Assembly: GCF_009687865.1 (NCBI RefSeq)
Contig: NZ_BLAE01000013.1
Location: 62,001-126,000 of the forward strand
Direction: 5' to 3'
DNA length: 64,000 bases
Source of the DNA: Acrocarpospora macrocephala
GTDB lineage: Bacteria > Actinomycetota > Actinomycetes > Streptosporangiales > Streptosporangiaceae
A program made the position numbers and the translations under genes. Below are positions 1-64,000 of this stretch, in pieces; the stretch's first letter is position 1; every line of letters begins with the position of its first letter. A model generated the notes under the pieces. It had not been told where the DNA came from and searched no databases. It saw nothing but the letters and a program-made list of their open reading frames with translations.

Positions 1-672
1 GCCCGGACCGGAGCGTGGCCGCCACCTAGGAGGCCGTCCGCCTGCTCGGCCAGGCCGGCATCCCGACGATCGCCACGACCCTGTCCGCCGACGATTTCGG
101 CCGGAACTCACCGCAGTACTACTTCCAGATGGTCGCCGCCAACCGGCAGGAGGCGCTGACCATCCTGGACTTCGCCAGCCGGGTGGTGGGCGCCACGAAG
201 GTCAAGCTCTACTACCCGGCGATGCCGGACGGCCGCAGACCGCTCGCTGCGAAAGTTCTGCTCGGGCTACCACCCGGTCTACACCGACCACGTCAAACCT
301 GCCCTGACCGGGCTGCCGAACGGGCTGCTGTGGGCGGGCGAGCGGGTCGGCACCGCCTACGACGCGACGATGCTGCTCGTCACGGCGGCACGCAAGCTCA
401 CCCCGGTCACCCCCAGGGACACCTCGCGTCCGTTCGACCGCGCCCTTCTCGTCGAGGAGTTCACCCGAGGCTCCCACCCCGGCGTGACGGGAACGGTCGA
501 CTACACCGGGTCGCACATCGCCGAGGACAAGCCGATGACCATCCTCACCATCCCCGACCTCGGCGTGGAGAGCAGCATCCCCGCCTGCGAGTTCACCCTC
601 GTCCAGCCGTACACCGTACTCGGCGGCGCCGGGCCGTGCCCCCTATCAGGGGCTTCAGGAGATAGGGGCTAG
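1..672 (+). pseudogene. Remnant of a type 1 periplasmic solute-binding protein
   Basis: Two reading frames together read like the C-terminal half of a receptor-family (Leu/Ile/Val-type) ABC solute-binding protein. The first, from about position 30, contains GQAGIPTIATTLSADDFGRN and runs to about 230. The second starts near 226 in the next frame, contains YHPVYTDHVKPALTGLPNG and GTAYDATMLLVTAARKL, and ends at the stop at 670-672. An in-frame TAG at 27-29 interrupts the first frame, and the frame change near 226-240 breaks the rest, so no intact protein can be made. Some sequence also seems to be missing between the two frames. The last codons overlap the 3' end of the NACHT gene on the other strand. 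The family assignment is by eye; the pseudogene status is directly visible unless the frame change is a sequencing error. Confidence 0.6.
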
Positions 673-3600
673 GAGGAGAATCTCGTTGGGCGGCCGGGGG
701 TCCTGGTCTTCGGCGAGGACGATCAGGGTGCCCAGGACTCTTGCCAGGCGTTCGGCGGGTTTCTGTTCTCCCGGCAGGGTGCGCAGGATGGCGAGACCGG
801 CCAGCAGCGCGGTGGCGGCCGAGATGAGAACACTCCGGCTGAGGGGCGCGCTGCGATTCAGGAGCGGATCGATCAGACGCTGGGCGTTCTCGATCAATAT
901 CGCGAGATGCGGATCGGCGCGGCACTGCGGGCTCAGCCGGCTCAGTATGTCGCGTAGCTCGCTGGCGGGGTCCTCGGCGGAGCGCGCCATGGCGGGGAAT
1001 GACGAGCACAGCAGATCGGTGAGGGAATCCGCGAAGGATCTGCCGGAACGGCGGGAGGAGCCGGTGCAGGCCCCCCGCCGGAGAACGCCGCAGGCGACGG
1101 TCATCGCCAGGAGCTTTCTCGCTGATCTGAATTGCTGGCTGGGGCCGAATGCCCGGGCGATCGCGCGAGCATAGGCGCGATCGGGCTTCAGCCCGATCGA
1201 CAGATCCAGGAACAGGTCGGGATCGGCGTCGAGAGCGGGCCCTTCGTCCAGGACGTACTCCTGTTCGAGGATGCGGTCCAGGATGCGATCGAGAGCGAGC
1301 ACCCGGTCGGGACCGATCCCCCGGTGCAGAGTGCGGTCCAGGGCGAGGTCGAGGGCGTGATCGAGGTCGAAGGTGCGATCGAGGGCGAGGAGGAGGGCCA
1401 GGTCAAGATCACGGGAAAGATCTTGGGCGAGAGCCCGGGCGAGGCCGAGCACCCGCTCTCGACTCTGCTCCTGGTTGAAGGCGCCGGCCAGGTCGCGGGC
1501 GGGCGCACGGTCGAGCTTGAGCGCGCCGATTCGTGCGTGGATACGGAAGTAGTCGGCCCGATCAGAGCTGCGGGAAAGGTTCTCGACGATGTCGATGGCG
1601 AGGAGGAACTGCCGGAGCGGCGTGTGCGGATGCTCGGTGAGAAGGATGTGCGTGTAGGTCAGCGATCGGCGCAGATCCGCAAGGCTCGCCCCGGTTTGGA
1701 TCATCCGGATGAACAGATGGCCGTGCTCGAGAATGGCACCGGGAAACCGCGTGAGCTGCGCCATCGTGGGGGCGTACGGCCAGGCGACGGACTCCGGCTG
1801 GTGAAGTCGAAGTTCCCTCTTGTCCTTTATCCACAGGGTGTGGATGGCGGTTGAGGGGATCAGCTTGATGTTGGTGTGGGTGGCCTCGGCCGGGACGAGC
1901 AGACGATAACTCGTGCCGTCGTCGAAAAGACCGTTGAGCCAGCTCACGAACCGGCGCGCGTCGTCGGCCAGCACCCCGACGGCGAAGCCGCCCGCCGGGG
2001 CGGTCTGGGTGGGCGGATGCCACCCGTGCGTCCGCTCATGCTGGGCGAACCGATCCCAAAGCTCGCGCGTGACGGGGTTGGCGCACACCGCGGTCGCGTC
2101 GTCGAGCCAGATGACCTCGCGAAGCGTCCGGGCGGCGATCACAGCGGCGACCAGCCTCTGGTGCTCGGGCCGGGCGTCCTCGACCGTGAGGATCTGGTTG
2201 AGCCGGGCTCGGGTGGCCGGCTGGATCTGGCGAGGGTTGTTGCCCGCGCAGTCGAAGGCGAGCGTCAGCGCGCGGATGGTGCCGGTGGCCAGGCAGGTCT
2301 CGATGAGGCCGGTGGCGTCCGCGTCCGCCGCCCAGAGCAGCGTGGTCTCCCGCCACCACGGGTTGTCCACGTTGTCGATGAGCAGGGCCTGGCGGTCGGG
2401 CTGTTCCCTGATGAGCGCGGCGGCCAGGAACTCCTGCAGGGTGAGGTGGGCGAAGGCGTACACACCGCGTTCGCGCTCGACGAGCACGCCGGTCTTGCAG
2501 ATCTCGGCCAGGAACAGGTCAGGAGAGACGGCCCCTTCCTCGCAGACGGCTTTCAGGGGTTCCTCGATCGCCGCTCGGGCTTCGTCGGCGGTGATGCTCT
2601 GCACGTGCGCGCACATCATGTGGAGCGCGAGATATTCGATGACGATGGCCTTGCGCGGACCGTCCAGGCCGGTGAGGTCGGTCAGGTTCCTGACCTCCAG
2701 GCGGCGGTGCAGGAGCGAGTCGCACATCTCGGCGTAGAGGGTGGCCCGGGTTCCGGGCAGCGCGCCCCGGTAGTAGTGCACGTTCGCGATCATGGTGAGC
2801 AGGAGCGGGTTCGCGGCCAGATCGTAGAGAGCGGGCTGGCGGCGCAGCCGGGTGAGGAGATCCTCGGCCTTCTCCTCCGACATCCGCCTGATGTCCTCGG
2901 CCGACTCCGGGGAATGGCCGGCCTCCGGGTCGTGGCGCGCACGATGCTCGACCGCGTGGTACCAGCGGTGCAGGAACTGGGAGATCTGGTCGGCGGTAAA
3001 CCGCTGAACCTGGAGGACCTCCGCGCTGGGGAGCGGGTTGGACAAGTAGCCATAGGGGCGTGAGGTGATGACGAACGTGCTCCTGGGATAGCGGGCGATC
3101 TGCTTGCTCACCCAGAAGACGAGGCGCTTGCGGTGATCCTCGTCGGCGATTTCATCCAGCCCATCGAAAAGGACCACGCAATTGCGCCGGTCGAGCTGGC
3201 GGGCGAGCCACCAGGCCGGGATCATTTTGTGCAACCAACTCGCCGCTACCGCGATATCCGGCAGGTCGGCGGGATCCTCGCTCAATAGTTCCTTCGTGTG
3301 ATCGCGCAGGTAGAGCAGGACGGGCAGTTGTTTACGCCACCCCGATCGGCTTTGGCACATCGCCATCGCCTCGTGCCGGAGCAAGGTGGTCTTTCCCGAT
3401 CCCGGCCGGCCGATCACCGCGAAGACATGCCCCGGGCCTCCTTGGTCGATGAATTCCCGCAGCGAGGCCCGCTTCAGCCTCGCCGCCTGGTCACGGGAGA
3501 CAACCCCCGTGTCGCCGGCGATGTCCTGTTGCGGGCGCGGGCACAGGGCCAGGTCCACATACACCTGCCGTGACCGCAGCACGTACACGCTGGAGGTGGA

Positions 3601-3867
3601 CACCCCCACCGTCTCCATCCGGGCGACGGACGTCAGCAATTGCCGCCGATAAGCCCGATGCGGCAGCCAGGGCATCCGCTCCCCCGACGGGCTGGCCGGC
3701 TGGCTGACGACGGCGACCCACATTCCGGTGAGTGTGCACGCGAATGCCAGGTACGCCCATGTCCAGCTCAACTGCCCGTCGTTGAGAACCTGATTGGCCG
3801 CGACGTTGCCTGTCATCGTCAGCCCGGCGACGGCCATCATCACCATGGCCAATTGCAAACGCCGCAC
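655..3867 (-). CDS. Membrane-anchored NACHT-domain NTPase with Leu/Asp-rich repeat region
   Basis: About 1070 residues. The N-terminus has two hydrophobic segments (about residues 5-25 and 36-56). A NACHT/STAND NTPase follows: Walker A GRPGSGKT near 153-160, Walker B VVLFDGLDE near 231-239, and the sensor-like FVITSRPYGY near 265. The sequence FAHLTLQEFLAAALI near 472 fits the winged-helix end of the NACHT module. Residues about 808-903 (DNA about 1158-1443) are extremely rich in Leu-Asp-Arg-Ala with an alternating ALDLALDRTL pattern, probably a helical solenoid. STAND NTPases are switches often used in signalling or defence; no effector domain is recognisable, so the role is open. A GTG at 3873 is possible, but GGGGAG at 3873-3878 lies 5 nt before the GTG at 3867, which I prefer. 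The gene is not in an obvious operon. Confidence 0.85.
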   Translation of the reverse strand: MRRLQLAMVMMAVAGLTMTGNVAANQVLNDGQLSWTWAYLAFACTLTGMWVAVVSQPASPSGERMPWLPHRAYRRQLLTSVARMETVGVSTSSVYVLRSRQVYVDLALCPRPQQDIAGDTGVVSRDQAARLKRASLREFIDQGGPGHVFAVIGRPGSGKTTLLRHEAMAMCQSRSGWRKQLPVLLYLRDHTKELLSEDPADLPDIAVAASWLHKMIPAWWLARQLDRRNCVVLFDGLDEIADEDHRKRLVFWVSKQIARYPRSTFVITSRPYGYLSNPLPSAEVLQVQRFTADQISQFLHRWYHAVEHRARHDPEAGHSPESAEDIRRMSEEKAEDLLTRLRRQPALYDLAANPLLLTMIANVHYYRGALPGTRATLYAEMCDSLLHRRLEVRNLTDLTGLDGPRKAIVIEYLALHMMCAHVQSITADEARAAIEEPLKAVCEEGAVSPDLFLAEICKTGVLVERERGVYAFAHLTLQEFLAAALIREQPDRQALLIDNVDNPWWRETTLLWAADADATGLIETCLATGTIRALTLAFDCAGNNPRQIQPATRARLNQILTVEDARPEHQRLVAAVIAARTLREVIWLDDATAVCANPVTRELWDRFAQHERTHGWHPPTQTAPAGGFAVGVLADDARRFVSWLNGLFDDGTSYRLLVPAEATHTNIKLIPSTAIHTLWIKDKRELRLHQPESVAWPYAPTMAQLTRFPGAILEHGHLFIRMIQTGASLADLRRSLTYTHILLTEHPHTPLRQFLLAIDIVENLSRSSDRADYFRIHARIGALKLDRAPARDLAGAFNQEQSRERVLGLARALAQDLSRDLDLALLLALDRTFDLDHALDLALDRTLHRGIGPDRVLALDRILDRILEQEYVLDEGPALDADPDLFLDLSIGLKPDRAYARAIARAFGPSQQFRSARKLLAMTVACGVLRRGACTGSSRRSGRSFADSLTDLLCSSFPAMARSAEDPASELRDILSRLSPQCRADPHLAILIENAQRLIDPLLNRSAPLSRSVLISAATALLAGLAILRTLPGEQKPAERLARVLGTLIVLAEDQDPRPPNEILLLAPIS

Positions 3868-4122
3868 GTGCACTCCCCGCCGAACCAGCCAGGAACCTCG
3901 GAATCAAACGGCTAACACTCAACACGGCTATCCCCCGGACGGCGTCATATTCGCCAATCTGTAACTGATCAGCCAGCCCTTTTGTCAATGTGTAGGGCTC
4001 GGATTGATTACTCTCCGTGCACTACGACGGCCGGCGCGTCGGCTCAATCGTGCTCCCCGCCTGAATTTCTGAGTAATGAACTACTCAGGCTGATCGCGCT
4101 GCCGCGGCGGAGCGTTTGAGGC

Positions 4123-5160
4123 ATGAGAAAAACAGCCGCGGCACTGACCGTGCTTCTATTGCTGCTCTCCACGGGCTGCGTGGCCCTTGCGAAAAGTGTC
4201 GAGATCATCGCCATCGCGGTCGAGACCATCGGCGAGGATCCGTTCTTCGAACTGCCGATCCCCGAGAAGCCCATCACGCCGGGACCCACCGGTGGTCTCC
4301 GCCCTGGCGACACCCCCGGCCTGTACGGCGGCTCGCTACGCAAGCGAACCTGCGACAAGGCCCTGCTGACGAGATTCCTCACGGATCCCAGGAACCTCGC
4401 GAAGGCGACCGCCTGGGCTGCCGTGCGGAAGATCCCCGTCAAGGGCATCCGCGACTACATCAAGAAACTGACCCCGGTGATCCTGCGAAACGACACCCTC
4501 GTGCGCAACCACGGCTTCGCCGGCGGGGTGAGCACGGCGGTGGATGCCCTGCTCCAGGCGGGCATCGGCGTGCTGGCCGATGACCAGGGCCAGCCGGTCG
4601 TGAAGTGCAACTGCGGCAACCCGCTGGCCGAGCCCCAGGCGACCCTGGACGACGTCCAGCCGGACATCATCGTCCAGCCCGAGTGGCGCCTGCGGTTCGA
4701 CAAGCGCAAGGCGACCCGGGTCAAGCCGCCGAAGCGGCGGATCCGCGCGTTCTCCCTGCTGAACGTGGACACCGGCAAGGGCATCCGCCGCCCGGTGGGC
4801 AGCGATGGCCGCGACGACAAGACGCTGCCCTCGGCCGAACCCGCCATCCTCGGCCGGTGGCAGTCCGGCGAGCCCGCCTCGGTCGTCGAGGTGACGGCCA
4901 CCGGCGAGCAGGCCTACGCGGGCACGCTCGCCGACGATCTGACCGTCACCGACGACTGCACGGTCAGCGCGGGCACCCGGACCTGGACGGTCAAGGGCCG
5001 CGATCCCGACTACACCGGTTCGCTGTATTTCATCGATCTCGGCACGTGCGAGCCGCAGAATCCCGTACCGGCGCGATGGCGGGTGATCGACCAGAACAGG
5101 ATCACGATGTGCGCGACGGTTCTCGGGCAGGAGCAGTGCGTCGAGCTCACCCGGGCATAA
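4123..5160 (+). CDS. Putative lipoprotein of unknown function
   Basis: 345 residues. The N-terminus is a lipoprotein signal: positively charged MRK, a hydrophobic run of Leu, and the lipobox LSTGC with the acylated Cys near residue 19. The mature protein is Pro- and Arg-rich in the middle and has several Cys residues (one pair KCNCGN, others in DDCTV, GTCEP and the last 20 residues), consistent with disulphides outside the membrane. I recognise no domain. The ATG at 4123 has a GGAG about 10 nt upstream. It is transcribed away from the NACHT gene across a 250-nt divergent gap, so the two may share regulation, but nothing in the sequence proves a link. It could be a surface structural or sensing protein. 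Confidence 0.75.
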   Translation: MRKTAAALTVLLLLLSTGCVALAKSVEIIAIAVETIGEDPFFELPIPEKPITPGPTGGLRPGDTPGLYGGSLRKRTCDKALLTRFLTDPRNLAKATAWAAVRKIPVKGIRDYIKKLTPVILRNDTLVRNHGFAGGVSTAVDALLQAGIGVLADDQGQPVVKCNCGNPLAEPQATLDDVQPDIIVQPEWRLRFDKRKATRVKPPKRRIRAFSLLNVDTGKGIRRPVGSDGRDDKTLPSAEPAILGRWQSGEPASVVEVTATGEQAYAGTLADDLTVTDDCTVSAGTRTWTVKGRDPDYTGSLYFIDLGTCEPQNPVPARWRVIDQNRITMCATVLGQEQCVELTRA

Positions 5161-5251
5161 CGATCAAGCGAAGGGCGGGGACGACCACAGCGGCGTCCCC
5201 GCCAGGGCCGCTCCATCGGCCAGCGGTCAGGCCTACTTACGGACAGACCTC

Positions 5252-5394
5252 ATGCCGTTCGACCCGGCATCAGGCAAGTTCGCGGGCACGCCTCGTGCCG
5301 TTCGACCCGGCGTCACCCAGGTTCGCGGGCACGCCTGTGCCGTTCGACCCGGCGTCACGCGGTTTTGCGGACGCGCCTCGTGGCGGCCTTCGCT
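5252..5394. repeat. Three tandem copies of a 42-43 bp repeat overlapping a gene end
   Basis: The sequence TGCCGTTCGACCCGGC recurs at 5253, 5296 and 5338, giving periods of 43 and 42 bp. Each unit continues with a similar GTTCGCGGGCACGCCT block; the third copy is the most diverged. The third unit contains the stop codon and the last codons of the minus-strand gene ending at 5355, so the repeats look like duplications of that gene's 3' end pushed downstream. No further copy is visible beyond 5394. Confidence 0.85.
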
Positions 5395-5801
5395 CTGGCG
5401 GTCGGCCGTGCCGGCGTCTTCGCCGGTGGTGCGGGCTTCGCGGCAGGTTTGGCCATCGGTTTGGCCATCTTCGCGCCGCCTGCGGCCCGGGACGCGATCA
5501 TGGTTCCTACCCCGATCGCCGCCGCGATCGGCCATTCGACCGCGCCGAGGACGGCGAGCACGCCGAGTCCGCCGTAGTAGACCAGCTGCTCCGGCGGCGG
5601 AATCGCCGCCCTTCCGGTCCGCATCATGCGCTCGGCCCACGAGGTGTCCATGTGCGGGACGTGCATGTGCGGCCGGTGCACCTGGAGGCTGACCATCGGC
5701 AGGTTGAGCTCCAGCAGCTCTTCGTCCGGCCCTCCCTTCGCCATCGAAGCCTTCTCGACGGTGCCCTTCATCGACCGGTTCTTGGTCTCGGTGACAGTCA
5801 T
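5355..5801 (-). CDS. Small membrane protein with Ala/Lys/Pro-rich tail
   Basis: 148 residues from the ATG at 5801, which is preceded by GAGGGGGCT. The first 60 residues are polar, with a His/Met-rich patch (VHRPHMHVPHMD) that could bind metal. A hydrophobic stretch (YYGGLGVLAVLGAVEWPIAA, then AIGVGTMIASRAAGG) probably makes one or two membrane helices. The last 45 residues are a basic Ala/Lys/Pro tail resembling histone H1-like tails, repeating AKPAAKPA-type units. I do not recognise a named family. It is divergent from the 45-residue peptide and the P-type ATPase, and the His/Met patch next to a cation ATPase suggests, only by inference, a link to metal handling. Its 3' end is duplicated in tandem. 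Confidence 0.65.
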   Translation of the reverse strand: MTVTETKNRSMKGTVEKASMAKGGPDEELLELNLPMVSLQVHRPHMHVPHMDTSWAERMMRTGRAAIPPPEQLVYYGGLGVLAVLGAVEWPIAAAIGVGTMIASRAAGGAKMAKPMAKPAAKPAPPAKTPARPTARAKAATRRVRKTA

Positions 5802-6062
5802 AGCCCCCTCTTCCCCCATCGATTGCGACACTCTGCGATCGTTCCCGCGTGGACCCGGAAGAGCATGATCAACGTTCACTTTTGAGGTCGTATATGCCGA
5901 AATATCGGGGTTCAATGACCCTGGACCAGCACAGACGCAGCCGTACCAGCCCGACCCAAGAGGTCACCGGATGTTCACCGCACGTACAGATGCATGAAGA
6001 TTATGTCCTCTTTTTGGGTGAACTGTGGTAGAAAATGTCACGTCGTCTATGAGAGGTCCCCA

Positions 6063-6200
6063 ATGCCCAGTTTCCTTGGTTCGTTGCTCGCCAAGGCGGC
6101 GGTCATCGCGCTCGAGGCGTTCGTCGCCCACCTGGTCCAGGTTCTGATCCAGACCGCCGTGCGGCAGTTCGCCCCGAAGTGCGGCCCCGCGACCGCCTAG
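6063..6200 (+). CDS. 45-residue hydrophobic membrane peptide
   Basis: The ATG at 6063 has AGAGG about 8-12 nt upstream. The 45-residue product is one amphipathic or membrane helix (LLAKAAVIALEAFVAHLVQV, then LIQTAVRQFAPKC) ending in a short polar tail. It lies 160 nt upstream of the P-type ATPase on the same strand. Single-helix peptides such as KdpF or sarcolipin are known to associate with P-type ATPases, so a regulatory subunit role is attractive but is only inference from position and size. A longer reading from 5994 exists but lacks a ribosome-binding site. Confidence 0.5.
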   Translation: MPSFLGSLLAKAAVIALEAFVAHLVQVLIQTAVRQFAPKCGPATA

Positions 6201-6207
6201 AGCCGTC

Positions 6208-6250
6208 TCACCCACCCTGTCCGCTTCAAGGGCATGGGTGACAAGTGTCA
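6208..6250. promoter_or_regulatory. Inverted repeats ahead of the P-type ATPase
   Basis: TCACCCA at 6208-6214 pairs with TGGGTGA at 6235-6241 and could be a weak hairpin ending the small-peptide transcript. Overlapping it, TGACA-AG-TGTCA at 6239-6250 is a perfect short palindrome about 110 nt before the ATPase start and could be an operator. No cognate regulator is adjacent. Confidence 0.35.
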
Positions 6251-6362
6251 TCATTGCGCCAACCCTGAAGGATTCGCCGGGTAGATCGCCTGGCGAGCCT
6301 TTCGTATGGCCTAACATCAGAAATCTTCCCCCGAGAGCTTCGGTGTCTTGGGGGGTCGTGGC

Positions 6363-9300
6363 ATGTTCGGGCAGATGCTGACTTTGGCCATCGGTATGGT
6401 GCGATGGCTGCCGGTTCCCGAGCTGGTCCGGGGCGAAGCCAGCAGGCTGGGCACGATGGTGGATTCCCTGCCGGTCCCGGGCCGTCGACGCGGGCGGCGC
6501 AGCGGGCCGGCCGAAGCGGGCGGCCTCTGCGTCCACGTGCGGGGATTGCACCTGCCTGGCATGGAGCCCGCGGTCGAAGCACTCGAACGGCGCCTCAAGG
6601 CGACCGGCGGGGTGACGCGGACCGAGGTCAACCGGGCGCTGGGATACGTCTTCCTGGCGGGCGAGGCGCTCGACGAGGACAGCCTGATCGGGCTGATCGA
6701 AGAGGTGGAGCGCGAGCACGCGCTGGACAACGCGCCATACGCCGGCGGGGTGGCGCTGCCGGACGCGCCCGCGGCAATGCTCGGATTCGGGGTACGGCTG
6801 GCCGGGCTGGGAGTGTCGGCAGCCGGCCGCCTGGCGGGTGTACGCGGGCTGCCCCCGGCGGTGCCGCTGGCGGTCGCCCTGGCCGACTCCTACCCGTGGC
6901 TGCGGAATGTGCTGGCCAGGCGGTTCGGGGAACAACCCACCGACGCCCTGTTCGGGATCTCGACCACGCTCGCCAACGTGCTGTCGTTCCGCCCCGTGGG
7001 CCAGCTGATCGACACCGCCGGCGCCGGTCTGCTGCTGGCCGAATCCCGGGCCCACCACCACGCCTGGACCAGGGCCGCGGTCAACGCCGTCTCGCACCGC
7101 TCCGAGCCGCGCGTGCGGCTCGACCGCCCGGTCCCGCTTCCGCCGGGCCCGATCGAGAGCTACAGCGACCGGGCCATTCCCGTGGCCTTCGCGGCGTACG
7201 GCCTGACGGCCATCCTGAGCCGCGTTCCCGGACGTGACCTGGCCTTCCTGGGGGCGGCCGCGCCGAAGGCCGCGCGGCTGGGCCGGGACGGCTTCGGCGC
7301 CGAGCTCGGCCGGGGCCTGGCCGAGCGGGACGTGCTGGTGCTGGACCACCGGGCGCTGCGCCGCCTGGACCGGATAGACACCGTGGTCGTCGACGCCGAC
7401 ACGCTGCTGACCGGGAACTGGTCGGTGCACCGCGTGTCCGAGCTCGGCCCGGACGACGATCCCGCGGAGGTGCACGCGGTCATCCATGAACTGGTCGATC
7501 CGGCCGATCCATGGCAACGGCGCAAGCAGGCGGCCTGGGCCGTCGAGCCGAGCGGGACGCAGCACGACACGCTCACGCTCACCAGGAACGGGCGCACCGT
7601 CGCCCACGTGGCCATGATCGCCGAACTGCACCCCCTGGCCAAGGCGCTGATCGAGGCGGCCGGATCGGCGGGGACCGTCCTGCTGGCCGGTGGACCGCGA
7701 GACGCGGGGCATCGGCTCGGCGTGACCGGCACCCTCACCGGTGGGCGGCGGCTCGCCGCGGAGGTGCGCGCCCTGCAGGTCGACGGGCATGGCGTGGCGG
7801 TGGTCTCGGCCGCCGGCCGGGCGGCGCTGGCCGCCGCGGACCTCGGCGTCGGCATCGCCTCGGCGAAGCACAAGCGGTGGACCGCCGATGTGAGCTGCGA
7901 CCTGGCCGGGGCGGTGCTGCTGCTCGGCACGGCCGGCGCGGCCCGGCAGACCAGCAAGCGCAGCGTGCGGCTCGCGCTGGCCGGCTCGTGCTGCGCGGTG
8001 CTGCTGGGCCTGGCGACGCCCGGCGGCGGCCGCACGGCTTTCGTGACGGTCAACCTGGCGGCGGGAATCGCGCTCGCGACGGGCATGTGGACGGCGCGGC
8101 AGATGCTCCGGCGGCCCGCGCCGATCCCGCATGACCCCACGCCCTGGCACATCATGCCGGTCGGAGCCGTGCTCGACCGGTTGCGCACGACTATTCAAGG
8201 GCTGCCGGACGGCGAGGCCGAACTCCGCCGGGTCGCTCCCCCTGCCAATGGCGGCCCGCCCGGCTTTTTCAAGATCTTCTGCGAGGAGCTGGCCAATCCG
8301 CTCACTCCGGTCCTGGCGGCCGGGGCCGCGGTCTCGGCCGTGGTGGGCTCGGTGGCGGACGCCGCGCTCATCGGGGGCGTGCTCGGGGTGAACGCGCTGA
8401 TCGGCGGCGTGCAGCGGCAGGGCGCCGACCGCGCGCTGCACAGCTTGCTGACCACCACCGCCGTACAGGCCCGGCTGCGCCGCGACGGCCAGATGCTCGA
8501 GACGCCGGCGGACCGCCTGGTCCCCGGGGACGTGGTCGAGCTGGAGGCGGGTGACTCCGTGCCGGCCGACTGCCGGCTGATCGAGGCCGACAACCTGGAG
8601 GTGGACGAGTCCGCCCTCACCGGGGAGTCGCTGCCGGTGCCCAAGACCGCCCGCCCGGTGTCCGCCGACACCGTGGCCGACCGGCGTTCCATGGCGTACC
8701 AGGGGACGATCGTCGCGGCCGGTTCCGGGGTCGGCGTGGTGGTGGCCACCGGCGAGGCGACCGAGGCGGGGCGCAGCGCCAGGACGGCCATGGACGGTCC
8801 GCCGGCCGGGGGCGTGGAAGCCCGGCTGAACGAGCTCACCCGGCGGATCCTGCCGCTGTCGCTGGGCGCCGGGGGCCTGCTGATCGTGCTGGACCTGCTG
8901 CGCGGGCGCACGCTCGGCGCGTCTCTGGGGCAGGGGGTGAGTCTGGCGGTCGCCGCCGTGCCGGAGGGGCTGCCGTTCGTCGCCACGGTGGCCGAGCTGG
9001 CGTCGGCGAAACGGCTGTCCAAGCGCGGCGTGCTGGTGCGCAACCCCGGCACGATCGAGACGCTGGGCCGGGTGGACGTGCTGTGCTTCGACAAGACCGG
9101 CACCCTGACCGAGGGGCGTATCCGGCTGCGCCGGGTGAGCGACGGGCGGGCCGACTCGCCCCTCTCCCGGCTCACTCCAGAGCTGCGCCGCGTGCTGGTC
9201 ACCGCCGTACGCGCCTGCCCGACGCCGGGCGACGCGCTGCCACACCCGACCGACCGGGCCGTGGTGGACGGCGCGGCCCGCGCCGACGTCGGCATCGGCG

Positions 9301-10721
9301 CCTGGCAGCTGGTCGACGAGATGCCGTTCGAGCCCGGGCGCGGCTACCACGCCGCCCTCGGCAAGGTGGACGGCGGCGAGCAGCGGCTGAGCGTGAAGGG
9401 CGCACCCGAGATCGTGCTGGAGCGGAGCGCGCGCTGGCTGATCGACGGCGCCGAGGTGCCGCTCGGGGACAAGGAGCGCGAGGAGCTCTACCAGAATGTG
9501 GACCGGCTGGCGCGCCAGGGCTACCGGGTGCTCGCGGTCGCCGAGCGGCCCGCCTCCAACCGTCGCGACCTGGACGAGTCACGCATCGACGGGCTGACCC
9601 TGCTCGGCCTGCTCGCCCTGGCCGATCCGGTCCGGGCGACCGCCGCGATGGGCGTGGCCCGCCTGCAGCAAGCCGGGGTACGGCACGTCATCGTCACCGG
9701 GGATCACCCCAGCACCGCCGAGGCGATCGCCGCCGAGCTCAACGCCCTCAACGGAGGCCGGATCCTCACCGGCGCCGATCTCGACGCCCTGTCGGATCCG
9801 GAACTGGCCGAGGTGCTGCCGGAGGTCGCGGTGTTCGCCCGGACCACCCCCGCCCACAAGGTACGCATCGTCAAGGCCTTCCGCGACAGCGGCCGGGTGG
9901 TCGCGGTCACCGGCGACGGCGCCAACGACGCCCCGGCCATCCGCCTCGCCGACGTGGGCATCGCTCTCGGCGAGGGGGCGACCCAGGCCGCTCGCGGCGC
10001 GGCCGACGTGGTGGTCACCGACGACCGCATCGAGACCATCACCGACGCGATCGCCGAAGGCCGCGCCATGTGGACCTCGGTCCGCGACGCCCTGGCCATC
10101 CTGCTCGGCGGCAACCTCGGCGAGGTCGCCTACACCGTCGGCGCGGGCGCCCTGGGCGGCACGGCCGCCCTCAACGCCCGCCAGCTGCTGCTGGTCAACC
10201 TGCTCACCGACATGCTTCCGGCGCTGGCGGTGGCGGTACGGCCCCCGGCCGGAACCAGCCCCGAGCAGCTGCTGGCCGAAGGCCCCGAGGCTTCCCTGGG
10301 CGAGCCGCTGGGCCGCGACATCACGCTCCGCGCGGGCGTCACCGCCGCGGCCGCCACCGCGGCCGCGCTGCTCGACGGCATGATCGGCCCGCGCTGGAAC
10401 ACCAGCACGGTCGCCCTGGTCGCGCTGGTGTCGGCGCAGCTGATGCAGACGATGACGATCAGTCGTGGCGACCGGACCATCCTGGCGGCCGGGGCCGTCT
10501 CCCTGGGCGCCCTCGCTCTGATCGTCACGATCCCTGGCGTGAGCACCCTGTTCGGTTGCCGCCCGCTCGGGCCCTGGGGGTGGATGATCGCCATCGGCAC
10601 CGCCGCGGCCGCCACCACCATCGGCCTGCGGCTGTCGAACGCCCCGCAAGTCCCGCATGCCCCGCATGCCCCGCTGGTCCCACAAGTCCCGCAGGCCCTG
10701 CAGGTCCCGCACGTCGGCTAG
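6363..10721 (+). CDS. Large CtpI-like P-type cation ATPase with degenerate duplicated first half
   Basis: 1452 residues from the ATG at 6363, with GGGGGG 7 nt upstream. The second half is a full P2-like transporter ATPase: TGES actuator loop in ALTGESLPVPK, membrane motif VPEGLP, phosphorylation motif DKTGTLT with Asp910, and the hinge GDGANDAP near 1184. The first about 620 residues look like a second, decayed ATPase: an HMA-like segment near 56-95, then DADTLLTG near residue 343 where DKTGTLT would be, so that half cannot be phosphorylated. VPEGLP resembles calcium/magnesium-type pumps, but the ion cannot be assigned. The extreme C-terminus is a three-residue periodic PQVPHAPHAPLVPQVP tail encoded by 9-nt repeats. 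Mycobacterial CtpI proteins are likewise unusually long; the name is given by similarity of architecture. Confidence 0.9.
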   Translation: MFGQMLTLAIGMVRWLPVPELVRGEASRLGTMVDSLPVPGRRRGRRSGPAEAGGLCVHVRGLHLPGMEPAVEALERRLKATGGVTRTEVNRALGYVFLAGEALDEDSLIGLIEEVEREHALDNAPYAGGVALPDAPAAMLGFGVRLAGLGVSAAGRLAGVRGLPPAVPLAVALADSYPWLRNVLARRFGEQPTDALFGISTTLANVLSFRPVGQLIDTAGAGLLLAESRAHHHAWTRAAVNAVSHRSEPRVRLDRPVPLPPGPIESYSDRAIPVAFAAYGLTAILSRVPGRDLAFLGAAAPKAARLGRDGFGAELGRGLAERDVLVLDHRALRRLDRIDTVVVDADTLLTGNWSVHRVSELGPDDDPAEVHAVIHELVDPADPWQRRKQAAWAVEPSGTQHDTLTLTRNGRTVAHVAMIAELHPLAKALIEAAGSAGTVLLAGGPRDAGHRLGVTGTLTGGRRLAAEVRALQVDGHGVAVVSAAGRAALAAADLGVGIASAKHKRWTADVSCDLAGAVLLLGTAGAARQTSKRSVRLALAGSCCAVLLGLATPGGGRTAFVTVNLAAGIALATGMWTARQMLRRPAPIPHDPTPWHIMPVGAVLDRLRTTIQGLPDGEAELRRVAPPANGGPPGFFKIFCEELANPLTPVLAAGAAVSAVVGSVADAALIGGVLGVNALIGGVQRQGADRALHSLLTTTAVQARLRRDGQMLETPADRLVPGDVVELEAGDSVPADCRLIEADNLEVDESALTGESLPVPKTARPVSADTVADRRSMAYQGTIVAAGSGVGVVVATGEATEAGRSARTAMDGPPAGGVEARLNELTRRILPLSLGAGGLLIVLDLLRGRTLGASLGQGVSLAVAAVPEGLPFVATVAELASAKRLSKRGVLVRNPGTIETLGRVDVLCFDKTGTLTEGRIRLRRVSDGRADSPLSRLTPELRRVLVTAVRACPTPGDALPHPTDRAVVDGAARADVGIGAWQLVDEMPFEPGRGYHAALGKVDGGEQRLSVKGAPEIVLERSARWLIDGAEVPLGDKEREELYQNVDRLARQGYRVLAVAERPASNRRDLDESRIDGLTLLGLLALADPVRATAAMGVARLQQAGVRHVIVTGDHPSTAEAIAAELNALNGGRILTGADLDALSDPELAEVLPEVAVFARTTPAHKVRIVKAFRDSGRVVAVTGDGANDAPAIRLADVGIALGEGATQAARGAADVVVTDDRIETITDAIAEGRAMWTSVRDALAILLGGNLGEVAYTVGAGALGGTAALNARQLLLVNLLTDMLPALAVAVRPPAGTSPEQLLAEGPEASLGEPLGRDITLRAGVTAAAATAAALLDGMIGPRWNTSTVALVALVSAQLMQTMTISRGDRTILAAGAVSLGALALIVTIPGVSTLFGCRPLGPWGWMIAIGTAAAATTIGLRLSNAPQVPHAPHAPLVPQVPQALQVPHVG

Positions 10722-10727
10722 CGTCAC

Positions 10728-10761
10728 GGCCTGCTCGGCGGGGAGTTTCGCCGAGCAGGCC
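10728..10761 (+). terminator. Strong hairpin terminator after the P-type ATPase
   Basis: GGCCTGCTCGGCG (10728-10740) and CGCCGAGCAGGCC (10749-10761) form a perfect 13-bp stem with an 8-nt loop, starting 7 nt after the ATPase stop codon. There is no long T run, as is usual in actinomycetes. Confidence 0.9.
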
Positions 10762-10774
10762 CCTTAGCCCGATC

Positions 10775-10789
10775 TTCTGGACAACAGAA
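10775..10789. promoter_or_regulatory. Putative IclR operator, site 1 (TTCTG-N5-CAGAA)
   Basis: TTCTG-gacaa-CAGAA is a perfect 5+5 palindrome between the terminator and the first gene of the catabolic island. The same palindrome occurs near both iclR genes of the island (19408, 19524, 26763), so it is probably the operator of one or both IclR regulators. Confidence 0.6.
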
Positions 10790-10914
10790 CTGCCCAGGTG
10801 TACCGGAACCGGTCATCTGGGGCGCCTCTAGGCTCAGCCGCATGGCCGTCATCGTTTTCGATGTCAGCCCGGTTTCAGGTCGAATGTCCGTACCAGCAAG
10901 ATCGGATCGTATAC

Positions 10915-11508
10915 ATGATCGGCGGGCAGCAGTCGGTTGACCTCGACATCGGTGTCGAGGAGCTGTGGCTGTACATGGCGAACTACCAGAACTGGGCCGA
11001 GTATGTGATCGGCTTTCAGAAGCTCCAGGTGGTTGACGAGAGCCGTACTATCTGGACGCTCCGCGGCGATGTCGGGATTCTTGCCCGAGAGGTGGACATC
11101 CAGGTCGATCTGGTCAGGCAGGTGCCGAATGAGGTCGCCGAGTTCGAACTGACCGGGCTCACCGAGCGGCTCACCGGTAGCGGCTCCTTTCGGGTGGCGC
11201 GGTTGGACGCGGCGGACGATGGTGCTCCCGTGCCCGCGGTGATCGTGACGCCGTCCCGATGGCAGCGGTTCTGGTTCCGCCTGATCAGCCGGATCATTCG
11301 CGGCCGCGCCCAGAGCAGCGCGGTTCCCGCGGCTCAACCGCCCACTGGCGAGGCGCGGAGCCGGTTGACGTTCGCGCTGGAGGTCAGCCCGGGCGGGCCG
11401 ATGGCTCCCATGCTCGAACTACTCATGAATCCGATGTTGAAACCGGCGGCGGACGACATCTGCACCCGCATCCGGAACGCCCTTGGAGGGGATCATGACA
11501 ACCACTGA
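10915..11508 (+). CDS. CoxG-like SRPBCC-family protein
   Basis: 197 residues from the ATG at 10915; longer in-frame starts at 10798 and 10861 lack family-like sequence. The N-terminal 125 residues (VEELWLYMANYQNWAEYVIG, then LTERLTGSGSFRVARL) fit the SRPBCC/CoxG fold, a hydrophobic ligand pocket. A variable linker and a C-terminal helix (MAPMLELLMNPMLKPAADDI) follow. CoxG proteins are found with molybdenum hydroxylases, but none is present here, so it may bind a hydrophobic substrate or membrane partner of this pathway instead. The 3' end overlaps the next gene by 14 nt, so it is probably the first gene of the operon under operator site 1. No strong ribosome-binding site is visible. Confidence 0.65.
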   Translation: MIGGQQSVDLDIGVEELWLYMANYQNWAEYVIGFQKLQVVDESRTIWTLRGDVGILAREVDIQVDLVRQVPNEVAEFELTGLTERLTGSGSFRVARLDAADDGAPVPAVIVTPSRWQRFWFRLISRIIRGRAQSSAVPAAQPPTGEARSRLTFALEVSPGGPMAPMLELLMNPMLKPAADDICTRIRNALGGDHDNH

Positions 11509-13108
11509 TGTCGTAGTCGTGGGATCCGGTGCGGCGGGCCTGACCGCGGCGCTGGTGGCGGCGGCGGAGGGCCTGCAGGTCATCGTCGTGGAGAAGGCGC
11601 CGGTCATCGGGGGGACGAGCGTCGTGTCGGGCGGATCGATCTGGGCGCCCGCCAATCGGTATCACACGGATCAGCCCGACTCCCTCGACTCGGCCCTGAC
11701 CTACCTGCGTGAGATCACCATGGGCCAGGTGGACGAGAAGCTGCTCACCACGTTCCTCGATTCGGTCAACCCGATGCTGGACACCGTGGTCGAGCACACC
11801 GGGATCAGCTTCGAGGCGAACCTGGATCACCCCGACTACCAGCCGAGCCTGCCGGGCGCGATGGCCGGGGGGCGGACCATCCAGGGCGACCTGTTCGACT
11901 CCACCCTGCTCGGTGACTTCAAGGACAAGCTGCGTTCCCCGCACAGCGGGGTACCGATCACCCGCCTGGAGGTGGACGCCTGGGGGCAGGACACGCTCGA
12001 TCGCTGGGACTGGGCGCTGATCGCTGACCGGGTCTCCCGGGGGATCGTCGGCATGGGAGCCGCCCTCGTGGGAGCGCTGCTGCACGGATGCCTCAAGCTC
12101 GGGGTGCGCGTCCATGTGTCCAGCCCCGCCAGGGAACTCTTCCTTGGGCCGAATGGCAATATCTCCGGCATCGATGTCGACCTCGACGGCCAGCGGACGC
12201 GGATCGACGTCCGGCGTGGCGTCGTCCTCGCCTCCGGCGGATTCGAGTGGGATCAGGAGCTGGTCACCCAGTTCCTCGGCAAGCCGATGGACTCGCCCGC
12301 CAGCCCGCCCGCCAACACCGGCGACGGGCTGCGCATGGCGATGGGCGTCGGTGCCGCGCTCGGCAACATGAGCGAGGCCTGGTGGACCCCGACGATTCAT
12401 GCCAAGGGTGACACCTATGACGGCGCGCCCTTGTTCCGCCCGACGAGCAGCCTGCGCGCGCTGCCCGGGGGCATCATGGTCAACCGGCGTGGCCGTCGTT
12501 TCGTCAACGAGGCGATGAACTACAACGACCTGTGCAAGGCGCTGAGCACCTTCGATCCGCAGGAGTATCGCTACGCCAACCAGCCCTGCTGGCTGATCTT
12601 CGACCAGCGGTTCAGGGCGTCGTATTCGGTGGCGACCTGCACTCCCGATACGCCCACGCCGTCCTGGATGCCGACTGCGGACACGATCGCCGAACTGGCG
12701 GAGAAGGTCGGGATCGACGCTGACGGGCTCGTCGATCAGGTGGCTCGGTACAACGAGTATTCGGCGCGTGGGGTGGATCCGGAGTTCCATCGGGGCGAAT
12801 CGCCTTATGACACCTACCGAGGCGATGCCAAGGTGAGCCCGCATCGCAATCTGCGTCCGCTGGAGGATGGGCCGTATTACGCCGTAGAGATCCACTTGGG
12901 CGCGTTGGGCACCAAGGGCGGTCCCGTGACCGACGCCACCGGGAACGTGCTGCGTGCCCTCGGCGGGCCGATCGGCGGGCTGTACGCCTGCGGCAACGTC
13001 GCCGCCAGCGCGTTCGGTACCGGGTATCCGGGAGCGGGGGCGACCCTGGCCGCCGGCATGACGTTCGGCTACCTCAGCGCGCGGGCCCTGGCCGGTTCCG
13101 GTGCCTGA
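11495..13108 (+). CDS. FAD-dependent dehydrogenase of the fumarate reductase/ketosteroid dehydrogenase family
   Basis: 537 residues. The N-terminal dinucleotide fold is clear (VVVVGSGAAGLTAALVAAAE, then the VEKAPVIGGTS loop), and the C-terminus carries the second FAD-contact motif (YPGAGATLAAGMTFGYLSA). The middle GGFEWDQELV and RRFVNEAMNY segments are typical of FAD_binding_2 flavoproteins such as 3-ketosteroid-delta1-dehydrogenase and fumarate reductase. These introduce or reduce C=C bonds next to a carbonyl. In this operon a desaturation or aromatisation of a ring or side chain is the most natural guess. The ATG at 11495 has GGAGGGG 4 nt upstream and overlaps the CoxG-like gene. Confidence 0.8.
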   Translation: MTTTDVVVVGSGAAGLTAALVAAAEGLQVIVVEKAPVIGGTSVVSGGSIWAPANRYHTDQPDSLDSALTYLREITMGQVDEKLLTTFLDSVNPMLDTVVEHTGISFEANLDHPDYQPSLPGAMAGGRTIQGDLFDSTLLGDFKDKLRSPHSGVPITRLEVDAWGQDTLDRWDWALIADRVSRGIVGMGAALVGALLHGCLKLGVRVHVSSPARELFLGPNGNISGIDVDLDGQRTRIDVRRGVVLASGGFEWDQELVTQFLGKPMDSPASPPANTGDGLRMAMGVGAALGNMSEAWWTPTIHAKGDTYDGAPLFRPTSSLRALPGGIMVNRRGRRFVNEAMNYNDLCKALSTFDPQEYRYANQPCWLIFDQRFRASYSVATCTPDTPTPSWMPTADTIAELAEKVGIDADGLVDQVARYNEYSARGVDPEFHRGESPYDTYRGDAKVSPHRNLRPLEDGPYYAVEIHLGALGTKGGPVTDATGNVLRALGGPIGGLYACGNVAASAFGTGYPGAGATLAAGMTFGYLSARALAGSGA

Positions 13109-13141
13109 CCGCCTTCCCCGACGATCATCTGGAGTTCATCC

Positions 13142-14641
13142 GTGACGAGTACCGCGATCGACCAGCTCGTTATCAAGAGCCTGGTCGACAAGATCGCCGA
13201 TCACCCGTGGCGACTGGCGATCGGCGGCCGGCTCGTCGAGGCGGTCTCCAGCCGTACATATCCGACTTATGACCCGAGCACGCAGGCCCTCCTCGCGTAC
13301 GTCCCGGACGGCGACGAAGACGACATCGACCGTGCGGTCAGAGCGGCCACGAAGGCGGGCGCGGAGTGGGCCGGGATCGCCCCCCGGGAGCGAGCCCGGC
13401 TGCTGCGCGAGCTCGCCACGCTGATCGACGAGCACGCGCTCGAACTCGCCGTCCTGGACGCCGTGGACCTCGGCAGCCCGCTGCGCTCGATGGCCCTGGA
13501 CGTCGAGCGGGCGACCGATTCGCTGCGGATGTTCGCTGACTGGGCGCTGCAGCTGACCGGCGAGGTCATTCCGGCCTCGGCCGAGCACCTCCACTACACG
13601 CGGCGCGAGCCGTACGGCGTGGTGGGCCGGATCCTGCCCTTCAACCACCCGGTCATGTTCGCGGTGGGCAAATCGGCGGCCCCGCTGCTCGCCGGAAACG
13701 CGCTGATCATCAAACCCGCGCACCAGACGCCGCTGTCCGCGCTGCGGTTCGGCGAGCTCGCCCAGCAGGTCCTGCCCCCGGGCCTGGTGAACGTGGTCAC
13801 CGGGCGCGGCCCCGAGACCGGCGCGGCCCTGGTGGCGCATCCCCGGGTGCGGCGGCTGGCCTTCATCGGCAGCGAGCGGACCGGGCGGACCATCCAGGCC
13901 GCCGCCGCCTCGTCGGCGGTGAAGACGGTCAGCCTGGAGCTCGGCGGCAAGAACGCGATGATCGTCTTCCCGGACGCGGATCTGGACGCCGCCGCCGACA
14001 GCGCGGTGCGCGGCATGAACCTGGACGCGAGCACCGGCCAGTCCTGCGGCTCCACCTCCCGGCTGCTGCTGCACACGAGCATCGCCGATCGGGTCCGCGC
14101 GGACGTGGTGGCCGCGTTCGCCGCGCTCCGGGTGGGCCCGGCCCTGAACGAGTCCACCGAGGTGGGACCGCTGGTGTCAGCCCAGCAACGCGACCGCGTA
14201 CGCGAGCTCGTGGACGAGGCGGTCGGCGACGGGGCGCTGCTCGAATGCGGCGGCCCCGCGGACACCGGCTCCGGCTACTTCTACCCGCCGACGGTGCTGT
14301 CCCAGGTCAGCGCGCACATGAGAGTGGCCACCGAGGAGATCTTCGGTCCCGTGCTCAGCATCTTCACCTTCAGCACCGAGGACGAAGCCGTCGAGCTGGC
14401 CAACAGCCTGGACTTCGGCCTGACGGCGAGCGTGTGGACGCGGGACCTGAACCGGGCCCACCGGCTCGCGCACCGGCTGGAGGCCGGCTTCGTGTGGATC
14501 AACGGTTCGTCCCAGCACTTCCCCGGCGTGCCGTACGGCGGGGTCAAGGCTTCCGGCATCGGCCGGGAGGAATGTCTCGACGAGCTCCTCAGCTTCACCC
14601 AAGTCAAGTCCGTGAACGTGATGGGGGCGTTGCGGGCCTGA
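13142..14641 (+). CDS. NAD(P)-dependent aldehyde dehydrogenase
   Basis: 499 residues, the usual length of the ALDH superfamily. Visible hallmarks are the cofactor-binding FNHPVMFAVGKSAAPLLAGN and IIKPAHQTP region, the general base Glu266 in LELGGKN, the catalytic Cys302 in GQSCGS, and EEIFGPVLSIF near residue 395. It oxidises an aldehyde to a carboxylate; paired with the zinc alcohol dehydrogenase across the iclR gene it could complete an alcohol-aldehyde-acid sequence on an aromatic side chain. It starts at the GTG at 13142 with GGAG 7 nt upstream, 33 nt after the FAD gene, and is followed by the ABC genes. The specific substrate cannot be read from the sequence. Confidence 0.9.
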   Translation: MTSTAIDQLVIKSLVDKIADHPWRLAIGGRLVEAVSSRTYPTYDPSTQALLAYVPDGDEDDIDRAVRAATKAGAEWAGIAPRERARLLRELATLIDEHALELAVLDAVDLGSPLRSMALDVERATDSLRMFADWALQLTGEVIPASAEHLHYTRREPYGVVGRILPFNHPVMFAVGKSAAPLLAGNALIIKPAHQTPLSALRFGELAQQVLPPGLVNVVTGRGPETGAALVAHPRVRRLAFIGSERTGRTIQAAAASSAVKTVSLELGGKNAMIVFPDADLDAAADSAVRGMNLDASTGQSCGSTSRLLLHTSIADRVRADVVAAFAALRVGPALNESTEVGPLVSAQQRDRVRELVDEAVGDGALLECGGPADTGSGYFYPPTVLSQVSAHMRVATEEIFGPVLSIFTFSTEDEAVELANSLDFGLTASVWTRDLNRAHRLAHRLEAGFVWINGSSQHFPGVPYGGVKASGIGREECLDELLSFTQVKSVNVMGALRA

Positions 14642-14651
14642 CCCGCACGTT

Positions 14652-14681
14652 GAGAAGGAGAGCGTTCAGAGAAGGAGAGCG
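14652..14681 (+). repeat. Duplicated 13-nt Shine-Dalgarno block
   Basis: GAGAAGGAGAGCG occurs at 14652-14664 and again at 14669-14681, directly abutting the permease ATG at 14682. The second copy serves as the ribosome-binding site and the first is a spare 17 nt upstream, probably a small local duplication. Confidence 0.8.
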
Positions 14682-15680
14682 ATGGTCAACGACGTCGAGG
14701 CGCCGCGCCGCGCACCTAGACCGAAGCGTGCTCGCCGGGCCGCCGGCAAGGCCGCGCAACTGCTGGCGGTGCTGCTGATCGTCAGCTTCGGCACGTTCAT
14801 GCTGTCGGCTCTCCTCCCGGGTGATCCCGCGGTGGCGATCCTGGGCGAGGGCCATCCCCCGGAGGCGTACGAGCAGGTGCGCCAGGAACTCGGACTCAAC
14901 GATCCCCTGCTGAGCAGGTATGTCGAATGGCTGTCCGCGGTGATCCGGGGGGATTTCGGCACCTCGCTGATCCCCCCGCAGAGCGAGGTGTCGAGCCGCC
15001 TGGCGTCCGCCTTCCCGGTGAGCCTGCAACTCGCGGTGATGGCGCTGATCCTGGCCCTGGTGATCTCCATTCCGCTGGCCATGGTGTCGGCCTACCGGGC
15101 TGGAGGCGTGGTCGACCGGATCGTCAGCGCGATCACCTTCGGCATCCTGTCGGTGCCGAGCTTCGTGGCGGGCTTGCTGCTGATCGCGATCGCGGTCAAC
15201 CAGTTCGAGCTGTTCCCCCGAGCGCACTGGGTACGGCTGACCGACTCGGTGCCGGACAACCTCTACCACGCGTTCCTGCCGGTGCTCACGATCGCGCTAC
15301 TGGAGATTCCCACCTTCACCCGGCTGCTGCGCAGCGACCTGGTGAACACGCTCCAGGAGGATTTCGTGCTGGCCTCCCGGGCCAAGGGGATGCCGTCCTG
15401 GCGGATCATGCTGTTCGACGCCTTCCGCCCGTCGTCGTACTCCATCATCACCGTCGTGGGGCTCGCCCTCGCCTCGCTGATCGGGAGCACGGTCATCGTC
15501 GAGACGCTGTTCTCGCTGCCGGGCATGGGCTCGCTGGTCGTGCACGCCGCCGGGCAGGGCGACCTGCCGATCGTCCAGGGCGCGGTGCTCGTCATCGCGG
15601 TTACCTATGTCGTGATCAACACCGCAGTCGATGCCGCGTACAGCATCGTCGACCCGAGGATTCGCCGTGCCCAGAACTGA
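14682..15680 (+). CDS. Peptide/nickel-type ABC transporter permease (DppB-like)
   Basis: 332 residues with about six membrane helices. The N-terminus is a basic 28-residue stretch and then a helix LLAVLLIVSFGTFMLSALLP followed by GDPA, the usual DppB/OppB opening. The EAA loop reads DFVLASRAKGMPSWRIMLFDAF, which docks on the ATPases. It forms one half of the membrane channel with the next gene. The starting ATG at 14682 follows the duplicated Shine-Dalgarno block. In this island the importer probably takes up an aromatic acid or conjugate rather than peptides; this is inference from gene context. The matching solute-binding protein is encoded further along at 20980. Confidence 0.9.
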   Translation: MVNDVEAPRRAPRPKRARRAAGKAAQLLAVLLIVSFGTFMLSALLPGDPAVAILGEGHPPEAYEQVRQELGLNDPLLSRYVEWLSAVIRGDFGTSLIPPQSEVSSRLASAFPVSLQLAVMALILALVISIPLAMVSAYRAGGVVDRIVSAITFGILSVPSFVAGLLLIAIAVNQFELFPRAHWVRLTDSVPDNLYHAFLPVLTIALLEIPTFTRLLRSDLVNTLQEDFVLASRAKGMPSWRIMLFDAFRPSSYSIITVVGLALASLIGSTVIVETLFSLPGMGSLVVHAAGQGDLPIVQGAVLVIAVTYVVINTAVDAAYSIVDPRIRRAQN

Positions 15681-16593
15681 GCCCATCTCGGCCATCACTC
15701 CTCCAGCGGCCGGCGCGACGACCGCGCCGCCCGGTCCGGCCGCCGAGACCCGGCCCCGCGGCGCCGGTTTCGACGTGCTCACCTTGATGTGCGGACTCTG
15801 GCTGCTCACGCTGGCGGTGGTGGCGCTGGTGGCGCCGCTGCTGCCGCTCGGTGAGCATCAGGACTCCGCGCTGACGCTGGCCGAGCCGATCTACGCGCCC
15901 CCCGATCTCGCCTCGGCGCATCCGCTGGGCACCAACGCGCTCGGCCTGGACCTCCTCGCCCGGGTGATCTACGGGGCGCGGATCTCCCTGGTGGTGTGCA
16001 TCAGCGCCGTACTGATCGGCATGGCCGTCGGCGGGATAGTGGGAATCACCGCGGGCTACCTGCGCGGCAAGGTGGATGTGGTGATCGGCGTGCTCACGAA
16101 CTCGCTGCTGGCCGTGCCGACCCTCATCATGCTGATCGCCCTGGCCAGCGTGCTGCGGCCGACGCCGCAGAACATGGTGATCGCCCTGTCGCTGGTGGCC
16201 GTTCCGGGCATGATCCGGGTGGCCCGCGCGCAGACGCTGGCGCTGTCCCAGCGGGAGTACGTGACGGTGGCGCGGGCGCTGGGAGCCCGGCGGAGCCGGG
16301 TCATCCTGCGGGAGCTCCTGCCCAACGTGGCCCTGGCCATCATTCCGCTCGGGATGATCTACATCTCGGCGCTCATCGTGGCGGAGGCGTCGCTGAGCTT
16401 CCTCGGCATCGGCATCCGGCCGCCCCAGCCCACCTGGGGGAACATGATCGCCGAAGGCCAGGACGGCAAGATGGAGCAGTATCCCTTCCTGGTGATCGTG
16501 CCCGCCTTCTTCCTCTTCCTCACCGTCTTCTCGTTCAACCTCATCGGTGAACGGCTGCGCAAGGTGTGGGACACCCGGCAGGTGAAACTGTGA
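15667..16593 (+). CDS. Peptide/nickel-type ABC transporter permease (DppC-like)
   Basis: 308 residues starting at the GTG at 15667, which has GAGG 7 nt upstream and overlaps the preceding permease by 14 nt. A Pro/Ala-rich cytoplasmic leader of about 40 residues precedes the first helix. The DppC signature is clear: HPLGTNALGLDLLARVIYGA near the start of the core and the EAA loop EYVTVARALGARRSRVILRE, then ASLSFLGIGIRPPQPTWGNM. It pairs with the DppB-like protein to form the membrane pore and is stopped by a GTGA overlap with the ATPase gene. Confidence 0.9.
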   Translation: MPRTEPISAITPPAAGATTAPPGPAAETRPRGAGFDVLTLMCGLWLLTLAVVALVAPLLPLGEHQDSALTLAEPIYAPPDLASAHPLGTNALGLDLLARVIYGARISLVVCISAVLIGMAVGGIVGITAGYLRGKVDVVIGVLTNSLLAVPTLIMLIALASVLRPTPQNMVIALSLVAVPGMIRVARAQTLALSQREYVTVARALGARRSRVILRELLPNVALAIIPLGMIYISALIVAEASLSFLGIGIRPPQPTWGNMIAEGQDGKMEQYPFLVIVPAFFLFLTVFSFNLIGERLRKVWDTRQVKL

Positions 16594-17597
16594 TCAAACC
16601 ATTGCTGCACGTCCGCGACCTGCGGACGGTGTTCCAGACCGCGCGCGGCGCCGTCCCCGCCGTCGCCGGCGTCTCCTTCGATCTGCAGGCCGGTGAAACG
16701 CTCGGCATCGTGGGCGAGTCGGGTTCCGGCAAGTCCGTGCTCGGCCGGACGATCATGGGGCTGGTGGCCCCGTCACGCACCACGGCCGTGCACGGCACCG
16801 TCGAGTACGACGGCACGGATCTACTGCAAGCCTCGCCAAAGCGGCGGCGCGCCCTGCTCGGCGCGGAGATCGCCATGGTCTTCCAGGATCCGCTCAGCTC
16901 GCTCAATCCGGTCAAGCGCATCGGGATCCACCTCACCGAAACCCTCCGCCAGCACCGCGAACTCAGCCGGAGCGAGGCACGCAAGCGCGCCGTCGAGCTC
17001 CTCGACATGGTCCGCATCCCCGAGGCGGCCCGGCGGTTCGACCAGTACCCGCACGAACTCTCCGGCGGTATGCGGCAGCGCGTGATGATCGCCATGGCGC
17101 TGTCCTGCGACCCGAAGCTGCTCATCGCCGACGAGCCGACGACCGCGCTGGACGTGACCGTGCAGCGGCAGGTGCTCGACCTGCTCGCCGTGCTGTGCCA
17201 GGAACGCAAGATGGCCACCATTCTCATCAGCCACGACCTGGGGATCGTGTCGGGCCGCAGCGACCGGGTGGCCGTCATGTATGCGGGCAGGATCGTGGAG
17301 AGCGCCGCCGCGGAGGATTTCTTCCGCCACCAGCACCACCCGTATCCACGCGGCCTGCTCGCCTCCACTCCCCAGCTGGACAGCCCCGCGCGTACGGTTC
17401 TCACCACCGTGCCGGGGCGGCCCCCGGACCTGGCCCGCTGGCGCGGAGGATGCCATTTCTCGCCACGGTGCCCGAATGTCCAGGAGCGGTGCCGCCAATT
17501 CGAGCCACCCGTCGAGCAGACCACGGACGGGCGCACGCTCGCCTGCTTCCACCCCGTCGCCCCCAAGGGAGGAGAGGTCAATGGCCGGAACAGGTAA
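16590..17597 (+). CDS. ABC transporter ATPase (DppD/OppD-like)
   Basis: 335 residues starting at the GTG at 16590, overlapping the permease stop as GTGA. Walker A is GESGSGKS, the Q-loop follows in MVFQDPLSSLNPV, the ABC signature is LSGGMRQRV, and Walker B is LLIADEPTTALD with the H-loop ISHDLG. The C-terminus has the oligopeptide-family extension with four Cys (CHFSPRCPNVQERC and the later ACFHP) that commonly carries an iron-sulphur or metal site. It energises the importer with the next ATPase. Confidence 0.9.
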   Translation: MIKPLLHVRDLRTVFQTARGAVPAVAGVSFDLQAGETLGIVGESGSGKSVLGRTIMGLVAPSRTTAVHGTVEYDGTDLLQASPKRRRALLGAEIAMVFQDPLSSLNPVKRIGIHLTETLRQHRELSRSEARKRAVELLDMVRIPEAARRFDQYPHELSGGMRQRVMIAMALSCDPKLLIADEPTTALDVTVQRQVLDLLAVLCQERKMATILISHDLGIVSGRSDRVAVMYAGRIVESAAAEDFFRHQHHPYPRGLLASTPQLDSPARTVLTTVPGRPPDLARWRGGCHFSPRCPNVQERCRQFEPPVEQTTDGRTLACFHPVAPKGGEVNGRNR

Positions 17598-18570
17598 GGC
17601 GCACCTGCGCGACGGCGGCGCCCGGCTGACCGTCAAGGACCTGGTGGTGGAGTTCCGTACCAAGGGCGACCAGCGGGTGCAGGCGGTCTCCGGCGTCAGC
17701 TTCGACGTGCTGCCCGGCGAGACGCTGAGCATCGTCGGCGAGTCCGGCTGCGGAAAGTCCTCGGTGGCCAGGGCGGTGATGCACCTCCCGGCGCCCACCG
17801 ACGGCGCGGTCCAGCTCAACGCCCTCGATCTCGGCTCGCTCGACAAGAAGGCGCTGCGCCGCAGCCGGGTCGCCATGCAGATCGTCTTCCAGGACCCGGT
17901 GGCGTCCCTGAACCCGCGGCGCAAGGTCAAGGACCTGGTTCAGGAGGGCGCCTCGATCTGGGGGCGGGGCACGGCGAAATCGCGCGATCGCGACGCCCGC
18001 GAGGTGCTCGACGCGGTGGGCCTGGATCCGGACGTGGTGTGGAACCGCCGCCCGCACGAGCTGTCCGGCGGGCAGTGCCAGCGGGTGTCCATCGCGCGTG
18101 CCCTGGTCATGGAGCCGGACCTGCTCATCTGCGACGAGATCCTGTCCAGCCTGGATGTGTCCATCCAGGCGCAGATGCTCAACCTGCTCCGGGAGACGAA
18201 GGCGCAGCGGCAGCTCAGCATGCTGTTCATCGCGCACGATCTGGCGGTGGTGAAGAACATCAGCGACCGGATCCTCGTGATGTATCTCGGCAAGGTCTGC
18301 GAGGTGCTGGACGTGGAGGCGCTGGATCGGCCCGCCACCCACCATCCGTACACGCAGTTGCTGCTCGAATCGGTGCCGACGGTCGGCTCCAGCCGGGTGG
18401 TGCCGTCGAAGGCTCCGGCGGGGCAGGATCTGCCGTCACCGCTGAACCCGCCGTCGGGGTGCCGGTTCCGTACCAGATGCCCGCTGGCCACCCCGCGCTG
18501 CGCCGTCGAGGAGCCGCGGCTGGAGCGCAAGAGCGACGATCAGTTCATCGCCTGCCACGAAGTGGCCTAG
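17581..18570 (+). CDS. ABC transporter ATPase (DppF/OppF-like)
   Basis: 329 residues from the ATG at 17581, with GGGAGGAGAGG upstream and a 17-nt overlap with the previous ATPase. Walker A is GESGCGKS, the signature LSGGQCQRV, Walker B LLICDEILSSLD, so the usual DEPTS is replaced by DEILS while the catalytic Glu is kept. The C-terminal CRFRTRCPLATPRC extension is present. The stop codon lies within CTAG at 18567-18570, which is also the stop of the convergent iclR gene, so the two coding regions overlap by 4 nt. With the DppD-like partner it completes the ATP-hydrolysing part of the importer. Confidence 0.9.
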   Translation: MAGTGKAHLRDGGARLTVKDLVVEFRTKGDQRVQAVSGVSFDVLPGETLSIVGESGCGKSSVARAVMHLPAPTDGAVQLNALDLGSLDKKALRRSRVAMQIVFQDPVASLNPRRKVKDLVQEGASIWGRGTAKSRDRDAREVLDAVGLDPDVVWNRRPHELSGGQCQRVSIARALVMEPDLLICDEILSSLDVSIQAQMLNLLRETKAQRQLSMLFIAHDLAVVKNISDRILVMYLGKVCEVLDVEALDRPATHHPYTQLLLESVPTVGSSRVVPSKAPAGQDLPSPLNPPSGCRFRTRCPLATPRCAVEEPRLERKSDDQFIACHEVA

Positions 18571-19355
18571 CCGACGGTCCGGTGCTCGGTCGGCAGGGGG
18601 ACCAGGGACGCTTCGACGGCGCGGGCGGTCCTGGCGAGCTCGAACGCGATATCGGGGATCAGCGCGTCCGGGCAGCGCAGCAGCGGGATGCCCGTCGCCA
18701 CGGCCGCGATGGGCTGGTCGTCGGCGTCCAGCACGCAGACGCCGATCCCGATCAGGCCGCGCTCGCTCTCCTCGTCGTTGACGGAGTAGCCGTTACGGCG
18801 GATCACCGCCAGCTGCCGTTTGAGCGTGCCCATATCGCAGGGCCCCGGTCCGTACGTCAACGGAAGGCCCCGCGGATACAGCGCCGCCAGCTCGGTCGGC
18901 CGGAGGCGGGCGAGAATGGCCTTACCGGCGGCGGTGCAGTGCGCCAGCATGGACATTCCCGCACGTGAGGTCACATGGACCTGGTGCCGCCTGACGGATT
19001 CCACCCCGTCCAGGAACATGGCCGCCGTGCCCTGGAGCCGTACCAGATGGACGGTCTCGCCGAGCCGCCGGCTCAGCTCCACCAGATGATCGTGGGCGAG
19101 GGCCGCCAGCTCGTTCCCCGGCGGAGCGGCCACCGCGCCCCGCAGCGCCCACCCCCGCTGGTACGTCCGTCGCGCGTTCTGCTCGGCGAAACCATGATGA
19201 ACAAGCATCACCATCAACCGGTGCGCCGTGGAGGGCGCCACGCCCAGGGCGCGGGCCGCGTCGGTGACCCTGATCTCCCCGGAGTCCCGCAGGAGATGGA
19301 TCAGCCGAAGTGCATTCCCGACGGACTCGATGGGATACGCGACAGTAGGCTCCAT
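18567..19355 (-). CDS. IclR-family transcriptional regulator 1
   Basis: 262 residues. The N-terminal winged helix-turn-helix is clear (RVTDAARALGVAPSTAHRLM), followed by the IclR effector domain with GMSMLAHCTAAGKAILA and NDEESERGLIGIGVCVLD, where the small aromatic or organic acid effector is bound. It is divergent from the alcohol dehydrogenase operon and separated from it by two copies of the TTCTG-N5-(C/T)AGAA palindrome, so it probably regulates that operon and, through site 1, the ABC operon. The sequence CATACT sits 7 nt before the ATG at 19355 with no Shine-Dalgarno, suggesting a leaderless transcript. Confidence 0.9.
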   Translation of the reverse strand: MEPTVAYPIESVGNALRLIHLLRDSGEIRVTDAARALGVAPSTAHRLMVMLVHHGFAEQNARRTYQRGWALRGAVAAPPGNELAALAHDHLVELSRRLGETVHLVRLQGTAAMFLDGVESVRRHQVHVTSRAGMSMLAHCTAAGKAILARLRPTELAALYPRGLPLTYGPGPCDMGTLKRQLAVIRRNGYSVNDEESERGLIGIGVCVLDADDQPIAAVATGIPLLRCPDALIPDIAFELARTARAVEASLVPLPTEHRTVG

Positions 19356-19407
19356 GTCCGGAGTATGACAATCGCGTTAATTGGCGCGACAGAGCGCATC
19401 TCAAGAT

Positions 19408-19422
19408 TTCTGCCTGTTAGAA
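19408..19422. promoter_or_regulatory. Putative IclR operator, site 2
   Basis: TTCTG-cctgt-TAGAA, with one more matching base on each side (TTTCTG/TAGAAA). It lies about 53 nt upstream of the iclR1 start codon in the divergent region and has one mismatch to the consensus TTCTG-N5-CAGAA. Confidence 0.55.
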
Positions 19423-19520
19423 AGAGCCTGCCGCCCGTTTCCACATCCCCGCTGCCATCAGGCCGGATAGGGCGGACCGCAGGGCCGGAGACGGAGCGTC
19501 CCCGCCTCCTCAGCGGCGGA

Positions 19521-19541
19521 AGATTCTGTCCGCCAGAATCT
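19521..19541. promoter_or_regulatory. Putative IclR operator, site 3
   Basis: AGATTCTG-tccgc-CAGAATCT is a perfect 8+8 palindrome with a 5-nt spacer, about 170 nt upstream of the alcohol dehydrogenase start. Its core TTCTG-N5-CAGAA is identical in sequence and spacing to sites 1 and 4. A second nested pair, GGCGGA/TCCGCC (19515-19534), overlaps it. The remainder of the 355-nt gap between iclR1 and the dehydrogenase shows no gene. Confidence 0.6.
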
Positions 19542-19710
19542 CTCGGGCCCTTTCCTGGCGCCGATGAGCCGAACCATATGCTCGGGACGAGTCAAGGCTG
19601 ACGTGCATGGACAGGGCAGCGGCAGCGAGCCCCCGCCCCCCGCCGCGACGCTCAGCACCGGATCGTCCCGCGTTCGACCGCGACGATGCCGACCAGAAAA
19701 GGGAAATCAC

Positions 19711-20955
19711 ATGACCGACGACCCCACCGAATTCCGAGGCTGGGTGCGACACGGCAACGTCCTGGAAATCCTCCCGATGCGACTGCGGCCCCGACGGCCC
19801 ACCGATGTGGTGGTACGGAACCTCGCGGCCCAAGCATGTTACACAATCGTGTCCAACGTCCTGGATTCGGCCGACCAGATCCCGGGCCACGCCGGTCGCG
19901 CCCGCAGCCCGGGCCACGGCGCGATGGGGGTCGTCGTCGAGGTCGGCCCGCAGGTGCGCCGCGTCAAGGTCGGCGACAAGGTGGTCACCCCGGTCCTGCC
20001 CGCCTGCGGCACGTGCTACAGCTGCGTCCGCGGCGAGTGGCACGCCTGCGGCCACAAGAACGACCTCGATTTCGCCACCCCGGACGCGCCGCCGTTCGCC
20101 GAGCTGGAGGACGGCACCCCGGTCTGGCAGGACCACACCGGCGGCTTCGCCGAGCTGGCCGTCTGCCCGGAGCCGTGGGTGGTTCCGGTCAACGAGTCGA
20201 CCCTGTCCAACGTCGAGCTCGCGACGCTCGCGTGCGTGCCAGGACCCGGCTGGACGTTCGGGCTCATCGGCGCCCGGATCGAGATCGCGTCCACGGTGGC
20301 CGTGCTCGGCGCGGGACCGCTCGGCCTGTCGATCATCCAGGCCGCGAAGATGGCCGGCGCGCGCCTGATCATCGCGGCGGAGCGCATCCCGCACCGCCTC
20401 GACGCGGCGAAGAAGGCCGGCGCGCACGTGGTGCTCAACACCGACGAGATCGGGGACACCCTGGTCGAGCGCATCCACGAGCTGTGCCGCCCCGAGACGG
20501 AGAACATGGCGGCGGGCGGCAAGCCCATCGTCGGCTTCTACGGCGGCACCGGAGCCGACCACGTCTTCGAGGCGGCGGGCGCCACCTTCGGCAACCCCAC
20601 CACCGGCATGCCCGCCGACGACACCGGGGCCCTCCTGGTGAGCCAGGGCGTGCAGGCGACGCGCCGCGGCGGGTTCTTCGTGCACACCGGGGTCACCAAG
20701 AAGACCAACGATCCGAAGCTGTGGACGCCGGCCCCCGGCCCGTTCGACTACAACGGCAAGCGCTACCTGTCCGCCGCCTACGGCGGAGGCAACGTGCTGC
20801 GGGACATCCCGCGCCTGGCCAAGCTCATCGAGATGGGCTACCTCGACGCGATGTCGCTCGTGGACCCCGTGCTGCCCTTCGAAAAAGGCGACGAGGCGAT
20901 CTGGTCCTCGCTCAACAGGGACAAGCTGCTCCCGATCATCACCTTCCAGGACTAG
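19711..20955 (+). CDS. Zinc-dependent alcohol dehydrogenase (MDR family)
   Basis: 414 residues from the ATG at 19711, with AAGGGA 5-10 nt upstream. The structural-zinc lobe is visible (CGTCYSCVRGEWHAC), the GHGAMGVVVEVGP loop is the catalytic-zinc region, and the nucleotide fold motif is VLGAGPLGLSIIQAAK. Length and the SQGVQATRRGG segment are closer to the glutathione-independent formaldehyde dehydrogenase subgroup than to simple ethanol dehydrogenases. It oxidises an alcohol with NAD; a partner role with the aldehyde dehydrogenase of the upstream operon is plausible. It is the first gene of the second catabolic operon (alcohol dehydrogenase, solute-binding protein, decarboxylase, SDR, FAD protein). 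Confidence 0.85.
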   Translation: MTDDPTEFRGWVRHGNVLEILPMRLRPRRPTDVVVRNLAAQACYTIVSNVLDSADQIPGHAGRARSPGHGAMGVVVEVGPQVRRVKVGDKVVTPVLPACGTCYSCVRGEWHACGHKNDLDFATPDAPPFAELEDGTPVWQDHTGGFAELAVCPEPWVVPVNESTLSNVELATLACVPGPGWTFGLIGARIEIASTVAVLGAGPLGLSIIQAAKMAGARLIIAAERIPHRLDAAKKAGAHVVLNTDEIGDTLVERIHELCRPETENMAAGGKPIVGFYGGTGADHVFEAAGATFGNPTTGMPADDTGALLVSQGVQATRRGGFFVHTGVTKKTNDPKLWTPAPGPFDYNGKRYLSAAYGGGNVLRDIPRLAKLIEMGYLDAMSLVDPVLPFEKGDEAIWSSLNRDKLLPIITFQD

Positions 20956-20979
20956 GGATTCCCACGAAGGGAAAGCCAG

Positions 20980-22602
20980 ATGACAACCACCACTCGCCGG
21001 GCCATCCTCGCTCTCGCCACCACCTCGCTCCTCCTGGCCGGATGTTCCGGAGGTGGTGGGGGAAAGACCGCGTCGGCACCGAGCCAGGGCGCCACCGCCC
21101 CCGGGATCGCGCGCGGCTTCGTGCAGAACGACGCCCCCGCCGGTGAGCCCGTGCAGGGCGGCACGCTCACCTACGCCCTGGGCGTGGAAGTCGACAACCT
21201 CGACCCGGCCACCGAGTTCGGCGCCGGCAGCGCGGGCGGGTCGGAACTCGCCGCGCTCTACGATTCGCTGGTCCGCTACGACGCCACCTCGGGCAAGTAC
21301 TTGCCCCAGCTCGCGGAGAAGCTGGAAGCCAACGACGACAACACCGAGTGGACCGTGACCCTCCGCGACGGCGTCAAGTTCACCGACGGTACGCCCCTGG
21401 ACGCGGCGGCCGTGAAGTTCAGCGTCGAACGCTACATCGCGGCCAAAGGCGGCTGGGCGGGCTTTATGGACGACGCGCTCGACTCGGTCACAGCCGACGG
21501 GATGACCGCCGTCTTCAAGCTCTCCCGGCCGTGGGCGGACTTCCCGTTCATGCTGGCGCAGGCGCCGGGCAACATCGTGTCACCGGCCGGGGTGAAGAAG
21601 TTCGGTGAGGAATTCGTCCGCAACCCGGTCGGAGCCGGGCCGTTCAAGCTGGAGCGCTGGTCGCCCGGCGAGGAGCTGGTCCTGAGCGCGAACCCGGACT
21701 ACTGGAACGGCAAGCCGTACCTGGACACGCTCCGGTTCGTGCCGGTGGCCACGCCGCAGGCGCTCGGGGACCTGATGAACACCCAGGGGGCCGACGCGGC
21801 GTTCCTGACCAGCCCGCAGGTGATCCGTACGGTCCTGGACGGGAAGTTCGGCGGCTACGTCGACCTGATGAACACCGGCTCCATCCTGCTCATCAACAAC
21901 GGCATCGGCGACAAGCCCCGCCCCGGCGAGGACGTCCGGGTACGGCAGGCGATCGCGCACGCCATCGACGCCAAGGTCATCGACCAGCGCGTCAACAGCG
22001 GCCAGGGCCTGCCCGGCACCGAGATCTTCCAGTCCAGCTCCCGCTGGGCCAACTCGGTCGGCGGACCCGCGTTCGACCAGGCCAAGGCCAAGGACCTCCT
22101 CGCGCAGGCGAAGGCGGCCGGCTTCGACGGCAAGCTCGTCATGGTCACCCCGCCGACCCAGCCCGAGCTGGGCCTGACCATCCAGGCGATGCTCAACGCG
22201 GTCGGCTTCCAGGTCGAATCCGCCCCCGTGCAGACCGTGCAGGACCTGATCCGGCGCGTCCTCGTCGAGGGCGACTTCGACATCGCGGTCTACGGCTGGT
22301 CGGTGCCCGACGAGCCCGGCGAGGTCTTCGCCCGGTACTTCGACCGGGTGGGCCGCGAGGGCAACCCGATCGGCTACGACGGCGCCAAGCTCCGCGAGCT
22401 CCTGCTCGGCTTCGCCGCCACCGGCGACGAGGCGGAGAAGAAGTCCATCGTCACCCAGCTGCAGCAGGTCTGGAACGAGACGATGCCCGGCGTGCCGCTG
22501 GCCCAGACGGCGCAGATGGTCGCCTGGCAGGAGAACGTGCACGGCATCAAACCCTCCTCGCAGCTGATCCTGCAATTCGACAAGGCCTGGATCGCCAAGT
22601 AA
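20980..22602 (+). CDS. ABC transporter solute-binding lipoprotein (SBP_bac_5 family)
   Basis: 540 residues. Lipoprotein signal with Arg pair and lipobox LLLAGC, mature N-terminus GGGGG-rich. The family hallmarks are GGTLTYALGVEVDNLDP at the start of the binding fold, WTVTLRDGVKFTDGTPLDA, and NPVGAGPFKLERWSPG. It captures ligand outside the membrane for the DppBCDF-like importer encoded about 2-6 kb upstream on the other side of iclR1, so the importer is split over two operons. AAGGGAAAG lies before the ATG at 20980. Its stop TAA overlaps the next ATG (TAATG), implying translational coupling to the decarboxylase homologue. Confidence 0.9.
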   Translation: MTTTTRRAILALATTSLLLAGCSGGGGGKTASAPSQGATAPGIARGFVQNDAPAGEPVQGGTLTYALGVEVDNLDPATEFGAGSAGGSELAALYDSLVRYDATSGKYLPQLAEKLEANDDNTEWTVTLRDGVKFTDGTPLDAAAVKFSVERYIAAKGGWAGFMDDALDSVTADGMTAVFKLSRPWADFPFMLAQAPGNIVSPAGVKKFGEEFVRNPVGAGPFKLERWSPGEELVLSANPDYWNGKPYLDTLRFVPVATPQALGDLMNTQGADAAFLTSPQVIRTVLDGKFGGYVDLMNTGSILLINNGIGDKPRPGEDVRVRQAIAHAIDAKVIDQRVNSGQGLPGTEIFQSSSRWANSVGGPAFDQAKAKDLLAQAKAAGFDGKLVMVTPPTQPELGLTIQAMLNAVGFQVESAPVQTVQDLIRRVLVEGDFDIAVYGWSVPDEPGEVFARYFDRVGREGNPIGYDGAKLRELLLGFAATGDEAEKKSIVTQLQQVWNETMPGVPLAQTAQMVAWQENVHGIKPSSQLILQFDKAWIAK

Positions 22603-23591
22603 TGACGCAACTCAGCCTCACCTTCGCCTGCCTCGACTACGACCGGACGCGCGCGCTCCAGGACGGCCGGGTCAAGCCGGAGGGCATCGACCTGAACTTC
22701 CTCGCGCTGCCGGTGGAGGAGACGTTCTTCCGGCAGCTGAGGTACCAGGAATTCGACATCGCCGAGATGAGCCTGTCCTCTTACGTCCTCACGCTCGATC
22801 AGGAAGATCCGCCGTTCCTGGCGATTCCGGTCTTCCCGTCGCGCTACTTCCGCCACCAGTCCATCTTCGTCAACGCCCGCAGCGGGATCGAGCAGCCGGC
22901 CGACCTCGCCGGGCGGCGGATCGGAGTGCCGGAATACCAGATCACGGCCGGTGTCTGGCAGCGTGGCATGCTGGCGGACGAGTACGGGGTCGACCCCTTC
23001 TCCCCGCAGTACTTCAGCGGCGGGGTCGAGACGCCCGGGCGGGAGGAGAAGATCACGCTCGATCTGCCGGACGGGCTCAAGGTCCAGCCGATCGGGCCCG
23101 GCCAGACGCTGTCGGCGATGCTGGCCAGCGGGGAGATCGACGCCCTGATGAGCGCTCATGTGCCGTCGTGCTTCGGCCGGGACCCCGACGTCCGGCGGCT
23201 CTTCGCGGATCCGAAGGCCGCGGAGAAGGCGTACTTCGCGAAGACGGGCATCTTCCCGATCATGCACACCGTGGTGATCAAACGCGCGATCCTGGCCCGG
23301 CATCCGTGGGCCGCCCGGTCGCTGACCAAGGCGTTTCAGGCCTCCTTGCGGATCGCCAAGGAGGACCTGGCGTACCGCAGCGCGCTGAAGGTCATGCTGC
23401 CCTGGCTGGATGACCACGTCGCCGAGACGATCTCCGCGCTCGGCGAGGACTACTGGTCGTACGGGGTCGAACCGAACCGCCACGTCCTGGAGGTATTCCT
23501 GCGCTACTCCCACGCCCAGGGGCTGGCCAAACGGTTGCGTACACCCGATGAGCTGTTCGCCGGTTCCGCCGACACGGGCTACGCGATATGA
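22602..23591 (+). CDS. 4,5-dihydroxyphthalate decarboxylase homologue
   Basis: 329 residues. Segments such as DYDRTRALQDGRVKPEGIDL, FRQLRYQEFDIAEMSLSSYV, RIGVPEYQITAGVWQRGML and WSYGVEPNRHVLEVF match the 4,5-dihydroxyphthalate decarboxylase (Pht5/PhtD) family as I know it. That fold is also close to periplasmic binding proteins, and the gene follows a solute-binding protein by a one-base TAATG overlap, so an additional binding role is possible; there is no signal peptide, which favours a cytoplasmic enzyme. In the phthalate pathway the enzyme yields protocatechuate, but no protocatechuate genes are here, whereas a gentisate pathway is. A related hydroxylated phthalate decarboxylated to 3-hydroxybenzoate would link the two, but this is inference. 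Confidence 0.75.
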   Translation: MTQLSLTFACLDYDRTRALQDGRVKPEGIDLNFLALPVEETFFRQLRYQEFDIAEMSLSSYVLTLDQEDPPFLAIPVFPSRYFRHQSIFVNARSGIEQPADLAGRRIGVPEYQITAGVWQRGMLADEYGVDPFSPQYFSGGVETPGREEKITLDLPDGLKVQPIGPGQTLSAMLASGEIDALMSAHVPSCFGRDPDVRRLFADPKAAEKAYFAKTGIFPIMHTVVIKRAILARHPWAARSLTKAFQASLRIAKEDLAYRSALKVMLPWLDDHVAETISALGEDYWSYGVEPNRHVLEVFLRYSHAQGLAKRLRTPDELFAGSADTGYAI

Positions 23592-24322
23592 GCGGCCGGG
23601 TGGCGGTCGTCACGGGCGCCGGTCAGGGCATCGGTGCCGCCGTGGCGCGTGACCTGGTCGAACAGGGATACCGGGTGGCCGTAGTCGACCTCAACGGCGG
23701 CGAAAAGGTCGCCGACTCCCTGGGCGAACGCGGACTGGCGGTCGAGGCCGACGTCGCGGACGAGGACTCCATGGCCGCGGCCCGAACGCGGATCCTGGAC
23801 GCGTTCGGGCGCGTCGATGTCCTCATCAACAACGCCGCGATCTTCTCCACCCTGGAGATGAAGTCCTTCGAGGACATCTCCGTGCCGGAATGGGACAGGG
23901 TGATGGCCGTGAACGTGCGCGGCGTGTTCGTCTGCTGCCGCACGTTCTCGCCGGATCTGCGCGCCGCCGAGCACGGCAGGATCATCAACCTGTCCTCCGG
24001 CGCCGTGCTCCTGGGCCGTCCCGGCTACCTGCACTACGTCGCCTCCAAGGCGGCCGTCATCGGGCTCACCCGCTCGCTGGCGCGCGAGCTGGGCGGCAGC
24101 GGCGTGACGGTGAACGCGATCGCGCCGGGCTCGACCGAGACCGAGGTGCCGCGGGCGACGGTCACGCCGGCCGACGTGGCGGCGATCATCGCGGGCCAGG
24201 CCATCAAACGTCGCCAGACCAGCGCCGACCTGCTGGGGGCGATGGCCTTCCTGGCCGGTACGGCAAGCGGCTTCGTCACCGGCCAGACGCTCGTGGTCGA
24301 CGGCGGCATGACGTTCAACTGA
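23588..24322 (+). CDS. Short-chain dehydrogenase/reductase
   Basis: 244 residues, starting at an ATGA overlap with the decarboxylase homologue. The Rossmann motif is TGAGQGIG, the NNAA motif follows at about residue 80, the catalytic Ser is in NLSSGAV, and the YVASK motif supplies Tyr and Lys. The C-terminus ends VVDGGMTFN, typical of the classical SDR family. In an aromatic degradation operon such an enzyme could oxidise a dihydrodiol to a catechol or a side-chain alcohol; the sequence does not decide. The cofactor loop ends in VVDLNGG, with an Asp that favours NAD over NADP. Confidence 0.9.
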   Translation: MSGRVAVVTGAGQGIGAAVARDLVEQGYRVAVVDLNGGEKVADSLGERGLAVEADVADEDSMAAARTRILDAFGRVDVLINNAAIFSTLEMKSFEDISVPEWDRVMAVNVRGVFVCCRTFSPDLRAAEHGRIINLSSGAVLLGRPGYLHYVASKAAVIGLTRSLARELGGSGVTVNAIAPGSTETEVPRATVTPADVAAIIAGQAIKRRQTSADLLGAMAFLAGTASGFVTGQTLVVDGGMTFN

Positions 24323-24358
24323 TAACGATCGTTTAGAGATCGAGCAAGGAGTTTCCTC

Positions 24359-25969
24359 ATGACGTCGGCGAGTGCGTACGACGGGATCATCATCGGAGCG
24401 GGCCAGCACGGCCTCATCCTGGGCAGCTACCTGGCCAAGGCCGGCCTCCGCGTGCTCCTGGTGGAGCGGCGTCTCGGCTACGGCGGCGGGCTCTCGACCG
24501 AGGAGCGCACGCTCCCCGGCTTCTACCACAACCTTCACTCGATCAACCACTTCAGCATCAGCAGTACGCCCTGGTTCAAGGACCTGGACCTGGCGGCGAA
24601 GATGCGTTACATCGTGCCGCGCTACGAGTTCGCGCAACCCCATGCCGACGGTTCCGCGCTCGTCTTCTCCCGCGACCTGGACGAGACCGCCGCCAACATC
24701 GCCCGCTTCTCCGCCAGCGACGCCAAGACCTTCCGCGAATGGAACATCAAGGCGGAGGAGATGACGAAGAAGATCTTCTTGAAGGAGCGGTTCGCGCCGC
24801 CCCTCAGCGAAGCCGACCGGGCCGAGGTGCTGGGCAGATCGGCGCTCGGCAGCGAGTTCCTGGAGCTGACCAAGAAGCAGCCGCTGGACGCGGTCAACGA
24901 GCTGTTCGAGAACGAGTACGTCAAGGTGCTCTTCCTGTTCAAGCTCTCCCTCTTCGGCACGGTCCTGCACGAGGCGCTGAACACCGGCAGCCCGGTCGGC
25001 TCGCTGATCCGCGCCTTCGACCTGGCGACCGGCTACGAGCTGGCCCAGGGCGGGAGCTGGAACCTGGCCCGCTCGCTCATGGAGACCTTCATCGCCAGCG
25101 GCGGGGAGTTCAGGAACCAGACGCAGGTCGAGCGGATCGTGGTGGAGGGCAACCGGGCCACCGGGGTGGAGCTCGCCGACGGCACCGTGATCAAGGCGCG
25201 GCAGTTCGTGGCCAGCACGATCGACGTCTACCAGACGTTCGAGAAGATGGTCGGGCGCGAGCAGCTGCCCGCCGAGACCCGGGAGAAGGTCGCCAACCAC
25301 AAGTACACCCCGTGGACGCTGTTCGGCCTGCATCTCGCGCTCGCCGACGCGCCGCGTTACCGGGCGGGGGCGTTCGATCCCCACGTGGACACGGCGTTGA
25401 AGTACAACATCGGCTCGGAGACGATCGCGAGCCTGCTTGAGGCGCACGACCAGGTGGAGCAGAAGAAGGTGCCGTCCAACGCGCAGTTCGGGGCGGGTGC
25501 TTTGTCCGTGCTGGATCCGCTGCAGGCGCCTCCGGGTAAGCACACGGCCTATGCGTGGCAGGTTGTGCCATACGACATCGACTCAGACCCGGACGCGATC
25601 GACGGCGTGCGGGACCAGTTGCAGGAATCGATTCTCGAGAAATGGCGTGAGTATGCGCCGAACATGACGCCGGACAACGTGCTGGGCTCCTACACCTACA
25701 CGGCGAAGGAGTACACGCAGGAGATCACCAACATGCGGTACGGCGACATTTTCATGGGTGCGCTGACCTCCGATCAGGTTATGTACAACCATTTCGGATA
25801 CCGGACGGCGATCGACGGGCTCTACATGGCGGGCTCGCCCTGCCACCCGAATGGCGCGATCACCGGCGGCGCCGGATATATCGGGGCGGGCGTGATCGCC
25901 TCCGACCTCGGGATCACCCCGTGGTGGACGCCGATGGACGCCCGGTCGGAGCTGGAAGGCCTCGAATAG
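24359..25969 (+). CDS. Phytoene-desaturase-like FAD-dependent oxidoreductase
   Basis: 536 residues, ATG at 24359 after AAGGAG. The N-terminal GAGQHGLILGSYLAKAG is a variant of the GxGxxG dinucleotide motif, with His in the fifth place, followed by VVE-like VLLVERRLGYGGG. The C-terminus carries the second FAD motif GLYMAGSPCHPNGAITGGAG, typical of CrtI/amine-oxidase-like NAD(P)/FAD proteins. These desaturate or dehydrogenate hydrophobic substrates. It follows the SDR by 36 nt and is the last gene of operon two, converging on iclR2 with 3 nt between stops. Its exact substrate cannot be read from the sequence; it is the second flavoprotein desaturase of the island. Confidence 0.85.
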   Translation: MTSASAYDGIIIGAGQHGLILGSYLAKAGLRVLLVERRLGYGGGLSTEERTLPGFYHNLHSINHFSISSTPWFKDLDLAAKMRYIVPRYEFAQPHADGSALVFSRDLDETAANIARFSASDAKTFREWNIKAEEMTKKIFLKERFAPPLSEADRAEVLGRSALGSEFLELTKKQPLDAVNELFENEYVKVLFLFKLSLFGTVLHEALNTGSPVGSLIRAFDLATGYELAQGGSWNLARSLMETFIASGGEFRNQTQVERIVVEGNRATGVELADGTVIKARQFVASTIDVYQTFEKMVGREQLPAETREKVANHKYTPWTLFGLHLALADAPRYRAGAFDPHVDTALKYNIGSETIASLLEAHDQVEQKKVPSNAQFGAGALSVLDPLQAPPGKHTAYAWQVVPYDIDSDPDAIDGVRDQLQESILEKWREYAPNMTPDNVLGSYTYTAKEYTQEITNMRYGDIFMGALTSDQVMYNHFGYRTAIDGLYMAGSPCHPNGAITGGAGYIGAGVIASDLGITPWWTPMDARSELEGLE

Positions 25970-25972
25970 AGC

Positions 25973-26770
25973 TCAGTGGGAGTCGGGCTGCTCAAGCCCG
26001 GCATCCCGCAGCGCCCTCGTCATGTCCTGCTGGGCCTCGAACAGGTGGGCCAGCGAATCGGGGGTCAGCAACCGGTCGAATCGTGAGATCGGGGTGGCCA
26101 GCGAGAACGCGGCGAGGGGGCGGCCGGCGGAGTCGAGGACGGGCAGGCCGATCGCGCCGAGCCCGCTCTCGGACTCCTCGCGGTTGGTGGCGTAACCCCG
26201 CGCCCGCACCGTGGCGAGTTCATTGAGGAGTTCGGAGAATTCGGCCGGGGAAAGCCGGTGCTCGGCGGTCCCATTGCCCAGATAAAGCCGCGCCAGGTAA
26301 TCGGGACTCTGGAAACTCAGCAGCGCTTTCCCGCCGGAGGTGGATCGCGCGGCGAGGACGGACCCGGCCCGATCCCCGACCCGCAAGATGGCCGTGGCTT
26401 CGACCGAGTACAGGAACCGGACGTGCGCTCCCACCCGGACCATGAGGTTCGACGTCTCGTCGAAGCGCGCGCACAGCGCCTCAAGCGCGGGTTGCAACAC
26501 CTGGCGCACCTCGCGGTGCCAGGTCGAACTCACCGCTCCCACCCCGAGCACCGGACTGGGGGCGTAACGCTTGGAGTCCTCCTGGATGGCGAACCCCCGA
26601 TACACGAGCATCGCCATCAACCGGTGCGCGGTCGACACGGCGACACCCAGATCGGTGGCGATATCCGTCAGCCGGACGCTGCCCTGATCGCGAAGGATCT
26701 GCAGGATGCGCAGCGCGTTGTCCACCGAGGCAATCGGGTACGGCGGCCGCTGGATGTAGTTCTTCTGCAC
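25973..26770 (-). CDS. IclR-family transcriptional regulator 2
   Basis: 265 residues if the GTG at 26770 is used. An upstream in-frame GTG at 26821 adds 17 residues, but the sequence then matches regulator 1 less well: from 26770 the two proteins align from their starts (YPIASVDNALRILQILRDQG against YPIESVGNALRLIHLLRDSG). The winged HTH is RLTDIATDLGVAVSTAHRLM and the effector domain contains RSTSGGKALLSF and NREESESGLGAIGLPVLD. An operator-like palindrome overlaps the start codon, consistent with autoregulation, and no Shine-Dalgarno is seen, so the message may be leaderless. It is divergent from the gentisate operon and probably controls it in response to an aromatic acid. Confidence 0.85.
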   Translation of the reverse strand: MQKNYIQRPPYPIASVDNALRILQILRDQGSVRLTDIATDLGVAVSTAHRLMAMLVYRGFAIQEDSKRYAPSPVLGVGAVSSTWHREVRQVLQPALEALCARFDETSNLMVRVGAHVRFLYSVEATAILRVGDRAGSVLAARSTSGGKALLSFQSPDYLARLYLGNGTAEHRLSPAEFSELLNELATVRARGYATNREESESGLGAIGLPVLDSAGRPLAAFSLATPISRFDRLLTPDSLAHLFEAQQDMTRALRDAGLEQPDSH

Positions 26771-26780
26771 CCCAGAAGAA
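26760..26780. promoter_or_regulatory. Putative IclR operator, site 4
   Basis: TTCTTCTG-caccc-CAGAAGAA is a perfect 8+8 palindrome with a 5-nt spacer. Its core (26763-26777) is identical to sites 1 and 3. It overlaps the preferred start of iclR2 and lies 118 nt upstream of the hydroxylase start. Weaker half-matches, TTCTG-tgagc-CAGCG at 26825 and TTCTG-ttgtg-AAGAA at 26891, follow in the same gap. Confidence 0.6.
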
Positions 26781-26897
26781 TAACGCGCTTCAAGTGCGGC
26801 GAAAGCCCGGCCAAGGAACACTGATTCTGTGAGCCAGCGGAGACGCCTAGGTGGAGACCGCTACCGGCGCAATGGATATCAAACGAGGGATTCTGTT

Positions 26898-28067
26898 GTG
26901 AAGAAAAATAGGCGACCGGTCATCGTCGTCGGAGGGGGAATCGGTGGTCTCACGGCCGCGCTCGCGCTGAGATTAGGCGGGGTCGAGGTCACGTTGCTGG
27001 AGCGCGCCGACGAATTCGGCGAGGTCGGCGCCGGGCTTCAGCTGGCCCCCAACGCCACCAGGATTCTGGCCCAGTGGGGGCTGCTCGATAAGACGCTCCG
27101 GCTGGGTTACGAACCTCGCAGCATCGTGTTGAAGGACGCCGTCGACGGCTCGGAGCTGACCCGTCAGGACCTCGGCGAGGAGTTCCGGGCCCGTTATGGC
27201 GCGCCGTACATCGTGATTCACCGCAGTGACCTGCACACCATTCTGCTGGACGCCGCCCGGGCGGCCGGGGTGGAGCTCATCACCGGAGCCGAGGTCGAGT
27301 CCGTCACCGACGGACTCGACGGGGCGAGCGTCTCGGTGGCGAACGGCACCACGTGGCTGGCCGACGCGTGTATCGCGGCGGACGGCCTGACCTCCCGGGT
27401 GCGCGACGCGATCGTCGGCGATCAGCCTGTCTCGTCCGGATACGTCGCCTATCGCGGCACCCTGCCCCGCGGCGACGACACGTTCGAGGACGTCGTGGCC
27501 TGGCTGGGTCCTGGCTGCCATTTCGTACGCTATTCGCTGCGCAACGGCGAAATGCTGAACCACGTCGCGGTCTTCCGCTCGCCCCGCTTCGCGGCCGGGC
27601 ACGAGGAGTGGGGCGGCGTGGACGAACTCGACACCGCCTTCGCCGAATGCTGCGCCGAGGTCCAGGAGGGCGTCGCCCACCTGTGGCGGGACCGGCGCTG
27701 GCCGATGTACGACCGCACGCCCACACCGCAGTGGCGCCGCGGTTCGACCCTGCTCGTGGGCGACGCCGCCCACCCGATGCTCCAATATCTGGCCCAGGGC
27801 GCCTGCCAGGCCATCGAGGACGCCGCGACGATCGGCCGCGCCCTCGACCACCACGACGGAATCCCGGCCGCGAACGACTGGCCGTCGATCTTCGACCAGG
27901 TCGTCGGCGAACGCGAACCCCAGGCCACCCTGGTCCAGAACTCGGCCCGCGTCTGGGGCGACATCTGGCACACCGACGGACTGGGCCGGCTCCTGCGCAA
28001 CGAGCTGATGCGACGCAGGGACACCAAAGATTTCCGCTACAGCGACTGGCTGTACGGCGCTCGCTGA
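26898..28067 (+). CDS. 3-hydroxybenzoate 6-monooxygenase (group A flavoprotein)
   Basis: 389 residues from the GTG at 26898, with GAGGGA 7 nt upstream; longer in-frame readings from 26829 lack a site. The FAD-binding motif is VVGGGIGGLTAALAL, followed by ERADEFGEVGAGLQLAPN, and the second FAD motif is GDAAHPMLQYLAQGACQAIED. The pattern RARYGAPYIVIHRSDLH, SSGYVAYRGT and MLNHVAVF with the tail DFRYSDWLYG resembles rhodococcal 3-hydroxybenzoate 6-hydroxylase. It uses NADH and oxygen to make gentisate. Salicylate hydroxylase is the main alternative, but the gentisate dioxygenase immediately downstream favours the 6-hydroxylase. Confidence 0.85.
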   Translation: MKKNRRPVIVVGGGIGGLTAALALRLGGVEVTLLERADEFGEVGAGLQLAPNATRILAQWGLLDKTLRLGYEPRSIVLKDAVDGSELTRQDLGEEFRARYGAPYIVIHRSDLHTILLDAARAAGVELITGAEVESVTDGLDGASVSVANGTTWLADACIAADGLTSRVRDAIVGDQPVSSGYVAYRGTLPRGDDTFEDVVAWLGPGCHFVRYSLRNGEMLNHVAVFRSPRFAAGHEEWGGVDELDTAFAECCAEVQEGVAHLWRDRRWPMYDRTPTPQWRRGSTLLVGDAAHPMLQYLAQGACQAIEDAATIGRALDHHDGIPAANDWPSIFDQVVGEREPQATLVQNSARVWGDIWHTDGLGRLLRNELMRRRDTKDFRYSDWLYGAR

Positions 28068-28085
28068 CCAATGGGAAGGATTGAT

Positions 28086-29156
28086 ATGACCGCAGAACCG
28101 GACGAAGCGGCGCTGAAGCAGCTTTACGCCGACTTCGAGGCGAACGATCTCACGCCCCTGTGGACTCAGCTGAACGACCTCATGCCCCTGGTGCCGGCGC
28201 CGTCGGCGAAGGCGCACGTGTGGCGGTGGTCGACCCTGCATCGCCTGGCCGAACGTGCCGGTGACCTGGTGCCGGTCGGGCGAGGCGGGGAGCGCCGTGC
28301 CATCGCGCTGGTGAATCCGGGCCTGCCGGGCACCGCGTACATCGCGCCGACGTTGTGGTGCGCCATCCAGTATCTGGGGCCGCGCGAGACCGCGCCGGAG
28401 CACCGCCACAGCCAGAACGCGTTCCGGTTCGTCGTCGAAGGCGAGGGGGTGTGGACGGTCGTCAACGGGGATCCGGTCGCGATGCGCCGGGGTGACTTCC
28501 TGCTGACGCCGGGGTGGCATTTCCACGGCCATCACAACGACACCGACCAGCCGATGGCGTGGATCGACGGACTGGACATTCCGTTCTCGCGCTACACCGA
28601 TGTGGGGTTCTTCGAGTTCGGTTCCGAGCGTGTCACCGATGAGGCGTCGCCCGCGGTGTCGCGCAGCGAGCGGCTGTGGGCGCATCCCGGGCTGCGCCCG
28701 ATGTCGGAGCTGGATCCCCGGATATCGTCGCCGCTTGCCGCGTACCGCTGGGAGCACACCGACGCGGCGCTCACCGAGCAGCTCGCCCTTGAGGACGAGG
28801 GGCATCCGGCGACGGTCGAGCAGGGGCACGCCGCGATCCGGTACGTGAATCCGACGACGGGCGGGGATGTCATGCCGACGATTCGCGCGGAGTTCCACCG
28901 GCTGCGAGCGGGAACCCGGACGCGTACGCGCCACGAGGTCGGCTCGTCGGTCTGGCAGGTTTTCGAAGGCAGCGGGTCGGTCGTCCTCGGCGGCGAAGAG
29001 CGGTCGGTGTCAACAGGCGACCTTTTTGTCGTTCCTTCCTGGGTTTCGTGGTCGCTTCAGGCCGAGACGCCGCTTGACCTGTTCCGTTTCAACGACGGGC
29101 CGATCATCGACCGGCTCGGTTTTTCTCGTACGTTCATCCCGGAGGACGGCTCGTGA
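28086..29156 (+). CDS. Gentisate 1,2-dioxygenase
   Basis: 356 residues, a bicupin protein. The first cupin carries the iron ligands His106 and His108 in PEHRHSQNAFRFVVEGEG and a third His in GWHFHGHH near 147; the second cupin (about residues 265-345) has FEGSGSVVLGGEERS but fewer ligands. It cleaves gentisate between C1 and C2 to maleylpyruvate using Fe(II) and oxygen. The ATG at 28086 has GGAAGGA 5 nt upstream; an in-frame GTG/ATG at 28071 lacks one. It follows the hydroxylase by 18 nt and overlaps the hydrolase by 4 nt, so the gentisate genes form one operon. Confidence 0.92.
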   Translation: MTAEPDEAALKQLYADFEANDLTPLWTQLNDLMPLVPAPSAKAHVWRWSTLHRLAERAGDLVPVGRGGERRAIALVNPGLPGTAYIAPTLWCAIQYLGPRETAPEHRHSQNAFRFVVEGEGVWTVVNGDPVAMRRGDFLLTPGWHFHGHHNDTDQPMAWIDGLDIPFSRYTDVGFFEFGSERVTDEASPAVSRSERLWAHPGLRPMSELDPRISSPLAAYRWEHTDAALTEQLALEDEGHPATVEQGHAAIRYVNPTTGGDVMPTIRAEFHRLRAGTRTRTRHEVGSSVWQVFEGSGSVVLGGEERSVSTGDLFVVPSWVSWSLQAETPLDLFRFNDGPIIDRLGFSRTFIPEDGS

Positions 29157-29944
29157 AGATCGGCACCATCCGAACCGGCACGGGAACCGCGCCCGTTGTC
29201 GTCGGCGAGCACGACGTTACGGTCATCGAATCGTTCGATGATGTCGGGACGCTGCTGGCGAGTGGACCGGGCTGGCGGGACCTCGCGGACAATGCGGGCG
29301 GCCCCACGATCCCCCTGGCGGAACTCGAACCGTCGCAGTGGGCGCCGGTAATTCCGCGACCAAGCAAGATCATCTGTGTTGGGTTGAATTACCGTAACCA
29401 CATCCTGGAGATGGGTCGTGAGTTGCCCGCGTATCCGACGCTCTTCACCAAATACCCGGAGACGCTGATCGGTCCCTTTGATCCCATCCGGTGGTCCTCG
29501 CACTCCACGCACCTGGACTGGGAGGCGGAACTGGCGGTCGTCATGGGCTGGGATGCCGAGATTGTGGGATATACGATCATGAACGACGTCACGCTGCGGG
29601 ATTTCCAGTACCACACGACCCAGTGGCTGCCAGGGAAGAACTTCGCCGGAACCACCCCGCTCGGGCCGTACCTGACGACGGCCTTCACCCACGGGCGGAT
29701 CAGCACGACCGTGAACGGCGAGCTCATGCAGGACTCGGTAACGTCTGACCTGGTCTTCTCCCCCGCCGAGCTGGTCACCTACATCTCCCGGTTCCTGCCC
29801 CTCGCGCCCGGCGACGTCATCGCCACCGGCACACCCGGCGGCGTCGGCCACGCCCGCAAACCTCCCGTCTACCTGCGGCCGGGCGACGTCGTCCAGACCG
29901 AGATCGACGGGCTCGGGTCCCTGCGCAACGTCGTCGGAAGCTGA
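29153..29944 (+). CDS. Fumarylpyruvate hydrolase (FAH family)
   Basis: 263 residues, starting at GTGA overlapping the dioxygenase stop. The FAH-fold signature is present: KIICVGLNYRNHILEMG, then the metal-binding DWEAELAVVMG acidic residues, and NDVTLRDFQ with the third acid, followed by SPAELVTYISRFLPLAPGDV and ATGTPGGVG. The enzyme splits fumarylpyruvate into fumarate and pyruvate, the last step of the gentisate pathway. Related FAH enzymes act on other acylpyruvates, but the operon decides in favour of fumarylpyruvate. Confidence 0.9.
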   Translation: MKIGTIRTGTGTAPVVVGEHDVTVIESFDDVGTLLASGPGWRDLADNAGGPTIPLAELEPSQWAPVIPRPSKIICVGLNYRNHILEMGRELPAYPTLFTKYPETLIGPFDPIRWSSHSTHLDWEAELAVVMGWDAEIVGYTIMNDVTLRDFQYHTTQWLPGKNFAGTTPLGPYLTTAFTHGRISTTVNGELMQDSVTSDLVFSPAELVTYISRFLPLAPGDVIATGTPGGVGHARKPPVYLRPGDVVQTEIDGLGSLRNVVGS

Positions 29945-29946
29945 CC

Positions 29947-30651
29947 GTGGGCGCGCGAGTCGACCGCACCTCGGATCCGGCGATCCTCGCGGATCTGCTC
30001 CTCGCGAGGAGAGGCACGGCCTACTTCCTCCGCAAGCTGAGAGAACTCCCCGACGGCGAGTTCGGCGGGGACTCGCTGCTCGCCGGATGGACACGCAGCC
30101 ACGTGATCGCCCATGTCGGCTACAACGCGCGCGCCCTGTCCCGGCTCGTCAACTGGGCGGCCACGGGCGTGGAAACCCCGATGTACGCCTCGCCCGCCGA
30201 CCGCGATCACGAGATCGAGTTCGGCGCGACGCTCAGCCCCAACGCCTTGCGCAACCTCGCCGAGCACTCCGCCGTACACCTGAACGTCGAATGGCGGGAT
30301 CTCGCGCCCTCGCGCTGGTCACAGCAGGTGCGTACCATCCGCGGACGGGCGGTCCCGGCGACGGAGACCGCCTGGATGCGCGCCCGGGAGGTGTGGCTGC
30401 ACGCGATCGACCTGGACAACGGGGGCAGATTCGAAGAGCTGCCGGAGGAGTTCCTGCGGCGCCTCCTCGACGATGTCACCTCCTCCTGGGCGGCTCGGGA
30501 CGTGCCGTCGTTCTCCCTGCGCACAGGCGCCGAGACCTACGACGTCCGCCCGGCCGACCACCCGATCCCGGTAACCGGCACCCTGCCCGCCTTGGCCGCG
30601 TGGGCCACCGGTCGCCGGCAACGGGATGTCACAGCGCCTCGGTGGCTCTAG
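29947..30651 (+). CDS. Mycothiol-dependent maleylpyruvate isomerase
   Basis: 234 residues from the GTG at 29947, 2 nt after the hydrolase stop, with GGAAG about 7 nt upstream. The N-terminal DinB-like metal-binding fold carries His52 in TRSHVIAHVGYNARAL, and Glu148 and His152 in REVWLHAIDLD, which match the zinc triad of the corynebacterial enzyme. It converts maleylpyruvate to fumarylpyruvate using mycothiol, so the host is a mycothiol-making actinobacterium. It completes the gentisate pathway. Its 3' end overlaps the next, opposite-strand gene by 23 nt. Confidence 0.9.
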   Translation: MGARVDRTSDPAILADLLLARRGTAYFLRKLRELPDGEFGGDSLLAGWTRSHVIAHVGYNARALSRLVNWAATGVETPMYASPADRDHEIEFGATLSPNALRNLAEHSAVHLNVEWRDLAPSRWSQQVRTIRGRAVPATETAWMRAREVWLHAIDLDNGGRFEELPEEFLRRLLDDVTSSWAARDVPSFSLRTGAETYDVRPADHPIPVTGTLPALAAWATGRRQRDVTAPRWL

Positions 30652-31057
30652 CACCTCGGTGGGCGTGGTGGGTGTACTCCGCACGGCGAAGGAGCATCAC
30701 GCCGAGCATGAGGGGGAACATCGCGATGTGCGCGACGATCATCAGCGTTCCACCGCCGATGACATCCAGCCAGAGCAGAGGGAACAGGGGAACGGCGGGG
30801 GCGAACATGACGGCGCACATTTCCAGGGTGGGCCACCAGGCGTGCCCACGGAAACGCATCCAGACGGCCATCCCGACGGACATATTGCAGGCCATCACCA
30901 GATAGCCGAGGTCAGGGTACTCAGTGTGGGAGATGCTAAGCCCGACGGCGGACTGGAGGAATCCCAGCGCGAACATGCCGACGAACATCGCGATGATCAT
31001 CTCGACGTAGTGGAGGGTGAACCGCAGCCATCCGCTGCGCGCTTTCGTCGCTGTCAT
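30629..31057 (-). CDS. Four-helix membrane protein of unknown function
   Basis: 142 residues with four predicted membrane segments (EMIIAMFVGMFALGFLQSAV, YLVMACNMSVGMAVWM, CAVMFAPAVPLFPLLWLDVI, LMIVAHIAMFPLMLGVMLL) and a Met-rich helix 2. I do not recognise a named family. It faces the GlxA-type regulator gene across 97 nt and is therefore the most likely target of that regulator. The start ATG at 31057 has no strong Shine-Dalgarno. The gene ends inside the maleylpyruvate isomerase gene on the other strand. Confidence 0.7.
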   Translation of the reverse strand: MTATKARSGWLRFTLHYVEMIIAMFVGMFALGFLQSAVGLSISHTEYPDLGYLVMACNMSVGMAVWMRFRGHAWWPTLEMCAVMFAPAVPLFPLLWLDVIGGGTLMIVAHIAMFPLMLGVMLLRRAEYTHHAHRGARATEAL

Positions 31058-31119
31058 GGTCCGACTATGCGACCGGAGGCGGGCACGTCCAAGAAAGGCG
31101 CCCAGGCTGGTCCGGAATC

Positions 31120-31148
31120 TTGGGGACCCGGTCTTTCCGGCCTAGAGT
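31120..31148 (+). promoter_or_regulatory. Likely housekeeping promoter of a leaderless GlxA-type regulator
   Basis: TTGGGG (31120-31125) and TAGAGT (31143-31148) are separated by 17 nt. The ATG of the regulator at 31155 is 7 nt after the -10 box and has no Shine-Dalgarno, so transcription would start at the start codon. Confidence 0.5.
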
Positions 31149-31154
31149 CGAGCC

Positions 31155-32156
31155 ATGAGCGAGCGGCATTTCGTGGTCGTCGGATACGACGCCGCAGAGC
31201 TACTGGACATCGCCTGCGTGGTCTCGGCCCTGGAGTCCGCGAACGTGCAAGGCGCTTCCCCCTACTACAAAGTCCGCTTCGTCACCCCCGGCGGCCGCCC
31301 CATCGACTGCGGCCCCACCGTGACCCTGCACACCAGCGAAACCCTCGAACGCGTCACCGGCCCCCTCGACACCCTGCTCGTCTCCGGAGGAATCGGAAGC
31401 GAGGACGCGGCCGCCAACCGGCTGCTCCTCGCCCACGTCCGCCGGCTGGCCCGGGAAAGCCGCCGCGTGGCCTCCGTCTGCACCGGAGCCATGATCCTGG
31501 CCGCCGCCGGCCTCCTCGACGACCGCCGAGCCACCACCCACTGGCGGTGGGCCGACCAAGTCGCCGCACGCCACCCGAACGTCCACGTGGACCCCAACCC
31601 CATCTTCATCCGGGACGGAAACGTCTACACCTCGGCCGGCGTCACCAGCGCCCTGGACCTCACCCTCGCCCTCATCGAAGAGGACCACGGCCCCGACCTC
31701 GCCAGAACCGTGGCCCGGCAATTGGTGGTCTACCTCCAGCGCCCAGGCAACCAGGCCCAGATGAGCATGTTCACCGCCCCGCCCTCACCCGCCAACAGCC
31801 TGGTCAAACGCGTGGTCGACTACATCACCGCCCACCCCGACGCCGACCTGACCGCCGCCACCCTGGCCGCCGACGCGGGCGTGAGCGAACGCCACCTGAC
31901 CCGCCTGTTCCTCAAACACCTCGGCCAGCCCCCCGGCAAGTTCGTCCGCCTGGCCCGCACCGAAGCCGCCGCCCACCTCCTCACCTCCACCACCCTCCCC
32001 ATGCCCGCCATAGCCACCCGCTCCGGCTTCGGCACCCCGGAAACCCTCCGCCAGGCCTTCATCGACTGCTACGGCATCCCCCCGTCCCAATACCGCCTCA
32101 CCCAGTCCCGCATCACCCCACGTGCCGCGGCACCTGGCACCGGATCAAACCTCTGA
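31155..32156 (+). CDS. GlxA-type AraC regulator with DJ-1/PfpI domain
   Basis: 333 residues. The N-terminal about 170 residues are a class I glutamine amidotransferase-like (DJ-1/PfpI) domain with the nucleophile-elbow Cys in ASVCTGAMIL and THWRWAD downstream. The C-terminal about 100 residues are a double helix-turn-helix AraC domain (AATLAADAGVSERHLTRLFL, then IATRSGFGTPETLRQAFI). Regulators of this type sense small metabolites through the N-terminal domain. It is divergent from the membrane protein, probably its target. The gene is Pro/His-rich at its 3' end and followed by about 90 nt without a clear hairpin. Confidence 0.9.
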   Translation: MSERHFVVVGYDAAELLDIACVVSALESANVQGASPYYKVRFVTPGGRPIDCGPTVTLHTSETLERVTGPLDTLLVSGGIGSEDAAANRLLLAHVRRLARESRRVASVCTGAMILAAAGLLDDRRATTHWRWADQVAARHPNVHVDPNPIFIRDGNVYTSAGVTSALDLTLALIEEDHGPDLARTVARQLVVYLQRPGNQAQMSMFTAPPSPANSLVKRVVDYITAHPDADLTAATLAADAGVSERHLTRLFLKHLGQPPGKFVRLARTEAAAHLLTSTTLPMPAIATRSGFGTPETLRQAFIDCYGIPPSQYRLTQSRITPRAAAPGTGSNL

Positions 32157-32253
32157 TCAGACCAGTACGCACCCGAGACCTCCTACGACCATCCAGAGAT
32201 GGCACCCGGCCCGATATCGTGTGGGGTCGGACAGGTGAAGAGAACTAGGCGTC

Positions 32254-33326
32254 ATGGATCAAATGCAGCTGGCCGGCGACCTCAAGGGTGAGCTGATGGT
32301 GTTCGCCCAGTCTCCGCGGTTCGGCCGCGCCATCACCGATGTCATCGTGGGTGCGTTTCCGGATGGTGTCGTCGACGACGAGGCGATCTTCTCGGCGGCA
32401 CTGGAGTCGTTCGTCTACACCGGTCGTTTGCCGCACGGGGACAACATCCTTGAGCTGTTCGCCGAAAGGTTCTCCGGTGCGGACCGCGCGCTGCTGCTGT
32501 CATGGCGGGACTACGTCCAGGGCACGTTCGAGATCAAGGAGCCGTATGGCGCGGACGGCGTCGTCGCCTTCAACCATGTCGATGAGCTCACTTATCGTAT
32601 CCGGTCCAACATGGGAGCCGAAGGCGTCGAGAGGCTCACTCCCGGTGTCGTGCTGGTAGGCGGCATCGTGCCTGTCGGGGGCGACTGGATGATGAGCGGC
32701 GCCTCCATGGCCTTCCCCGCGCAGGACGCGGACAAGGTTTGTCCGGAGTACGGCAACTGCAGATGCGCAACCCGAAGGCGGTCTTCCGCAACCCCGACAA
32801 GCTCGCACATGCTCGCAAACTCCAGGCCGAGCAGCGGGACTCCTTCATCGACCTGTATGGAAGCGACCTGATCGTCATACACGGGAGTCAGGTGCGGCAG
32901 AAGATGCTCGCCTTCTATCGGCACGACTACGAGCGGGCGGGATCCAAAGGGGGACCATGGAAGAACCCCGATCTGCCCGATTTCGACTTCCCGGCCGATT
33001 CGATGGTCGGCGTCATCTTCGACGAGGAAGACGGGCTCGCCTTCTACGTGGAGTTCGACGTGGCGCAGGAGTCCTTCGCCAACCCCGAGCTGGTGGCCCG
33101 TCGACGCCATCGTGACCTGATCACTCACTATCTACGTGGTGATGATGTCACCCCGGTCCCGCTACGCCGGCTCGCCGCACATGACCCAGCCAAGGCCAGC
33201 CAGGTCTTTCGTACGCTCCTGAAGAAGAGGGACTTCGACTGGAACCGCGACGGCGAAGCCCTGCTGCGCAAATACAAGCCAGACTGGTACGCCTCCCCAC
33301 GGCTGCCTCGGGTCATCCCCATCTGA
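32254..33326 (+). pseudogene. Frameshifted gene of unknown function
   Basis: Two consecutive frames read as one protein. The first, from the ATG at 32254, is well formed (residues about 1-162: AITDVIVGAFPDGVVDDEAI, LRHG-type GRLPHGDNILELFAERF, LTPGVVLVGGIVPVGGDWMM) and falls apart after ADKV. The second frame takes over at about 32748 with RNPKAVFRNPDKLAHARKLQ and ends in RDFDWNRDGEALLRKYKPDW at 33326. A one-base loss between about 32731 and 32751 explains this. I do not recognise the family; the about 355-residue whole protein looks typical of an uncharacterised actinobacterial family. A sequencing error or a recent mutation are both possible. Confidence 0.6.
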
Positions 33327-33369
33327 TTTCGCGTCCGTACCAAGCAGGAAAGAGCGTCTGAATCCTCCC

Positions 33370-33591
33370 ATGCAAGAGGCGATCAAGCAGAACCAGCGCG
33401 AGGTGCGGCTCGACCTGGCCAGTGGACCGCCGCTGCCCGATCTGAGTTCAGGCCTGGCACCGTTGCGCCAGTGGGCCAAACACAATCCCCTGCCCGATGA
33501 CGAGCCCAGCGGTGTCGACGATCTAGTCGAAGAGACCCGGCAACTCGCTGACCACCGTGCCGAGGCGATCCGGCAACTCCTGGAGGAATAA
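33370..33591 (+). CDS. Short hypothetical open reading frame
   Basis: 73 residues, acidic and Leu/Glu-rich at the end (VEETRQLADHRAEAIRQLLE), from the ATG at 33370. There is no convincing ribosome-binding site. A further 16-codon frame begins with GTG right after its stop. It may be the degraded 3' remains of a gene rather than a functional product; I recognise no family. Confidence 0.3.
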   Translation: MQEAIKQNQREVRLDLASGPPLPDLSSGLAPLRQWAKHNPLPDDEPSGVDDLVEETRQLADHRAEAIRQLLEE

Positions 33592-33673
33592 GTGACCCAG
33601 GTCCAGGGCCGTCTCGCCCAATATCTCGGCCTTCTGGACTGAGTCCTTTCAGCTCGAAGTCCATGAAGCCATG

Positions 33674-34423
33674 TCAGACCGCGCTGCGTCCGCCGTCCAC
33701 GGCGAGGATGGTGCCCTGGGTGTAGCTGGACTCGTCGGAGGCGAGGTAGGTGATCGCGGCGGCGATCTGTTCCGGCGATGCCACGTACCCGGCGGGTGCC
33801 TGTTCGGCGAGGGCGTCCGGGATGTCGCCGGACCGGTCCGCCATGGGGGTGCGGACCGGGCCTGGGGCGACCGCGTTGACCCGGACGCCCTTGCGGCCGT
33901 ACTCGGCGGCCCAGTTTCGGGTGAGCTGGTTGAGCGCGGACTTGCCGGCGCCGTACGCGGCTGAGTCGGCTATGCCGATGCTGCCCGAAATGCTGGTCAC
34001 ATTCACGACTGCGCCGCCGCCGCGTGCCGCCATGGCTGGGGCGATCTCGCTTACCAGGTAAAACGGCGCCTTTACGTCCGTGGCCATGATCGCGTCGAAG
34101 GTTTCCTCCGGGAAGTCCTCGGTGGGGCCGAATGCGGCGACTCCGGCGTTGTTCACCAGGATGTCGATGGGGCCGATGGTTTCGGCCGCGCGGTGGGCCA
34201 GTTCCTTGGCGCTGGCGGCGTCGTGCAGGTCGGCCGGGATGAAGTCGGCTTCGCCGCCGTTGGCGCGGATGGCGTAGACGACGGCCATCCCGCGTTCCTT
34301 GTCCCGTCCCGCGACGGCGACGCGGGCCCCGTTCTCGGCCAGCATCAGCGCGGTGGCCCTGCCGATCCCACTCGTCGCACCCGTCACCAGTGCGTTCTTG
34401 CCGGTCATGTCGTATGAAGCCAT
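33674..34423 (-). CDS. Short-chain dehydrogenase/reductase
   Basis: 249 residues, ATG at 34423 after AGGGGGGAA. All classical SDR marks are present: TGATSGIG, DLHD for the adenine ring, NNAG at about residue 90, Ser in VTSISGS, YGAGK, and the C-terminal LAVDGGRSAV. The nucleotide loop VAGRDKERG with Arg favours NADP. It is transcribed towards the frameshifted unknown gene. The 69-nt gap to chrA upstream has no promoter-like sequence that I can fix. The substrate is unknown; such enzymes act on sugars, acyl-ACP or quinones. Confidence 0.85.
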   Translation of the reverse strand: MASYDMTGKNALVTGATSGIGRATALMLAENGARVAVAGRDKERGMAVVYAIRANGGEADFIPADLHDAASAKELAHRAAETIGPIDILVNNAGVAAFGPTEDFPEETFDAIMATDVKAPFYLVSEIAPAMAARGGGAVVNVTSISGSIGIADSAAYGAGKSALNQLTRNWAAEYGRKGVRVNAVAPGPVRTPMADRSGDIPDALAEQAPAGYVASPEQIAAAITYLASDESSYTQGTILAVDGGRSAV

Positions 34424-34492
34424 GATGTTCCCCCCTTTCCACGCTATTCGGCGACCTCAGGGCTGTCCAACGGCCGGAGCATGCGCACGATG

Positions 34493-35650
34493 TCAGGTGA
34501 GCAGGGTGTGGGCCAGGCCGATGGCGGCGCCGCCGGCGATGTACCAGGCGCTGTTGAGCCTGGTCTTCCACAGCAGGCCCAGGGTGAGCAGGGCGATGGC
34601 CGCCGTCAGCGGGTCGATGATCGCGGTGAGGCCGAGCTGGTAGGACACTCCGGCCATCAGGGCGAGCGCGGCGGCGTTCACGCCGTCGAGCAGGGCGGAG
34701 GTCCACGCTGCCGAGCGCAGCTTGTCGGTGAGCTTGGTCAGCAGGCCGACGAACACGAATGAGGGCAGGAAGATGGCGACCGTGGCCAGGAACGCGCCGA
34801 TCGGTCCGGCGATCACGTAGCCGAGGAAGGTCGCCGTGGTGAAGACCGGGCCGGGGGTGACCTGCCCGATGGACACCGCGTCGATGAGCTGCTGCTCGGT
34901 GATCCAGCCGAGCCGCTCGACGAAGTCGCCGCGCAGGAATGCCAGCAGCACGTAGCCGCTGCCGTACAGCACAGCACCGATCTTCAGCATGGTCGTGAAC
35001 AGCTGGACCAGCTGGCCGCCGGTGGGATCGCCGAACACCGGGGAGCCGGCGAGCAGCGGGGCGGCGAGCATGCCGTGCGCCTGGTCGCGCGATGGGCGCG
35101 GCATCCGGGCGGCGGCCGCCAGCAGGGCCCCGGCGGCGAGCACGAGCAGCTCGTTGACGCCCAGCAGGTAGGCGGCCAGAGCGGCGACGGCCAGGACGCC
35201 AAGCCAGATGTTCTTGACCGCGGTGCGCAGCAGACCGAGCAAAGCGTGCGCGATGATCGCAATGACCGCCGGGACAATGCCATACAAGATGCCTTCGACC
35301 GCAGGTGTGTGGCCGTAGGTCACGTACGCCCATGCCAGCCCGGTGACCATAAGCGCGGCCGGAAGGATGAAACACACTCCCGCGGCGATGAGGCCACGCC
35401 ACCGAGCCCGGTCGAAGCCCAAGTGAATGGCCAGTTCGGTGGAGTTGGGGCCGGGGATCAGGTTGGTGGCGCCCATCAGGTCGACGAAGCGCTGGTCACT
35501 GACCCAGCCGCGGCGCTGGACCAGCTCATGGCGCATCATCGCGGTGTGGGCGACCGGCCCGCCGAAGGCGATGGTCCCCAGCTTGAGGAACAGCAGCGCC
35601 ACCTCCCGCCACGACGCTTGGCCGGGAGGTGCGGGCGGTTCCTGACTCAT
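34493..35650 (-). CDS. chrA: Chromate transporter ChrA
   Basis: 385 residues and about ten to twelve membrane helices. The two homologous halves are visible: the first starts LFLKLGTIAFGGPVAHTAMM with MGATNLIPGPNSTELAIHLG, the second repeats the pattern in LVQLFTTMLKIGAVLYGSG and IDAVSIGQVTPGPVFTTATF. FGGP and PGP are conserved ChrA marks. The protein exports chromate or related oxyanions; not all homologues confer resistance. The ATG at 35650 is preceded by an operator-like palindrome 27-45 nt upstream, and a PadR regulator gene lies immediately behind it. Confidence 0.9.
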   Translation of the reverse strand: MSQEPPAPPGQASWREVALLFLKLGTIAFGGPVAHTAMMRHELVQRRGWVSDQRFVDLMGATNLIPGPNSTELAIHLGFDRARWRGLIAAGVCFILPAALMVTGLAWAYVTYGHTPAVEGILYGIVPAVIAIIAHALLGLLRTAVKNIWLGVLAVAALAAYLLGVNELLVLAAGALLAAAARMPRPSRDQAHGMLAAPLLAGSPVFGDPTGGQLVQLFTTMLKIGAVLYGSGYVLLAFLRGDFVERLGWITEQQLIDAVSIGQVTPGPVFTTATFLGYVIAGPIGAFLATVAIFLPSFVFVGLLTKLTDKLRSAAWTSALLDGVNAAALALMAGVSYQLGLTAIIDPLTAAIALLTLGLLWKTRLNSAWYIAGGAAIGLAHTLLT

Positions 35651-35676
35651 GTGGGGGTTCTTTCCTTACGAGGACC

Positions 35677-35695
35677 GATATCGCCAGACGATATC
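35677..35695. promoter_or_regulatory. Putative PadR operator ahead of chrA
   Basis: GATATCG-ccaga-CGATATC is a perfect 7+7 palindrome with a 5-nt spacer, 27 nt upstream of the chrA start. A near copy with the same spacer occurs upstream of the padR gene. Confidence 0.6.
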
Positions 35696-35733
35696 AATAC
35701 GCCCGTGACAGGACGGTGAACGCCGTACGACGA

Positions 35734-36036
35734 TCAGGACTGCTTGGGGAGGACCTCTCGGGCCAGCTCAGCCAGCGCGGCCCGATCCTCGGCGAGCGCC
35801 GCATGCCCGGCCTCGGTGGCCCGATACACCCGCCGAACGCGACCATCGACGGTGCGCTGCTCGGAAACCAGCAGCCCGTCGGCTTCCAGCCGATGCAGCG
35901 TCGGATACAACGTCCCCGGGCTGATCGCATACCCATGCCGGGCCAGTTCCTCGGTCATCCAGGCACCGTGAATCTCCTGCTCGGCCGCATGATGCAGGAT
36001 GTGCAGCCGAACCGCACCACGCAGAAACTCCCGCAT
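35734..36036 (-). CDS. PadR-family transcriptional regulator
   Basis: 100 residues from the ATG at 36036; a GTG at 36054 would add six residues but is less well spaced. The winged helix-turn-helix is typical of PadR: LRGAVRLHILHHAAEQEIHG, then ARHGYAISPGTLYPTLHRLE and the wing ADGLLVSEQRTVDGRVRRVY. The PadR family binds inverted repeats as a dimer. It lies upstream of chrA in the same direction, and both its own promoter and that of chrA carry GATATCG-N5-CGATA, so autoregulation and control of chrA are likely. Effector unknown, possibly chromate or redox stress. Confidence 0.85.
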   Translation of the reverse strand: MREFLRGAVRLHILHHAAEQEIHGAWMTEELARHGYAISPGTLYPTLHRLEADGLLVSEQRTVDGRVRRVYRATEAGHAALAEDRAALAELAREVLPKQS

Positions 36037-36094
36037 CAGACCAGCCCTTCCCACCCGAGCCGTCCACGGACCTGACCAAAGAGGTGACGAATCC

Positions 36095-36113
36095 GATATC
36101 GGCTTCCGATACT
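36095..36113. promoter_or_regulatory. Putative PadR operator, autoregulatory copy
   Basis: GATATCG-gcttc-CGATACT has the same first half and spacer length as the chrA palindrome, with two differences in the last two bases. It lies 59 nt upstream of the padR start. Confidence 0.5.
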
Positions 36114-36244
36114 ACCGGCGACCGTGCCCCGCAGGCAGCGGTTAGCATCGTGGTCGCCGGGACGAAATCGGCCGCTAAACCGATGAGCGACATCATTGAA
36201 GTGACAGAATCGGCTGAGATCGCGAGGCAAAACGGGAGGTGAGT

Positions 36245-36946
36245 GTGGCGATCAATCGGTTCACGACACCGCTGTATGGCATCGCCGAAGCGGCGGGGTA
36301 TCTCGCCGTACCCCCGTCAACCTTCACCACGTGGGCCTTCGGTTATGAACGTCGTCTGCGTGACGGCCGAACCGTCCACGGCACCCCCGTGATCACGGCT
36401 GCACGACCGGACCGCCCCAATGAGGCGTCCGTGCCGTTCATCGGCCTAGCCGAGGGATACGCGCTGGCCGCCTTCCGGCAGGCGGGAGTGCCCCTCCAGC
36501 GGATCAGACCCGCCATCGACGCGCTCCAGCGCGAGCTCGGACTGGAGCACGCCCTGGCCAGCCGACGACTTTTCACCGACGGAGCTGAGGTGCTCTACGA
36601 CTACGCCGAGCACGTCGGCGACGAGTCCGCGCGAGAGTTGGTCGTCGTCCGCAATAGCCAACTGGTGTTCTCCGAGATCGTGGCCAGCTACCTACGCCGG
36701 GTGGACTTCGCCGCGGACGGATACGCCCAGGTCATCACTTTGCCGCAATACCGGGTCGCCGACGTGCGCGTCGATGCCGATCACGCGTTCGGGCGCCCCC
36801 GCTTCGCCCGAGGCGGTGCCAAACTCGAAGACGTCATCGACCTGTTCCAAGCCGGCGAGCCGGTCGACGTCGTGGCCGAGGAGTACGGACTCAGCAGAGA
36901 CGAAGTCGAGGACGCGCTCCGTGTCGCCACCCGAGCAGCAGCCTAA
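36245..36946 (+). CDS. DUF433-type antitoxin with helix-turn-helix, module 1
   Basis: 233 residues from the GTG at 36245, spaced 5 nt from GGGAGG; an earlier GTG at 36239 lies inside that site. The N-terminal 60 residues contain a helix-turn-helix-like AEAAGYLAVPPSTFTTWAFG, then a central helical region with PFIGLAEGYALAAFRQAG and QRIRPAIDALQ. The C-terminal DUF433 domain reads RFARGGAKLEDVIDLFQAG, then VAEEYGLSRDEVEDAL. DUF433 proteins are antitoxins of PIN-like toxins. The toxin gene starts inside this gene's 3' end and is frameshifted, so this antitoxin may be orphaned. It is a paralogue of the antitoxin at 48751. Confidence 0.8.
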   Translation: MAINRFTTPLYGIAEAAGYLAVPPSTFTTWAFGYERRLRDGRTVHGTPVITAARPDRPNEASVPFIGLAEGYALAAFRQAGVPLQRIRPAIDALQRELGLEHALASRRLFTDGAEVLYDYAEHVGDESARELVVVRNSQLVFSEIVASYLRRVDFAADGYAQVITLPQYRVADVRVDADHAFGRPRFARGGAKLEDVIDLFQAGEPVDVVAEEYGLSRDEVEDALRVATRAAA

Positions 36947-37350
36947 GTTCTTCGTCGACCGCAGTCTGGGACGAGTAGCTGTCCCAGGACTGCTTCGCGC
37001 TGCCGGTTGGGATCTGATCACCCTGGCCGAACACTACGGCGTACCCGAAGACGAAAAGGTCGAGGACACCCGCTGGATCGAGGACAGCGCCAAGCTCGGC
37101 TGGGCCGTACTGATGAAGGACAAACGCATCCGCTACCGGCAGGCCGAGATCGAAGCCGTCATCGAACACCAGGCCCGATGCTTCGTGGTTCCGCGGCGAC
37201 CTCACTTCCGCCGCCTACGCCGAACGATTTGTGACCAACCAGAAAGCGATCTTCGCTGCCACCGTCACCGCGGGCCCCTACATCTACGCCGTTCACGCCG
37301 ATCGGCTCGAACGCCTATATCCCCCACGCGACCAGATGCCAGCTGCTTAG
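36921..37350 (+). pseudogene. Frameshifted PIN-like toxin (VapC45/DUF5615 type), module 1
   Basis: From the GTG at 36921, overlapping the antitoxin by 26 nt, the N-terminal part is typical (KFFVDRSLGRVAVPGLLRAA, then TRWIEDSAKLGWAVLMKDKR). At about 37197 the frame changes: the original frame turns into Arg-rich nonsense, while the next frame gives DLTSAAYAERFVTNQKAIFA and AGPYIYAVHADRLERLYPPR to the TAG at 37350. The two parts align end to end with the intact toxin at 49471 (ARVFGLSNRQITGPEMARSF), so a 1-2 base change broke the gene. A loss of toxicity is expected unless the change is a sequencing error. Confidence 0.75.
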
Positions 37351-37404
37351 AAGTGATCATCGAGCACGGGCCCTGAAATCGCGACTCACCGCTGTCGATG
37401 TCGA

Positions 37405-38247
37405 TTAACCGAGGTCGGCGAGATCGTCCGGTGTGAGGCTGATGCGGTCGGCGCGCATGTTCTCCTCCAGGTGGGCGAGGGAGCCGGTGCCCGCGATGGC
37501 CAGTGTCACCGGTGAGATGGCCAGGAGCCAGGCGAGCGCGATCTGCGCGGTTGTCGCGCCGTGGCGGGCCGCGACCTTCTCCAGCCTGGTGGCGTCGATC
37601 GGGCGGAAGCCGCCGCCCAGCGGGAAGAAGGGCGCGAATCCGATCCCCGCCTCCTCGCAGGCGGCCAGCACCGCGGCGTCGCCACGATCGTGCACGTGGA
37701 AGGCGTTCTGGACCGCGGCCACCGGGGCGATCGCGCGGGCCTCGGCGAGCTGGGCGGCGTCCATGTTGCTCACCCCGAGGTGCCGGATCAGCCCCTCCTC
37801 CCGAAGTTCCGCCAGCGCCGCGAACCGGTCGGCGATCGAGACGCCACCGGGCCCGGACATCCCGCCGACGCGCAGGTAGACCAGGTCGAGGCGGTCCACG
37901 CCGAGATCGCGCAGGTTCCCCTCCACCAGCCCGCGAAGCTGCTCTGGGGCCGCCTCCTCGCTCGGCATGCCGTCGGGGCCGAGCAGCGGCCCGACTTTGG
38001 TCGCGATCACCAGCTCCTCCGGGTACGGCGCGAGCGCCCGGCGGATCAGATCGTTGGCCCGTACCTCGCCCCGCAGGTAGAAGCCGGCCGTGTCGATATG
38101 GTTCACGCCCAGCTCCACCGCACGGCGGAGAACGGCGATGCCGGTCGCGGGATCGCGTACCGGCCCCTGGAAAGTGCCCGTGGGCAGGCGCATCGCGCCG
38201 AAGCCCAGCCTGTTGATCGTCAGGTCGCTACCGAGAAGGAATGTCAT
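37405..38247 (-). CDS. Aldo/keto reductase
   Basis: 280 residues from the ATG at 38247; an upstream GTG/ATG at 38316 would overlap the divergent gene. Family marks: NRLGFGAMRLPTG at the barrel start, HIDTAGFYLRGE with the catalytic Asp and Tyr region, LVIATKVG with the catalytic Lys, DLVYLRVGG, and the nucleotide loop GTGSLAHLEENMRA. It reduces a carbonyl with NADPH; in the usual HLH part the His is replaced by Leu-Arg in DLVYLRV, seen in the oxidoreductase branch of the family. Divergent from the LuxR-type regulator by 67 nt, which probably controls it. Confidence 0.85.
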   Translation of the reverse strand: MTFLLGSDLTINRLGFGAMRLPTGTFQGPVRDPATGIAVLRRAVELGVNHIDTAGFYLRGEVRANDLIRRALAPYPEELVIATKVGPLLGPDGMPSEEAAPEQLRGLVEGNLRDLGVDRLDLVYLRVGGMSGPGGVSIADRFAALAELREEGLIRHLGVSNMDAAQLAEARAIAPVAAVQNAFHVHDRGDAAVLAACEEAGIGFAPFFPLGGGFRPIDATRLEKVAARHGATTAQIALAWLLAISPVTLAIAGTGSLAHLEENMRADRISLTPDDLADLG

Positions 38248-38314
38248 GGCCGCAGCCTGCCGACCGGCCAGGCATGAAAGCGACAGCGTGGCAGCTTGCT
38301 GCCAGACTGGCGGC

Positions 38315-38941
38315 ATGGAGGTCGTTACGGTTCACGGTGACCAGGAGCTGATACTTCGGGCGGGCCACTTGTTCGAGGGTGTGCGCGACGAGTTCGTCTG
38401 CGCGGCTGTGGACCTGGACACCTGGTCGCGGCGACCGGCACCCAATCGCATCCCCACCGGCCTCCCCGTGCGAAAGCTGTTCACTCCGGCGGCACTGATC
38501 GGCGAGCCGGACCGTCTGCATCTGCGCCAGATCGCGAGTAAGGGCGTGCGGGTGCGGATCAGCTCCAGCCCGCTGCCGTACGAGACGATCATCATTGACC
38601 GGCGGGTGATGATCCTGGCCGGTGCGGCCACGCCGACCGGCAGGCAGTACACCGTGACCACGGCGCCCACTCTGGTCGGTGGCGTGCACGCGCTGTTCGC
38701 GGCGGCCTGGGATGCGGCCACCGACCTGGACGCCTACTTCCGCGCCGAGATCCCGCACCTCGATCCCGCCGACCGCCCGGTCCTGCGCGCCCTCGCCGAC
38801 GGACTCACCGACCAAACCGCCGCCCGGCGGCTGGGCGTGTCGCTCCGCACCTACCGCAGACGCGTCGCCGACCTGATGACCAAGCTGAACGCCGACTCTC
38901 GCTTCCAGGCCGGGCACCGCGCGGGCGCGCTGGGCCTATGA
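38315..38941 (+). CDS. LuxR-type regulator with phospholipase-D-like sensory region
   Basis: 208 residues. The C-terminal 55 residues form a LuxR-type helix-turn-helix (VLRALADGLTDQTAARRLGV, then SLRTYRRRVADLMTKLNADS). The N-terminal about 140 residues, with the His-poor ILRAGHLFEGVRDEFVCAAV and VRISSSPLPYETIIIDRRV, look like the PLD-like sensor found in many short actinobacterial TrmB/LuxR regulators; catalytic residues are not evident. The start is the ATG at 38315 at a GGCGGC leader without a clear Shine-Dalgarno. It is divergent from the aldo/keto reductase, its likely target. The last codons overlap the opposite marR gene by 6 nt. Confidence 0.75.
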   Translation: MEVVTVHGDQELILRAGHLFEGVRDEFVCAAVDLDTWSRRPAPNRIPTGLPVRKLFTPAALIGEPDRLHLRQIASKGVRVRISSSPLPYETIIIDRRVMILAGAATPTGRQYTVTTAPTLVGGVHALFAAAWDAATDLDAYFRAEIPHLDPADRPVLRALADGLTDQTAARRLGVSLRTYRRRVADLMTKLNADSRFQAGHRAGALGL

Positions 38942-39376
38942 GCTGTCGTCGTTTCTGGTGACGAGGGATCGTAGCAGGCGCACTGCCTGCTCCAAAGTTC
39001 GCCGGTCGTCGTCGGGAAGCCGTTCGAGCCGCGCGGCCAGGACACCGACCCGCCGTGCCCGGCCGCGTTCCATCACAGACCGGCCTTTCTCGGTCGCGTG
39101 CACGACCATGGCGCGCCCGTCTTGCGGATGCGGGCGCCGTACAGCCAGACCGGCGGCTTCCAGAGCCGCCACGATGCGGCTCATCGTCGGGCCCGCGACC
39201 TGCTCTGCTTTGGCCAGTTCCGAGACTGTACGCGGGCCGCCCAGCGCCACGACCGACAGCGCCGACAGCCTGGCGGGCGTGATACCGAGTTCGGAGTCCA
39301 CCTCCCGCACCTTGCGCAGGAGGTGTATCGCGGCCGAGTGCAGGTCGGTTGCGAGCCGTTCCACGTCGTGGTCCAT
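38936..39376 (-). CDS. MarR-family transcriptional regulator
   Basis: 146 residues. The winged helix-turn-helix core is RTVSELAKAEQVAGPTMSRI followed by a wing RRPHPQDGRAMVVHATEKG, both diagnostic of MarR. The flanking helices form the dimerisation domain. It is divergent from the VOC protein gene with two direct repeats in between, so it probably represses that gene and itself. The effector is unknown; MarR proteins usually respond to phenolic compounds or oxidation. The ATG at 39376 reads MDHDVERLATDLHS. Confidence 0.9.
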   Translation of the reverse strand: MDHDVERLATDLHSAAIHLLRKVREVDSELGITPARLSALSVVALGGPRTVSELAKAEQVAGPTMSRIVAALEAAGLAVRRPHPQDGRAMVVHATEKGRSVMERGRARRVGVLAARLERLPDDDRRTLEQAVRLLRSLVTRNDDSS

Positions 39377-39391
39377 AACGGCAATTTACAT

Positions 39392-39429
39392 AGCTTTGCT
39401 ACGGGTCTAATATCCAGAGCATTGCTACG
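39392..39429. promoter_or_regulatory. Putative MarR operator: two near-identical 12-nt repeats
   Basis: AGCTTTGCTACG (39392-39403) and AGCATTGCTACG (39418-39429) are direct repeats with one difference, 26 bp apart. Each contains a small inverted repeat (AGC-TTT-GCT, AGC-ATT-GCT). They lie between the marR and VOC gene starts. Confidence 0.5.
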
Positions 39430-39455
39430 CAGTTTGACCGGCGGAGAGAGATGCG

Positions 39456-39827
39456 ATGAACGAGCAGCCATCCACCCTCGGGCAGGTCGCACAACGCGCC
39501 CACGATCTCGACCGGGCGACCACCTTCTACCGAGATGTCCTCGGATTGCGCCACATCGCCACCTACGACCCTCCCGGCTTGGTCTTCTTCGACCTGGGCA
39601 ACACCCGCCTCCTGATCGAGAAGGCCGCACCGTCGGCACGCCTCTACCTGCGAGTGAGCGACATCCACGCCGAGACCGCCCGCCTCAAAACCCTGAACGT
39701 GGAGATCGTGGAAGAACCCCAGTTGATCTTCTCCGACAGCACCGGCACCTTCGGATCCCCAGGCGCCGAGGTCTGGATCTCCGCCTTCACCGACTCCGAA
39801 GGCAACACCCTCTGCCTGATCACCTGA
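39456..39827 (+). CDS. VOC-superfamily (glyoxalase/dioxygenase-fold) protein
   Basis: 123 residues from the ATG at 39456, with GGAGAGAG about 6 nt upstream. One complete VOC half-pair: DLDRATTFYRDVLGLRHIAT, then the beta strand LVFFDLGNTRLLIEK, and the C-terminal SGSPGAEVWISAFTDSEGNT segment with the metal-binding acidic residue. The family covers glyoxalase I, extradiol dioxygenases, and antibiotic-binding or modifying proteins such as bleomycin resistance. A single short domain without its second half suggests a dimeric enzyme or binding protein. It is probably controlled by the adjacent MarR protein. Confidence 0.85.
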   Translation: MNEQPSTLGQVAQRAHDLDRATTFYRDVLGLRHIATYDPPGLVFFDLGNTRLLIEKAAPSARLYLRVSDIHAETARLKTLNVEIVEEPQLIFSDSTGTFGSPGAEVWISAFTDSEGNTLCLIT

Positions 39828-39943
39828 CGCCCTGCCGGGTGCGAACCGGCTCGATCTACCGGGCCCCGCCGGCGTCGCCGCTTGCAAGTGTGCGACAAGT
39901 GGCTCCTGGCAGGCTGAGCGGCAGACGTTCAGGGAAGGGGCCT

Positions 39944-41035
39944 ATGTTCGGGATCGTTCGCCCATGCCGGCACGGAATGTGCGGTGGACTGTTCAAGCAG
40001 TGGATGGCGCATCTGTGCGGGCTCTGCCTGGCGCTCAGGGACGAGCATGGGCACGCCGCCCGGCTGGTGACCAACTACGACGGCCTGCTGGTGTCGGTGC
40101 TGACCGAGGCGCAGACGCCGGCCGCCGCCCCTCGGCGGCGCGCGGCGGCCTGCGCTCTGCGCGGGTTCAAGAGCGCCGACGTCGTCGAGGCCGAGGGGGT
40201 ACGGCTGGCGGCTGCGGTCTCGCTGATCCTGGCCTCGGGCAAGCTCAGAGACCACATCGAGGACGGCGACGGCCTCTACGCCCGCCGGCTGGTGGCGGCC
40301 GGCGCGGGACGGGTGGCCGATCGCTGGTCGTCCGCCGGTTCCGGCACGGCCGCCGCGCTCCGGTTCGACCCGGCCCCGCTGCTGGGGGCGGTCCGGGAGC
40401 AGGCCCGGCTGGAGCGCCTGCCCACTGCGGGCCTGCTCCAGCTCACCGCCCCCACCGAGGCCGCGGTCGCCGCCGCCTTCGGGCACACCGCGACGCTGGC
40501 CGGAAATCCGCGCAACCGGGAGGCGCTGGAGGAGGCCGGGCGATACTTCGGCCGCCTGGCGCACCTGCTGGACGCCGTCGAGGACCTGGCCCGCGACCGC
40601 GCGAATGGCGTCTACAACCCGCTCGCCGCCTCAGGCACGGATCTGGCGGCCGCGCGGCGGCACTGCGACGACGCCGTACACGGATTACGGCTCGCGGTGG
40701 CGGAACTGGACCTGGAGCGACGCCACCTGGTCCACGCGCTGCTGGTCAGGGAGACCGGCCGCGCCACCGCCCGGATCTTCGGGGAGGCCGAGCAGGAGAG
40801 CCCCGAGGCGCCACCGCGTGATCCTCGGCTGAAGCCGGACCCCGGCGGGCTGCTGTCGCTGCTGTGCCTGTCGGCGTCCTGCTGCACCTGCGGGCTGTAC
40901 CGGCCGCCGTGGGACGAGGACCGGTACCAATCGGGCGGTGACCGGTGCGACCCCGGTGGCTGCGACGCCTGCGGCCAGTGCTGCAACGCGTGCTCGGGTT
41001 GCTGCGACTGCTGCAATTGCAGTTGCGACTGCTAG
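39944..41035 (+). CDS. DUF5685-family protein with Cys-rich C-terminal tail
   Basis: 363 residues from the ATG at 39944, with AGGGAAGGGG 3-12 nt upstream. The N-terminal 40 residues (MFGIVRPCRHGMCGGLFKQW, AHLCGLCLALRDEHGHAARL) are typical of DUF5685, a mainly actinobacterial family of all-helical proteins of unknown function, with conserved Cys and His. About 230 helical residues follow (SKLRDHIEDGD-type SGKLRDHIEDG, ARLVAAG). The last about 60 residues start with SCCTCGLYRPPWDE and end with a run of Cys-Gly-Asp motifs (GGCDACGQCCNACSGCCDC), 15 or more Cys. The tail could bind iron-sulphur clusters or metal, or cross-link. No partner gene is obvious. Confidence 0.85.
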   Translation: MFGIVRPCRHGMCGGLFKQWMAHLCGLCLALRDEHGHAARLVTNYDGLLVSVLTEAQTPAAAPRRRAAACALRGFKSADVVEAEGVRLAAAVSLILASGKLRDHIEDGDGLYARRLVAAGAGRVADRWSSAGSGTAAALRFDPAPLLGAVREQARLERLPTAGLLQLTAPTEAAVAAAFGHTATLAGNPRNREALEEAGRYFGRLAHLLDAVEDLARDRANGVYNPLAASGTDLAAARRHCDDAVHGLRLAVAELDLERRHLVHALLVRETGRATARIFGEAEQESPEAPPRDPRLKPDPGGLLSLLCLSASCCTCGLYRPPWDEDRYQSGGDRCDPGGCDACGQCCNACSGCCDCCNCSCDC

Positions 41036-41048
41036 AGAGCCGGCATCG

Positions 41049-41519
41049 TCAGTTGCAGTTGGTGTAGCCGGGCTTGAGTTTGGTCCATCCGCAGGTGTCA
41101 ATCTTCTTTCCGGTGGCGTTGCGGAGGGTCGCCGTGTCGCCGTCGTTGTTCCAGACATACTGCTTGCGGTTCCAGTACACGGTGGTGGCCGTATCCGTCC
41201 CCTGGCCGGTACGGACAACCAGGCGTTTCCCGGCTCTCAGCGTGACCTGGCCGAAGATGTATTTGTAGCCGGTCTCATCGCGGAGAACCCAGTTCTCGAG
41301 GTCGATCACCTTGCGCGTGGTGTTTTTGATAATCACATACTCGGCGTTGAGGCTGCTGTTGCTGCGGTAGTCCTTGCCCGGGCTGTCGTACCAAACCCGA
41401 ATGAACTGGACGATCGGCGTGGCAGCGTGGGCCGGCTGCGCGGCGATGAGCGCGGACGCTGCGAGAGAAACCGCAAGCGACGGGTAGGCGAGACGCAACG
41501 TGCTTCCCTTCACGGGCAA
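41049..41519 (-). CDS. Secreted lamin-tail-domain protein
   Basis: Up to 156 residues. A signal peptide (LAVSLAASALIAAQPAHA) with a cleavage site after AHA is followed by a lamin-tail (LTD) immunoglobulin-like domain: LNAEYVIIKNTTRKVIDLEN, WVLRDETGYKYIFG, and YVWNNDGDTATLRNATGKK. LTD domains in bacteria are found in extracellular proteins and nucleases; none of the usual partner domains is present. The start is uncertain: TTG at 41519, GTG at 41513, and TTG at 41498 are in frame, the last being nearest to a GAAGGGAAG. It converges on the DUF5685 gene, 13 nt apart. Confidence 0.75.
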   Translation of the reverse strand: MPVKGSTLRLAYPSLAVSLAASALIAAQPAHAATPIVQFIRVWYDSPGKDYRSNSSLNAEYVIIKNTTRKVIDLENWVLRDETGYKYIFGQVTLRAGKRLVVRTGQGTDTATTVYWNRKQYVWNNDGDTATLRNATGKKIDTCGWTKLKPGYTNCN

Positions 41520-41630
41520 TATGGGGCGCTATTCAAGACGCCCCTCGCCTCGCGAAGGTTGACACGAATTGTCCGCATTACAATTGGTCAATACCGGCGT
41601 GGGCTGTGATGCAGATCACATCTATTCGAC

Positions 41631-41661
41631 TTGAATTCGGTACCTAGGTACAGGCTTACGG
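41631..41661 (+). promoter_or_regulatory. MerR-type promoter with 19-bp spacer and GTAC-N4-GTAC operator
   Basis: TTGAAT (41631-41636), a 19-bp spacer and TTACGG (41656-41661) make the stretched promoter typical of MerR-regulated genes. The spacer contains the 12-bp palindrome GTACCTAGGTAC (41640-41651), the same GTAC-N4-GTAC arrangement as the classical mer operator. It precedes the operon at 41698, which itself encodes a MerR protein. Confidence 0.75.
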
Positions 41662-41697
41662 TCGACGTACGACGGACCGAAGGGCTGGAGTCTACCG

Positions 41698-42153
41698 ATG
41701 TCGAATCTGATGCAGGGCGGCGGTTGCGCCTGCTGCTCGCCGGCAGAGCTGCTGTCGATTAATGATCGGTTTGCCGCTGCGGCGCGGCGGCTTGGTCTCG
41801 GTGCCGAGTTGGGTGGCGGTGGGGATCCGGCAGCTTCCGTTTTGGAAGGCGAGCCGGCCATCGTGTGCACCCTGGAAGGTGGCGAGGCCATGCGTGAGCG
41901 GCTCCGCGAGTGGGAGCAGGTGATCGGTGAGGCCACTGGACGGGAAGCCGCCGATGGCGGGATCACTCTGACCTTCGCGCAGGACGGGCGGACGGCGGTG
42001 GAGTTGGCGCGGCTGGCCGTGGCCGAGTTCGCATGCTGCTCGTTCTTCACCTTCGCCCTGAGCGTCGGCCCGGCCGGGATGCGCTTCACGGTGACCGCCC
42101 CGGCTGAGGCACACGACGTGGTCGCCGCCTTGTTCGGCACGGCGACCTCATGA
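41698..42153 (+). CDS. Cys-rich protein of a MerR-controlled operon, unknown function
   Basis: 151 residues from the ATG at 41698, GGAG 7 nt upstream. Cys residues cluster as GGGCACCSP (Cys10, 12, 13) at the N-terminus and EFACCSFFTF (Cys113, 114), with one at 57. The C-terminal half reads like a small alpha/beta domain (FTFALSVGPAGMRFTVTAPA). The paired vicinal Cys in a MerR operon suggest binding of a soft metal such as mercury, but it is not the mercuric reductase MerA, nor MerP, and not clearly the lyase MerB. It is the first gene after a mer-like promoter and overlaps merR by 4 nt. Confidence 0.7.
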   Translation: MSNLMQGGGCACCSPAELLSINDRFAAAARRLGLGAELGGGGDPAASVLEGEPAIVCTLEGGEAMRERLREWEQVIGEATGREAADGGITLTFAQDGRTAVELARLAVAEFACCSFFTFALSVGPAGMRFTVTAPAEAHDVVAALFGTATS

Positions 42154-42584
42154 CGTACGAGATCGAGCGGCGGCTGCGCACCGGGCAGGTTGCTGAGCGG
42201 GCCGGAGTCAACGTCCAGACCTTGCGCTACTACGAACGTCGCGGGCTGATCGCGGAACCGCAGCGTAGCCCGGGCGGGCACCGGACCTACCCGCCCGACA
42301 CGGTCACCCTGCTCGTGGTGATCAAAGCCGCGCAGCGGCTCGGGTTCACGCTCGATGAGGTGGCCGAGTTGCTGGAGACCGGCCGTCGCGGGCATCCCAG
42401 CGCCGACCTGCGCGAGCGTGCCGAAGCCAAGCTGGCCGAGATCGAGCGCAGGATCGCCGACCTGGCGACCATCCGGGACGCGCTCAACCAGGTGGTGGCC
42501 GCCCGCTGCGACAGCCTCACCCACTGCACGTGCGCCGACTGCCCCCTGCCGTACGCCGAACTCGCCGAGGAACAGACCCGATGA
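42150..42584 (+). CDS. MerR-family metal-responsive regulator
   Basis: 144 residues, ATGA overlap with the previous gene. The winged HTH is RTGQVAERAGVNVQTLRYYE, then the MerR-type GLIAEPQRSPGGHRTYP. The metal-binding end holds ARCDSLTHCTCADCPL with Cys120, 126, 128 and 131. Of the three mercury ligands of Tn501 MerR, the equivalents of Cys117 and Cys126 are found, but the Cys82 position is a Pro in GHPSADL, so the metal may differ or a different Cys serves. It probably activates the operon in which it lies from the 19-bp-spacer promoter. Confidence 0.85.
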   Translation: MTYEIERRLRTGQVAERAGVNVQTLRYYERRGLIAEPQRSPGGHRTYPPDTVTLLVVIKAAQRLGFTLDEVAELLETGRRGHPSADLRERAEAKLAEIERRIADLATIRDALNQVVAARCDSLTHCTCADCPLPYAELAEEQTR

Positions 42585-42880
42585 CACCACCCGACGCTCG
42601 CCCAGGCACCCGTGCATGCCATGGGCGGGTGAATGACGCTCCCCCGAAAAGCAGCAAGATCGCCGCCGGTTTGGCCGCGCTGGCCTGTGCGGCGTGCTGT
42701 GCGCTGCCCTTCCTGATCGCCGCCGGGGTTCTCACCGGCGCCGGCGCGGCGATCGCGGAACAAGGGCTGCTGGCGGCCGCCGCTCTCCTGCTGGCCGCCG
42801 CCGGCGCGCTGTGGTGGCTGCGACGCCGCCGGGCAGCCCGAGCGAGCGGGTGCGGCTGCGGATGCGCGCCGGGAACATAG
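42581..42880 (+). CDS. Small mercuric-transport-like membrane protein (MerT/MerF type)
   Basis: 99 residues, ATGA overlap with merR. After a 35-residue polar N-terminus, the first helix carries vicinal Cys in [17 protein letters not shown], the hallmark of mercury importers, and a second helix is [20 protein letters not shown]. The C-terminus is basic and then GCGCGCAP, another Cys array for metal capture. Two helices only, so MerF-like more than MerT. No periplasmic MerP is encoded here. A mercuric reductase is also absent, so this operon would import or shuttle a thiophilic metal without detoxifying it, unless merA is elsewhere. Confidence 0.7.
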
Positions 42881-42884
42881 TCCT

Positions 42885-43217
42885 ATGACGATCATTCGCT
42901 CTCTTGTCCTGTTCGCCCTGGCCGCGGTGTTCGAGATCGGTGGTGCCTGGCTGGTGTGGCAGGGCTGGCGCGAGCACCGCGGCCTGGCTTGGATCGTGGC
43001 CGGAATCCTGGCGCTGGGCGCGTACGGATTTGTGGCCACGTTTCAGCCCGACGCCCACTTCGGCCGCATCCTGGCCGCCTACGGCGGGGTATTCGTGGCG
43101 GGTTCGCTGGTCTGGGGCATCGTGATGGACGGTTTCCGCCCTGACCGCTGGGATGTGATCGGCGCGGCGATCTGTCTGATCGGCGTCGCCGTCATCATGT
43201 ACGCCCCACGCGGCTGA
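42885..43217 (+). CDS. YnfA/UPF0060-family membrane protein
   Basis: 110 residues, four membrane helices, the YnfA pattern: [59 protein letters not shown] and [20 protein letters not shown]. The conserved E-x-GG near the first helix and the FAxYGG motif are present. YnfA proteins are small-multidrug-resistance-like putative transporters of unknown substrate. It starts 4 nt after the merF-like gene, so it is the last gene of the mer-like operon. Confidence 0.9.
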
Positions 43218-43311
43218 CCACGCGAAAGCGTACTTATCCACACTGAGGATTCCGCCATCCTCATTGTCTCCGTACCAGCACAAAGTTGCCCTACTCAGCG
43301 AGAAGGGCGTG

Positions 43312-44361
43312 ATGGAGATGGAGAACCCCCGGGCGGTATGGGCGGATGTCGCCAAGGGCGTCTGCATCCTGCTGGTCGTGCTCTGGCACACGGTCAACAA
43401 GCACTACCTGCAGGTGGACTGGCAGGCGGGCGGGGCGATCCCGGCCATGTGGGGATTCTTCGGCGACCAGCTGATGACCCTGCGGATGCCGCTGTTCTTC
43501 ACCATCTCCGGCATGTTCGCGGTCAGCGCCTTCCACCGCCCCTGGCGGGTGGTCGTGCGCTCCCGCGTCGCCAAGTTCCTCTACCTCTACCTGGTCTGGA
43601 TGCTCATCCACACCGCGATCCTGTGGTTCACCCCCAGCTTCGACACCCTCAGCGCCCGCAGCCTCGGCCAGTTCGCCGAACAGCTCACGATCACCCCGCC
43701 GAACCTGTGGTACCTGTACGCGCTGGCCCTCTACTTCGTCGCCGCCAAGGCGCTCAAGCGGGTGCCGGTGCCGATCCTGCTCGGCGCCGCCGCCCTGCTG
43801 GCGGTCGTGGCCGCCGCCGACCTGATCGCCACCCCCGGCAACCGCGGCTCGCTGCTCCAGAACTTCGTGTTCTTCCTGCTCGGCCTGCACCTGCGCCCGC
43901 ACATCGAACGCCTGACCCAGCACACCACCTGGCGCCGAGCCGGCGCGATAGGCGCGGTGTACGCGATCGCACTGCTGGCCATGGCCGCCACCGCCACCCA
44001 GCAAACCCCCACGATCTGGACGGCAGTCTCCCTGATCGCCACCGTCTTCGGCCTCAGCGCCGCCCCCCTGGTGGCCCGCTGGACCCACATCGGCGCGGCC
44101 CTGTCCTGGCTCGGCCGCCGCACACTCCCGATCTACGTCATCCACATGCCGATCCTGGCCCTGCTGCACATGGCCGTGGCCGCCCCGCTCTCCCACGCGA
44201 GCCCAGCCGCACAAACCGCACTCGCCGCCACATACCCGCTCATCGTGACAGCACTGCTCGTGGTGACCTGCCTGCTCATCGAGTACGGCCTGAAGGCGGC
44301 CCGGGCAACGTGGCTGTTCGACCTGCCCACCCGCCGCGCCCTCGTCGATTCCCGCAGGTAA
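43312..44361 (+). CDS. Acyltransferase family 3 membrane protein
   Basis: 349 residues from the ATG at 43312, GAGAAGG 5 nt upstream. About ten membrane helices; the acyltransferase-3 mark is the N-terminal RAVWADVAKGVCILLVVLWH with Asp and His near residues 9 and 19, and MPLFFTISGMFAVSAF. These enzymes transfer acyl groups to extracytoplasmic carbohydrates or lipids. The absence of neighbouring sugar genes gives no substrate. It converges on the CHAT gene, 4 nt between stops. Confidence 0.85.
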   Translation: MEMENPRAVWADVAKGVCILLVVLWHTVNKHYLQVDWQAGGAIPAMWGFFGDQLMTLRMPLFFTISGMFAVSAFHRPWRVVVRSRVAKFLYLYLVWMLIHTAILWFTPSFDTLSARSLGQFAEQLTITPPNLWYLYALALYFVAAKALKRVPVPILLGAAALLAVVAAADLIATPGNRGSLLQNFVFFLLGLHLRPHIERLTQHTTWRRAGAIGAVYAIALLAMAATATQQTPTIWTAVSLIATVFGLSAAPLVARWTHIGAALSWLGRRTLPIYVIHMPILALLHMAVAAPLSHASPAAQTALAATYPLIVTALLVVTCLLIEYGLKAARATWLFDLPTRRALVDSRR

Positions 44362-44365
44362 CCGC

Positions 44366-47176
44366 TCACGCGCCCGAGTGCACGTGGGCGGCCCAGAGGG
44401 AAGGGTCGCCAGGGGCGTACTCGCGGGCGGCGCGGACAGCGTGGTGGAGAGCGTGCGATGGCGTGCCTCCCTCGGTCAGAGTGGCGTAGAACGTGTCGGC
44501 GATGTCGAATGCGGCCCGGTCGTTGACTTTCCACAGGGTGCCGATCACATGGGGATATCCGGCGAGTTGGAAGGCGGAGGCCAGGTGGATGGCTTCGTCG
44601 ACGAGTTCGGTGTTGCTGGTCAGGGCGGTCTCGCACGCCGACAGGTACGCCAGCCGCGGCGACCGCAGCCGAACCGGCCCGAGCGAGGCGACGGTGAAGG
44701 GATCGCTCGCGTGATCGTGCAGGAGCAGCTTGCTCCGGGAGGGATTCGTGGCATCGCTGGTGCCGTGGCAGGCGAAGTGCGCGATCGAGCAGGTCGGCAG
44801 CTCATCGAGGACGTTGGCTTTGGTCGGCAGCTTGTCCGACTCGTCCTTTCGCCAGGGGCGGGCCGGCCCTGGGTGGGGTTCGCTGAGCACGACCGCGCCC
44901 GGGAGGCGCCTGCGGAGCATCTCGCGTTCCGCAGGCACCTGCCACAATCGTCCGGACTTGCCCGGTGTTGTGGGCATCGCGACGATCAGCGCCCGCGTCC
45001 CCGCGGATCTTCGCGCCTGCTCGCGGGCATAGCGCAGGCCTCGTACGGTCGGCGTGTACGACGAGACGACCCGATCCAGAACGGAGTCGCCCTGGCGGCC
45101 CGCGGCATGTAACGGCAGCAGGCCGAGCAGCCCGCCCGGCGCCCACCACAGCCGAGGCCAGACACGGGAATCCCGACCCAGTCCGAGCACAGACAGGACA
45201 GGCCCGGCCACCACCTCCCAAAGCCACGCCAGCACCTGAAGCTGCCGTTCCTGGTCTTTATCGCGCAGGGCCTCGTGAAAGGTGTTGATCTGGGGGACCA
45301 GGATCTCGAGCGTGAGATCGGGAAGTTCATGCGCTACGACACCGCCGGTGGTGACAATCAAGGCGTCACTGCGATACGTGCTGACATTCACCACCACCAC
45401 CGGCCCGTACGCGGCCTCGGCGAGGATCTCCTCGGTGGACGGCGGGCTCATGAAACCCGCGAATCCGTTCAGCCGCCGGATCCTGGCGATGAGCGCGCTG
45501 AATTCCGCGGCCAGCGCGTGGCGGTCCCGCGTCGTGGCGCCGGGTGGCACGTTGGACGAGATGGTGATGGCGGTCGCGGGCGTCCGGTCCAGCAGGTCAC
45601 GGAGTTCGGCGAACCGTGCGGCCAGGTCAGGGTGGCTTTCCCGGAGATCGCTGAGGTCGCTGCGGGTGTCCATCGCCTGGCTCAACAGGATCGTCCGGCC
45701 CTGCTCCAGAAGATGCAGGGCACGGCTCGCGCGTTCGGGGTTCCTGGTGTCGGCCAGTGTGAGAGCGGCGGCGTCGGCGGCCAGTCCGGCGAACCCGCCG
45801 AGCGCGTACTGCTGGTCTTCTCGATCGAGTTGGCGTGGCGCCACCTCGGGTAGCAGGTGGACGGCGGTTTCCATGAGTTCTGCTGCCCGTGGTCCGATCC
45901 TGGCCGCGGATCGGGCCGCCTCGATCCGTACCGACGGGGCGGCGGAGGCGGTGCGCACGGCCTCGGCGTAGACGGAGAACACCGAGTCGCGGCGGTGTTC
46001 TGGCTGGCTCTCCAGGGCCCGGCCCAGGTTGATGAGCCGGGCCGCGCGTTCGGGATGGTCGGCAGGTGTGGCGTCGACCGCCTGCCTCAGCTTGTCGACA
46101 GCGGCAGCCAGGTCCGTGCGGCCGAACCGGATGAGCAGGGCGTTTCCCAGGCCAGCGAGAATGGCCGCGCGATCCTCGTGGTCAGCGGCGCTGACCTGGG
46201 CGGCCTCGGTGAGCCGGTCGATCGCGGTGTCGAGGTCCGCCTCCGCGCCGGGACGGCTGGAGCGGGCGAGCAACACGTTCCCCAGGTTGAACAACATCGC
46301 CGCACGCAGGTCTGGTTCGTTTCCGGCCGTGGACTCCAGCAGCGCGCGCATGATCTCGTTCAGATCCGCCGGCAGTTCCGGCGGCGCAGCCTGAGCGAGG
46401 GCCAACGCCTGATCGAGATGGCGGATCGCGTCGTCGAGATCCTCCCCACCACCGGAACGGCCGAATCGAGCAAGCAGCGCATTCCCCAGGTTGTTGAGAT
46501 ATATCGGCAATTCGATGTCATCAAGGATGTTCGTGGCTTCCGTGAGCAACTGGATCGCACTGTTGAGATCCGCGATGTCACCAATGCGCTCGAAGCGGCT
46601 CTGGAACGCGTTGGCGAGATCATTGAGATACTCGCCCCTGTCCTCGGCCAGGCTGGCGTGCAATGCTTCCCGTCCGGCCTCGATCGCGGCATTCAGATCC
46701 GCGAGTACGCCGGTGCGCTGAAACCGCGTCCGCAACGCCACCCCGAGCTCGGACAGCCACATCGCCCGCCATTCAAGGTCATCCGGTGTGACGCGCAGAA
46801 TACGCTGATAAAGCTGGATGCTGTAGGAGATGTCACGCCCGGGATCGTCGAGCGCCTGAGCGCGCCAATTCATGGCGGCGAGATAGGCCCGCTCGGCCAC
46901 CTCGGGCAGCAGGGGCGTGGGCAACTCGTCATCACCGGCGACAAAACAGCGAATCAGCATCTCGACCGCCGCGTAACGCTCCCGATCATCGCCGCCCGCC
47001 TGATAGCGGTACCAGTGCAGCCAGCCGAGCAGCCGCCGCGCCTCCAGATTGCCTTCGTCCGCGCGCACCAGATCGCCGAGCCGTACAGCCAGCTCCTCCA
47101 GCGACAGATCCCCCGCGGACTCGCCCACCAGCGCCGCGACCGCGGCGAACCATTCCGGATCCACGATTCCTATCAT
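44366..47176 (-). CDS. TPR-repeat CHAT-domain caspase-like protein
   Basis: About 936 residues from the ATG at 47176; a TTG at 47194 would add six. The N-terminal about 480 residues are tetratricopeptide-like helical repeats with the recurring LAN-AF--RFERIGDIADLNS and LGNALLARFGRSGGGEDLDD patterns. The C-terminal about 400 residues are a CHAT peptidase domain: SVVSSYTPTV-type SSYTPTVRGLRYARE, catalytic His in SIAHFACHGTSD and Cys in LAYLSACETALTS. CHAT proteins are eukaryotic-caspase/separase-like proteases, some of which are triggered in anti-phage systems (for example Craspase and other CHAT effectors). No nearby gene is obviously its sensor. The gene is divergent from an ECF sigma factor, with 75 nt between. 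Confidence 0.9.
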   Translation of the reverse strand: MIGIVDPEWFAAVAALVGESAGDLSLEELAVRLGDLVRADEGNLEARRLLGWLHWYRYQAGGDDRERYAAVEMLIRCFVAGDDELPTPLLPEVAERAYLAAMNWRAQALDDPGRDISYSIQLYQRILRVTPDDLEWRAMWLSELGVALRTRFQRTGVLADLNAAIEAGREALHASLAEDRGEYLNDLANAFQSRFERIGDIADLNSAIQLLTEATNILDDIELPIYLNNLGNALLARFGRSGGGEDLDDAIRHLDQALALAQAAPPELPADLNEIMRALLESTAGNEPDLRAAMLFNLGNVLLARSSRPGAEADLDTAIDRLTEAAQVSAADHEDRAAILAGLGNALLIRFGRTDLAAAVDKLRQAVDATPADHPERAARLINLGRALESQPEHRRDSVFSVYAEAVRTASAAPSVRIEAARSAARIGPRAAELMETAVHLLPEVAPRQLDREDQQYALGGFAGLAADAAALTLADTRNPERASRALHLLEQGRTILLSQAMDTRSDLSDLRESHPDLAARFAELRDLLDRTPATAITISSNVPPGATTRDRHALAAEFSALIARIRRLNGFAGFMSPPSTEEILAEAAYGPVVVVNVSTYRSDALIVTTGGVVAHELPDLTLEILVPQINTFHEALRDKDQERQLQVLAWLWEVVAGPVLSVLGLGRDSRVWPRLWWAPGGLLGLLPLHAAGRQGDSVLDRVVSSYTPTVRGLRYAREQARRSAGTRALIVAMPTTPGKSGRLWQVPAEREMLRRRLPGAVVLSEPHPGPARPWRKDESDKLPTKANVLDELPTCSIAHFACHGTSDATNPSRSKLLLHDHASDPFTVASLGPVRLRSPRLAYLSACETALTSNTELVDEAIHLASAFQLAGYPHVIGTLWKVNDRAAFDIADTFYATLTEGGTPSHALHHAVRAAREYAPGDPSLWAAHVHSGA

Positions 47177-47251
47177 CGACCGAAATGTCGTCAACCTGGG
47201 GTGGGACTTAGGGCGTGTCAGGGGTGGCTTTCACCGACGAGAGGAGACCGG

Positions 47252-47773
47252 GTGGACGCGGATTTCGTGGACTTCGTACGGCGCCGGGGTGACCACCATC
47301 TGAGAACGGCGGTCCTGCTCACCGGGGATTGGCACGCGGCCGAGGACCTGGTGCAGTCCAGCCTCGGCAAGTTGTACCAGGTATGGCATCGGCTGGACAC
47401 CGGCAACGAGCCCGACGCCTACCTGCGGCGCATCCTGGTCAACACCCACCGATCATGGTGGCGGGCCCGATGGCGTCGGGAGATCCCGCGCGCTGAACTG
47501 CCCAATCTGCCCAGTTCCGGTGACCTGAGCGAGTCCCGCGCCGTGGCGGAGGACGTCCGGAACGCGCTGGCGAAACTCCCGGCCAGGCAGCGTACGGCGC
47601 TGGTCCTGCGTTTCTTCGTGGACCTGCCGGAACTGGAGGTCGCCAAGCTGATGGGCTGCTCGGTGGGCTCGGTCAAATCCCACACGCATCGCGGTCTGCA
47701 GGCGATGCGGCGGCTGATCTCGCCCGACATCGTGGTCAACCGAACCGAGGACGAAGGGAGTGCAGTCCGGTGA
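47252..47773 (+). CDS. ECF sigma factor, SigE family
   Basis: 173 residues from the GTG at 47252, GAGGAG 5 nt upstream. Region 2 is LRTAVLLTGDWHAAEDLVQS with the conserved DLVQ, and the end of region 4 is LPARQRTALVLRFFVDLPEL with CSVGSVKSHTHRGLQAMRR as the recognition helix. The SGSVKS motif and DFVDFVRRRG start are typical of the actinobacterial SigE-like group. It probably transcribes its own operon. The partner gene overlaps by 4 nt and could be its anti-sigma factor. It is divergent from the CHAT gene, which may belong to its regulon. Confidence 0.9.
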   Translation: MDADFVDFVRRRGDHHLRTAVLLTGDWHAAEDLVQSSLGKLYQVWHRLDTGNEPDAYLRRILVNTHRSWWRARWRREIPRAELPNLPSSGDLSESRAVAEDVRNALAKLPARQRTALVLRFFVDLPELEVAKLMGCSVGSVKSHTHRGLQAMRRLISPDIVVNRTEDEGSAVR

Positions 47774-48627
47774 GAAACCCACACGAGGAGCCGTTCATGA
47801 CCGAGAAGGAACTCCGCACCCTGCTCATCAGAGCCACCGAGGACCGCCCCCCGGGCATCGACCTCATGCCGGCGCTGAAGCCCAGGCGGATCCGAGTCCT
47901 GGTGCCGTCGATCGCCGCGATCGGCATCGCCGCCGCGATGACCGCGATCATGCTGGTAGTCCCCGGAAACCAGCCCTCGGCCGAGGCCCAGGTGGCCGCC
48001 GCGATCGAGAACACCAGCAAGGAGAGCTACCGCATCCACACCGAAACCGGCACCAGAACCTTCGAAGGCGCCTTCGACCCCGTCAACCGGCTGGGCATCA
48101 TCACCGAAGCCGGCGGCAGGTCCGAGACCCGCTTCATCGGCGACACGATGTACACCCGACCTCAGGACGCCACCCTATGGAGCGTCTTCTCCCGCGACGA
48201 GGCAACGATCAAAGACGCCCCCGCGGCCACCATGCTGGTCAAACTCGCCCCCCTGGACCCCCAAGCCGCCCTGGAGAAACTCCGCCTGGCCACCGACGTC
48301 CGCGAGGACGGCCCCGCTTCCGGCCCTGACTGGACCGGCCAGCGCTTCGCGTTCTCCCTGAAGGACCAGAACTGGCCCGGCTACGACACCAAAGCCGAAT
48401 CCAACGAAGCCTCAGGCACGGTAGAGGTGGACGAGCAAGGCCGAGTCCGCCGCCTGGTCGTCACCTTCAGCGACAACGGCCAGCGCGTCGCCATGAACGT
48501 CGACACCTTCGGCACCCCGGTAACGGTCACTCCCCCACCCACCGACCAAATCAACACAAAGACCGACACCGACCCAACCTTCAACCCCAAGAAGCCAATC
48601 GACACCTCAGCCCCCAAGAGGCCGTGA
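47770..48627 (+). CDS. Membrane protein coupled to the ECF sigma factor, probable anti-sigma/lipoprotein-like
   Basis: 285 residues from the GTG at 47770 (GTGA overlap with the sigma gene); the ATG at 47797, with GAGGAG 6 nt upstream, is an alternative start. A short N-terminal cytoplasmic region (ELRTLLIRATEDRPPG), one membrane helix at about 44-63 (VPSIAAIGIAAAMTAIMLV) and a large extracytoplasmic domain of about 220 residues rich in charged residues follow. The N-terminal region is too short for a classical zinc-type anti-sigma domain and lacks His-Cys motifs, so this is only a topology-based guess. The outer domain resembles LolA/lipoprotein-like sensors (SYRIHTETGTRTFEG) by feel, not proven. 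Confidence 0.6.
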   Translation: MRNPHEEPFMTEKELRTLLIRATEDRPPGIDLMPALKPRRIRVLVPSIAAIGIAAAMTAIMLVVPGNQPSAEAQVAAAIENTSKESYRIHTETGTRTFEGAFDPVNRLGIITEAGGRSETRFIGDTMYTRPQDATLWSVFSRDEATIKDAPAATMLVKLAPLDPQAALEKLRLATDVREDGPASGPDWTGQRFAFSLKDQNWPGYDTKAESNEASGTVEVDEQGRVRRLVVTFSDNGQRVAMNVDTFGTPVTVTPPPTDQINTKTDTDPTFNPKKPIDTSAPKRP

Positions 48628-48635
48628 CCCACAAA

Positions 48636-48670
48636 CCATGGGCCGGAGCGACCATCGCTCCGGCCCATGG
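48636..48670 (+). terminator. Perfect 15-bp hairpin terminator
   Basis: CCATGGGCCGGAGCG (48636-48650) pairs perfectly with CGCTCCGGCCCATGG (48656-48670) around a 5-nt loop, 9 nt after the sigma-operon stop. It isolates the sigma operon from the following toxin-antitoxin module. Confidence 0.9.
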
Positions 48671-48750
48671 CCTATTGCTCCGGCATCCCTGACTCAGAAC
48701 CCGGGAACGTGACCTTCGCTAAGCTGAACGAGGCAGAGGAGGTGACCAGG

Positions 48751-49467
48751 ATGACCGTGACCGCTGAAGCGACGCTGGATCCGCACCACACGTTGCCGAT
48801 CTACACCAAGACCCAGGCCGCGAAGATCCTCTCCATACCCGCCTCGACCTTCCGGAACTGGGCCGTCGGCTACGCGTACAAGACCTTGACCGGCTCGGAG
48901 ATGGTGTCCGCCCCCGTCGTGACCACGGTCGAACGCCAGCGTGCCAACGGCCCCAGCGTCCCCTTCGTCGGCTTGGCCGAGGCCTACATTGTCGCGGCCT
49001 TCACCCACGCCGGTGTCCCGATGCAGCGCATCCGCCCCGCCGTCACCTGGCTGCAAGAACACGTCGGGCTTGAGCAGGCGCTGGCCAGCGAACGCCTCAA
49101 GACCGACGGCGCCGAGGTCCTGTGGGACTTCGGCCTGCACTCCGGCGACCCCGCCGACCGCGACATGATCGGCAACCTGGTCGTCATCCGCAGCGGGCAA
49201 GGCGTCTTCCAGGGCGTCGTCCAGGACTACCTGCGGCGCGTCAGCTACCAGGACGGCTGGATTCGCACCATCCAGCTCCCCAGCTACCACGACATCAACG
49301 TCATCGTCGATCCCTGGCTCAACGGAGGCCAGCCCACCGTGGCAAGCCGTGGCATCCCAATCTCCGACATCCTCGACCGCCGCAAAGCCGGCGAAAGCCG
49401 CGAGGACCTCGCCTACGACTACGAACTCTCGCTTGCCGACATCCTCGCCCTCGAAGAGGCCAACTGA
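48751..49467 (+). CDS. DUF433-type antitoxin with helix-turn-helix, module 2
   Basis: 238 residues from the ATG at 48751, GAGGAGG 8 nt upstream; an earlier in-frame ATG at 48667 lies in the terminator. Same architecture as the antitoxin at 36245: helix-turn-helix-like TQAAKILSIPASTFRNWAVG, central PFVGLAEAYIVAAFTHAGVP, QRIRPAVTWLQ and LVVIRSGQGVFQGVVQDYLRR, and a C-terminal DUF433 segment SRGIPISDILDRRKAGESRE. The two proteins share about half their residues by eye. It is followed after 3 nt by an intact toxin gene, so this module is complete. DUF433 antitoxins usually bind their own promoter through the helix-turn-helix. Confidence 0.85.
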   Translation: MTVTAEATLDPHHTLPIYTKTQAAKILSIPASTFRNWAVGYAYKTLTGSEMVSAPVVTTVERQRANGPSVPFVGLAEAYIVAAFTHAGVPMQRIRPAVTWLQEHVGLEQALASERLKTDGAEVLWDFGLHSGDPADRDMIGNLVVIRSGQGVFQGVVQDYLRRVSYQDGWIRTIQLPSYHDINVIVDPWLNGGQPTVASRGIPISDILDRRKAGESREDLAYDYELSLADILALEEAN

Positions 49468-49470
49468 CCG

Positions 49471-49908
49471 ATGGCAGGCGAAGCGCAGTCATCAGGGCTC
49501 CGCTTCTTCGTCGATCGCGGGCTGGGGTCAAGGATCGTGCCCGAGATGCTGCGGGCAGAGGGTTGGCAGTTGGAGACCATGGACGAGCGCTATGGAAAAT
49601 CCGACTCCCAGCGAATCCCCGACACCCAATGGATCGAAGAAGCCACCCTCAACGGCGACGTCATCATGTGCAAAGACCTTCGGATCGCCCACAACGAGCT
49701 TGAAGCCCAAGTGGTCTACATGTCCGCAGCACGTGTCTTCGGCCTGTCCAACAGGCAGATCACCGGTCCGGAAATGGCCCGCTCGTTCCTCTCCCACGAA
49801 CCAGCGATCATCGCGGCCGCCCGGGCGGACGGCCCTTACGTGATGGCCGTCCACCTCACCCACAAACTAAGGCGGATCTCGCTCAACTACCCGCCGGACA
49901 TTCGCTGA
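49471..49908 (+). CDS. PIN-like toxin (VapC45/DUF5615 type), module 2
   Basis: 145 residues, ATG at 49471, three nt after the antitoxin stop. The N-terminal acidic motif LRFFVDRGLGSRIVPEMLRA, the middle QWIEEATLNGDVIMCKDLRI and the C-terminal VYMSAARVFGLSNRQITGPE resemble the VapC45-like branch of PIN-domain ribonucleases, which cleave RNA when released from the antitoxin. The Asp residues of the first and second motifs are conserved with module 1. Intact, and therefore the functional member of the two paralogous modules in the window. Confidence 0.8.
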   Translation: MAGEAQSSGLRFFVDRGLGSRIVPEMLRAEGWQLETMDERYGKSDSQRIPDTQWIEEATLNGDVIMCKDLRIAHNELEAQVVYMSAARVFGLSNRQITGPEMARSFLSHEPAIIAAARADGPYVMAVHLTHKLRRISLNYPPDIR

Positions 49909-49978
49909 ATCCCAGGTTGAATCGCTGATGCCTGGATCTCGCAATTGCAAGGCAGCCGGTGATCGCGAATCTGACAGT

Positions 49979-50965
49979 TCAGGCCGTATGACGCAGGGGT
50001 TGGCGGTGGGACCAGGTGGCCCAGCGCCAGAGCCACTCGATTGGGCCCTGGCGGTAGCGGCGTAGCCAGAGGGTGGACCACAGCCACTGGACGGTGAGGA
50101 TGGCGGTGGCGATGAGGAGCACCGTCGTGGCAGGCCAGGTGTGGGGTAGGCCGCCGACGAAGGGGCTGAGCAGTAGAACGAGGATTGTGGCGGTCAGGTA
50201 GTTGGTGAGCGCCATCCTTCCCAGCGGTGCGAAGACGGCCTGCAGTACCGATCGGAGGGGGGTCCTGAGGAGGACCAGGAGTCCGCATATGTACGTCCCT
50301 GCGAGTAGCAACCCAGCTGCGGGCAACACGAACCTGAAGGCCGGGTCGTCGAACTGCATTCCGGCCTGCACCCAGACGAGGGGCACTGCCGCCGCCGCGA
50401 GAACCAGGCCCAGCATGGCGGGGATTCGGGTCGAGCTCTCCATCCGGGCGATCACGCCATACCGGGTGAGTGCCGAGCCGAGCAGGAACAGCCCGACCAG
50501 CAGGAGGGGGCCACCAGCCATGATCAACGACGTGGCGATGACTGCGGCGGCGAGCGCGGCCACGGCCCAGCGGGGGAGCCAGGTCGAGGGCAGTAGCACC
50601 ATCAGTCCGATGATGGCGTAGGCGGTCAGAATCTCGCCCCGCCACAGCAGGAACATGTGCGCCAGTCCGATCACGAGGAGCGCCAGCAGGCGGCGTAACA
50701 GAATCAGTCGCGGGCTGGTGACGCGTTCCGCGGCGGATTCCAGCAGCAACGAGAACCCGATACCGAACAGCAGCGAGAAGATGGGAACGAAACGCTGCGC
50801 GACGAACAGCCCGAGCCACGCGCCGTCGGAACCGCTCCCCGTAGGCGCCACGACGAGGTCTCCGGCGTTGGCTATCGGCTGGACATTGGCCAGCAGGATC
50901 CCGCACAGCGCGAACCCCCGCACCACGTCAAGCGCGGCGATACGCGGCCGCCCGGGAGAGGTCAT
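49979..50965 (-). CDS. DUF418-family membrane protein
   Basis: 328 residues from the ATG at 50965, GGGAAGG 7 nt upstream; an earlier GTG at 51052 lacks a site. Eight or more membrane helices. The N-terminal [20 protein letters not shown] and the [14 protein letters not shown] segment are DUF418 family marks, and the C-terminal about 160 residues contain [20 protein letters not shown] and [12 protein letters not shown], also typical. Function is not established; relatives are near transporters and cell-envelope genes. It lies downstream of the heat-shock operon with a 180-nt gap and is probably separate. Confidence 0.85.
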
Positions 50966-51144
50966 CGCCGAACCTTCCCGGCGGTTGGTCGCAAAGCGGC
51001 CGGTGTCGATTCGGGATGCTGGGGGGAGATCTGCAGATGGCATGGGCCTCATTCTGTGGACCCTGATCTGGTGCCCGTATCAGCCCAAAGTAGGGTTCGC
51101 GCCGACAGCGACGTCCTTTCGGCCGGTGTGGCGGATGTCGTACA

Positions 51145-51558
51145 TCACAGGGCATCGTCGATCCAGCCGGCCAGGACGTAGGCGGGGGAGGCTCCGGTCT
51201 GTTCCGCGATTATTTTGCCGTCTCGCATCACCATCAGCATGGGGATGCTCTCGACCGCGAAACGTTCGGCTGTTTTGACCGCCTCGTCCACGTTGACCTT
51301 GACTAGCTTGAGCTTCCCGGCTCGTTCCTGGGCCAGCTGTTCCAGCGCGGGGCCGACCATGTGGCAAGGGCCGCACCAGGGTGCCCAGAAGTCGACGACG
51401 ACGGGGATCTGCGCGTCCTCCACGACCTCGGCGAAGGTGTCGTCGCCGGCCTCGGCCAGCCAGGGCAGGGGCTGGTGGCATTCGCCGCAGTGGGGTGTGC
51501 CGTTCGCGACGGCGGGCACCCGGTTCTTCTTCCCGCAGTGGGCGCACTGCACGACCAT
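51145..51558 (-). CDS. Thioredoxin with N-terminal zinc ribbon (Trx2 type)
   Basis: 137 residues. An N-terminal zinc-binding ribbon (Cys5-x2-Cys8 and Cys24-x2-Cys27) precedes a thioredoxin fold with active site W61-CGPC-65 and cis-Pro in VESIPMLMVM. It overlaps nothing but starts 1 nt before the clpB stop (TGACATG), and is the last gene of the chaperone operon. The zinc ribbon is known from Trx2, linked to oxidative stress and with chaperone-like activity, which fits its position beside ClpB and DnaK. Confidence 0.92.
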   Translation of the reverse strand: MVVQCAHCGKKNRVPAVANGTPHCGECHQPLPWLAEAGDDTFAEVVEDAQIPVVVDFWAPWCGPCHMVGPALEQLAQERAGKLKLVKVNVDEAVKTAERFAVESIPMLMVMRDGKIIAEQTGASPAYVLAGWIDDAL

Positions 51559-51559
51559 G

Positions 51560-54127
51560 TCAACCTCCGAACTCGACGACGAGCTCGCCTTCGCTCGCGT
51601 CGACGCGGATGATCGTCCCGGGCGGCACGTCCCCGGCGAGGAGCGCCCGGCCGATCCTGGTCTCGACCTCGCGGGCGATGAACCGGCGCAGCGGGCGTGC
51701 CCCGTACACGGGGTCGAACCCCTGCCGGGCGATGTCGCGGCGGGCCGCTTCGGTGACCTCCAGGGTCAGGTCGCGGTCGGCGAGGCGCACCCGGACGTCG
51801 TCGAACATCAGGTCCACGATCTGCTCGATCTCGGCTTCCGTCAGCGGCTTGAACAGCACGATGTCGTCGACCCGGTTGAGGAACTCGGGCCGGAAGTGGG
51901 AGCGCAGTTCGGCCATCACTCGGTCGCGCCCTTCCGGCTTGAGCTCGCCGCCGGGCGTGACCCCGTCCAGCAGATACTGCGACCCGATGTTGGACGTCAT
52001 GATGATCACCGTGTTGCGGAAGTCGACCGTACGCCCCTGCGCGTCGGTCAGCCGCCCGTCGTCCAGGACCTGCAGGAGCGTGTTGAACACATCCGCGTGC
52101 GCCTTCTCGACTTCGTCGAAAAGCACCACACTGTACGGCCTGCGCCGCACCGCCTCGGTGAGCTGACCGCCCTCCTCATACCCGATATATCCGGGCGGCG
52201 CCCCAACCAGCCGACTGACCGTATGCCGCTCCTGATATTCGCTCATATCGATCCTGACCATGTTCTCCTCGGTGTCGAAGAGCGCCGCGGCCAGCGCCTT
52301 GGCCAGTTCGGTCTTGCCCACCCCGGTCGGCCCGAGGAAGATGAACGACCCGATCGGCCGCCGCGGGTCCTTGATTCCGGACCTGGCTCTGATCACCGCG
52401 TCGGCGACCAGCCGTACCGCCTCGTCCTGGCCGATCACCCGCTCGTGCAGGATCTCGTCCAGGCGCAGCAGCTTCTCCCGCTCGCCCTCCCGCAACCGGC
52501 TGACCGGGATTCCGGTCCACCGGGACACGATCGACGAGATCTCGTCCTCGGTCACCACCTCGCGCAGCAGGCGATGCCCGGCCTGCTTGGCGGCCAGCCG
52601 CTCCTCCTCCGCCGCCAGCCGCCGCTGGAGCTCCGGCAGCCTGCCGTGGCGGAGTTCGGCCGCGCCGGTGAGGTCGTAGTCTCGTTCGGCCTGCTCGGCC
52701 TGGCGGCGTACGTTCTCCATCTCCTGGCGCAGCTCCTGCACCTTGCGCAGCGTCTGCCGCTCGGCCTCCCACTGGGCGCGCATGGCGTCGGCCTCGGCCT
52801 TCAGATCAGCCAGCTCCCTGCGCAATTCGGCCAGCGACGCGTCGTCCTTCTCCTTGGCCAGCGCCGCCTCCTCGATCTCCAGCCGCATCACCCGGCGGGT
52901 GAGCTCGTCCAGCTCGGCGGGCATGGAGTCGATCTCCGTACGGATCATCGCGCACGCCTCGTCGACCAGGTCGATGGCCTTGTCCGGCAGGAACCGGTCG
53001 GAGATGTAGCGGTGGCTGAGCACTACGGCGGACACCAGCGCGCTGTCCTGGATCTTCACGCCGTGGAAGACCTCCAGGCGTTCGCGCAGGCCGCGCAGGA
53101 TCGACACGGCGTCCTCGACCGACGGCTCGTCCACCATGACGGGCTGGAAGCGGCGTTCCAGCGCGGCGTCCTTCTCCACGTGCTTGCGGTATTCCACGAT
53201 CGTGGTCGCGCCGATCATGTGCAGCTCGCCCCTGGCCAGCATCGGCTTGAGCATGTTGCCCGCGTCCATGGCGCCTTCGGCCGCGCCCGCGCCGACCACC
53301 GTGTGCATCTCGTCGACGAACAGCAGAATCCGCCCTTCGGCCGCCTTGACCTCGTTAAGGACGGCCTTGAGGCGTTCCTCGAACTCGCCGCGATACTTGG
53401 CGCCCGCGACCAGGGAACCCATGTCGAGATTGAAGACGGTCTTGTCCCGGAGGCTCTCCGGCACGTCGCCACGGTTGATCCGCTGGGCCAGTCCCTCCAC
53501 GATGGCCGTCTTGCCGACCCCGGGGTCGCCGATCAGGACGGGGTTGTTCTTGGTCTTGCGGGACAGGATCTGGATGACGCGCCGGATCTCGGCGTCCCGG
53601 CCGATGACCGGGTCGAGGCGGCCGGCTTCGGCGTCGGCGACCAGGTCGCGGCCGTACTTCTGGAGGGCCTCGTAGGCCACTTCCGGCATCGCCGAGGTGA
53701 CCCGCTGGTTGCCCCGGATCGAGGTGAGGGCCTTGAGGAAGTCGTCCCGGGTGAGCCCCAGCTGGGGCAGCTCGTCCAGCAGGGCGATCAGCAGGTGCTC
53801 CACCGAGACGTACTCGTCCTTGAGCCGTTTGGCCTCCTGTTCCGCGGTGTCGAACAGGCGGGACAGGCGCTGGGTGACGAACACCTGGCCGGGCGCGGCG
53901 CCGGGCCCGCTGACCCGGGGCCTGCGGGCCAGCTCGGCCTCCAGGCCGGTCCTCAGGCGGGGTACGTCCGCGCCCGCCTGGGCGAGCAGCCGGGAACCCA
54001 GCTCCTGGTCCAGCAGGGCCAGCAGCAGATGCTCGGCGTCGATCTCGGTGTGCCCGGAGCGCAGGGCTTTGGTCTGGGCGTCGTGCAGGGCCTCCTGGGA
54101 TTTCTGGGTGAGCCGGTCAGCGTCCAC
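51560..54127 (-). CDS. clpB: Disaggregase ClpB
   Basis: 855 residues, a full ClpB. Two AAA+ domains: Walker A GDPGVGKT near residue 200 and GPTGVGKT near 605, with Walker [11 protein letters not shown] and [10 protein letters not shown], the coiled-coil middle domain between about 410 and 530 ([20 protein letters not shown] and [18 protein letters not shown]), and N-terminal Clp repeats. It rescues aggregated proteins with the DnaK system encoded immediately upstream. The GTG at 54127 has GGAGGAGG about 8 nt upstream and overlaps cbpM by 11 nt, so it is translated with it. It is shorter than the usual second-copy 870-880 residues but complete. Confidence 0.95.
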
Positions 54128-54398
54128 GAGTAGCCTCCTCCAGTTCGGCGATCCGATCGAGCAGGTCCATGACCAGGGCGACGCCCGCGTAGTTGAGCGC
54201 GAAGCCCGCGCGCAGGCGCTGGATGCGGCCCACCCTCGCGACCTGGTCGGCGGGCAGCCAGACGGTGCCCGTCACATCGATCCAGGCGTCGAGCAGGTCC
54301 AGGGCGACCAGCCGCCGTACGACATCCGGATGCAGGCACACCACGCGGGCGAACGTGTCGAGGTCCAGCCGCCGGGGCCGGGCCAGAGCCAGCGTCAT
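54117..54398 (-). CDS. Chaperone modulator CbpM (MerR-like)
   Basis: 93 residues in the chaperone operon. Short MerR-like helix-turn-helix protein ([20 protein letters not shown], then the [20 protein letters not shown] helix) of the CbpM/HscM type, which binds the J domain of CbpA-like co-chaperones and modulates them. It follows dnaJ with an ATGA overlap and overlaps clpB. No DNA-binding role is needed in this family. Small size, no Cys pattern. Confidence 0.85.
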
Positions 54399-55186
54399 CG
54401 TCGCCTCCTGGGGTCGAAGTCGGAGGTGGCCGCGAGGCGTTCGAACAGCCGGCGCTCCTCGGCGGACAGGGTGGGCGGGACCATGATCCGCGCCTCGGCG
54501 TACAGGTCGCCGCCGGACAAGCCGCGGCCGCGCAGGCGTAGCTTCCGGCCGGATGACGTGCCCGGAGGCACTTGCACTTTCGCCTCGCCGCCGGGGGTGT
54601 CGAGGGCCACGCTCGCGCCGAGCGCCGCCTCCCAGGGCGTGAGCGGGAGCCGTACATAAAGGTCGCGGCCCTTCACCTGGTAGCGCGGATGCGGGGTGAT
54701 CCGGACCACCAGGAACAGGTCGCCGGGCCGCGCACCGCCGCCGGCCCGGCCGCCCTGGCCGGCCAGCCTGATCCGCCGTCCGTCGGACACGCCCGGCGGA
54801 ATGGTCACGTCCACCGACTTCCCGTCGATCTTCAAGGTACGGCGACCGCCGCGATACGCCTCCTCAACCGTCAAGGGAAGCTCGACCTCCTGGTCGGCAC
54901 CCGGCATCGGACCCCATCGGCGGCCGAAAACACCGCCGAACAGGTCGCCGAGATCGACGTCCGACGCCCATTCGGGTTGCCGGGCCGCCGGTGTGTCGTA
55001 CTCGCGGCGCCGCTCGGGATCCGACAGCACCTGGTAGGCCTCGGAGATGCGCTTGAACCGGTCCTCGGCCGCGGGATCCTTGTTGATGTCCGGGTGGTAG
55101 GTGCGGGCCAGCTTGCGGTAGGCGCGCTGGATCTCCTCCGGGGACGCGTCCCTGGACACCCCCAGGATCTCGTAGAAATCCATCAC
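54395..55186 (-). CDS. DnaJ-family co-chaperone without zinc-finger domain (CbpA type)
   Basis: 263 residues. J domain at residues 2-70 with the HPD motif in [12 protein letters not shown], then a Gly/Phe-rich stretch ([12 protein letters not shown]) and two C-terminal peptide-binding beta domains. The Cys-rich zinc-finger of DnaJ is absent, so this is a CbpA-like member. It stimulates DnaK ATPase and is itself modulated by CbpM encoded next. It overlaps grpE by 4 nt. The Met at residue 2 is the alternative start. Confidence 0.92.
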
Positions 55187-55645
55187 TGGCCCTTCGTGGC
55201 CACCACCACCGCGGCCGGCCTGAGCCGTCGGTCTCGCTCGCCGTAACCTGGCCGGACAACCTCGGCGACCGTGCCTGGCCTGGTCGTGGTGGCGGGCACG
55301 GTCCCGACCGCGTCGTGACGCTCCGGGTCGAAGGGAGCGCCCTCGTCGTCCTGGCGCGGGTAGCCGAGGCGGTTCATCACCGCGAGAGCCTGCTCGTGTA
55401 CGGCCCGGAGCCCGTCGAGCACGGCCTCGGGATCAGAGTTGGCGTGTTTCAGGGCCAGTTCCAGGTTGTCGAGTACGGGCAGCCATTCGGCGGTAGCCAT
55501 GGCGCGCTCCCGCTCAAGCTCTTTGAGCATACGTTTGCGCAGGTTGTCCATATCGGCCGCCGCCCGAAGCAGCCGTTCCTCCAGCTCGGCGACCTTCGGG
55601 TCAGGCTCCACCTCGGCCGGATGATCGTCCCCAGGGCCTGGGGGC

Positions 55646-57511
<1,866 letters not shown>

Positions 57512-57576
57512 CACTGCCCCCTCATCCATGGATCACCTTCCAGCGTGTCCGGCGGCACAGCGGTCCCACATCCTTA

Positions 57577-57631
57577 ACCTGGGTAGCCACCCACCCGTCC
57601 ACCTGGGGGATACACCGCGCTGACCTGGGTA
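57577..57631. promoter_or_regulatory. Three ACCTGGG repeats in the dnaK/LAL-regulator divergent region
   Basis: ACCTGGGTA at 57577-57585 and 57623-57631, and ACCTGGGGGA at 57601-57610, are direct repeats 24 and 22 nt apart. They lie 66-120 nt upstream of dnaK and 29-84 nt upstream of the regulator gene. No HspR-type (HAIR) inverted repeat was found, so these repeats are the best candidates for regulator binding. Confidence 0.5.
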
Positions 57632-57659
57632 TTTGCCGGATTGGAGGGGAGATCGGACC

Positions 57660-59417
57660 ATGCGGGGACGCCAACGCGAATGGTCCGCCGTCGTCAAGCT
57701 GTTGGAGACCGGCGGAGCCACGCTGCTCCTGGAGGGCCAGGCGGGCATGGGCAAGACCCGGCTCCTCGCCGAAGCGGGAACCGCCGCCCGGGCACGCGGG
57801 TGGTCCGTGGCCGCGAGCGCCGTCGAAGAGCTCGGCCAGCTGATCCCGATGGCCCCGCTGTTCACGGCGATCGCCGAATCCCCCGACCTCACCGAGGGAC
57901 CGGCCCGGCTGCTCGAACAACTCCGGTCCGCCATGGCGGCCAGAACACCCCTGCTCGTCACCCTCGACGACCTGCAATGGGCCGACACGACGACCCTGAT
58001 GGCCTTGCGCACCCTCCACGGGCAGCTCTCCGAACTGCCCGTCACCTGGATCCTGGCCCGTACGGTGACCGAAGGCCACCGCGACATCGACTCCCTGTTC
58101 GACATCCTCGAACGACACGGCGCCCGCCGGATGACCCTCCCCCCGCTCCCGCCCACCGCCACCGCCGAACTGGCCGCCGACGTGCTGGCCGCGGACCCCG
58201 ACCCCGACCTGCTCGCCCTGGCGGCCACCACCAACGGCAACCCCGCCCTCCTCGTCGAGCTCCTGCGCGGCCTCCGCGACGAGAACCGCCTGGACATCAC
58301 CGCCGGCTCCGCCCACCTCCTGTCCGCAGGCGTCCCCGAGCGCCTCCAAGCCTCGGTACGGCAACTCCTCCACCTCCTGACCCCCGAGGCCAGACACCTG
58401 GTGGAGACGGCGGCCGTGCTCGGCAGGTCCTTCCAGCTCGACGAGGTGGCCGAACTCCTGGGCTCAGCCCCGGCTCACCTGCTTCCCCCACTGGAGGAGG
58501 CGATCACCGCGGGCGTGCTCGTCTCGAACACCGAAACCCTGGCCTTCCAGCACGAAGTGCTCTGGCGGGCCGTCGTCTCCGGCCTGCCTCCGGCTGTACG
58601 GCAGTCCCTGCGCCCATCGCACGACGACTCCGACGTCCTGGCCGCGCTCCGCCGGGGCGACCTGGCAGACGCGGCGGCTGCCTGCGCGACCCTGCCCCAT
58701 GACGCCACCGAGGCCCGGATCCGCTCCGAGTTCCTGACGGCCCAGGTCGTCGAGGCTCGCGACGGCGCCGGACCCGCGATGGCGCTGGTGCGGCACATCT
58801 ACGCGGAACCGGCCGCCAGTCGGCTGCTCGCCACCGAGCCGATCGCCGCCGCCTGGCTGGTCCGGCTGGCCCTCGCCGCCGGGCAGCGCTCACTCGCCGA
58901 ACGCATCGCCGAACTCGGCTCCACGGAATCACCCGCCACAGCACACGCCCGCGGGCTGCTCTCCTCCGATCCCACGGCATTGGCCCAGGCCGCGCGGAAC
59001 GCCACCGACCCCTGGTGCCGCGCGTCGGCGGCCGAGGACCTGGGCGTGCTCCTGTCCAGAACAGGCGAAAGATCGGACGCGCTCCGCAGCCTCGACGAGG
59101 CCCTCTCCGGTTACGGCGACTGCGGCGCGACTCGCGACGAGGCCCGAGTTCGTCGCCGGATGCGCCGCATGGGCGTACGCCACCGGCACTGGACCAACGG
59201 GGAACATCCGCCTTCCGGCTGGGACAGCCTCACGGCCACCGAACTCCGGGTGTCCCTCCTGGTCGCGCAAGGCTGGACGAATCGCCAGGTGGCCGAGCAG
59301 ATGTTCATCAGCGTGCACACGGTCGCCTTCCACCTCCGCCAGGTCTTCCGCAAACTGGAGATCGGCTCCCGGGTCGCCCTCGCCCGGCTCGCGGCCGAAC
59401 GCGAATCCGACGCCTAG
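57660..59417 (+). CDS. LAL-type LuxR transcriptional regulator with AAA ATPase domain
   Basis: 585 residues from the ATG at 57660, GGAGGGGAG 8 nt upstream. AAA/STAND ATPase at the N-terminus: Walker A LEGQAGMGKTRLL and Walker B LLVTLDDLQWAD, followed by a helical region; the C-terminal LuxR helix-turn-helix is LTATELRVSLLVAQGWTNRQ and FISVHTVAFHLRQVFRKLEI. At 585 residues it is shorter than most LAL proteins (about 900), with a reduced TPR-like middle. Being divergent from dnaK, it may activate the chaperone operon or itself through the ACCTGGG repeats. The 3' end abuts the LuxR remnant on the other strand. Confidence 0.9.
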   Translation: MRGRQREWSAVVKLLETGGATLLLEGQAGMGKTRLLAEAGTAARARGWSVAASAVEELGQLIPMAPLFTAIAESPDLTEGPARLLEQLRSAMAARTPLLVTLDDLQWADTTTLMALRTLHGQLSELPVTWILARTVTEGHRDIDSLFDILERHGARRMTLPPLPPTATAELAADVLAADPDPDLLALAATTNGNPALLVELLRGLRDENRLDITAGSAHLLSAGVPERLQASVRQLLHLLTPEARHLVETAAVLGRSFQLDEVAELLGSAPAHLLPPLEEAITAGVLVSNTETLAFQHEVLWRAVVSGLPPAVRQSLRPSHDDSDVLAALRRGDLADAAAACATLPHDATEARIRSEFLTAQVVEARDGAGPAMALVRHIYAEPAASRLLATEPIAAAWLVRLALAAGQRSLAERIAELGSTESPATAHARGLLSSDPTALAQAARNATDPWCRASAAEDLGVLLSRTGERSDALRSLDEALSGYGDCGATRDEARVRRRMRRMGVRHRHWTNGEHPPSGWDSLTATELRVSLLVAQGWTNRQVAEQMFISVHTVAFHLRQVFRKLEIGSRVALARLAAERESDA

Positions 59418-59583
59418 AGCCACCCCCGCTGTACGGCACGAGCCCCCGCCTGGAACCGGCTCCGCGCCCCCAACCGGGTCATAAGGGACGACATCGACCG
59501 CCGAACCGTACGCAACGAGAGCCCCAGCCGCCGCGCGGCCCCCTCATCGGTCTGCCCCTCCAGCAACATCCGCAGCAACTCGT
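59414..59583 (-). pseudogene. Truncated LuxR regulator, C-terminal remnant
   Basis: Only the last about 57 residues of a LuxR regulator survive (ELLRMLLEGQTDEGAARRLG, then SLRTVRRSMSSLMTRLGARS). It closely resembles the C-terminal part of the regulator at 38315 (SLRTYRRRVADLMTKLNADS). Homology ends abruptly at about 59583, where sequence of an MFS transporter on the opposite strand begins. The longer reading across the junction is an artefact. The remnant's last codons overlap the LAL gene end by 4 nt. Confidence 0.75.
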
Positions 59584-59724
59584 GTGGGCATCGCCACCTT
59601 CTACGAGGCGAGGGCCCCACTCGGAAACGCCTTCCACGACACCATCTGGCTCCTGGTGGCCCTGTCGCTGGCCGGCCTCGCCCTCACGCCCTTCCTTGGG
59701 CGCACGGTCGCGTCAACATCCTGA
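59584..59724 (+). pseudogene. Truncated MFS transporter, C-terminal remnant
   Basis: About 46 codons in one frame: IATFYEARAPLGNAFHDTIW, then LLVALSLAGLALTPFLGRTV, ending at the TGA at 59722-59724. One final membrane helix and a short tail match the end of EmrB/QacA-type exporters; everything before is missing. Together with the truncated LuxR gene the arrangement is what remains after deletion of the 5' halves of a divergent regulator-exporter pair. Confidence 0.6.
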
Positions 59725-59731
59725 CCCTAGT

Positions 59732-59758
59732 GGGCAGGCCCGGGTCCCAGGCCTGCCC
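59732..59758. terminator. Bidirectional hairpin terminator
   Basis: GGGCAGGCC (59732-59740) and GGCCTGCCC (59750-59758) form a perfect 9-bp stem with a 9-nt loop between the MFS remnant and the convergent secreted-protein gene. Confidence 0.75.
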
Positions 59759-59764
59759 CCTGGA

Positions 59765-60079
59765 TCAGCCCCGCGTCTCAACCCAAACGCTGATGGTCGT
59801 GTGCGCGCTGATGTTGGCGAAGGACGTACTACCGGCGGGCACCCAGGGCCCCTCGATCGGGATTAACCCAACCTCCGGCAGGAAGTGCCGCTGAAGAACC
59901 CTGATCCGGTGCTCGCCGGTCCCGGTGGCGCAGAAGCTGGAAGCCCACCTCTGCTGCGTGTTGAGCTGGTAGCTGCAGTCCGTGGGCGCGGCGAGCGCAC
60001 TCGACGCAGTACTCACGACCAGGGCGGCCGCCAGCACCGCGGTGGCAGAGGCGGCGACGATCTTTCTTCTCGTACCCAT
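59765..60079 (-). CDS. Small secreted protein
   Basis: 104 residues, ATG at 60079 after AGGAGTG. Signal peptide with a basic start (MGTRRK), a hydrophobic core (AASATAVLAAALVVSTASSA) and a cleavage site after ALA. The mature protein of about 73 residues has a single Cys pair (CSYQL...SSFCATG), probably a disulphide, and a beta-rich composition. I recognise no family. The upstream 258-nt gap (60080-60337) holds no gene. Confidence 0.75.
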   Translation of the reverse strand: MGTRRKIVAASATAVLAAALVVSTASSALAAPTDCSYQLNTQQRWASSFCATGTGEHRIRVLQRHFLPEVGLIPIEGPWVPAGSTSFANISAHTTISVWVETRG

Positions 60080-60337
60080 GCGTCACTCCTGAAGGATGGG
60101 GGGTGCAACACGCGAGTTCGTCGGCAGATCCCGCCAGCTCAACGAACAGGCAGGCTTTCCTTAGGAAAGTTTCTTAATAGAAACTACGACACCCTGCGGA
60201 CTCCGTCAATCTTCGGCACATGCGCGGCCAGACCAAGGCGTAACCGGCAATCAGTGCGGCGACACGGCCATCACGGCCGCGCGCGAGGGAGACATCGGGT
60301 CTGACCGAAGGCTGACCCAGGTGACGATCTCGAGTGA

Positions 60338-61387
60338 CTAAGCTCCGGGGTTCTTTGTTGCGAGGATGCCAAGGTTGGGCCACCAGAGGCGGGGGAAGGA
60401 GCGTTTCTCCCCAGTGAACTCCTGGCCCGGGTTGAGGTCAGTGGTCTTCTCGGGGCCGTCGCCTCGGAGGGAGCGGACACGTTTGTGCAGGCCGCCACGC
60501 GGGAGCACCTGGAAGGGCGTTAACAGGGCGTGGAGTTTTTCGTCGGCCAGCAGCACCACCTCCTGATCCAGAGTGACGGCCACGACGTCCACTCCCTCGT
60601 TGAGGCGGTAGTAGTAGAGGGCGCCCTCGGCGACGTCGAGAACGGTCCGGACGAGGATGCCGCTTTCGATTTTCTTGAGACCACGGTCGAGCTGGCTGTT
60701 GAGCACGATTATCTGCCGCCCGGCACGCTCATAGAGGTCTCGTCGCTGTTCCCGATCCGTGGTACGGAAATAGCTGTCCAGCGAAGAATGGTCCAGCACA
60801 TCCACGTGAAAGCCGCACACCCCATTCACGTAATAGGCTATATAGTGCACGTCGCGGATGTCTATCGCGTTTCTGCAGGCTTCGACCAGAGCCAATTCGG
60901 CGTTTCTTACGCCTTTGTAGTCACGCTGGAGGACCTCATCTCCGCTCGCGGAGGTCAAGATCTGGTCCCTGGACGGTAGTCGCGGTGGCGGGATGGCCGC
61001 GAGATAGACTCCACGAGAATCGAGCACCACGATGATGACCGCCATGGCCGCGACCACCGGGCCGGTGATGGCCAGCACCGCCGCGATAGCCCGCACCCGC
61101 TCAAGATCGGGTGCAACGGTCGCGGCCATCCCAGCTACGCCGATGACTCCGATGGTCAGCCCAGCCGCGATCTGAACGAATGCTATTGAAGTGATCAGCC
61201 TCCGCGAGAACAACGGGAGCCCGAACAGTAGCACCGAAATCAGCGAGAAGGCCACGAACAGGATGACCGCCCGTCCCCAGCTCAGACTCTCACCCGTTAT
61301 GTAGGTGACCACCAACTCGGAACCTAAGCTGAGGGTAATCGCTCCTATCAACGAGCGAATCGCCCAGATTAACTGATCTCTCTGCAT
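60338..61387 (-). CDS. Four-helix membrane protein with cytoplasmic C-terminal domain, unknown
   Basis: 349 residues from the ATG at 61387, GGAG 8-11 nt upstream. Four membrane helices lie in the first about 130 residues (LIWAIRSLIGAITLSLGSEL, AVILFVAFSLISVLLFGLPL, VQIAAGLTIGVIGVAGMAAT, VLAITGPVVAAMAVIIVVLD), followed by a hydrophilic domain of about 210 residues, with QRDYKGVRNAELALVEACRN and VHYIAYYVNGVCGFHVDVLD. A membrane-plus-cytoplasmic-domain layout is common in signal-coupled effectors, but no motif identifies it. The neighbours give no help: a secreted protein and a poorly coding stretch. Confidence 0.6.
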   Translation of the reverse strand: MQRDQLIWAIRSLIGAITLSLGSELVVTYITGESLSWGRAVILFVAFSLISVLLFGLPLFSRRLITSIAFVQIAAGLTIGVIGVAGMAATVAPDLERVRAIAAVLAITGPVVAAMAVIIVVLDSRGVYLAAIPPPRLPSRDQILTSASGDEVLQRDYKGVRNAELALVEACRNAIDIRDVHYIAYYVNGVCGFHVDVLDHSSLDSYFRTTDREQRRDLYERAGRQIIVLNSQLDRGLKKIESGILVRTVLDVAEGALYYYRLNEGVDVVAVTLDQEVVLLADEKLHALLTPFQVLPRGGLHKRVRSLRGDGPEKTTDLNPGQEFTGEKRSFPRLWWPNLGILATKNPGA

Positions 61388-61524
61388 GTGCTATCGGCTC
61401 CGGTGCTCTCGATAGAATTGCAGTGGCTGCATTTTCGTATTATGCTATCCCGCTCCCCCTGTCGTCAGGATCTCCCGGACCCGATATGGGATCGATATCC
61501 CGTCAACCAGGCACAACTCAACGT

Positions 61525-61734
61525 ATGTTGCGATCTCACCCAACTGCCTTCGCCAAGGAAACCGAGCTGGATGGCGAGGCGTTCTTCCAGCTCTTCGAGG
61601 TTGAGAACGTCGTTCAGGTCGAGGACGTGCGGGCTTACACCGGACGGGTCGCGACGCCAGCACTCGCCTGCGACGGCAGTTCTCGTCCGGCTGGGCCGCC
61701 AGGTGCTGGCCTCGTTGCCTCGACCATGCAGTAG
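61525..61734 (+). CDS. Small hypothetical protein, weak candidate
   Basis: 69 residues from the ATG at 61525, or longer from a GTG at 61423. Codons between about 61543 and 61665 mostly end in G or C as in real genes here, encoding FAKETELDGEAFFQLFEVEN and VVQVEDVRAYTGRVA, and a strong hairpin begins 15 nt after the stop. Against it are the lack of any ribosome-binding site and of recognisable family. The rest of 61388-62100 has no convincing coding on either strand. Confidence 0.3.
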   Translation: MLRSHPTAFAKETELDGEAFFQLFEVENVVQVEDVRAYTGRVATPALACDGSSRPAGPPGAGLVASTMQ

Positions 61735-61748
61735 CCGCTCGTGTACGC

Positions 61749-61778
61749 CGACGCCGCGGTCCTTCCGCCGCGGCGTCG
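61749..61778 (+). terminator. 11-bp hairpin in the poorly coding stretch
   Basis: CGACGCCGCGG (61749-61759) pairs perfectly with CCGCGGCGTCG (61768-61778) across an 8-nt loop. It is placed 15 nt after the stop of the small candidate frame and may be its terminator. Confidence 0.6.
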
Positions 61779-62100
61779 CAACCGGCGCAGGCGTGGCCCG
61801 ATGCACCGCTGCGCGTCGACCGCAAGGCCCAGTCATTGTTTCCATCAATTATTCGCATCGAAACGGATTGTTTGCCCCGGGAGGTTATTGCGCTTTAGTT
61901 TTGCGTGACCAATGGTCCGATGTCGAACGCCGCGAGTCAGTCCCTCGAACGGCGGCGTTGCGCGACCGCGGCACCGCTTCGTCCAGAGGAGAAGTAATGC
62001 ACGCACCATTCCGACCGCCGATTGGTGCTGACACATGACGGGCGTCGTGCGACCCAGCGACGAAAGTCGCCAACCAAGTCGACACAGCGGCGAGAGCACT

Positions 62101-63804
62101 ATGCGGCAGTACGTCGGTCAGAACATGACAATCGACAAGGATGTCCCCATCCCGGTGCGCGACGGCAGTTTCGTGATGGCGAACGTCTTCCGCCCGCTGG
62201 GCGACGGGCCGTGGCCGGTCATCATGAACTACGGGCCGTACGGGAAGGACGTGCACTTCAGCGAGTTCATGCCGGCGGTATGGGCGACGCTGCAGGACAA
62301 CCACCCAGAGATCACGTCGCGGTCCAGCCTCACGCACCTGACCTTCGAGACGCCCGACCCCGAGATCTGGACGACGTTCGGCTATGCGCTGGTCCGAGTC
62401 GACTCCCGGGGGGCCGGTAAGTCGCCAGGCCTGCTGCACCCGAACTCGCCGGACGAGTTTCAAGACGCCTATGAGGCTGTGGAGTGGGCGGCAGCGGCTC
62501 CGTGGTCCAACGGCAAGGTAGGGCTGCTCGGCATCTCCTACTACGCCTCGGGGCAGTGGATGATCGCCCAGCTCCGGCCCCCGGGCCTCGCGGCGCTGCA
62601 ACCGTGGCAGGGCACGTACGACTTCTATCGCGACCGCACCCGCCAGGGCGGGATCTTCAGCAGCGGCTTCGTCGACATGTGGTGGAACCGGTGCGTCGTC
62701 GAGAACCAGCACGGGTACGCATCATCGAGGTTCACCGACTACTTCACGGGCGAGCGCAACACGGGCCCGGCACTGGCCGCGGAGGAGTTGGCCGCCAACC
62801 GTCCTGACTACATCCAGGACATCCTCGACCATCCGCTGGAGGACGACTGGTACAAGGCCCGCAGCGCCGACCTCGAGCAGATCGAGGTCCCCGCCCTGGT
62901 CGTCGCGAACTGGGGAGGCCTGCAGGTCCACCTGCGCGGCACGCTCCTGGGGTTCGAGGGCATCAGCTCAACGGAGAAGTGGCTCAGGGTCCAGCGGGGC
63001 TCGTACTTCATGACCTTCTACCATCCAGACAACGTCGACATCCAGCGACGCTTCTTCGATCGCTACCTCAAGGACCAGACCGAGGCCTGGACCGGCGAGC
63101 CGGTCGTGAAGGTCGACGTCCGCAGCATGGACGACGGCGTGGCCCGGTCGCTCACCGCGACCGCCTGGCCGCTCCCCGACTGCGTGGAGCAGCGCTTCCA
63201 CCTGGACGCCGGGGCAGGCACCCTCTCGACAGAGCCTCCCTCGACCCGACGCCAGGTCAGCTTCGAAGCCCGGAAAGGGGCGGCCGTCTTCTCGACCGGC
63301 CCGCTGCAACAGGACCTGACCTTCGCGGGCCCGATCCTGCTGCGACTCCGGCTCGCGAGTACGACCAGCGAAGCCGATGTCTTCGCCAGCCTGCAGGCCT
63401 TCAACGCCGACGGATCGGAGGCCAGCTTCGAGGACTCGACGTTGGCGCCGTCGCCGGTTTCCCAGGGCTGGCTACGGGCCAGTCATCGTTCGGTCGATCC
63501 GTCACGGTCGGGCTTCCTGCGTCCCTTCCACGACCACCACAGGCATCAGCCCCTCGTCCCCGGAGATGCCTACGACCTCGAGGTTGAGCTGTGGCCAGGC
63601 AGCCTGTCATTGCCACGCGGAGCGGAGCTGCGGCTCACCATCTCTGGGCTGGATTTCCAGTCCTCGGGCGAGGGCCTGGCGAACATGGGGCACGATCATC
63701 CGTGCGATCGACCGGAGCCCGAGTTCGCCGGCACGCACACGATATCGACAGGTCCCGACGTCCCGGCGTACCTGGCCCTTCCCAGCTTGGAGCAACAGTC
63801 GTGA
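62101..63804 (+). CDS. CocE/NonD-family (X-Pro dipeptidyl-peptidase-like) hydrolase
   Basis: 567 residues from the ATG at 62101, with only a weak GGCGAGAG upstream. An alpha/beta-hydrolase core (GDGPWPVIMNYGPYGKDVHF, then DSRGAGKSPG) holds the nucleophile Ser146 in LGISYYASGQ, followed by a C-terminal jelly-roll domain (LQQDLTFAGPILLRLRLAST). Cocaine esterase and glutaryl-7-ACA acylase belong to this family; they hydrolyse esters, amides or beta-lactam-like acyl groups. The next gene starts with a GTGA overlap, so it is operonic with an unidentified gene. The substrate cannot be told; an ester or acyl-amide of a natural product is typical. Confidence 0.85.
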   Translation: MRQYVGQNMTIDKDVPIPVRDGSFVMANVFRPLGDGPWPVIMNYGPYGKDVHFSEFMPAVWATLQDNHPEITSRSSLTHLTFETPDPEIWTTFGYALVRVDSRGAGKSPGLLHPNSPDEFQDAYEAVEWAAAAPWSNGKVGLLGISYYASGQWMIAQLRPPGLAALQPWQGTYDFYRDRTRQGGIFSSGFVDMWWNRCVVENQHGYASSRFTDYFTGERNTGPALAAEELAANRPDYIQDILDHPLEDDWYKARSADLEQIEVPALVVANWGGLQVHLRGTLLGFEGISSTEKWLRVQRGSYFMTFYHPDNVDIQRRFFDRYLKDQTEAWTGEPVVKVDVRSMDDGVARSLTATAWPLPDCVEQRFHLDAGAGTLSTEPPSTRRQVSFEARKGAAVFSTGPLQQDLTFAGPILLRLRLASTTSEADVFASLQAFNADGSEASFEDSTLAPSPVSQGWLRASHRSVDPSRSGFLRPFHDHHRHQPLVPGDAYDLEVELWPGSLSLPRGAELRLTISGLDFQSSGEGLANMGHDHPCDRPEPEFAGTHTISTGPDVPAYLALPSLEQQS

Positions 63805-64000
63805 GCCAGCGATCCCGCAGAGTCCTGTTCGTTCCGGGAGCTGACGGCGCCCCGAGGCTGGTCGACTCACGCCTGGCACTGGGATTCGACATTGTTCCGA
63901 CGGTCTCCTGCGAGGAGCTGTGGGAGTCGCCCAGCGTGGGCGATCTCACGTCCGCGGTCGATCGTGCTCCCACGACGGTGGCCTTTCCTCAGCCGGGTCA
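63801..64000 (+). CDS. 5' end of an unidentified gene, cut by the window
   Basis: A GTG at 63801 overlaps the hydrolase stop (GTGA). The about 66 visible residues (SQRSRRVLFVPGADGAPRLV, then ALGFDIVPTVSCEELWESPS) look like a coding region with high third-position GC but I do not recognise a family. It continues past position 64000. Confidence 0.6.
   Translation, partial: MSQRSRRVLFVPGADGAPRLVDSRLALGFDIVPTVSCEELWESPSVGDLTSAVDRAPTTVAFPQPG

Follow-up and report, generated by a model that had tools for sequence, protein, structure and literature searches.

Three operons within a 64,000-nucleotide stretch of Acrocarpospora macrocephala DNA (the window) encode recognisable enzyme families, carry a common palindrome at their heads, and correspond to a gene set that is conserved in other genomes. 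From these observations we infer a substrate, intermediates, a step order and activities, according to which the three operons would form a regulon that converts an imported alicyclic or hydroaromatic compound to a hydroxyphthalate, then to 3-hydroxybenzoate, and finally to gentisate. We put the probability of this reading at roughly 0.58. A single pathway joining the ring enzymes, the decarboxylase and the 3-hydroxybenzoate/gentisate genes had been suggested in a sequence-only reading; the linkage of these genes stands, while the hydroxyphthalate intermediate, the substrate and the decarboxylase activity stay putative. The idea of one pathway is supported by the occurrence of the set in eight other genomes, by negative controls, by a separate cluster in Streptomyces hirsutus, and by the palindrome at the three operon heads.

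Layout of the island and its palindrome

The island consists of three operons, with open frames extending from 10798 to 30651. The span of 22602–30651 originally assigned to it was too short, as the island is larger and reaches upstream to about 10775. All of its genes are on the forward strand except those for two IclR-family regulators. Operon 1 begins with an SRPBCC (polyketide cyclase-like) protein at 10798–11508 (Polyketide_cyc2, E 1.9e-4, below cut-off), which is possibly an aromatase/cyclase helper. It is followed by a KstD/ChcC1-like FAD ring desaturase (11483–13108), an aldehyde dehydrogenase (13142–14641; PF00171, 6.6e-157) and an Opp-type ABC importer, oppBCDF, whose two permeases and two ATPases (14682–18570) were identified by family profile matches. 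IclR regulator 1 (PF01614/PF09339) lies on the reverse strand at 18567–19355.

Operon 2 encodes a zinc alcohol dehydrogenase at 19711–20955 (PF08240/PF00107; start chosen by conservation), an SBP_bac_5 lipoprotein at 20980–22602 (PF00496, 2.1e-69), which is probably the binding protein of the Opp-type importer, the decarboxylase homologue (22602–23591), an SDR dehydrogenase at 23588–24322 (PF13561, 7.2e-59) and a CrtO/CrtI-like FAD oxidoreductase (24359–25969), a second desaturase candidate. The alcohol and aldehyde dehydrogenases, the SDR and the two flavoproteins that the sequence-only reading had listed are thus all present as open frames. For the SDR, the alcohol dehydrogenase and the binding protein, the PDB matches are too remote to point to any substrate. 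The gentisate operon (operon 3) has its own divergent regulator, IclR 2, on the reverse strand at 25973–26821 (PF01614, 8.3e-28), which is 41% identical to IclR 1.

The operator-like palindrome TTCTG-N5-CAGAA occurs at the heads of all three operons and nowhere else in the window, where 0.01 would be expected; these three sites are half of the six in the 12.1-Mb genome. The exact match at 10775–10789 precedes the SRPBCC gene; the second, at 19524–19538, is accompanied by a one-mismatch copy at 19408, and the third, at 26763–26777, overlaps the 5' end of the IclR 2 frame, with a one-mismatch copy at 26891. In two related genomes, G211 and G400, exact copies of the operon 1 palindrome adjoin the SRPBCC gene and the operon 2 palindrome is conserved; the operon 3 palindrome is exact in G211 and has one mismatch in G400. 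The corresponding stretches of G037, G136 and G142 contain only one-mismatch forms, and those of G361, G354 and G264 have none even when one mismatch is allowed. The gene set is probably co-regulated in soil actinobacteria, with an IclR regulator as the candidate protein binding at these palindromes.

Candidate enzymes of ring oxidation, decarboxylation and gentisate cleavage

The best NCBIfam model for the flavoprotein at 11483–13108 is NF053676, ChcC1, at 483.6 bits, below the equivalog cut-off of 1000; the second is 3-oxosteroid 1-dehydrogenase, at 445.3 bits. The earlier suggestion of a desaturase is strengthened by this ranking of a ring-aromatising 4-oxocyclohexanecarboxylate 2-dehydrogenase ahead of the steroid dehydrogenases, though the score is below the cut-off of the model. 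ChcC1 is also the nearest model for the KstD-like protein in the three genomes tested. The catalytic residues of KstD1 from R. erythropolis are Tyr119, Tyr318, Tyr487 and Gly491; all four are kept in an alignment with 4c3x, assuming a 20-residue chain tag. The second flavoprotein matches NF045689 (5.5e-54, far below cut-off), and because it scores only 183.7 bits against the CrtO (beta-carotene ketolase) equivalog cut-off of 1000, it is described here simply as CrtO/CrtI-like. Its plasmid relatives were uninformative, with 27–29% identity among the 15 listed of 184 records.

The arrangement resembles the cyclohexanecarboxylate pathway, whose genes, as named in the NCBIfam models, are ChcB, ChcC1 and ChcC2, followed by PobA. 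Both have an SDR and a KstD-type flavoprotein best matched by the ChcC1 model, and in both the ring would be aromatised prior to cleavage. They differ in the second flavoprotein, which is ChcC2-like there and CrtO-like here; in the decarboxylase, which the window adds; and in the exit, which in the window is through 3-hydroxybenzoate and gentisate, whereas the cyclohexanecarboxylate route, according to excerpts of PMC5906575, leaves through 4-hydroxybenzoate and protocatechuate.

The sequence-only reading was right to see a phthalate-type decarboxylase homologue at 22602–23591. The nearest solved relative of this 329-residue protein is 9jp7 (E 3.5e-90), the 4,5-dihydroxyphthalate decarboxylase (DHPD) of C. 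testosteroni KF-1, which is also the top Foldseek match for its AlphaFold model (pLDDT 92.2), with a TM score of 0.96 and 46% identity; homology to the solved enzyme is full-length and the fold agrees. Pfam at E 0.001 gives the protein a single match, Phosphonate-bd (2.4e-8), and among the listed plasmid relatives many bear an ABC substrate-binding annotation. We considered whether it might be the binding protein of the transporter, and rejected this because no signal peptide is seen (the frame and the AlphaFold model both open directly at the first strand), because of the match to the 9jp7 fold, and because the island has a separate SBP_bac_5 lipoprotein. Sequence and model together indicate that the protein is a cytosolic DHPD homologue, which would act as a decarboxylase.

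The DHPD-like protein is 59% identical to the pCAR3 phthalate-cluster enzyme. Across 37 DHPD enzymes, pathway-linked and from phthalate contexts, 65 positions are invariant with at most one exception. Residue 186 is arginine in all 27 phthalate-context enzymes and histidine or serine in nine of the 10 that are pathway-linked, the G037 protein having retained the arginine; in total 16 positions, including this one, differ from the phthalate-cluster enzymes in at least seven of the 10. The replacement fits a different but related substrate, and it is found also in related DHPDs outside the pathway. Compared with the DHPD of the phthalate 4,5-dioxygenase pathway, known as Pht5 or OphC and represented by 9jp7, the window protein has the same fold and length but has lost Arg186 and is linked to gentisate rather than protocatechuate. 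The DHPD of C. testosteroni NH1000 has unspecific activity on 4-hydroxyphthalate, as stated in an excerpt of a review (PMC13040137).

As had been claimed, the window yielded no phthalate or protocatechuate dioxygenase. Searched at E 0.001 with Rieske oxygenases (three) and dihydrodiol dehydrogenases of the pht4 type (two) from phthalate clusters, it gave no homologue, and we therefore rejected a classical phthalate cluster. Among 80 DHPD loci found by homology, 29 have both pht3 (Rieske) and pht4 nearby, 27 of these at 45% identity or above. The three PF00775 (intradiol dioxygenase) matches of the genome are on other contigs, C68 (two, adjacent and pcaGH-like) and C8, and its best Rieske match (39%), on contig C5, has a remote DHPD paralogue about 3 kb away.

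In actinobacteria, 3-hydroxybenzoate is degraded through gentisate by 3-hydroxybenzoate 6-hydroxylase (3HB6H), gentisate 1,2-dioxygenase (GDO), a mycothiol-dependent isomerase and fumarylpyruvate hydrolase. The same four enzymes are together in operon 3, bearing out the earlier claim of a 3HB6H with a complete mycothiol-type pathway; what sets the window operon apart is the palindrome that it has in common with the ring-oxidation module and the DHPD gene. The 3HB6H frame (26829–28067; true start probably near 26898) is closest in the PDB to the Rhodococcus jostii enzyme (4bjy/4bjz/5hym, 9.1e-130), and His213 and Tyr217 of the Rhodococcus protein, identified partly from excerpts of PMC5472690, are kept. 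It scores 344.8 bits against NF006021, below the cut-off of 459 though this is the best model, and is the only 3HB6H match in the genome at E 1e-40. GDO (28071–29156) matches 3nst with 595 bits (4.4e-178) and keeps the HRH metal motif; its best model, TIGR02272, gives 268.8 bits, below the cut-off of 442. The FAH-family protein at 29153–29944 (PF01557, 6.1e-59) would be the fumarylpyruvate hydrolase, and the isomerase at 29947–30651 has an MDMPI domain above cut-off (PF11716, 6.3e-25, 88.9 bits against 24.2; TIGR03083, 105.1 bits against 50).

Conservation of the gene set and alternative explanations

Genes for DHPD, SDR, the CrtO-like and KstD-like proteins and aldehyde dehydrogenase occur together in eight other genomes. 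A search of 342 genomes with the CrtO-like protein gave seven others with orthologues at 57% identity or more, in all of which the remaining four genes are nearby and in six of which 3HB6H is on the same contig (seven of all eight relatives). The CrtO-like orthologue, present in all eight, is hence the defining criterion for seven. The whole set is found in the same order in G400, which belongs to another family (58–92% identity), and in G211 (70–95%, apart from FAH/isomerase). SRPBCC homologues are present in seven of the eight relatives, as are alcohol dehydrogenase homologues (67–95%), and an SDR homologue adjoins the DHPD or CrtO-like gene in all eight. As controls we used 10 genomes, fetched from 19 with CrtO relatives at 37–40% identity: within 20 kb of these relatives none has DHPD, KstD or 3HB6H, and one (G263) has aldehyde dehydrogenase and SDR homologues at 33–37%. 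Conservation across eight genomes, together with the controls and the palindrome, leads us to reject chance juxtaposition.

Some DHPD relatives lie outside the pathway. Four at 64–66% identity (L029, L126, L128 and L129) have varying neighbours that we read from their sequences as PadR-like, SLC13-like and TPP-enzyme-like, together with aldehyde dehydrogenase; these neighbourhoods gave no clue to the substrate.

The island could consist of two unrelated modules that happen to adjoin, one for ring oxidation and the other an ordinary 3-hydroxybenzoate/gentisate operon. The separate regulator of the latter fits this, as do the genomes in which the parts come apart: GDO lies elsewhere in four of the nine (G264, G354, G361 and G142), the gentisate operon of G037 is about 30 kb from the set, and G264 has no 3HB6H at E 1e-40, its upstream set also being without alcohol dehydrogenase and SRPBCC. 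We nevertheless regard two modules as distinctly unlikely, given that eight of nine genomes carry 3HB6H on the contig of the set, in several rearranged orders, that one palindrome heads all three operons, and that S. hirsutus has a separate pairing, with DHPD directly after 3HB6H and GDO in a cluster where no KstD-like or CrtO-like match was found within 10 kb of DHPD.

Alternatively, the substrate might be aromatic from the outset, such as a phthalide or a hydroxybenzoate with a hydroxymethyl or formyl group. The alcohol and aldehyde dehydrogenases would then oxidise it to the hydroxyphthalate, leaving the flavoproteins to act on side chains or on related substrates. Aldehyde dehydrogenase is present in nine of nine genomes and alcohol dehydrogenase in eight, and from their N-termini the neighbours of other actinobacterial DHPDs look like an aromatic O-demethylase (L037) or a CoA-transferase and a flavin monooxygenase (L034). 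Such a substrate seems to us unlikely in view of the two ring-desaturase-type flavoproteins in all nine genomes (seven of which were selected through the CrtO-like protein) and of the proximity of the KstD-like protein to ChcC1. It is very unlikely that the DHPD-like protein is a sensor or another enzyme of the periplasmic-binding-protein (PBP) fold, with 3-hydroxybenzoate arising otherwise: Foldseek finds this fold also in binding proteins, MqnD and DszB, and Arg186 is lost, but the similarity to the solved DHPD and the 65 invariant positions argue for a decarboxylase of vicinal dicarboxylates.

Proposed pathway and its meaning

Under the reading that we prefer, the three operons (about 10775–30651) would constitute one catabolic regulon under IclR control. 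The Opp-type importer may take up a six-ring compound that bears one-carbon branches at adjacent positions as well as a ring oxygen. A branch would be converted to a carboxylic acid by the alcohol and aldehyde dehydrogenases and the SDR would generate a ring ketone, after which the KstD/ChcC1-like and CrtO-like flavoproteins, perhaps with help from the SRPBCC protein, would desaturate the ring. The product would be a hydroxyphthalate, in the simplest case 4-hydroxyphthalate. The DHPD-like enzyme is predicted to remove one carboxyl to give 3-hydroxybenzoate, which 3HB6H would hydroxylate to gentisate; GDO, the mycothiol isomerase and the FAH hydrolase, all from well-supported families, would complete the conversion to fumarate and pyruvate. 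We know of no abundant natural substrate of the proposed shape.

Among open PMC papers we found no description of the gene set and no role for the DHPD family beyond phthalate-to-protocatechuate metabolism. Only PMC10005059 contained gentisate, dihydroxyphthalate decarboxylase and 3-hydroxybenzoate together, and its excerpts describe no link between them. We suggest tentatively, at slightly under even odds, that this is an actinobacterial regulon new to the literature, in which a hydroaromatic or alicyclic vicinal-dicarboxylate precursor is aromatised by two unrelated flavoproteins and passed by a DHPD of altered specificity to 3-hydroxybenzoate and gentisate.

If correct, this would add to the aerobic routes one that aromatises and decarboxylates a saturated ring before cleaving it, and would help to account for DHPD homologues found where phthalate dioxygenases are missing. 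It would also warn against assigning such homologues to phthalate metabolism or to the ABC binding proteins, and the enzymes would offer new means of dehydrogenative aromatisation. The compactness of the set and its common operator-like site make the substrate searchable by ligand screens of the binding protein and by induction tests.

Probable operons and enzyme families of the island

The genome that contains the window is a 12.1-Mb actinomycete genome. Gene calls together with Pfam and NCBIfam searches place the island genes in three same-strand groups, which from their spacing are probably operons: neighbouring frames overlap or nearly touch at several points (22602, 23588–23591 and 29153–29156). 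Operon 1 encodes an SRPBCC protein, a KstD/ChcC1-like flavoprotein (11483–13108), an aldehyde dehydrogenase (ALDH), and Opp-type permeases and ATPases. Operon 2, with a divergent IclR regulator (IclR 1), encodes a zinc alcohol dehydrogenase (ADH), an SBP_bac_5 lipoprotein, a protein resembling 4,5-dihydroxyphthalate decarboxylase (DHPD; 22602–23591), an SDR and a CrtO-like flavoprotein (24359–25969). Operon 3, with a second divergent regulator (IclR 2), encodes 3-hydroxybenzoate 6-hydroxylase (3HB6H), gentisate 1,2-dioxygenase (GDO), an FAH hydrolase and a mycothiol-dependent maleylpyruvate isomerase. A 1457-residue frame just upstream of the island (6348–10721) encodes a P-type cation ATPase whose N-terminal part is long, and the reverse strand of the window encodes a NACHT-domain protein (655–3873) and a CHAT-domain protein (44366–47194), kinds that are frequent in signalling or defence.

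Among solved proteins, 3HB6H is closest to the Rhodococcus enzyme (9.1e-130) and keeps His213 and Tyr217. GDO matches 3nst, the Pseudaminobacter salicylate/gentisate enzyme, with 595 bits; both proteins score below the NCBIfam equivalog cut-offs. ChcC1 ranks above 3-oxosteroid 1-dehydrogenase as the top model for the 11483–13108 flavoprotein (483.6 bits against a cut-off of 1000), and it does so too for the homologues in genomes G354 and G037. In alignment to 4c3x the catalytic tyrosines and glycine of KstD are kept.

The DHPD-like protein matches the solved 4,5-dihydroxyphthalate decarboxylase 9jp7 at 3.5e-90. Its AlphaFold model, built with 46 sequences (pLDDT 92.2), retrieved 9jp7 first in Foldseek (TM 0.96, 46% identity), followed by binding proteins, MqnD, Thi5 and DszB at TM of about 0.5. 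The NMT1 family (PF09084) has 24 matches in this genome, and the DHPD-like gene is not one of them. The protein is 59% identical to the phthalate-cluster enzyme of pCAR3, whose gene is flanked by Rieske, nadC and Gfo/Idh genes. The DHPD of C. testosteroni NH1000 is described, in a passage of a review citing Nakazawa and Hayashi 1978 (PMC13040137), as having unspecific decarboxylase activity on 4-hydroxyphthalate too. The product would then presumably be 3-hydroxybenzoate, through loss of the carboxyl para to the hydroxyl.

In an alignment of 120 DHPD-family sequences, position 186 is Arg in all 27 phthalate-cluster enzymes, and His or Ser in nine of ten pathway-linked enzymes, the exception being that of G037, where Arg is kept. 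Because only one of 11 other actinobacterial relatives has Arg, this loss hints at a changed substrate but does not prove it. A quick tree, in which many forks are unresolved and branches are long, scatters the pathway-linked enzymes but is still compatible with a single origin.

Conservation of the gene set

Searches for DHPD homologues, made in 100 relatives and in 345 genomes from the order and 394 from the class, yielded G211 (a different genus, 91%) and G400 (a different family, 78%). G400 has every gene of the set in identical order at 58–92% identity, with two extra predicted genes between IclR 1 and oppF; G211 has all except FAH and the isomerase. A search of 342 genomes with the CrtO-like protein (E of 1e-90 or better) found 26 others, 19 at no more than 40% identity and seven at 57% or more (G211, G037, G361, G354, G264, G136 and G142), the latter all with DHPD, SDR, KstD-like and ALDH homologues nearby.

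Counting these seven with the window and G400, the DHPD, SDR, CrtO-like, KstD-like and ALDH genes are present in all nine genomes (the KstD-like protein of G264 at 31–42%). ADH and SRPBCC occur in eight, neither being found in the G264 stretch. 3HB6H is on the contig of the set in eight, about 30 kb away in G037, and was not found in G264; most of the upstream set can therefore occur without it. The Opp importer is present in seven, its place being taken in G361 and G354 by an MFS-like gene, in G354 of the metabolite/H+ symporter kind. GDO is on the contig of the set in five and elsewhere in the genome in four; a GDO-like stretch of 111 residues also lies near the KstD gene of G037. The genes are arranged very differently in G361/G354, G136/G142, G037 and the window, and the linkage is therefore more than inheritance of one block.

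Ten of the 19 low-identity CrtO genomes were examined as controls, and in none were DHPD, KstD or 3HB6H homologues found in 20 kb; in G263, homologues of ALDH and SDR are present at 33–37%. Among the DHPD-homologous loci listed (80 named), Rieske and Gfo/Idh homologues both lie near DHPD in 29, of which 27 are at 45% identity or more, and one, in Streptomyces hirsutus, has 3HB6H and GDO beside DHPD, together with FAH and SDR homologues.

Other DHPD neighbourhoods vary. In a Microbacterium sp. MAG (L037:8634–10990) the gene directly follows one whose product resembles syringate/vanillate O-demethylases (matches to the DesA/LigM models that score under the cut-off), which suggests yet another substrate for the family. 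Homologues at 64–66% (loci L128, L126, L029 and L129) lie near varying sets of PadR-like, SLC13-like, TPP-enzyme-like and aldehyde dehydrogenase genes, with no match to phthalate dioxygenase at these four loci. On a Microbacterium sediminis plasmid (L137:9297–12505) a homologue annotated as an ABC binding protein lies between two class II aldolase genes and adjoins hcaB, in an apparent 3,4-type phthalate operon. The source genome itself has, on contig C5 (51959–56947, locus L168), a distant paralogue (about 35%) some 3 kb from a Rieske oxygenase with 39% identity to that of the pCAR3 phthalate cluster.

A palindrome at the operon heads

The 64-kb window has three exact copies of the operator-like palindrome TTCTG-N5-CAGAA, one at the head of each operon (10775, 19524 and 26763), against an expectation of 0.01 from shuffles; allowing one mismatch adds copies at 19408 and 26891. 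The whole genome has six exact sites, three of them in the window, and two sites of a reversed control pattern. Outside the window, one site lies between amidohydrolase-like and SDR-like genes (C16:138747) and another upstream of a malic-enzyme-like gene (C122:11221), the names being read from sequence; these are possibly regulon members or chance copies. The third (C25:29523) is inside a predicted gene.

G211 has three exact copies at positions equivalent to those of the window, and G400 two, with three one-mismatch copies. G037, G136 and G142 have one-mismatch forms only (six, four and four), some inside genes, and neither form was found in the G361, G354 and G264 stretches. The CrtO control loci (199 kb) contain no exact copy and one with a mismatch, and the DHPD control loci (152 kb) no exact copy. 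The two IclR proteins of the window are 41% identical, and it is therefore plausible that both bind one kind of site.

A candidate route

Starting from the families and linkage shown by these comparisons, we infer a substrate, intermediates and order of steps that make up the simplest route using every core gene. After uptake, ADH and ALDH would convert a primary alcohol to the acid, and SDR a ring alcohol to the ketone. The KstD/ChcC1-like and CrtO-like flavoproteins would then carry out two desaturations to a phenol, perhaps with the SRPBCC protein as an aromatase helper. The DHPD-like protein would decarboxylate the resulting hydroxyphthalate, and the 3HB6H step and gentisate cleavage would follow. 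Two other explanations remain beside this route: the substrate may be aromatic from the start, or the two modules may be merely adjacent.

The individual parts of the assembly are of known kinds. In searches of the open PMC literature we found no description of a DHPD that feeds gentisate and shares one operator-like site with a ring-desaturation module. The assembly is conserved, coherent and directly testable.
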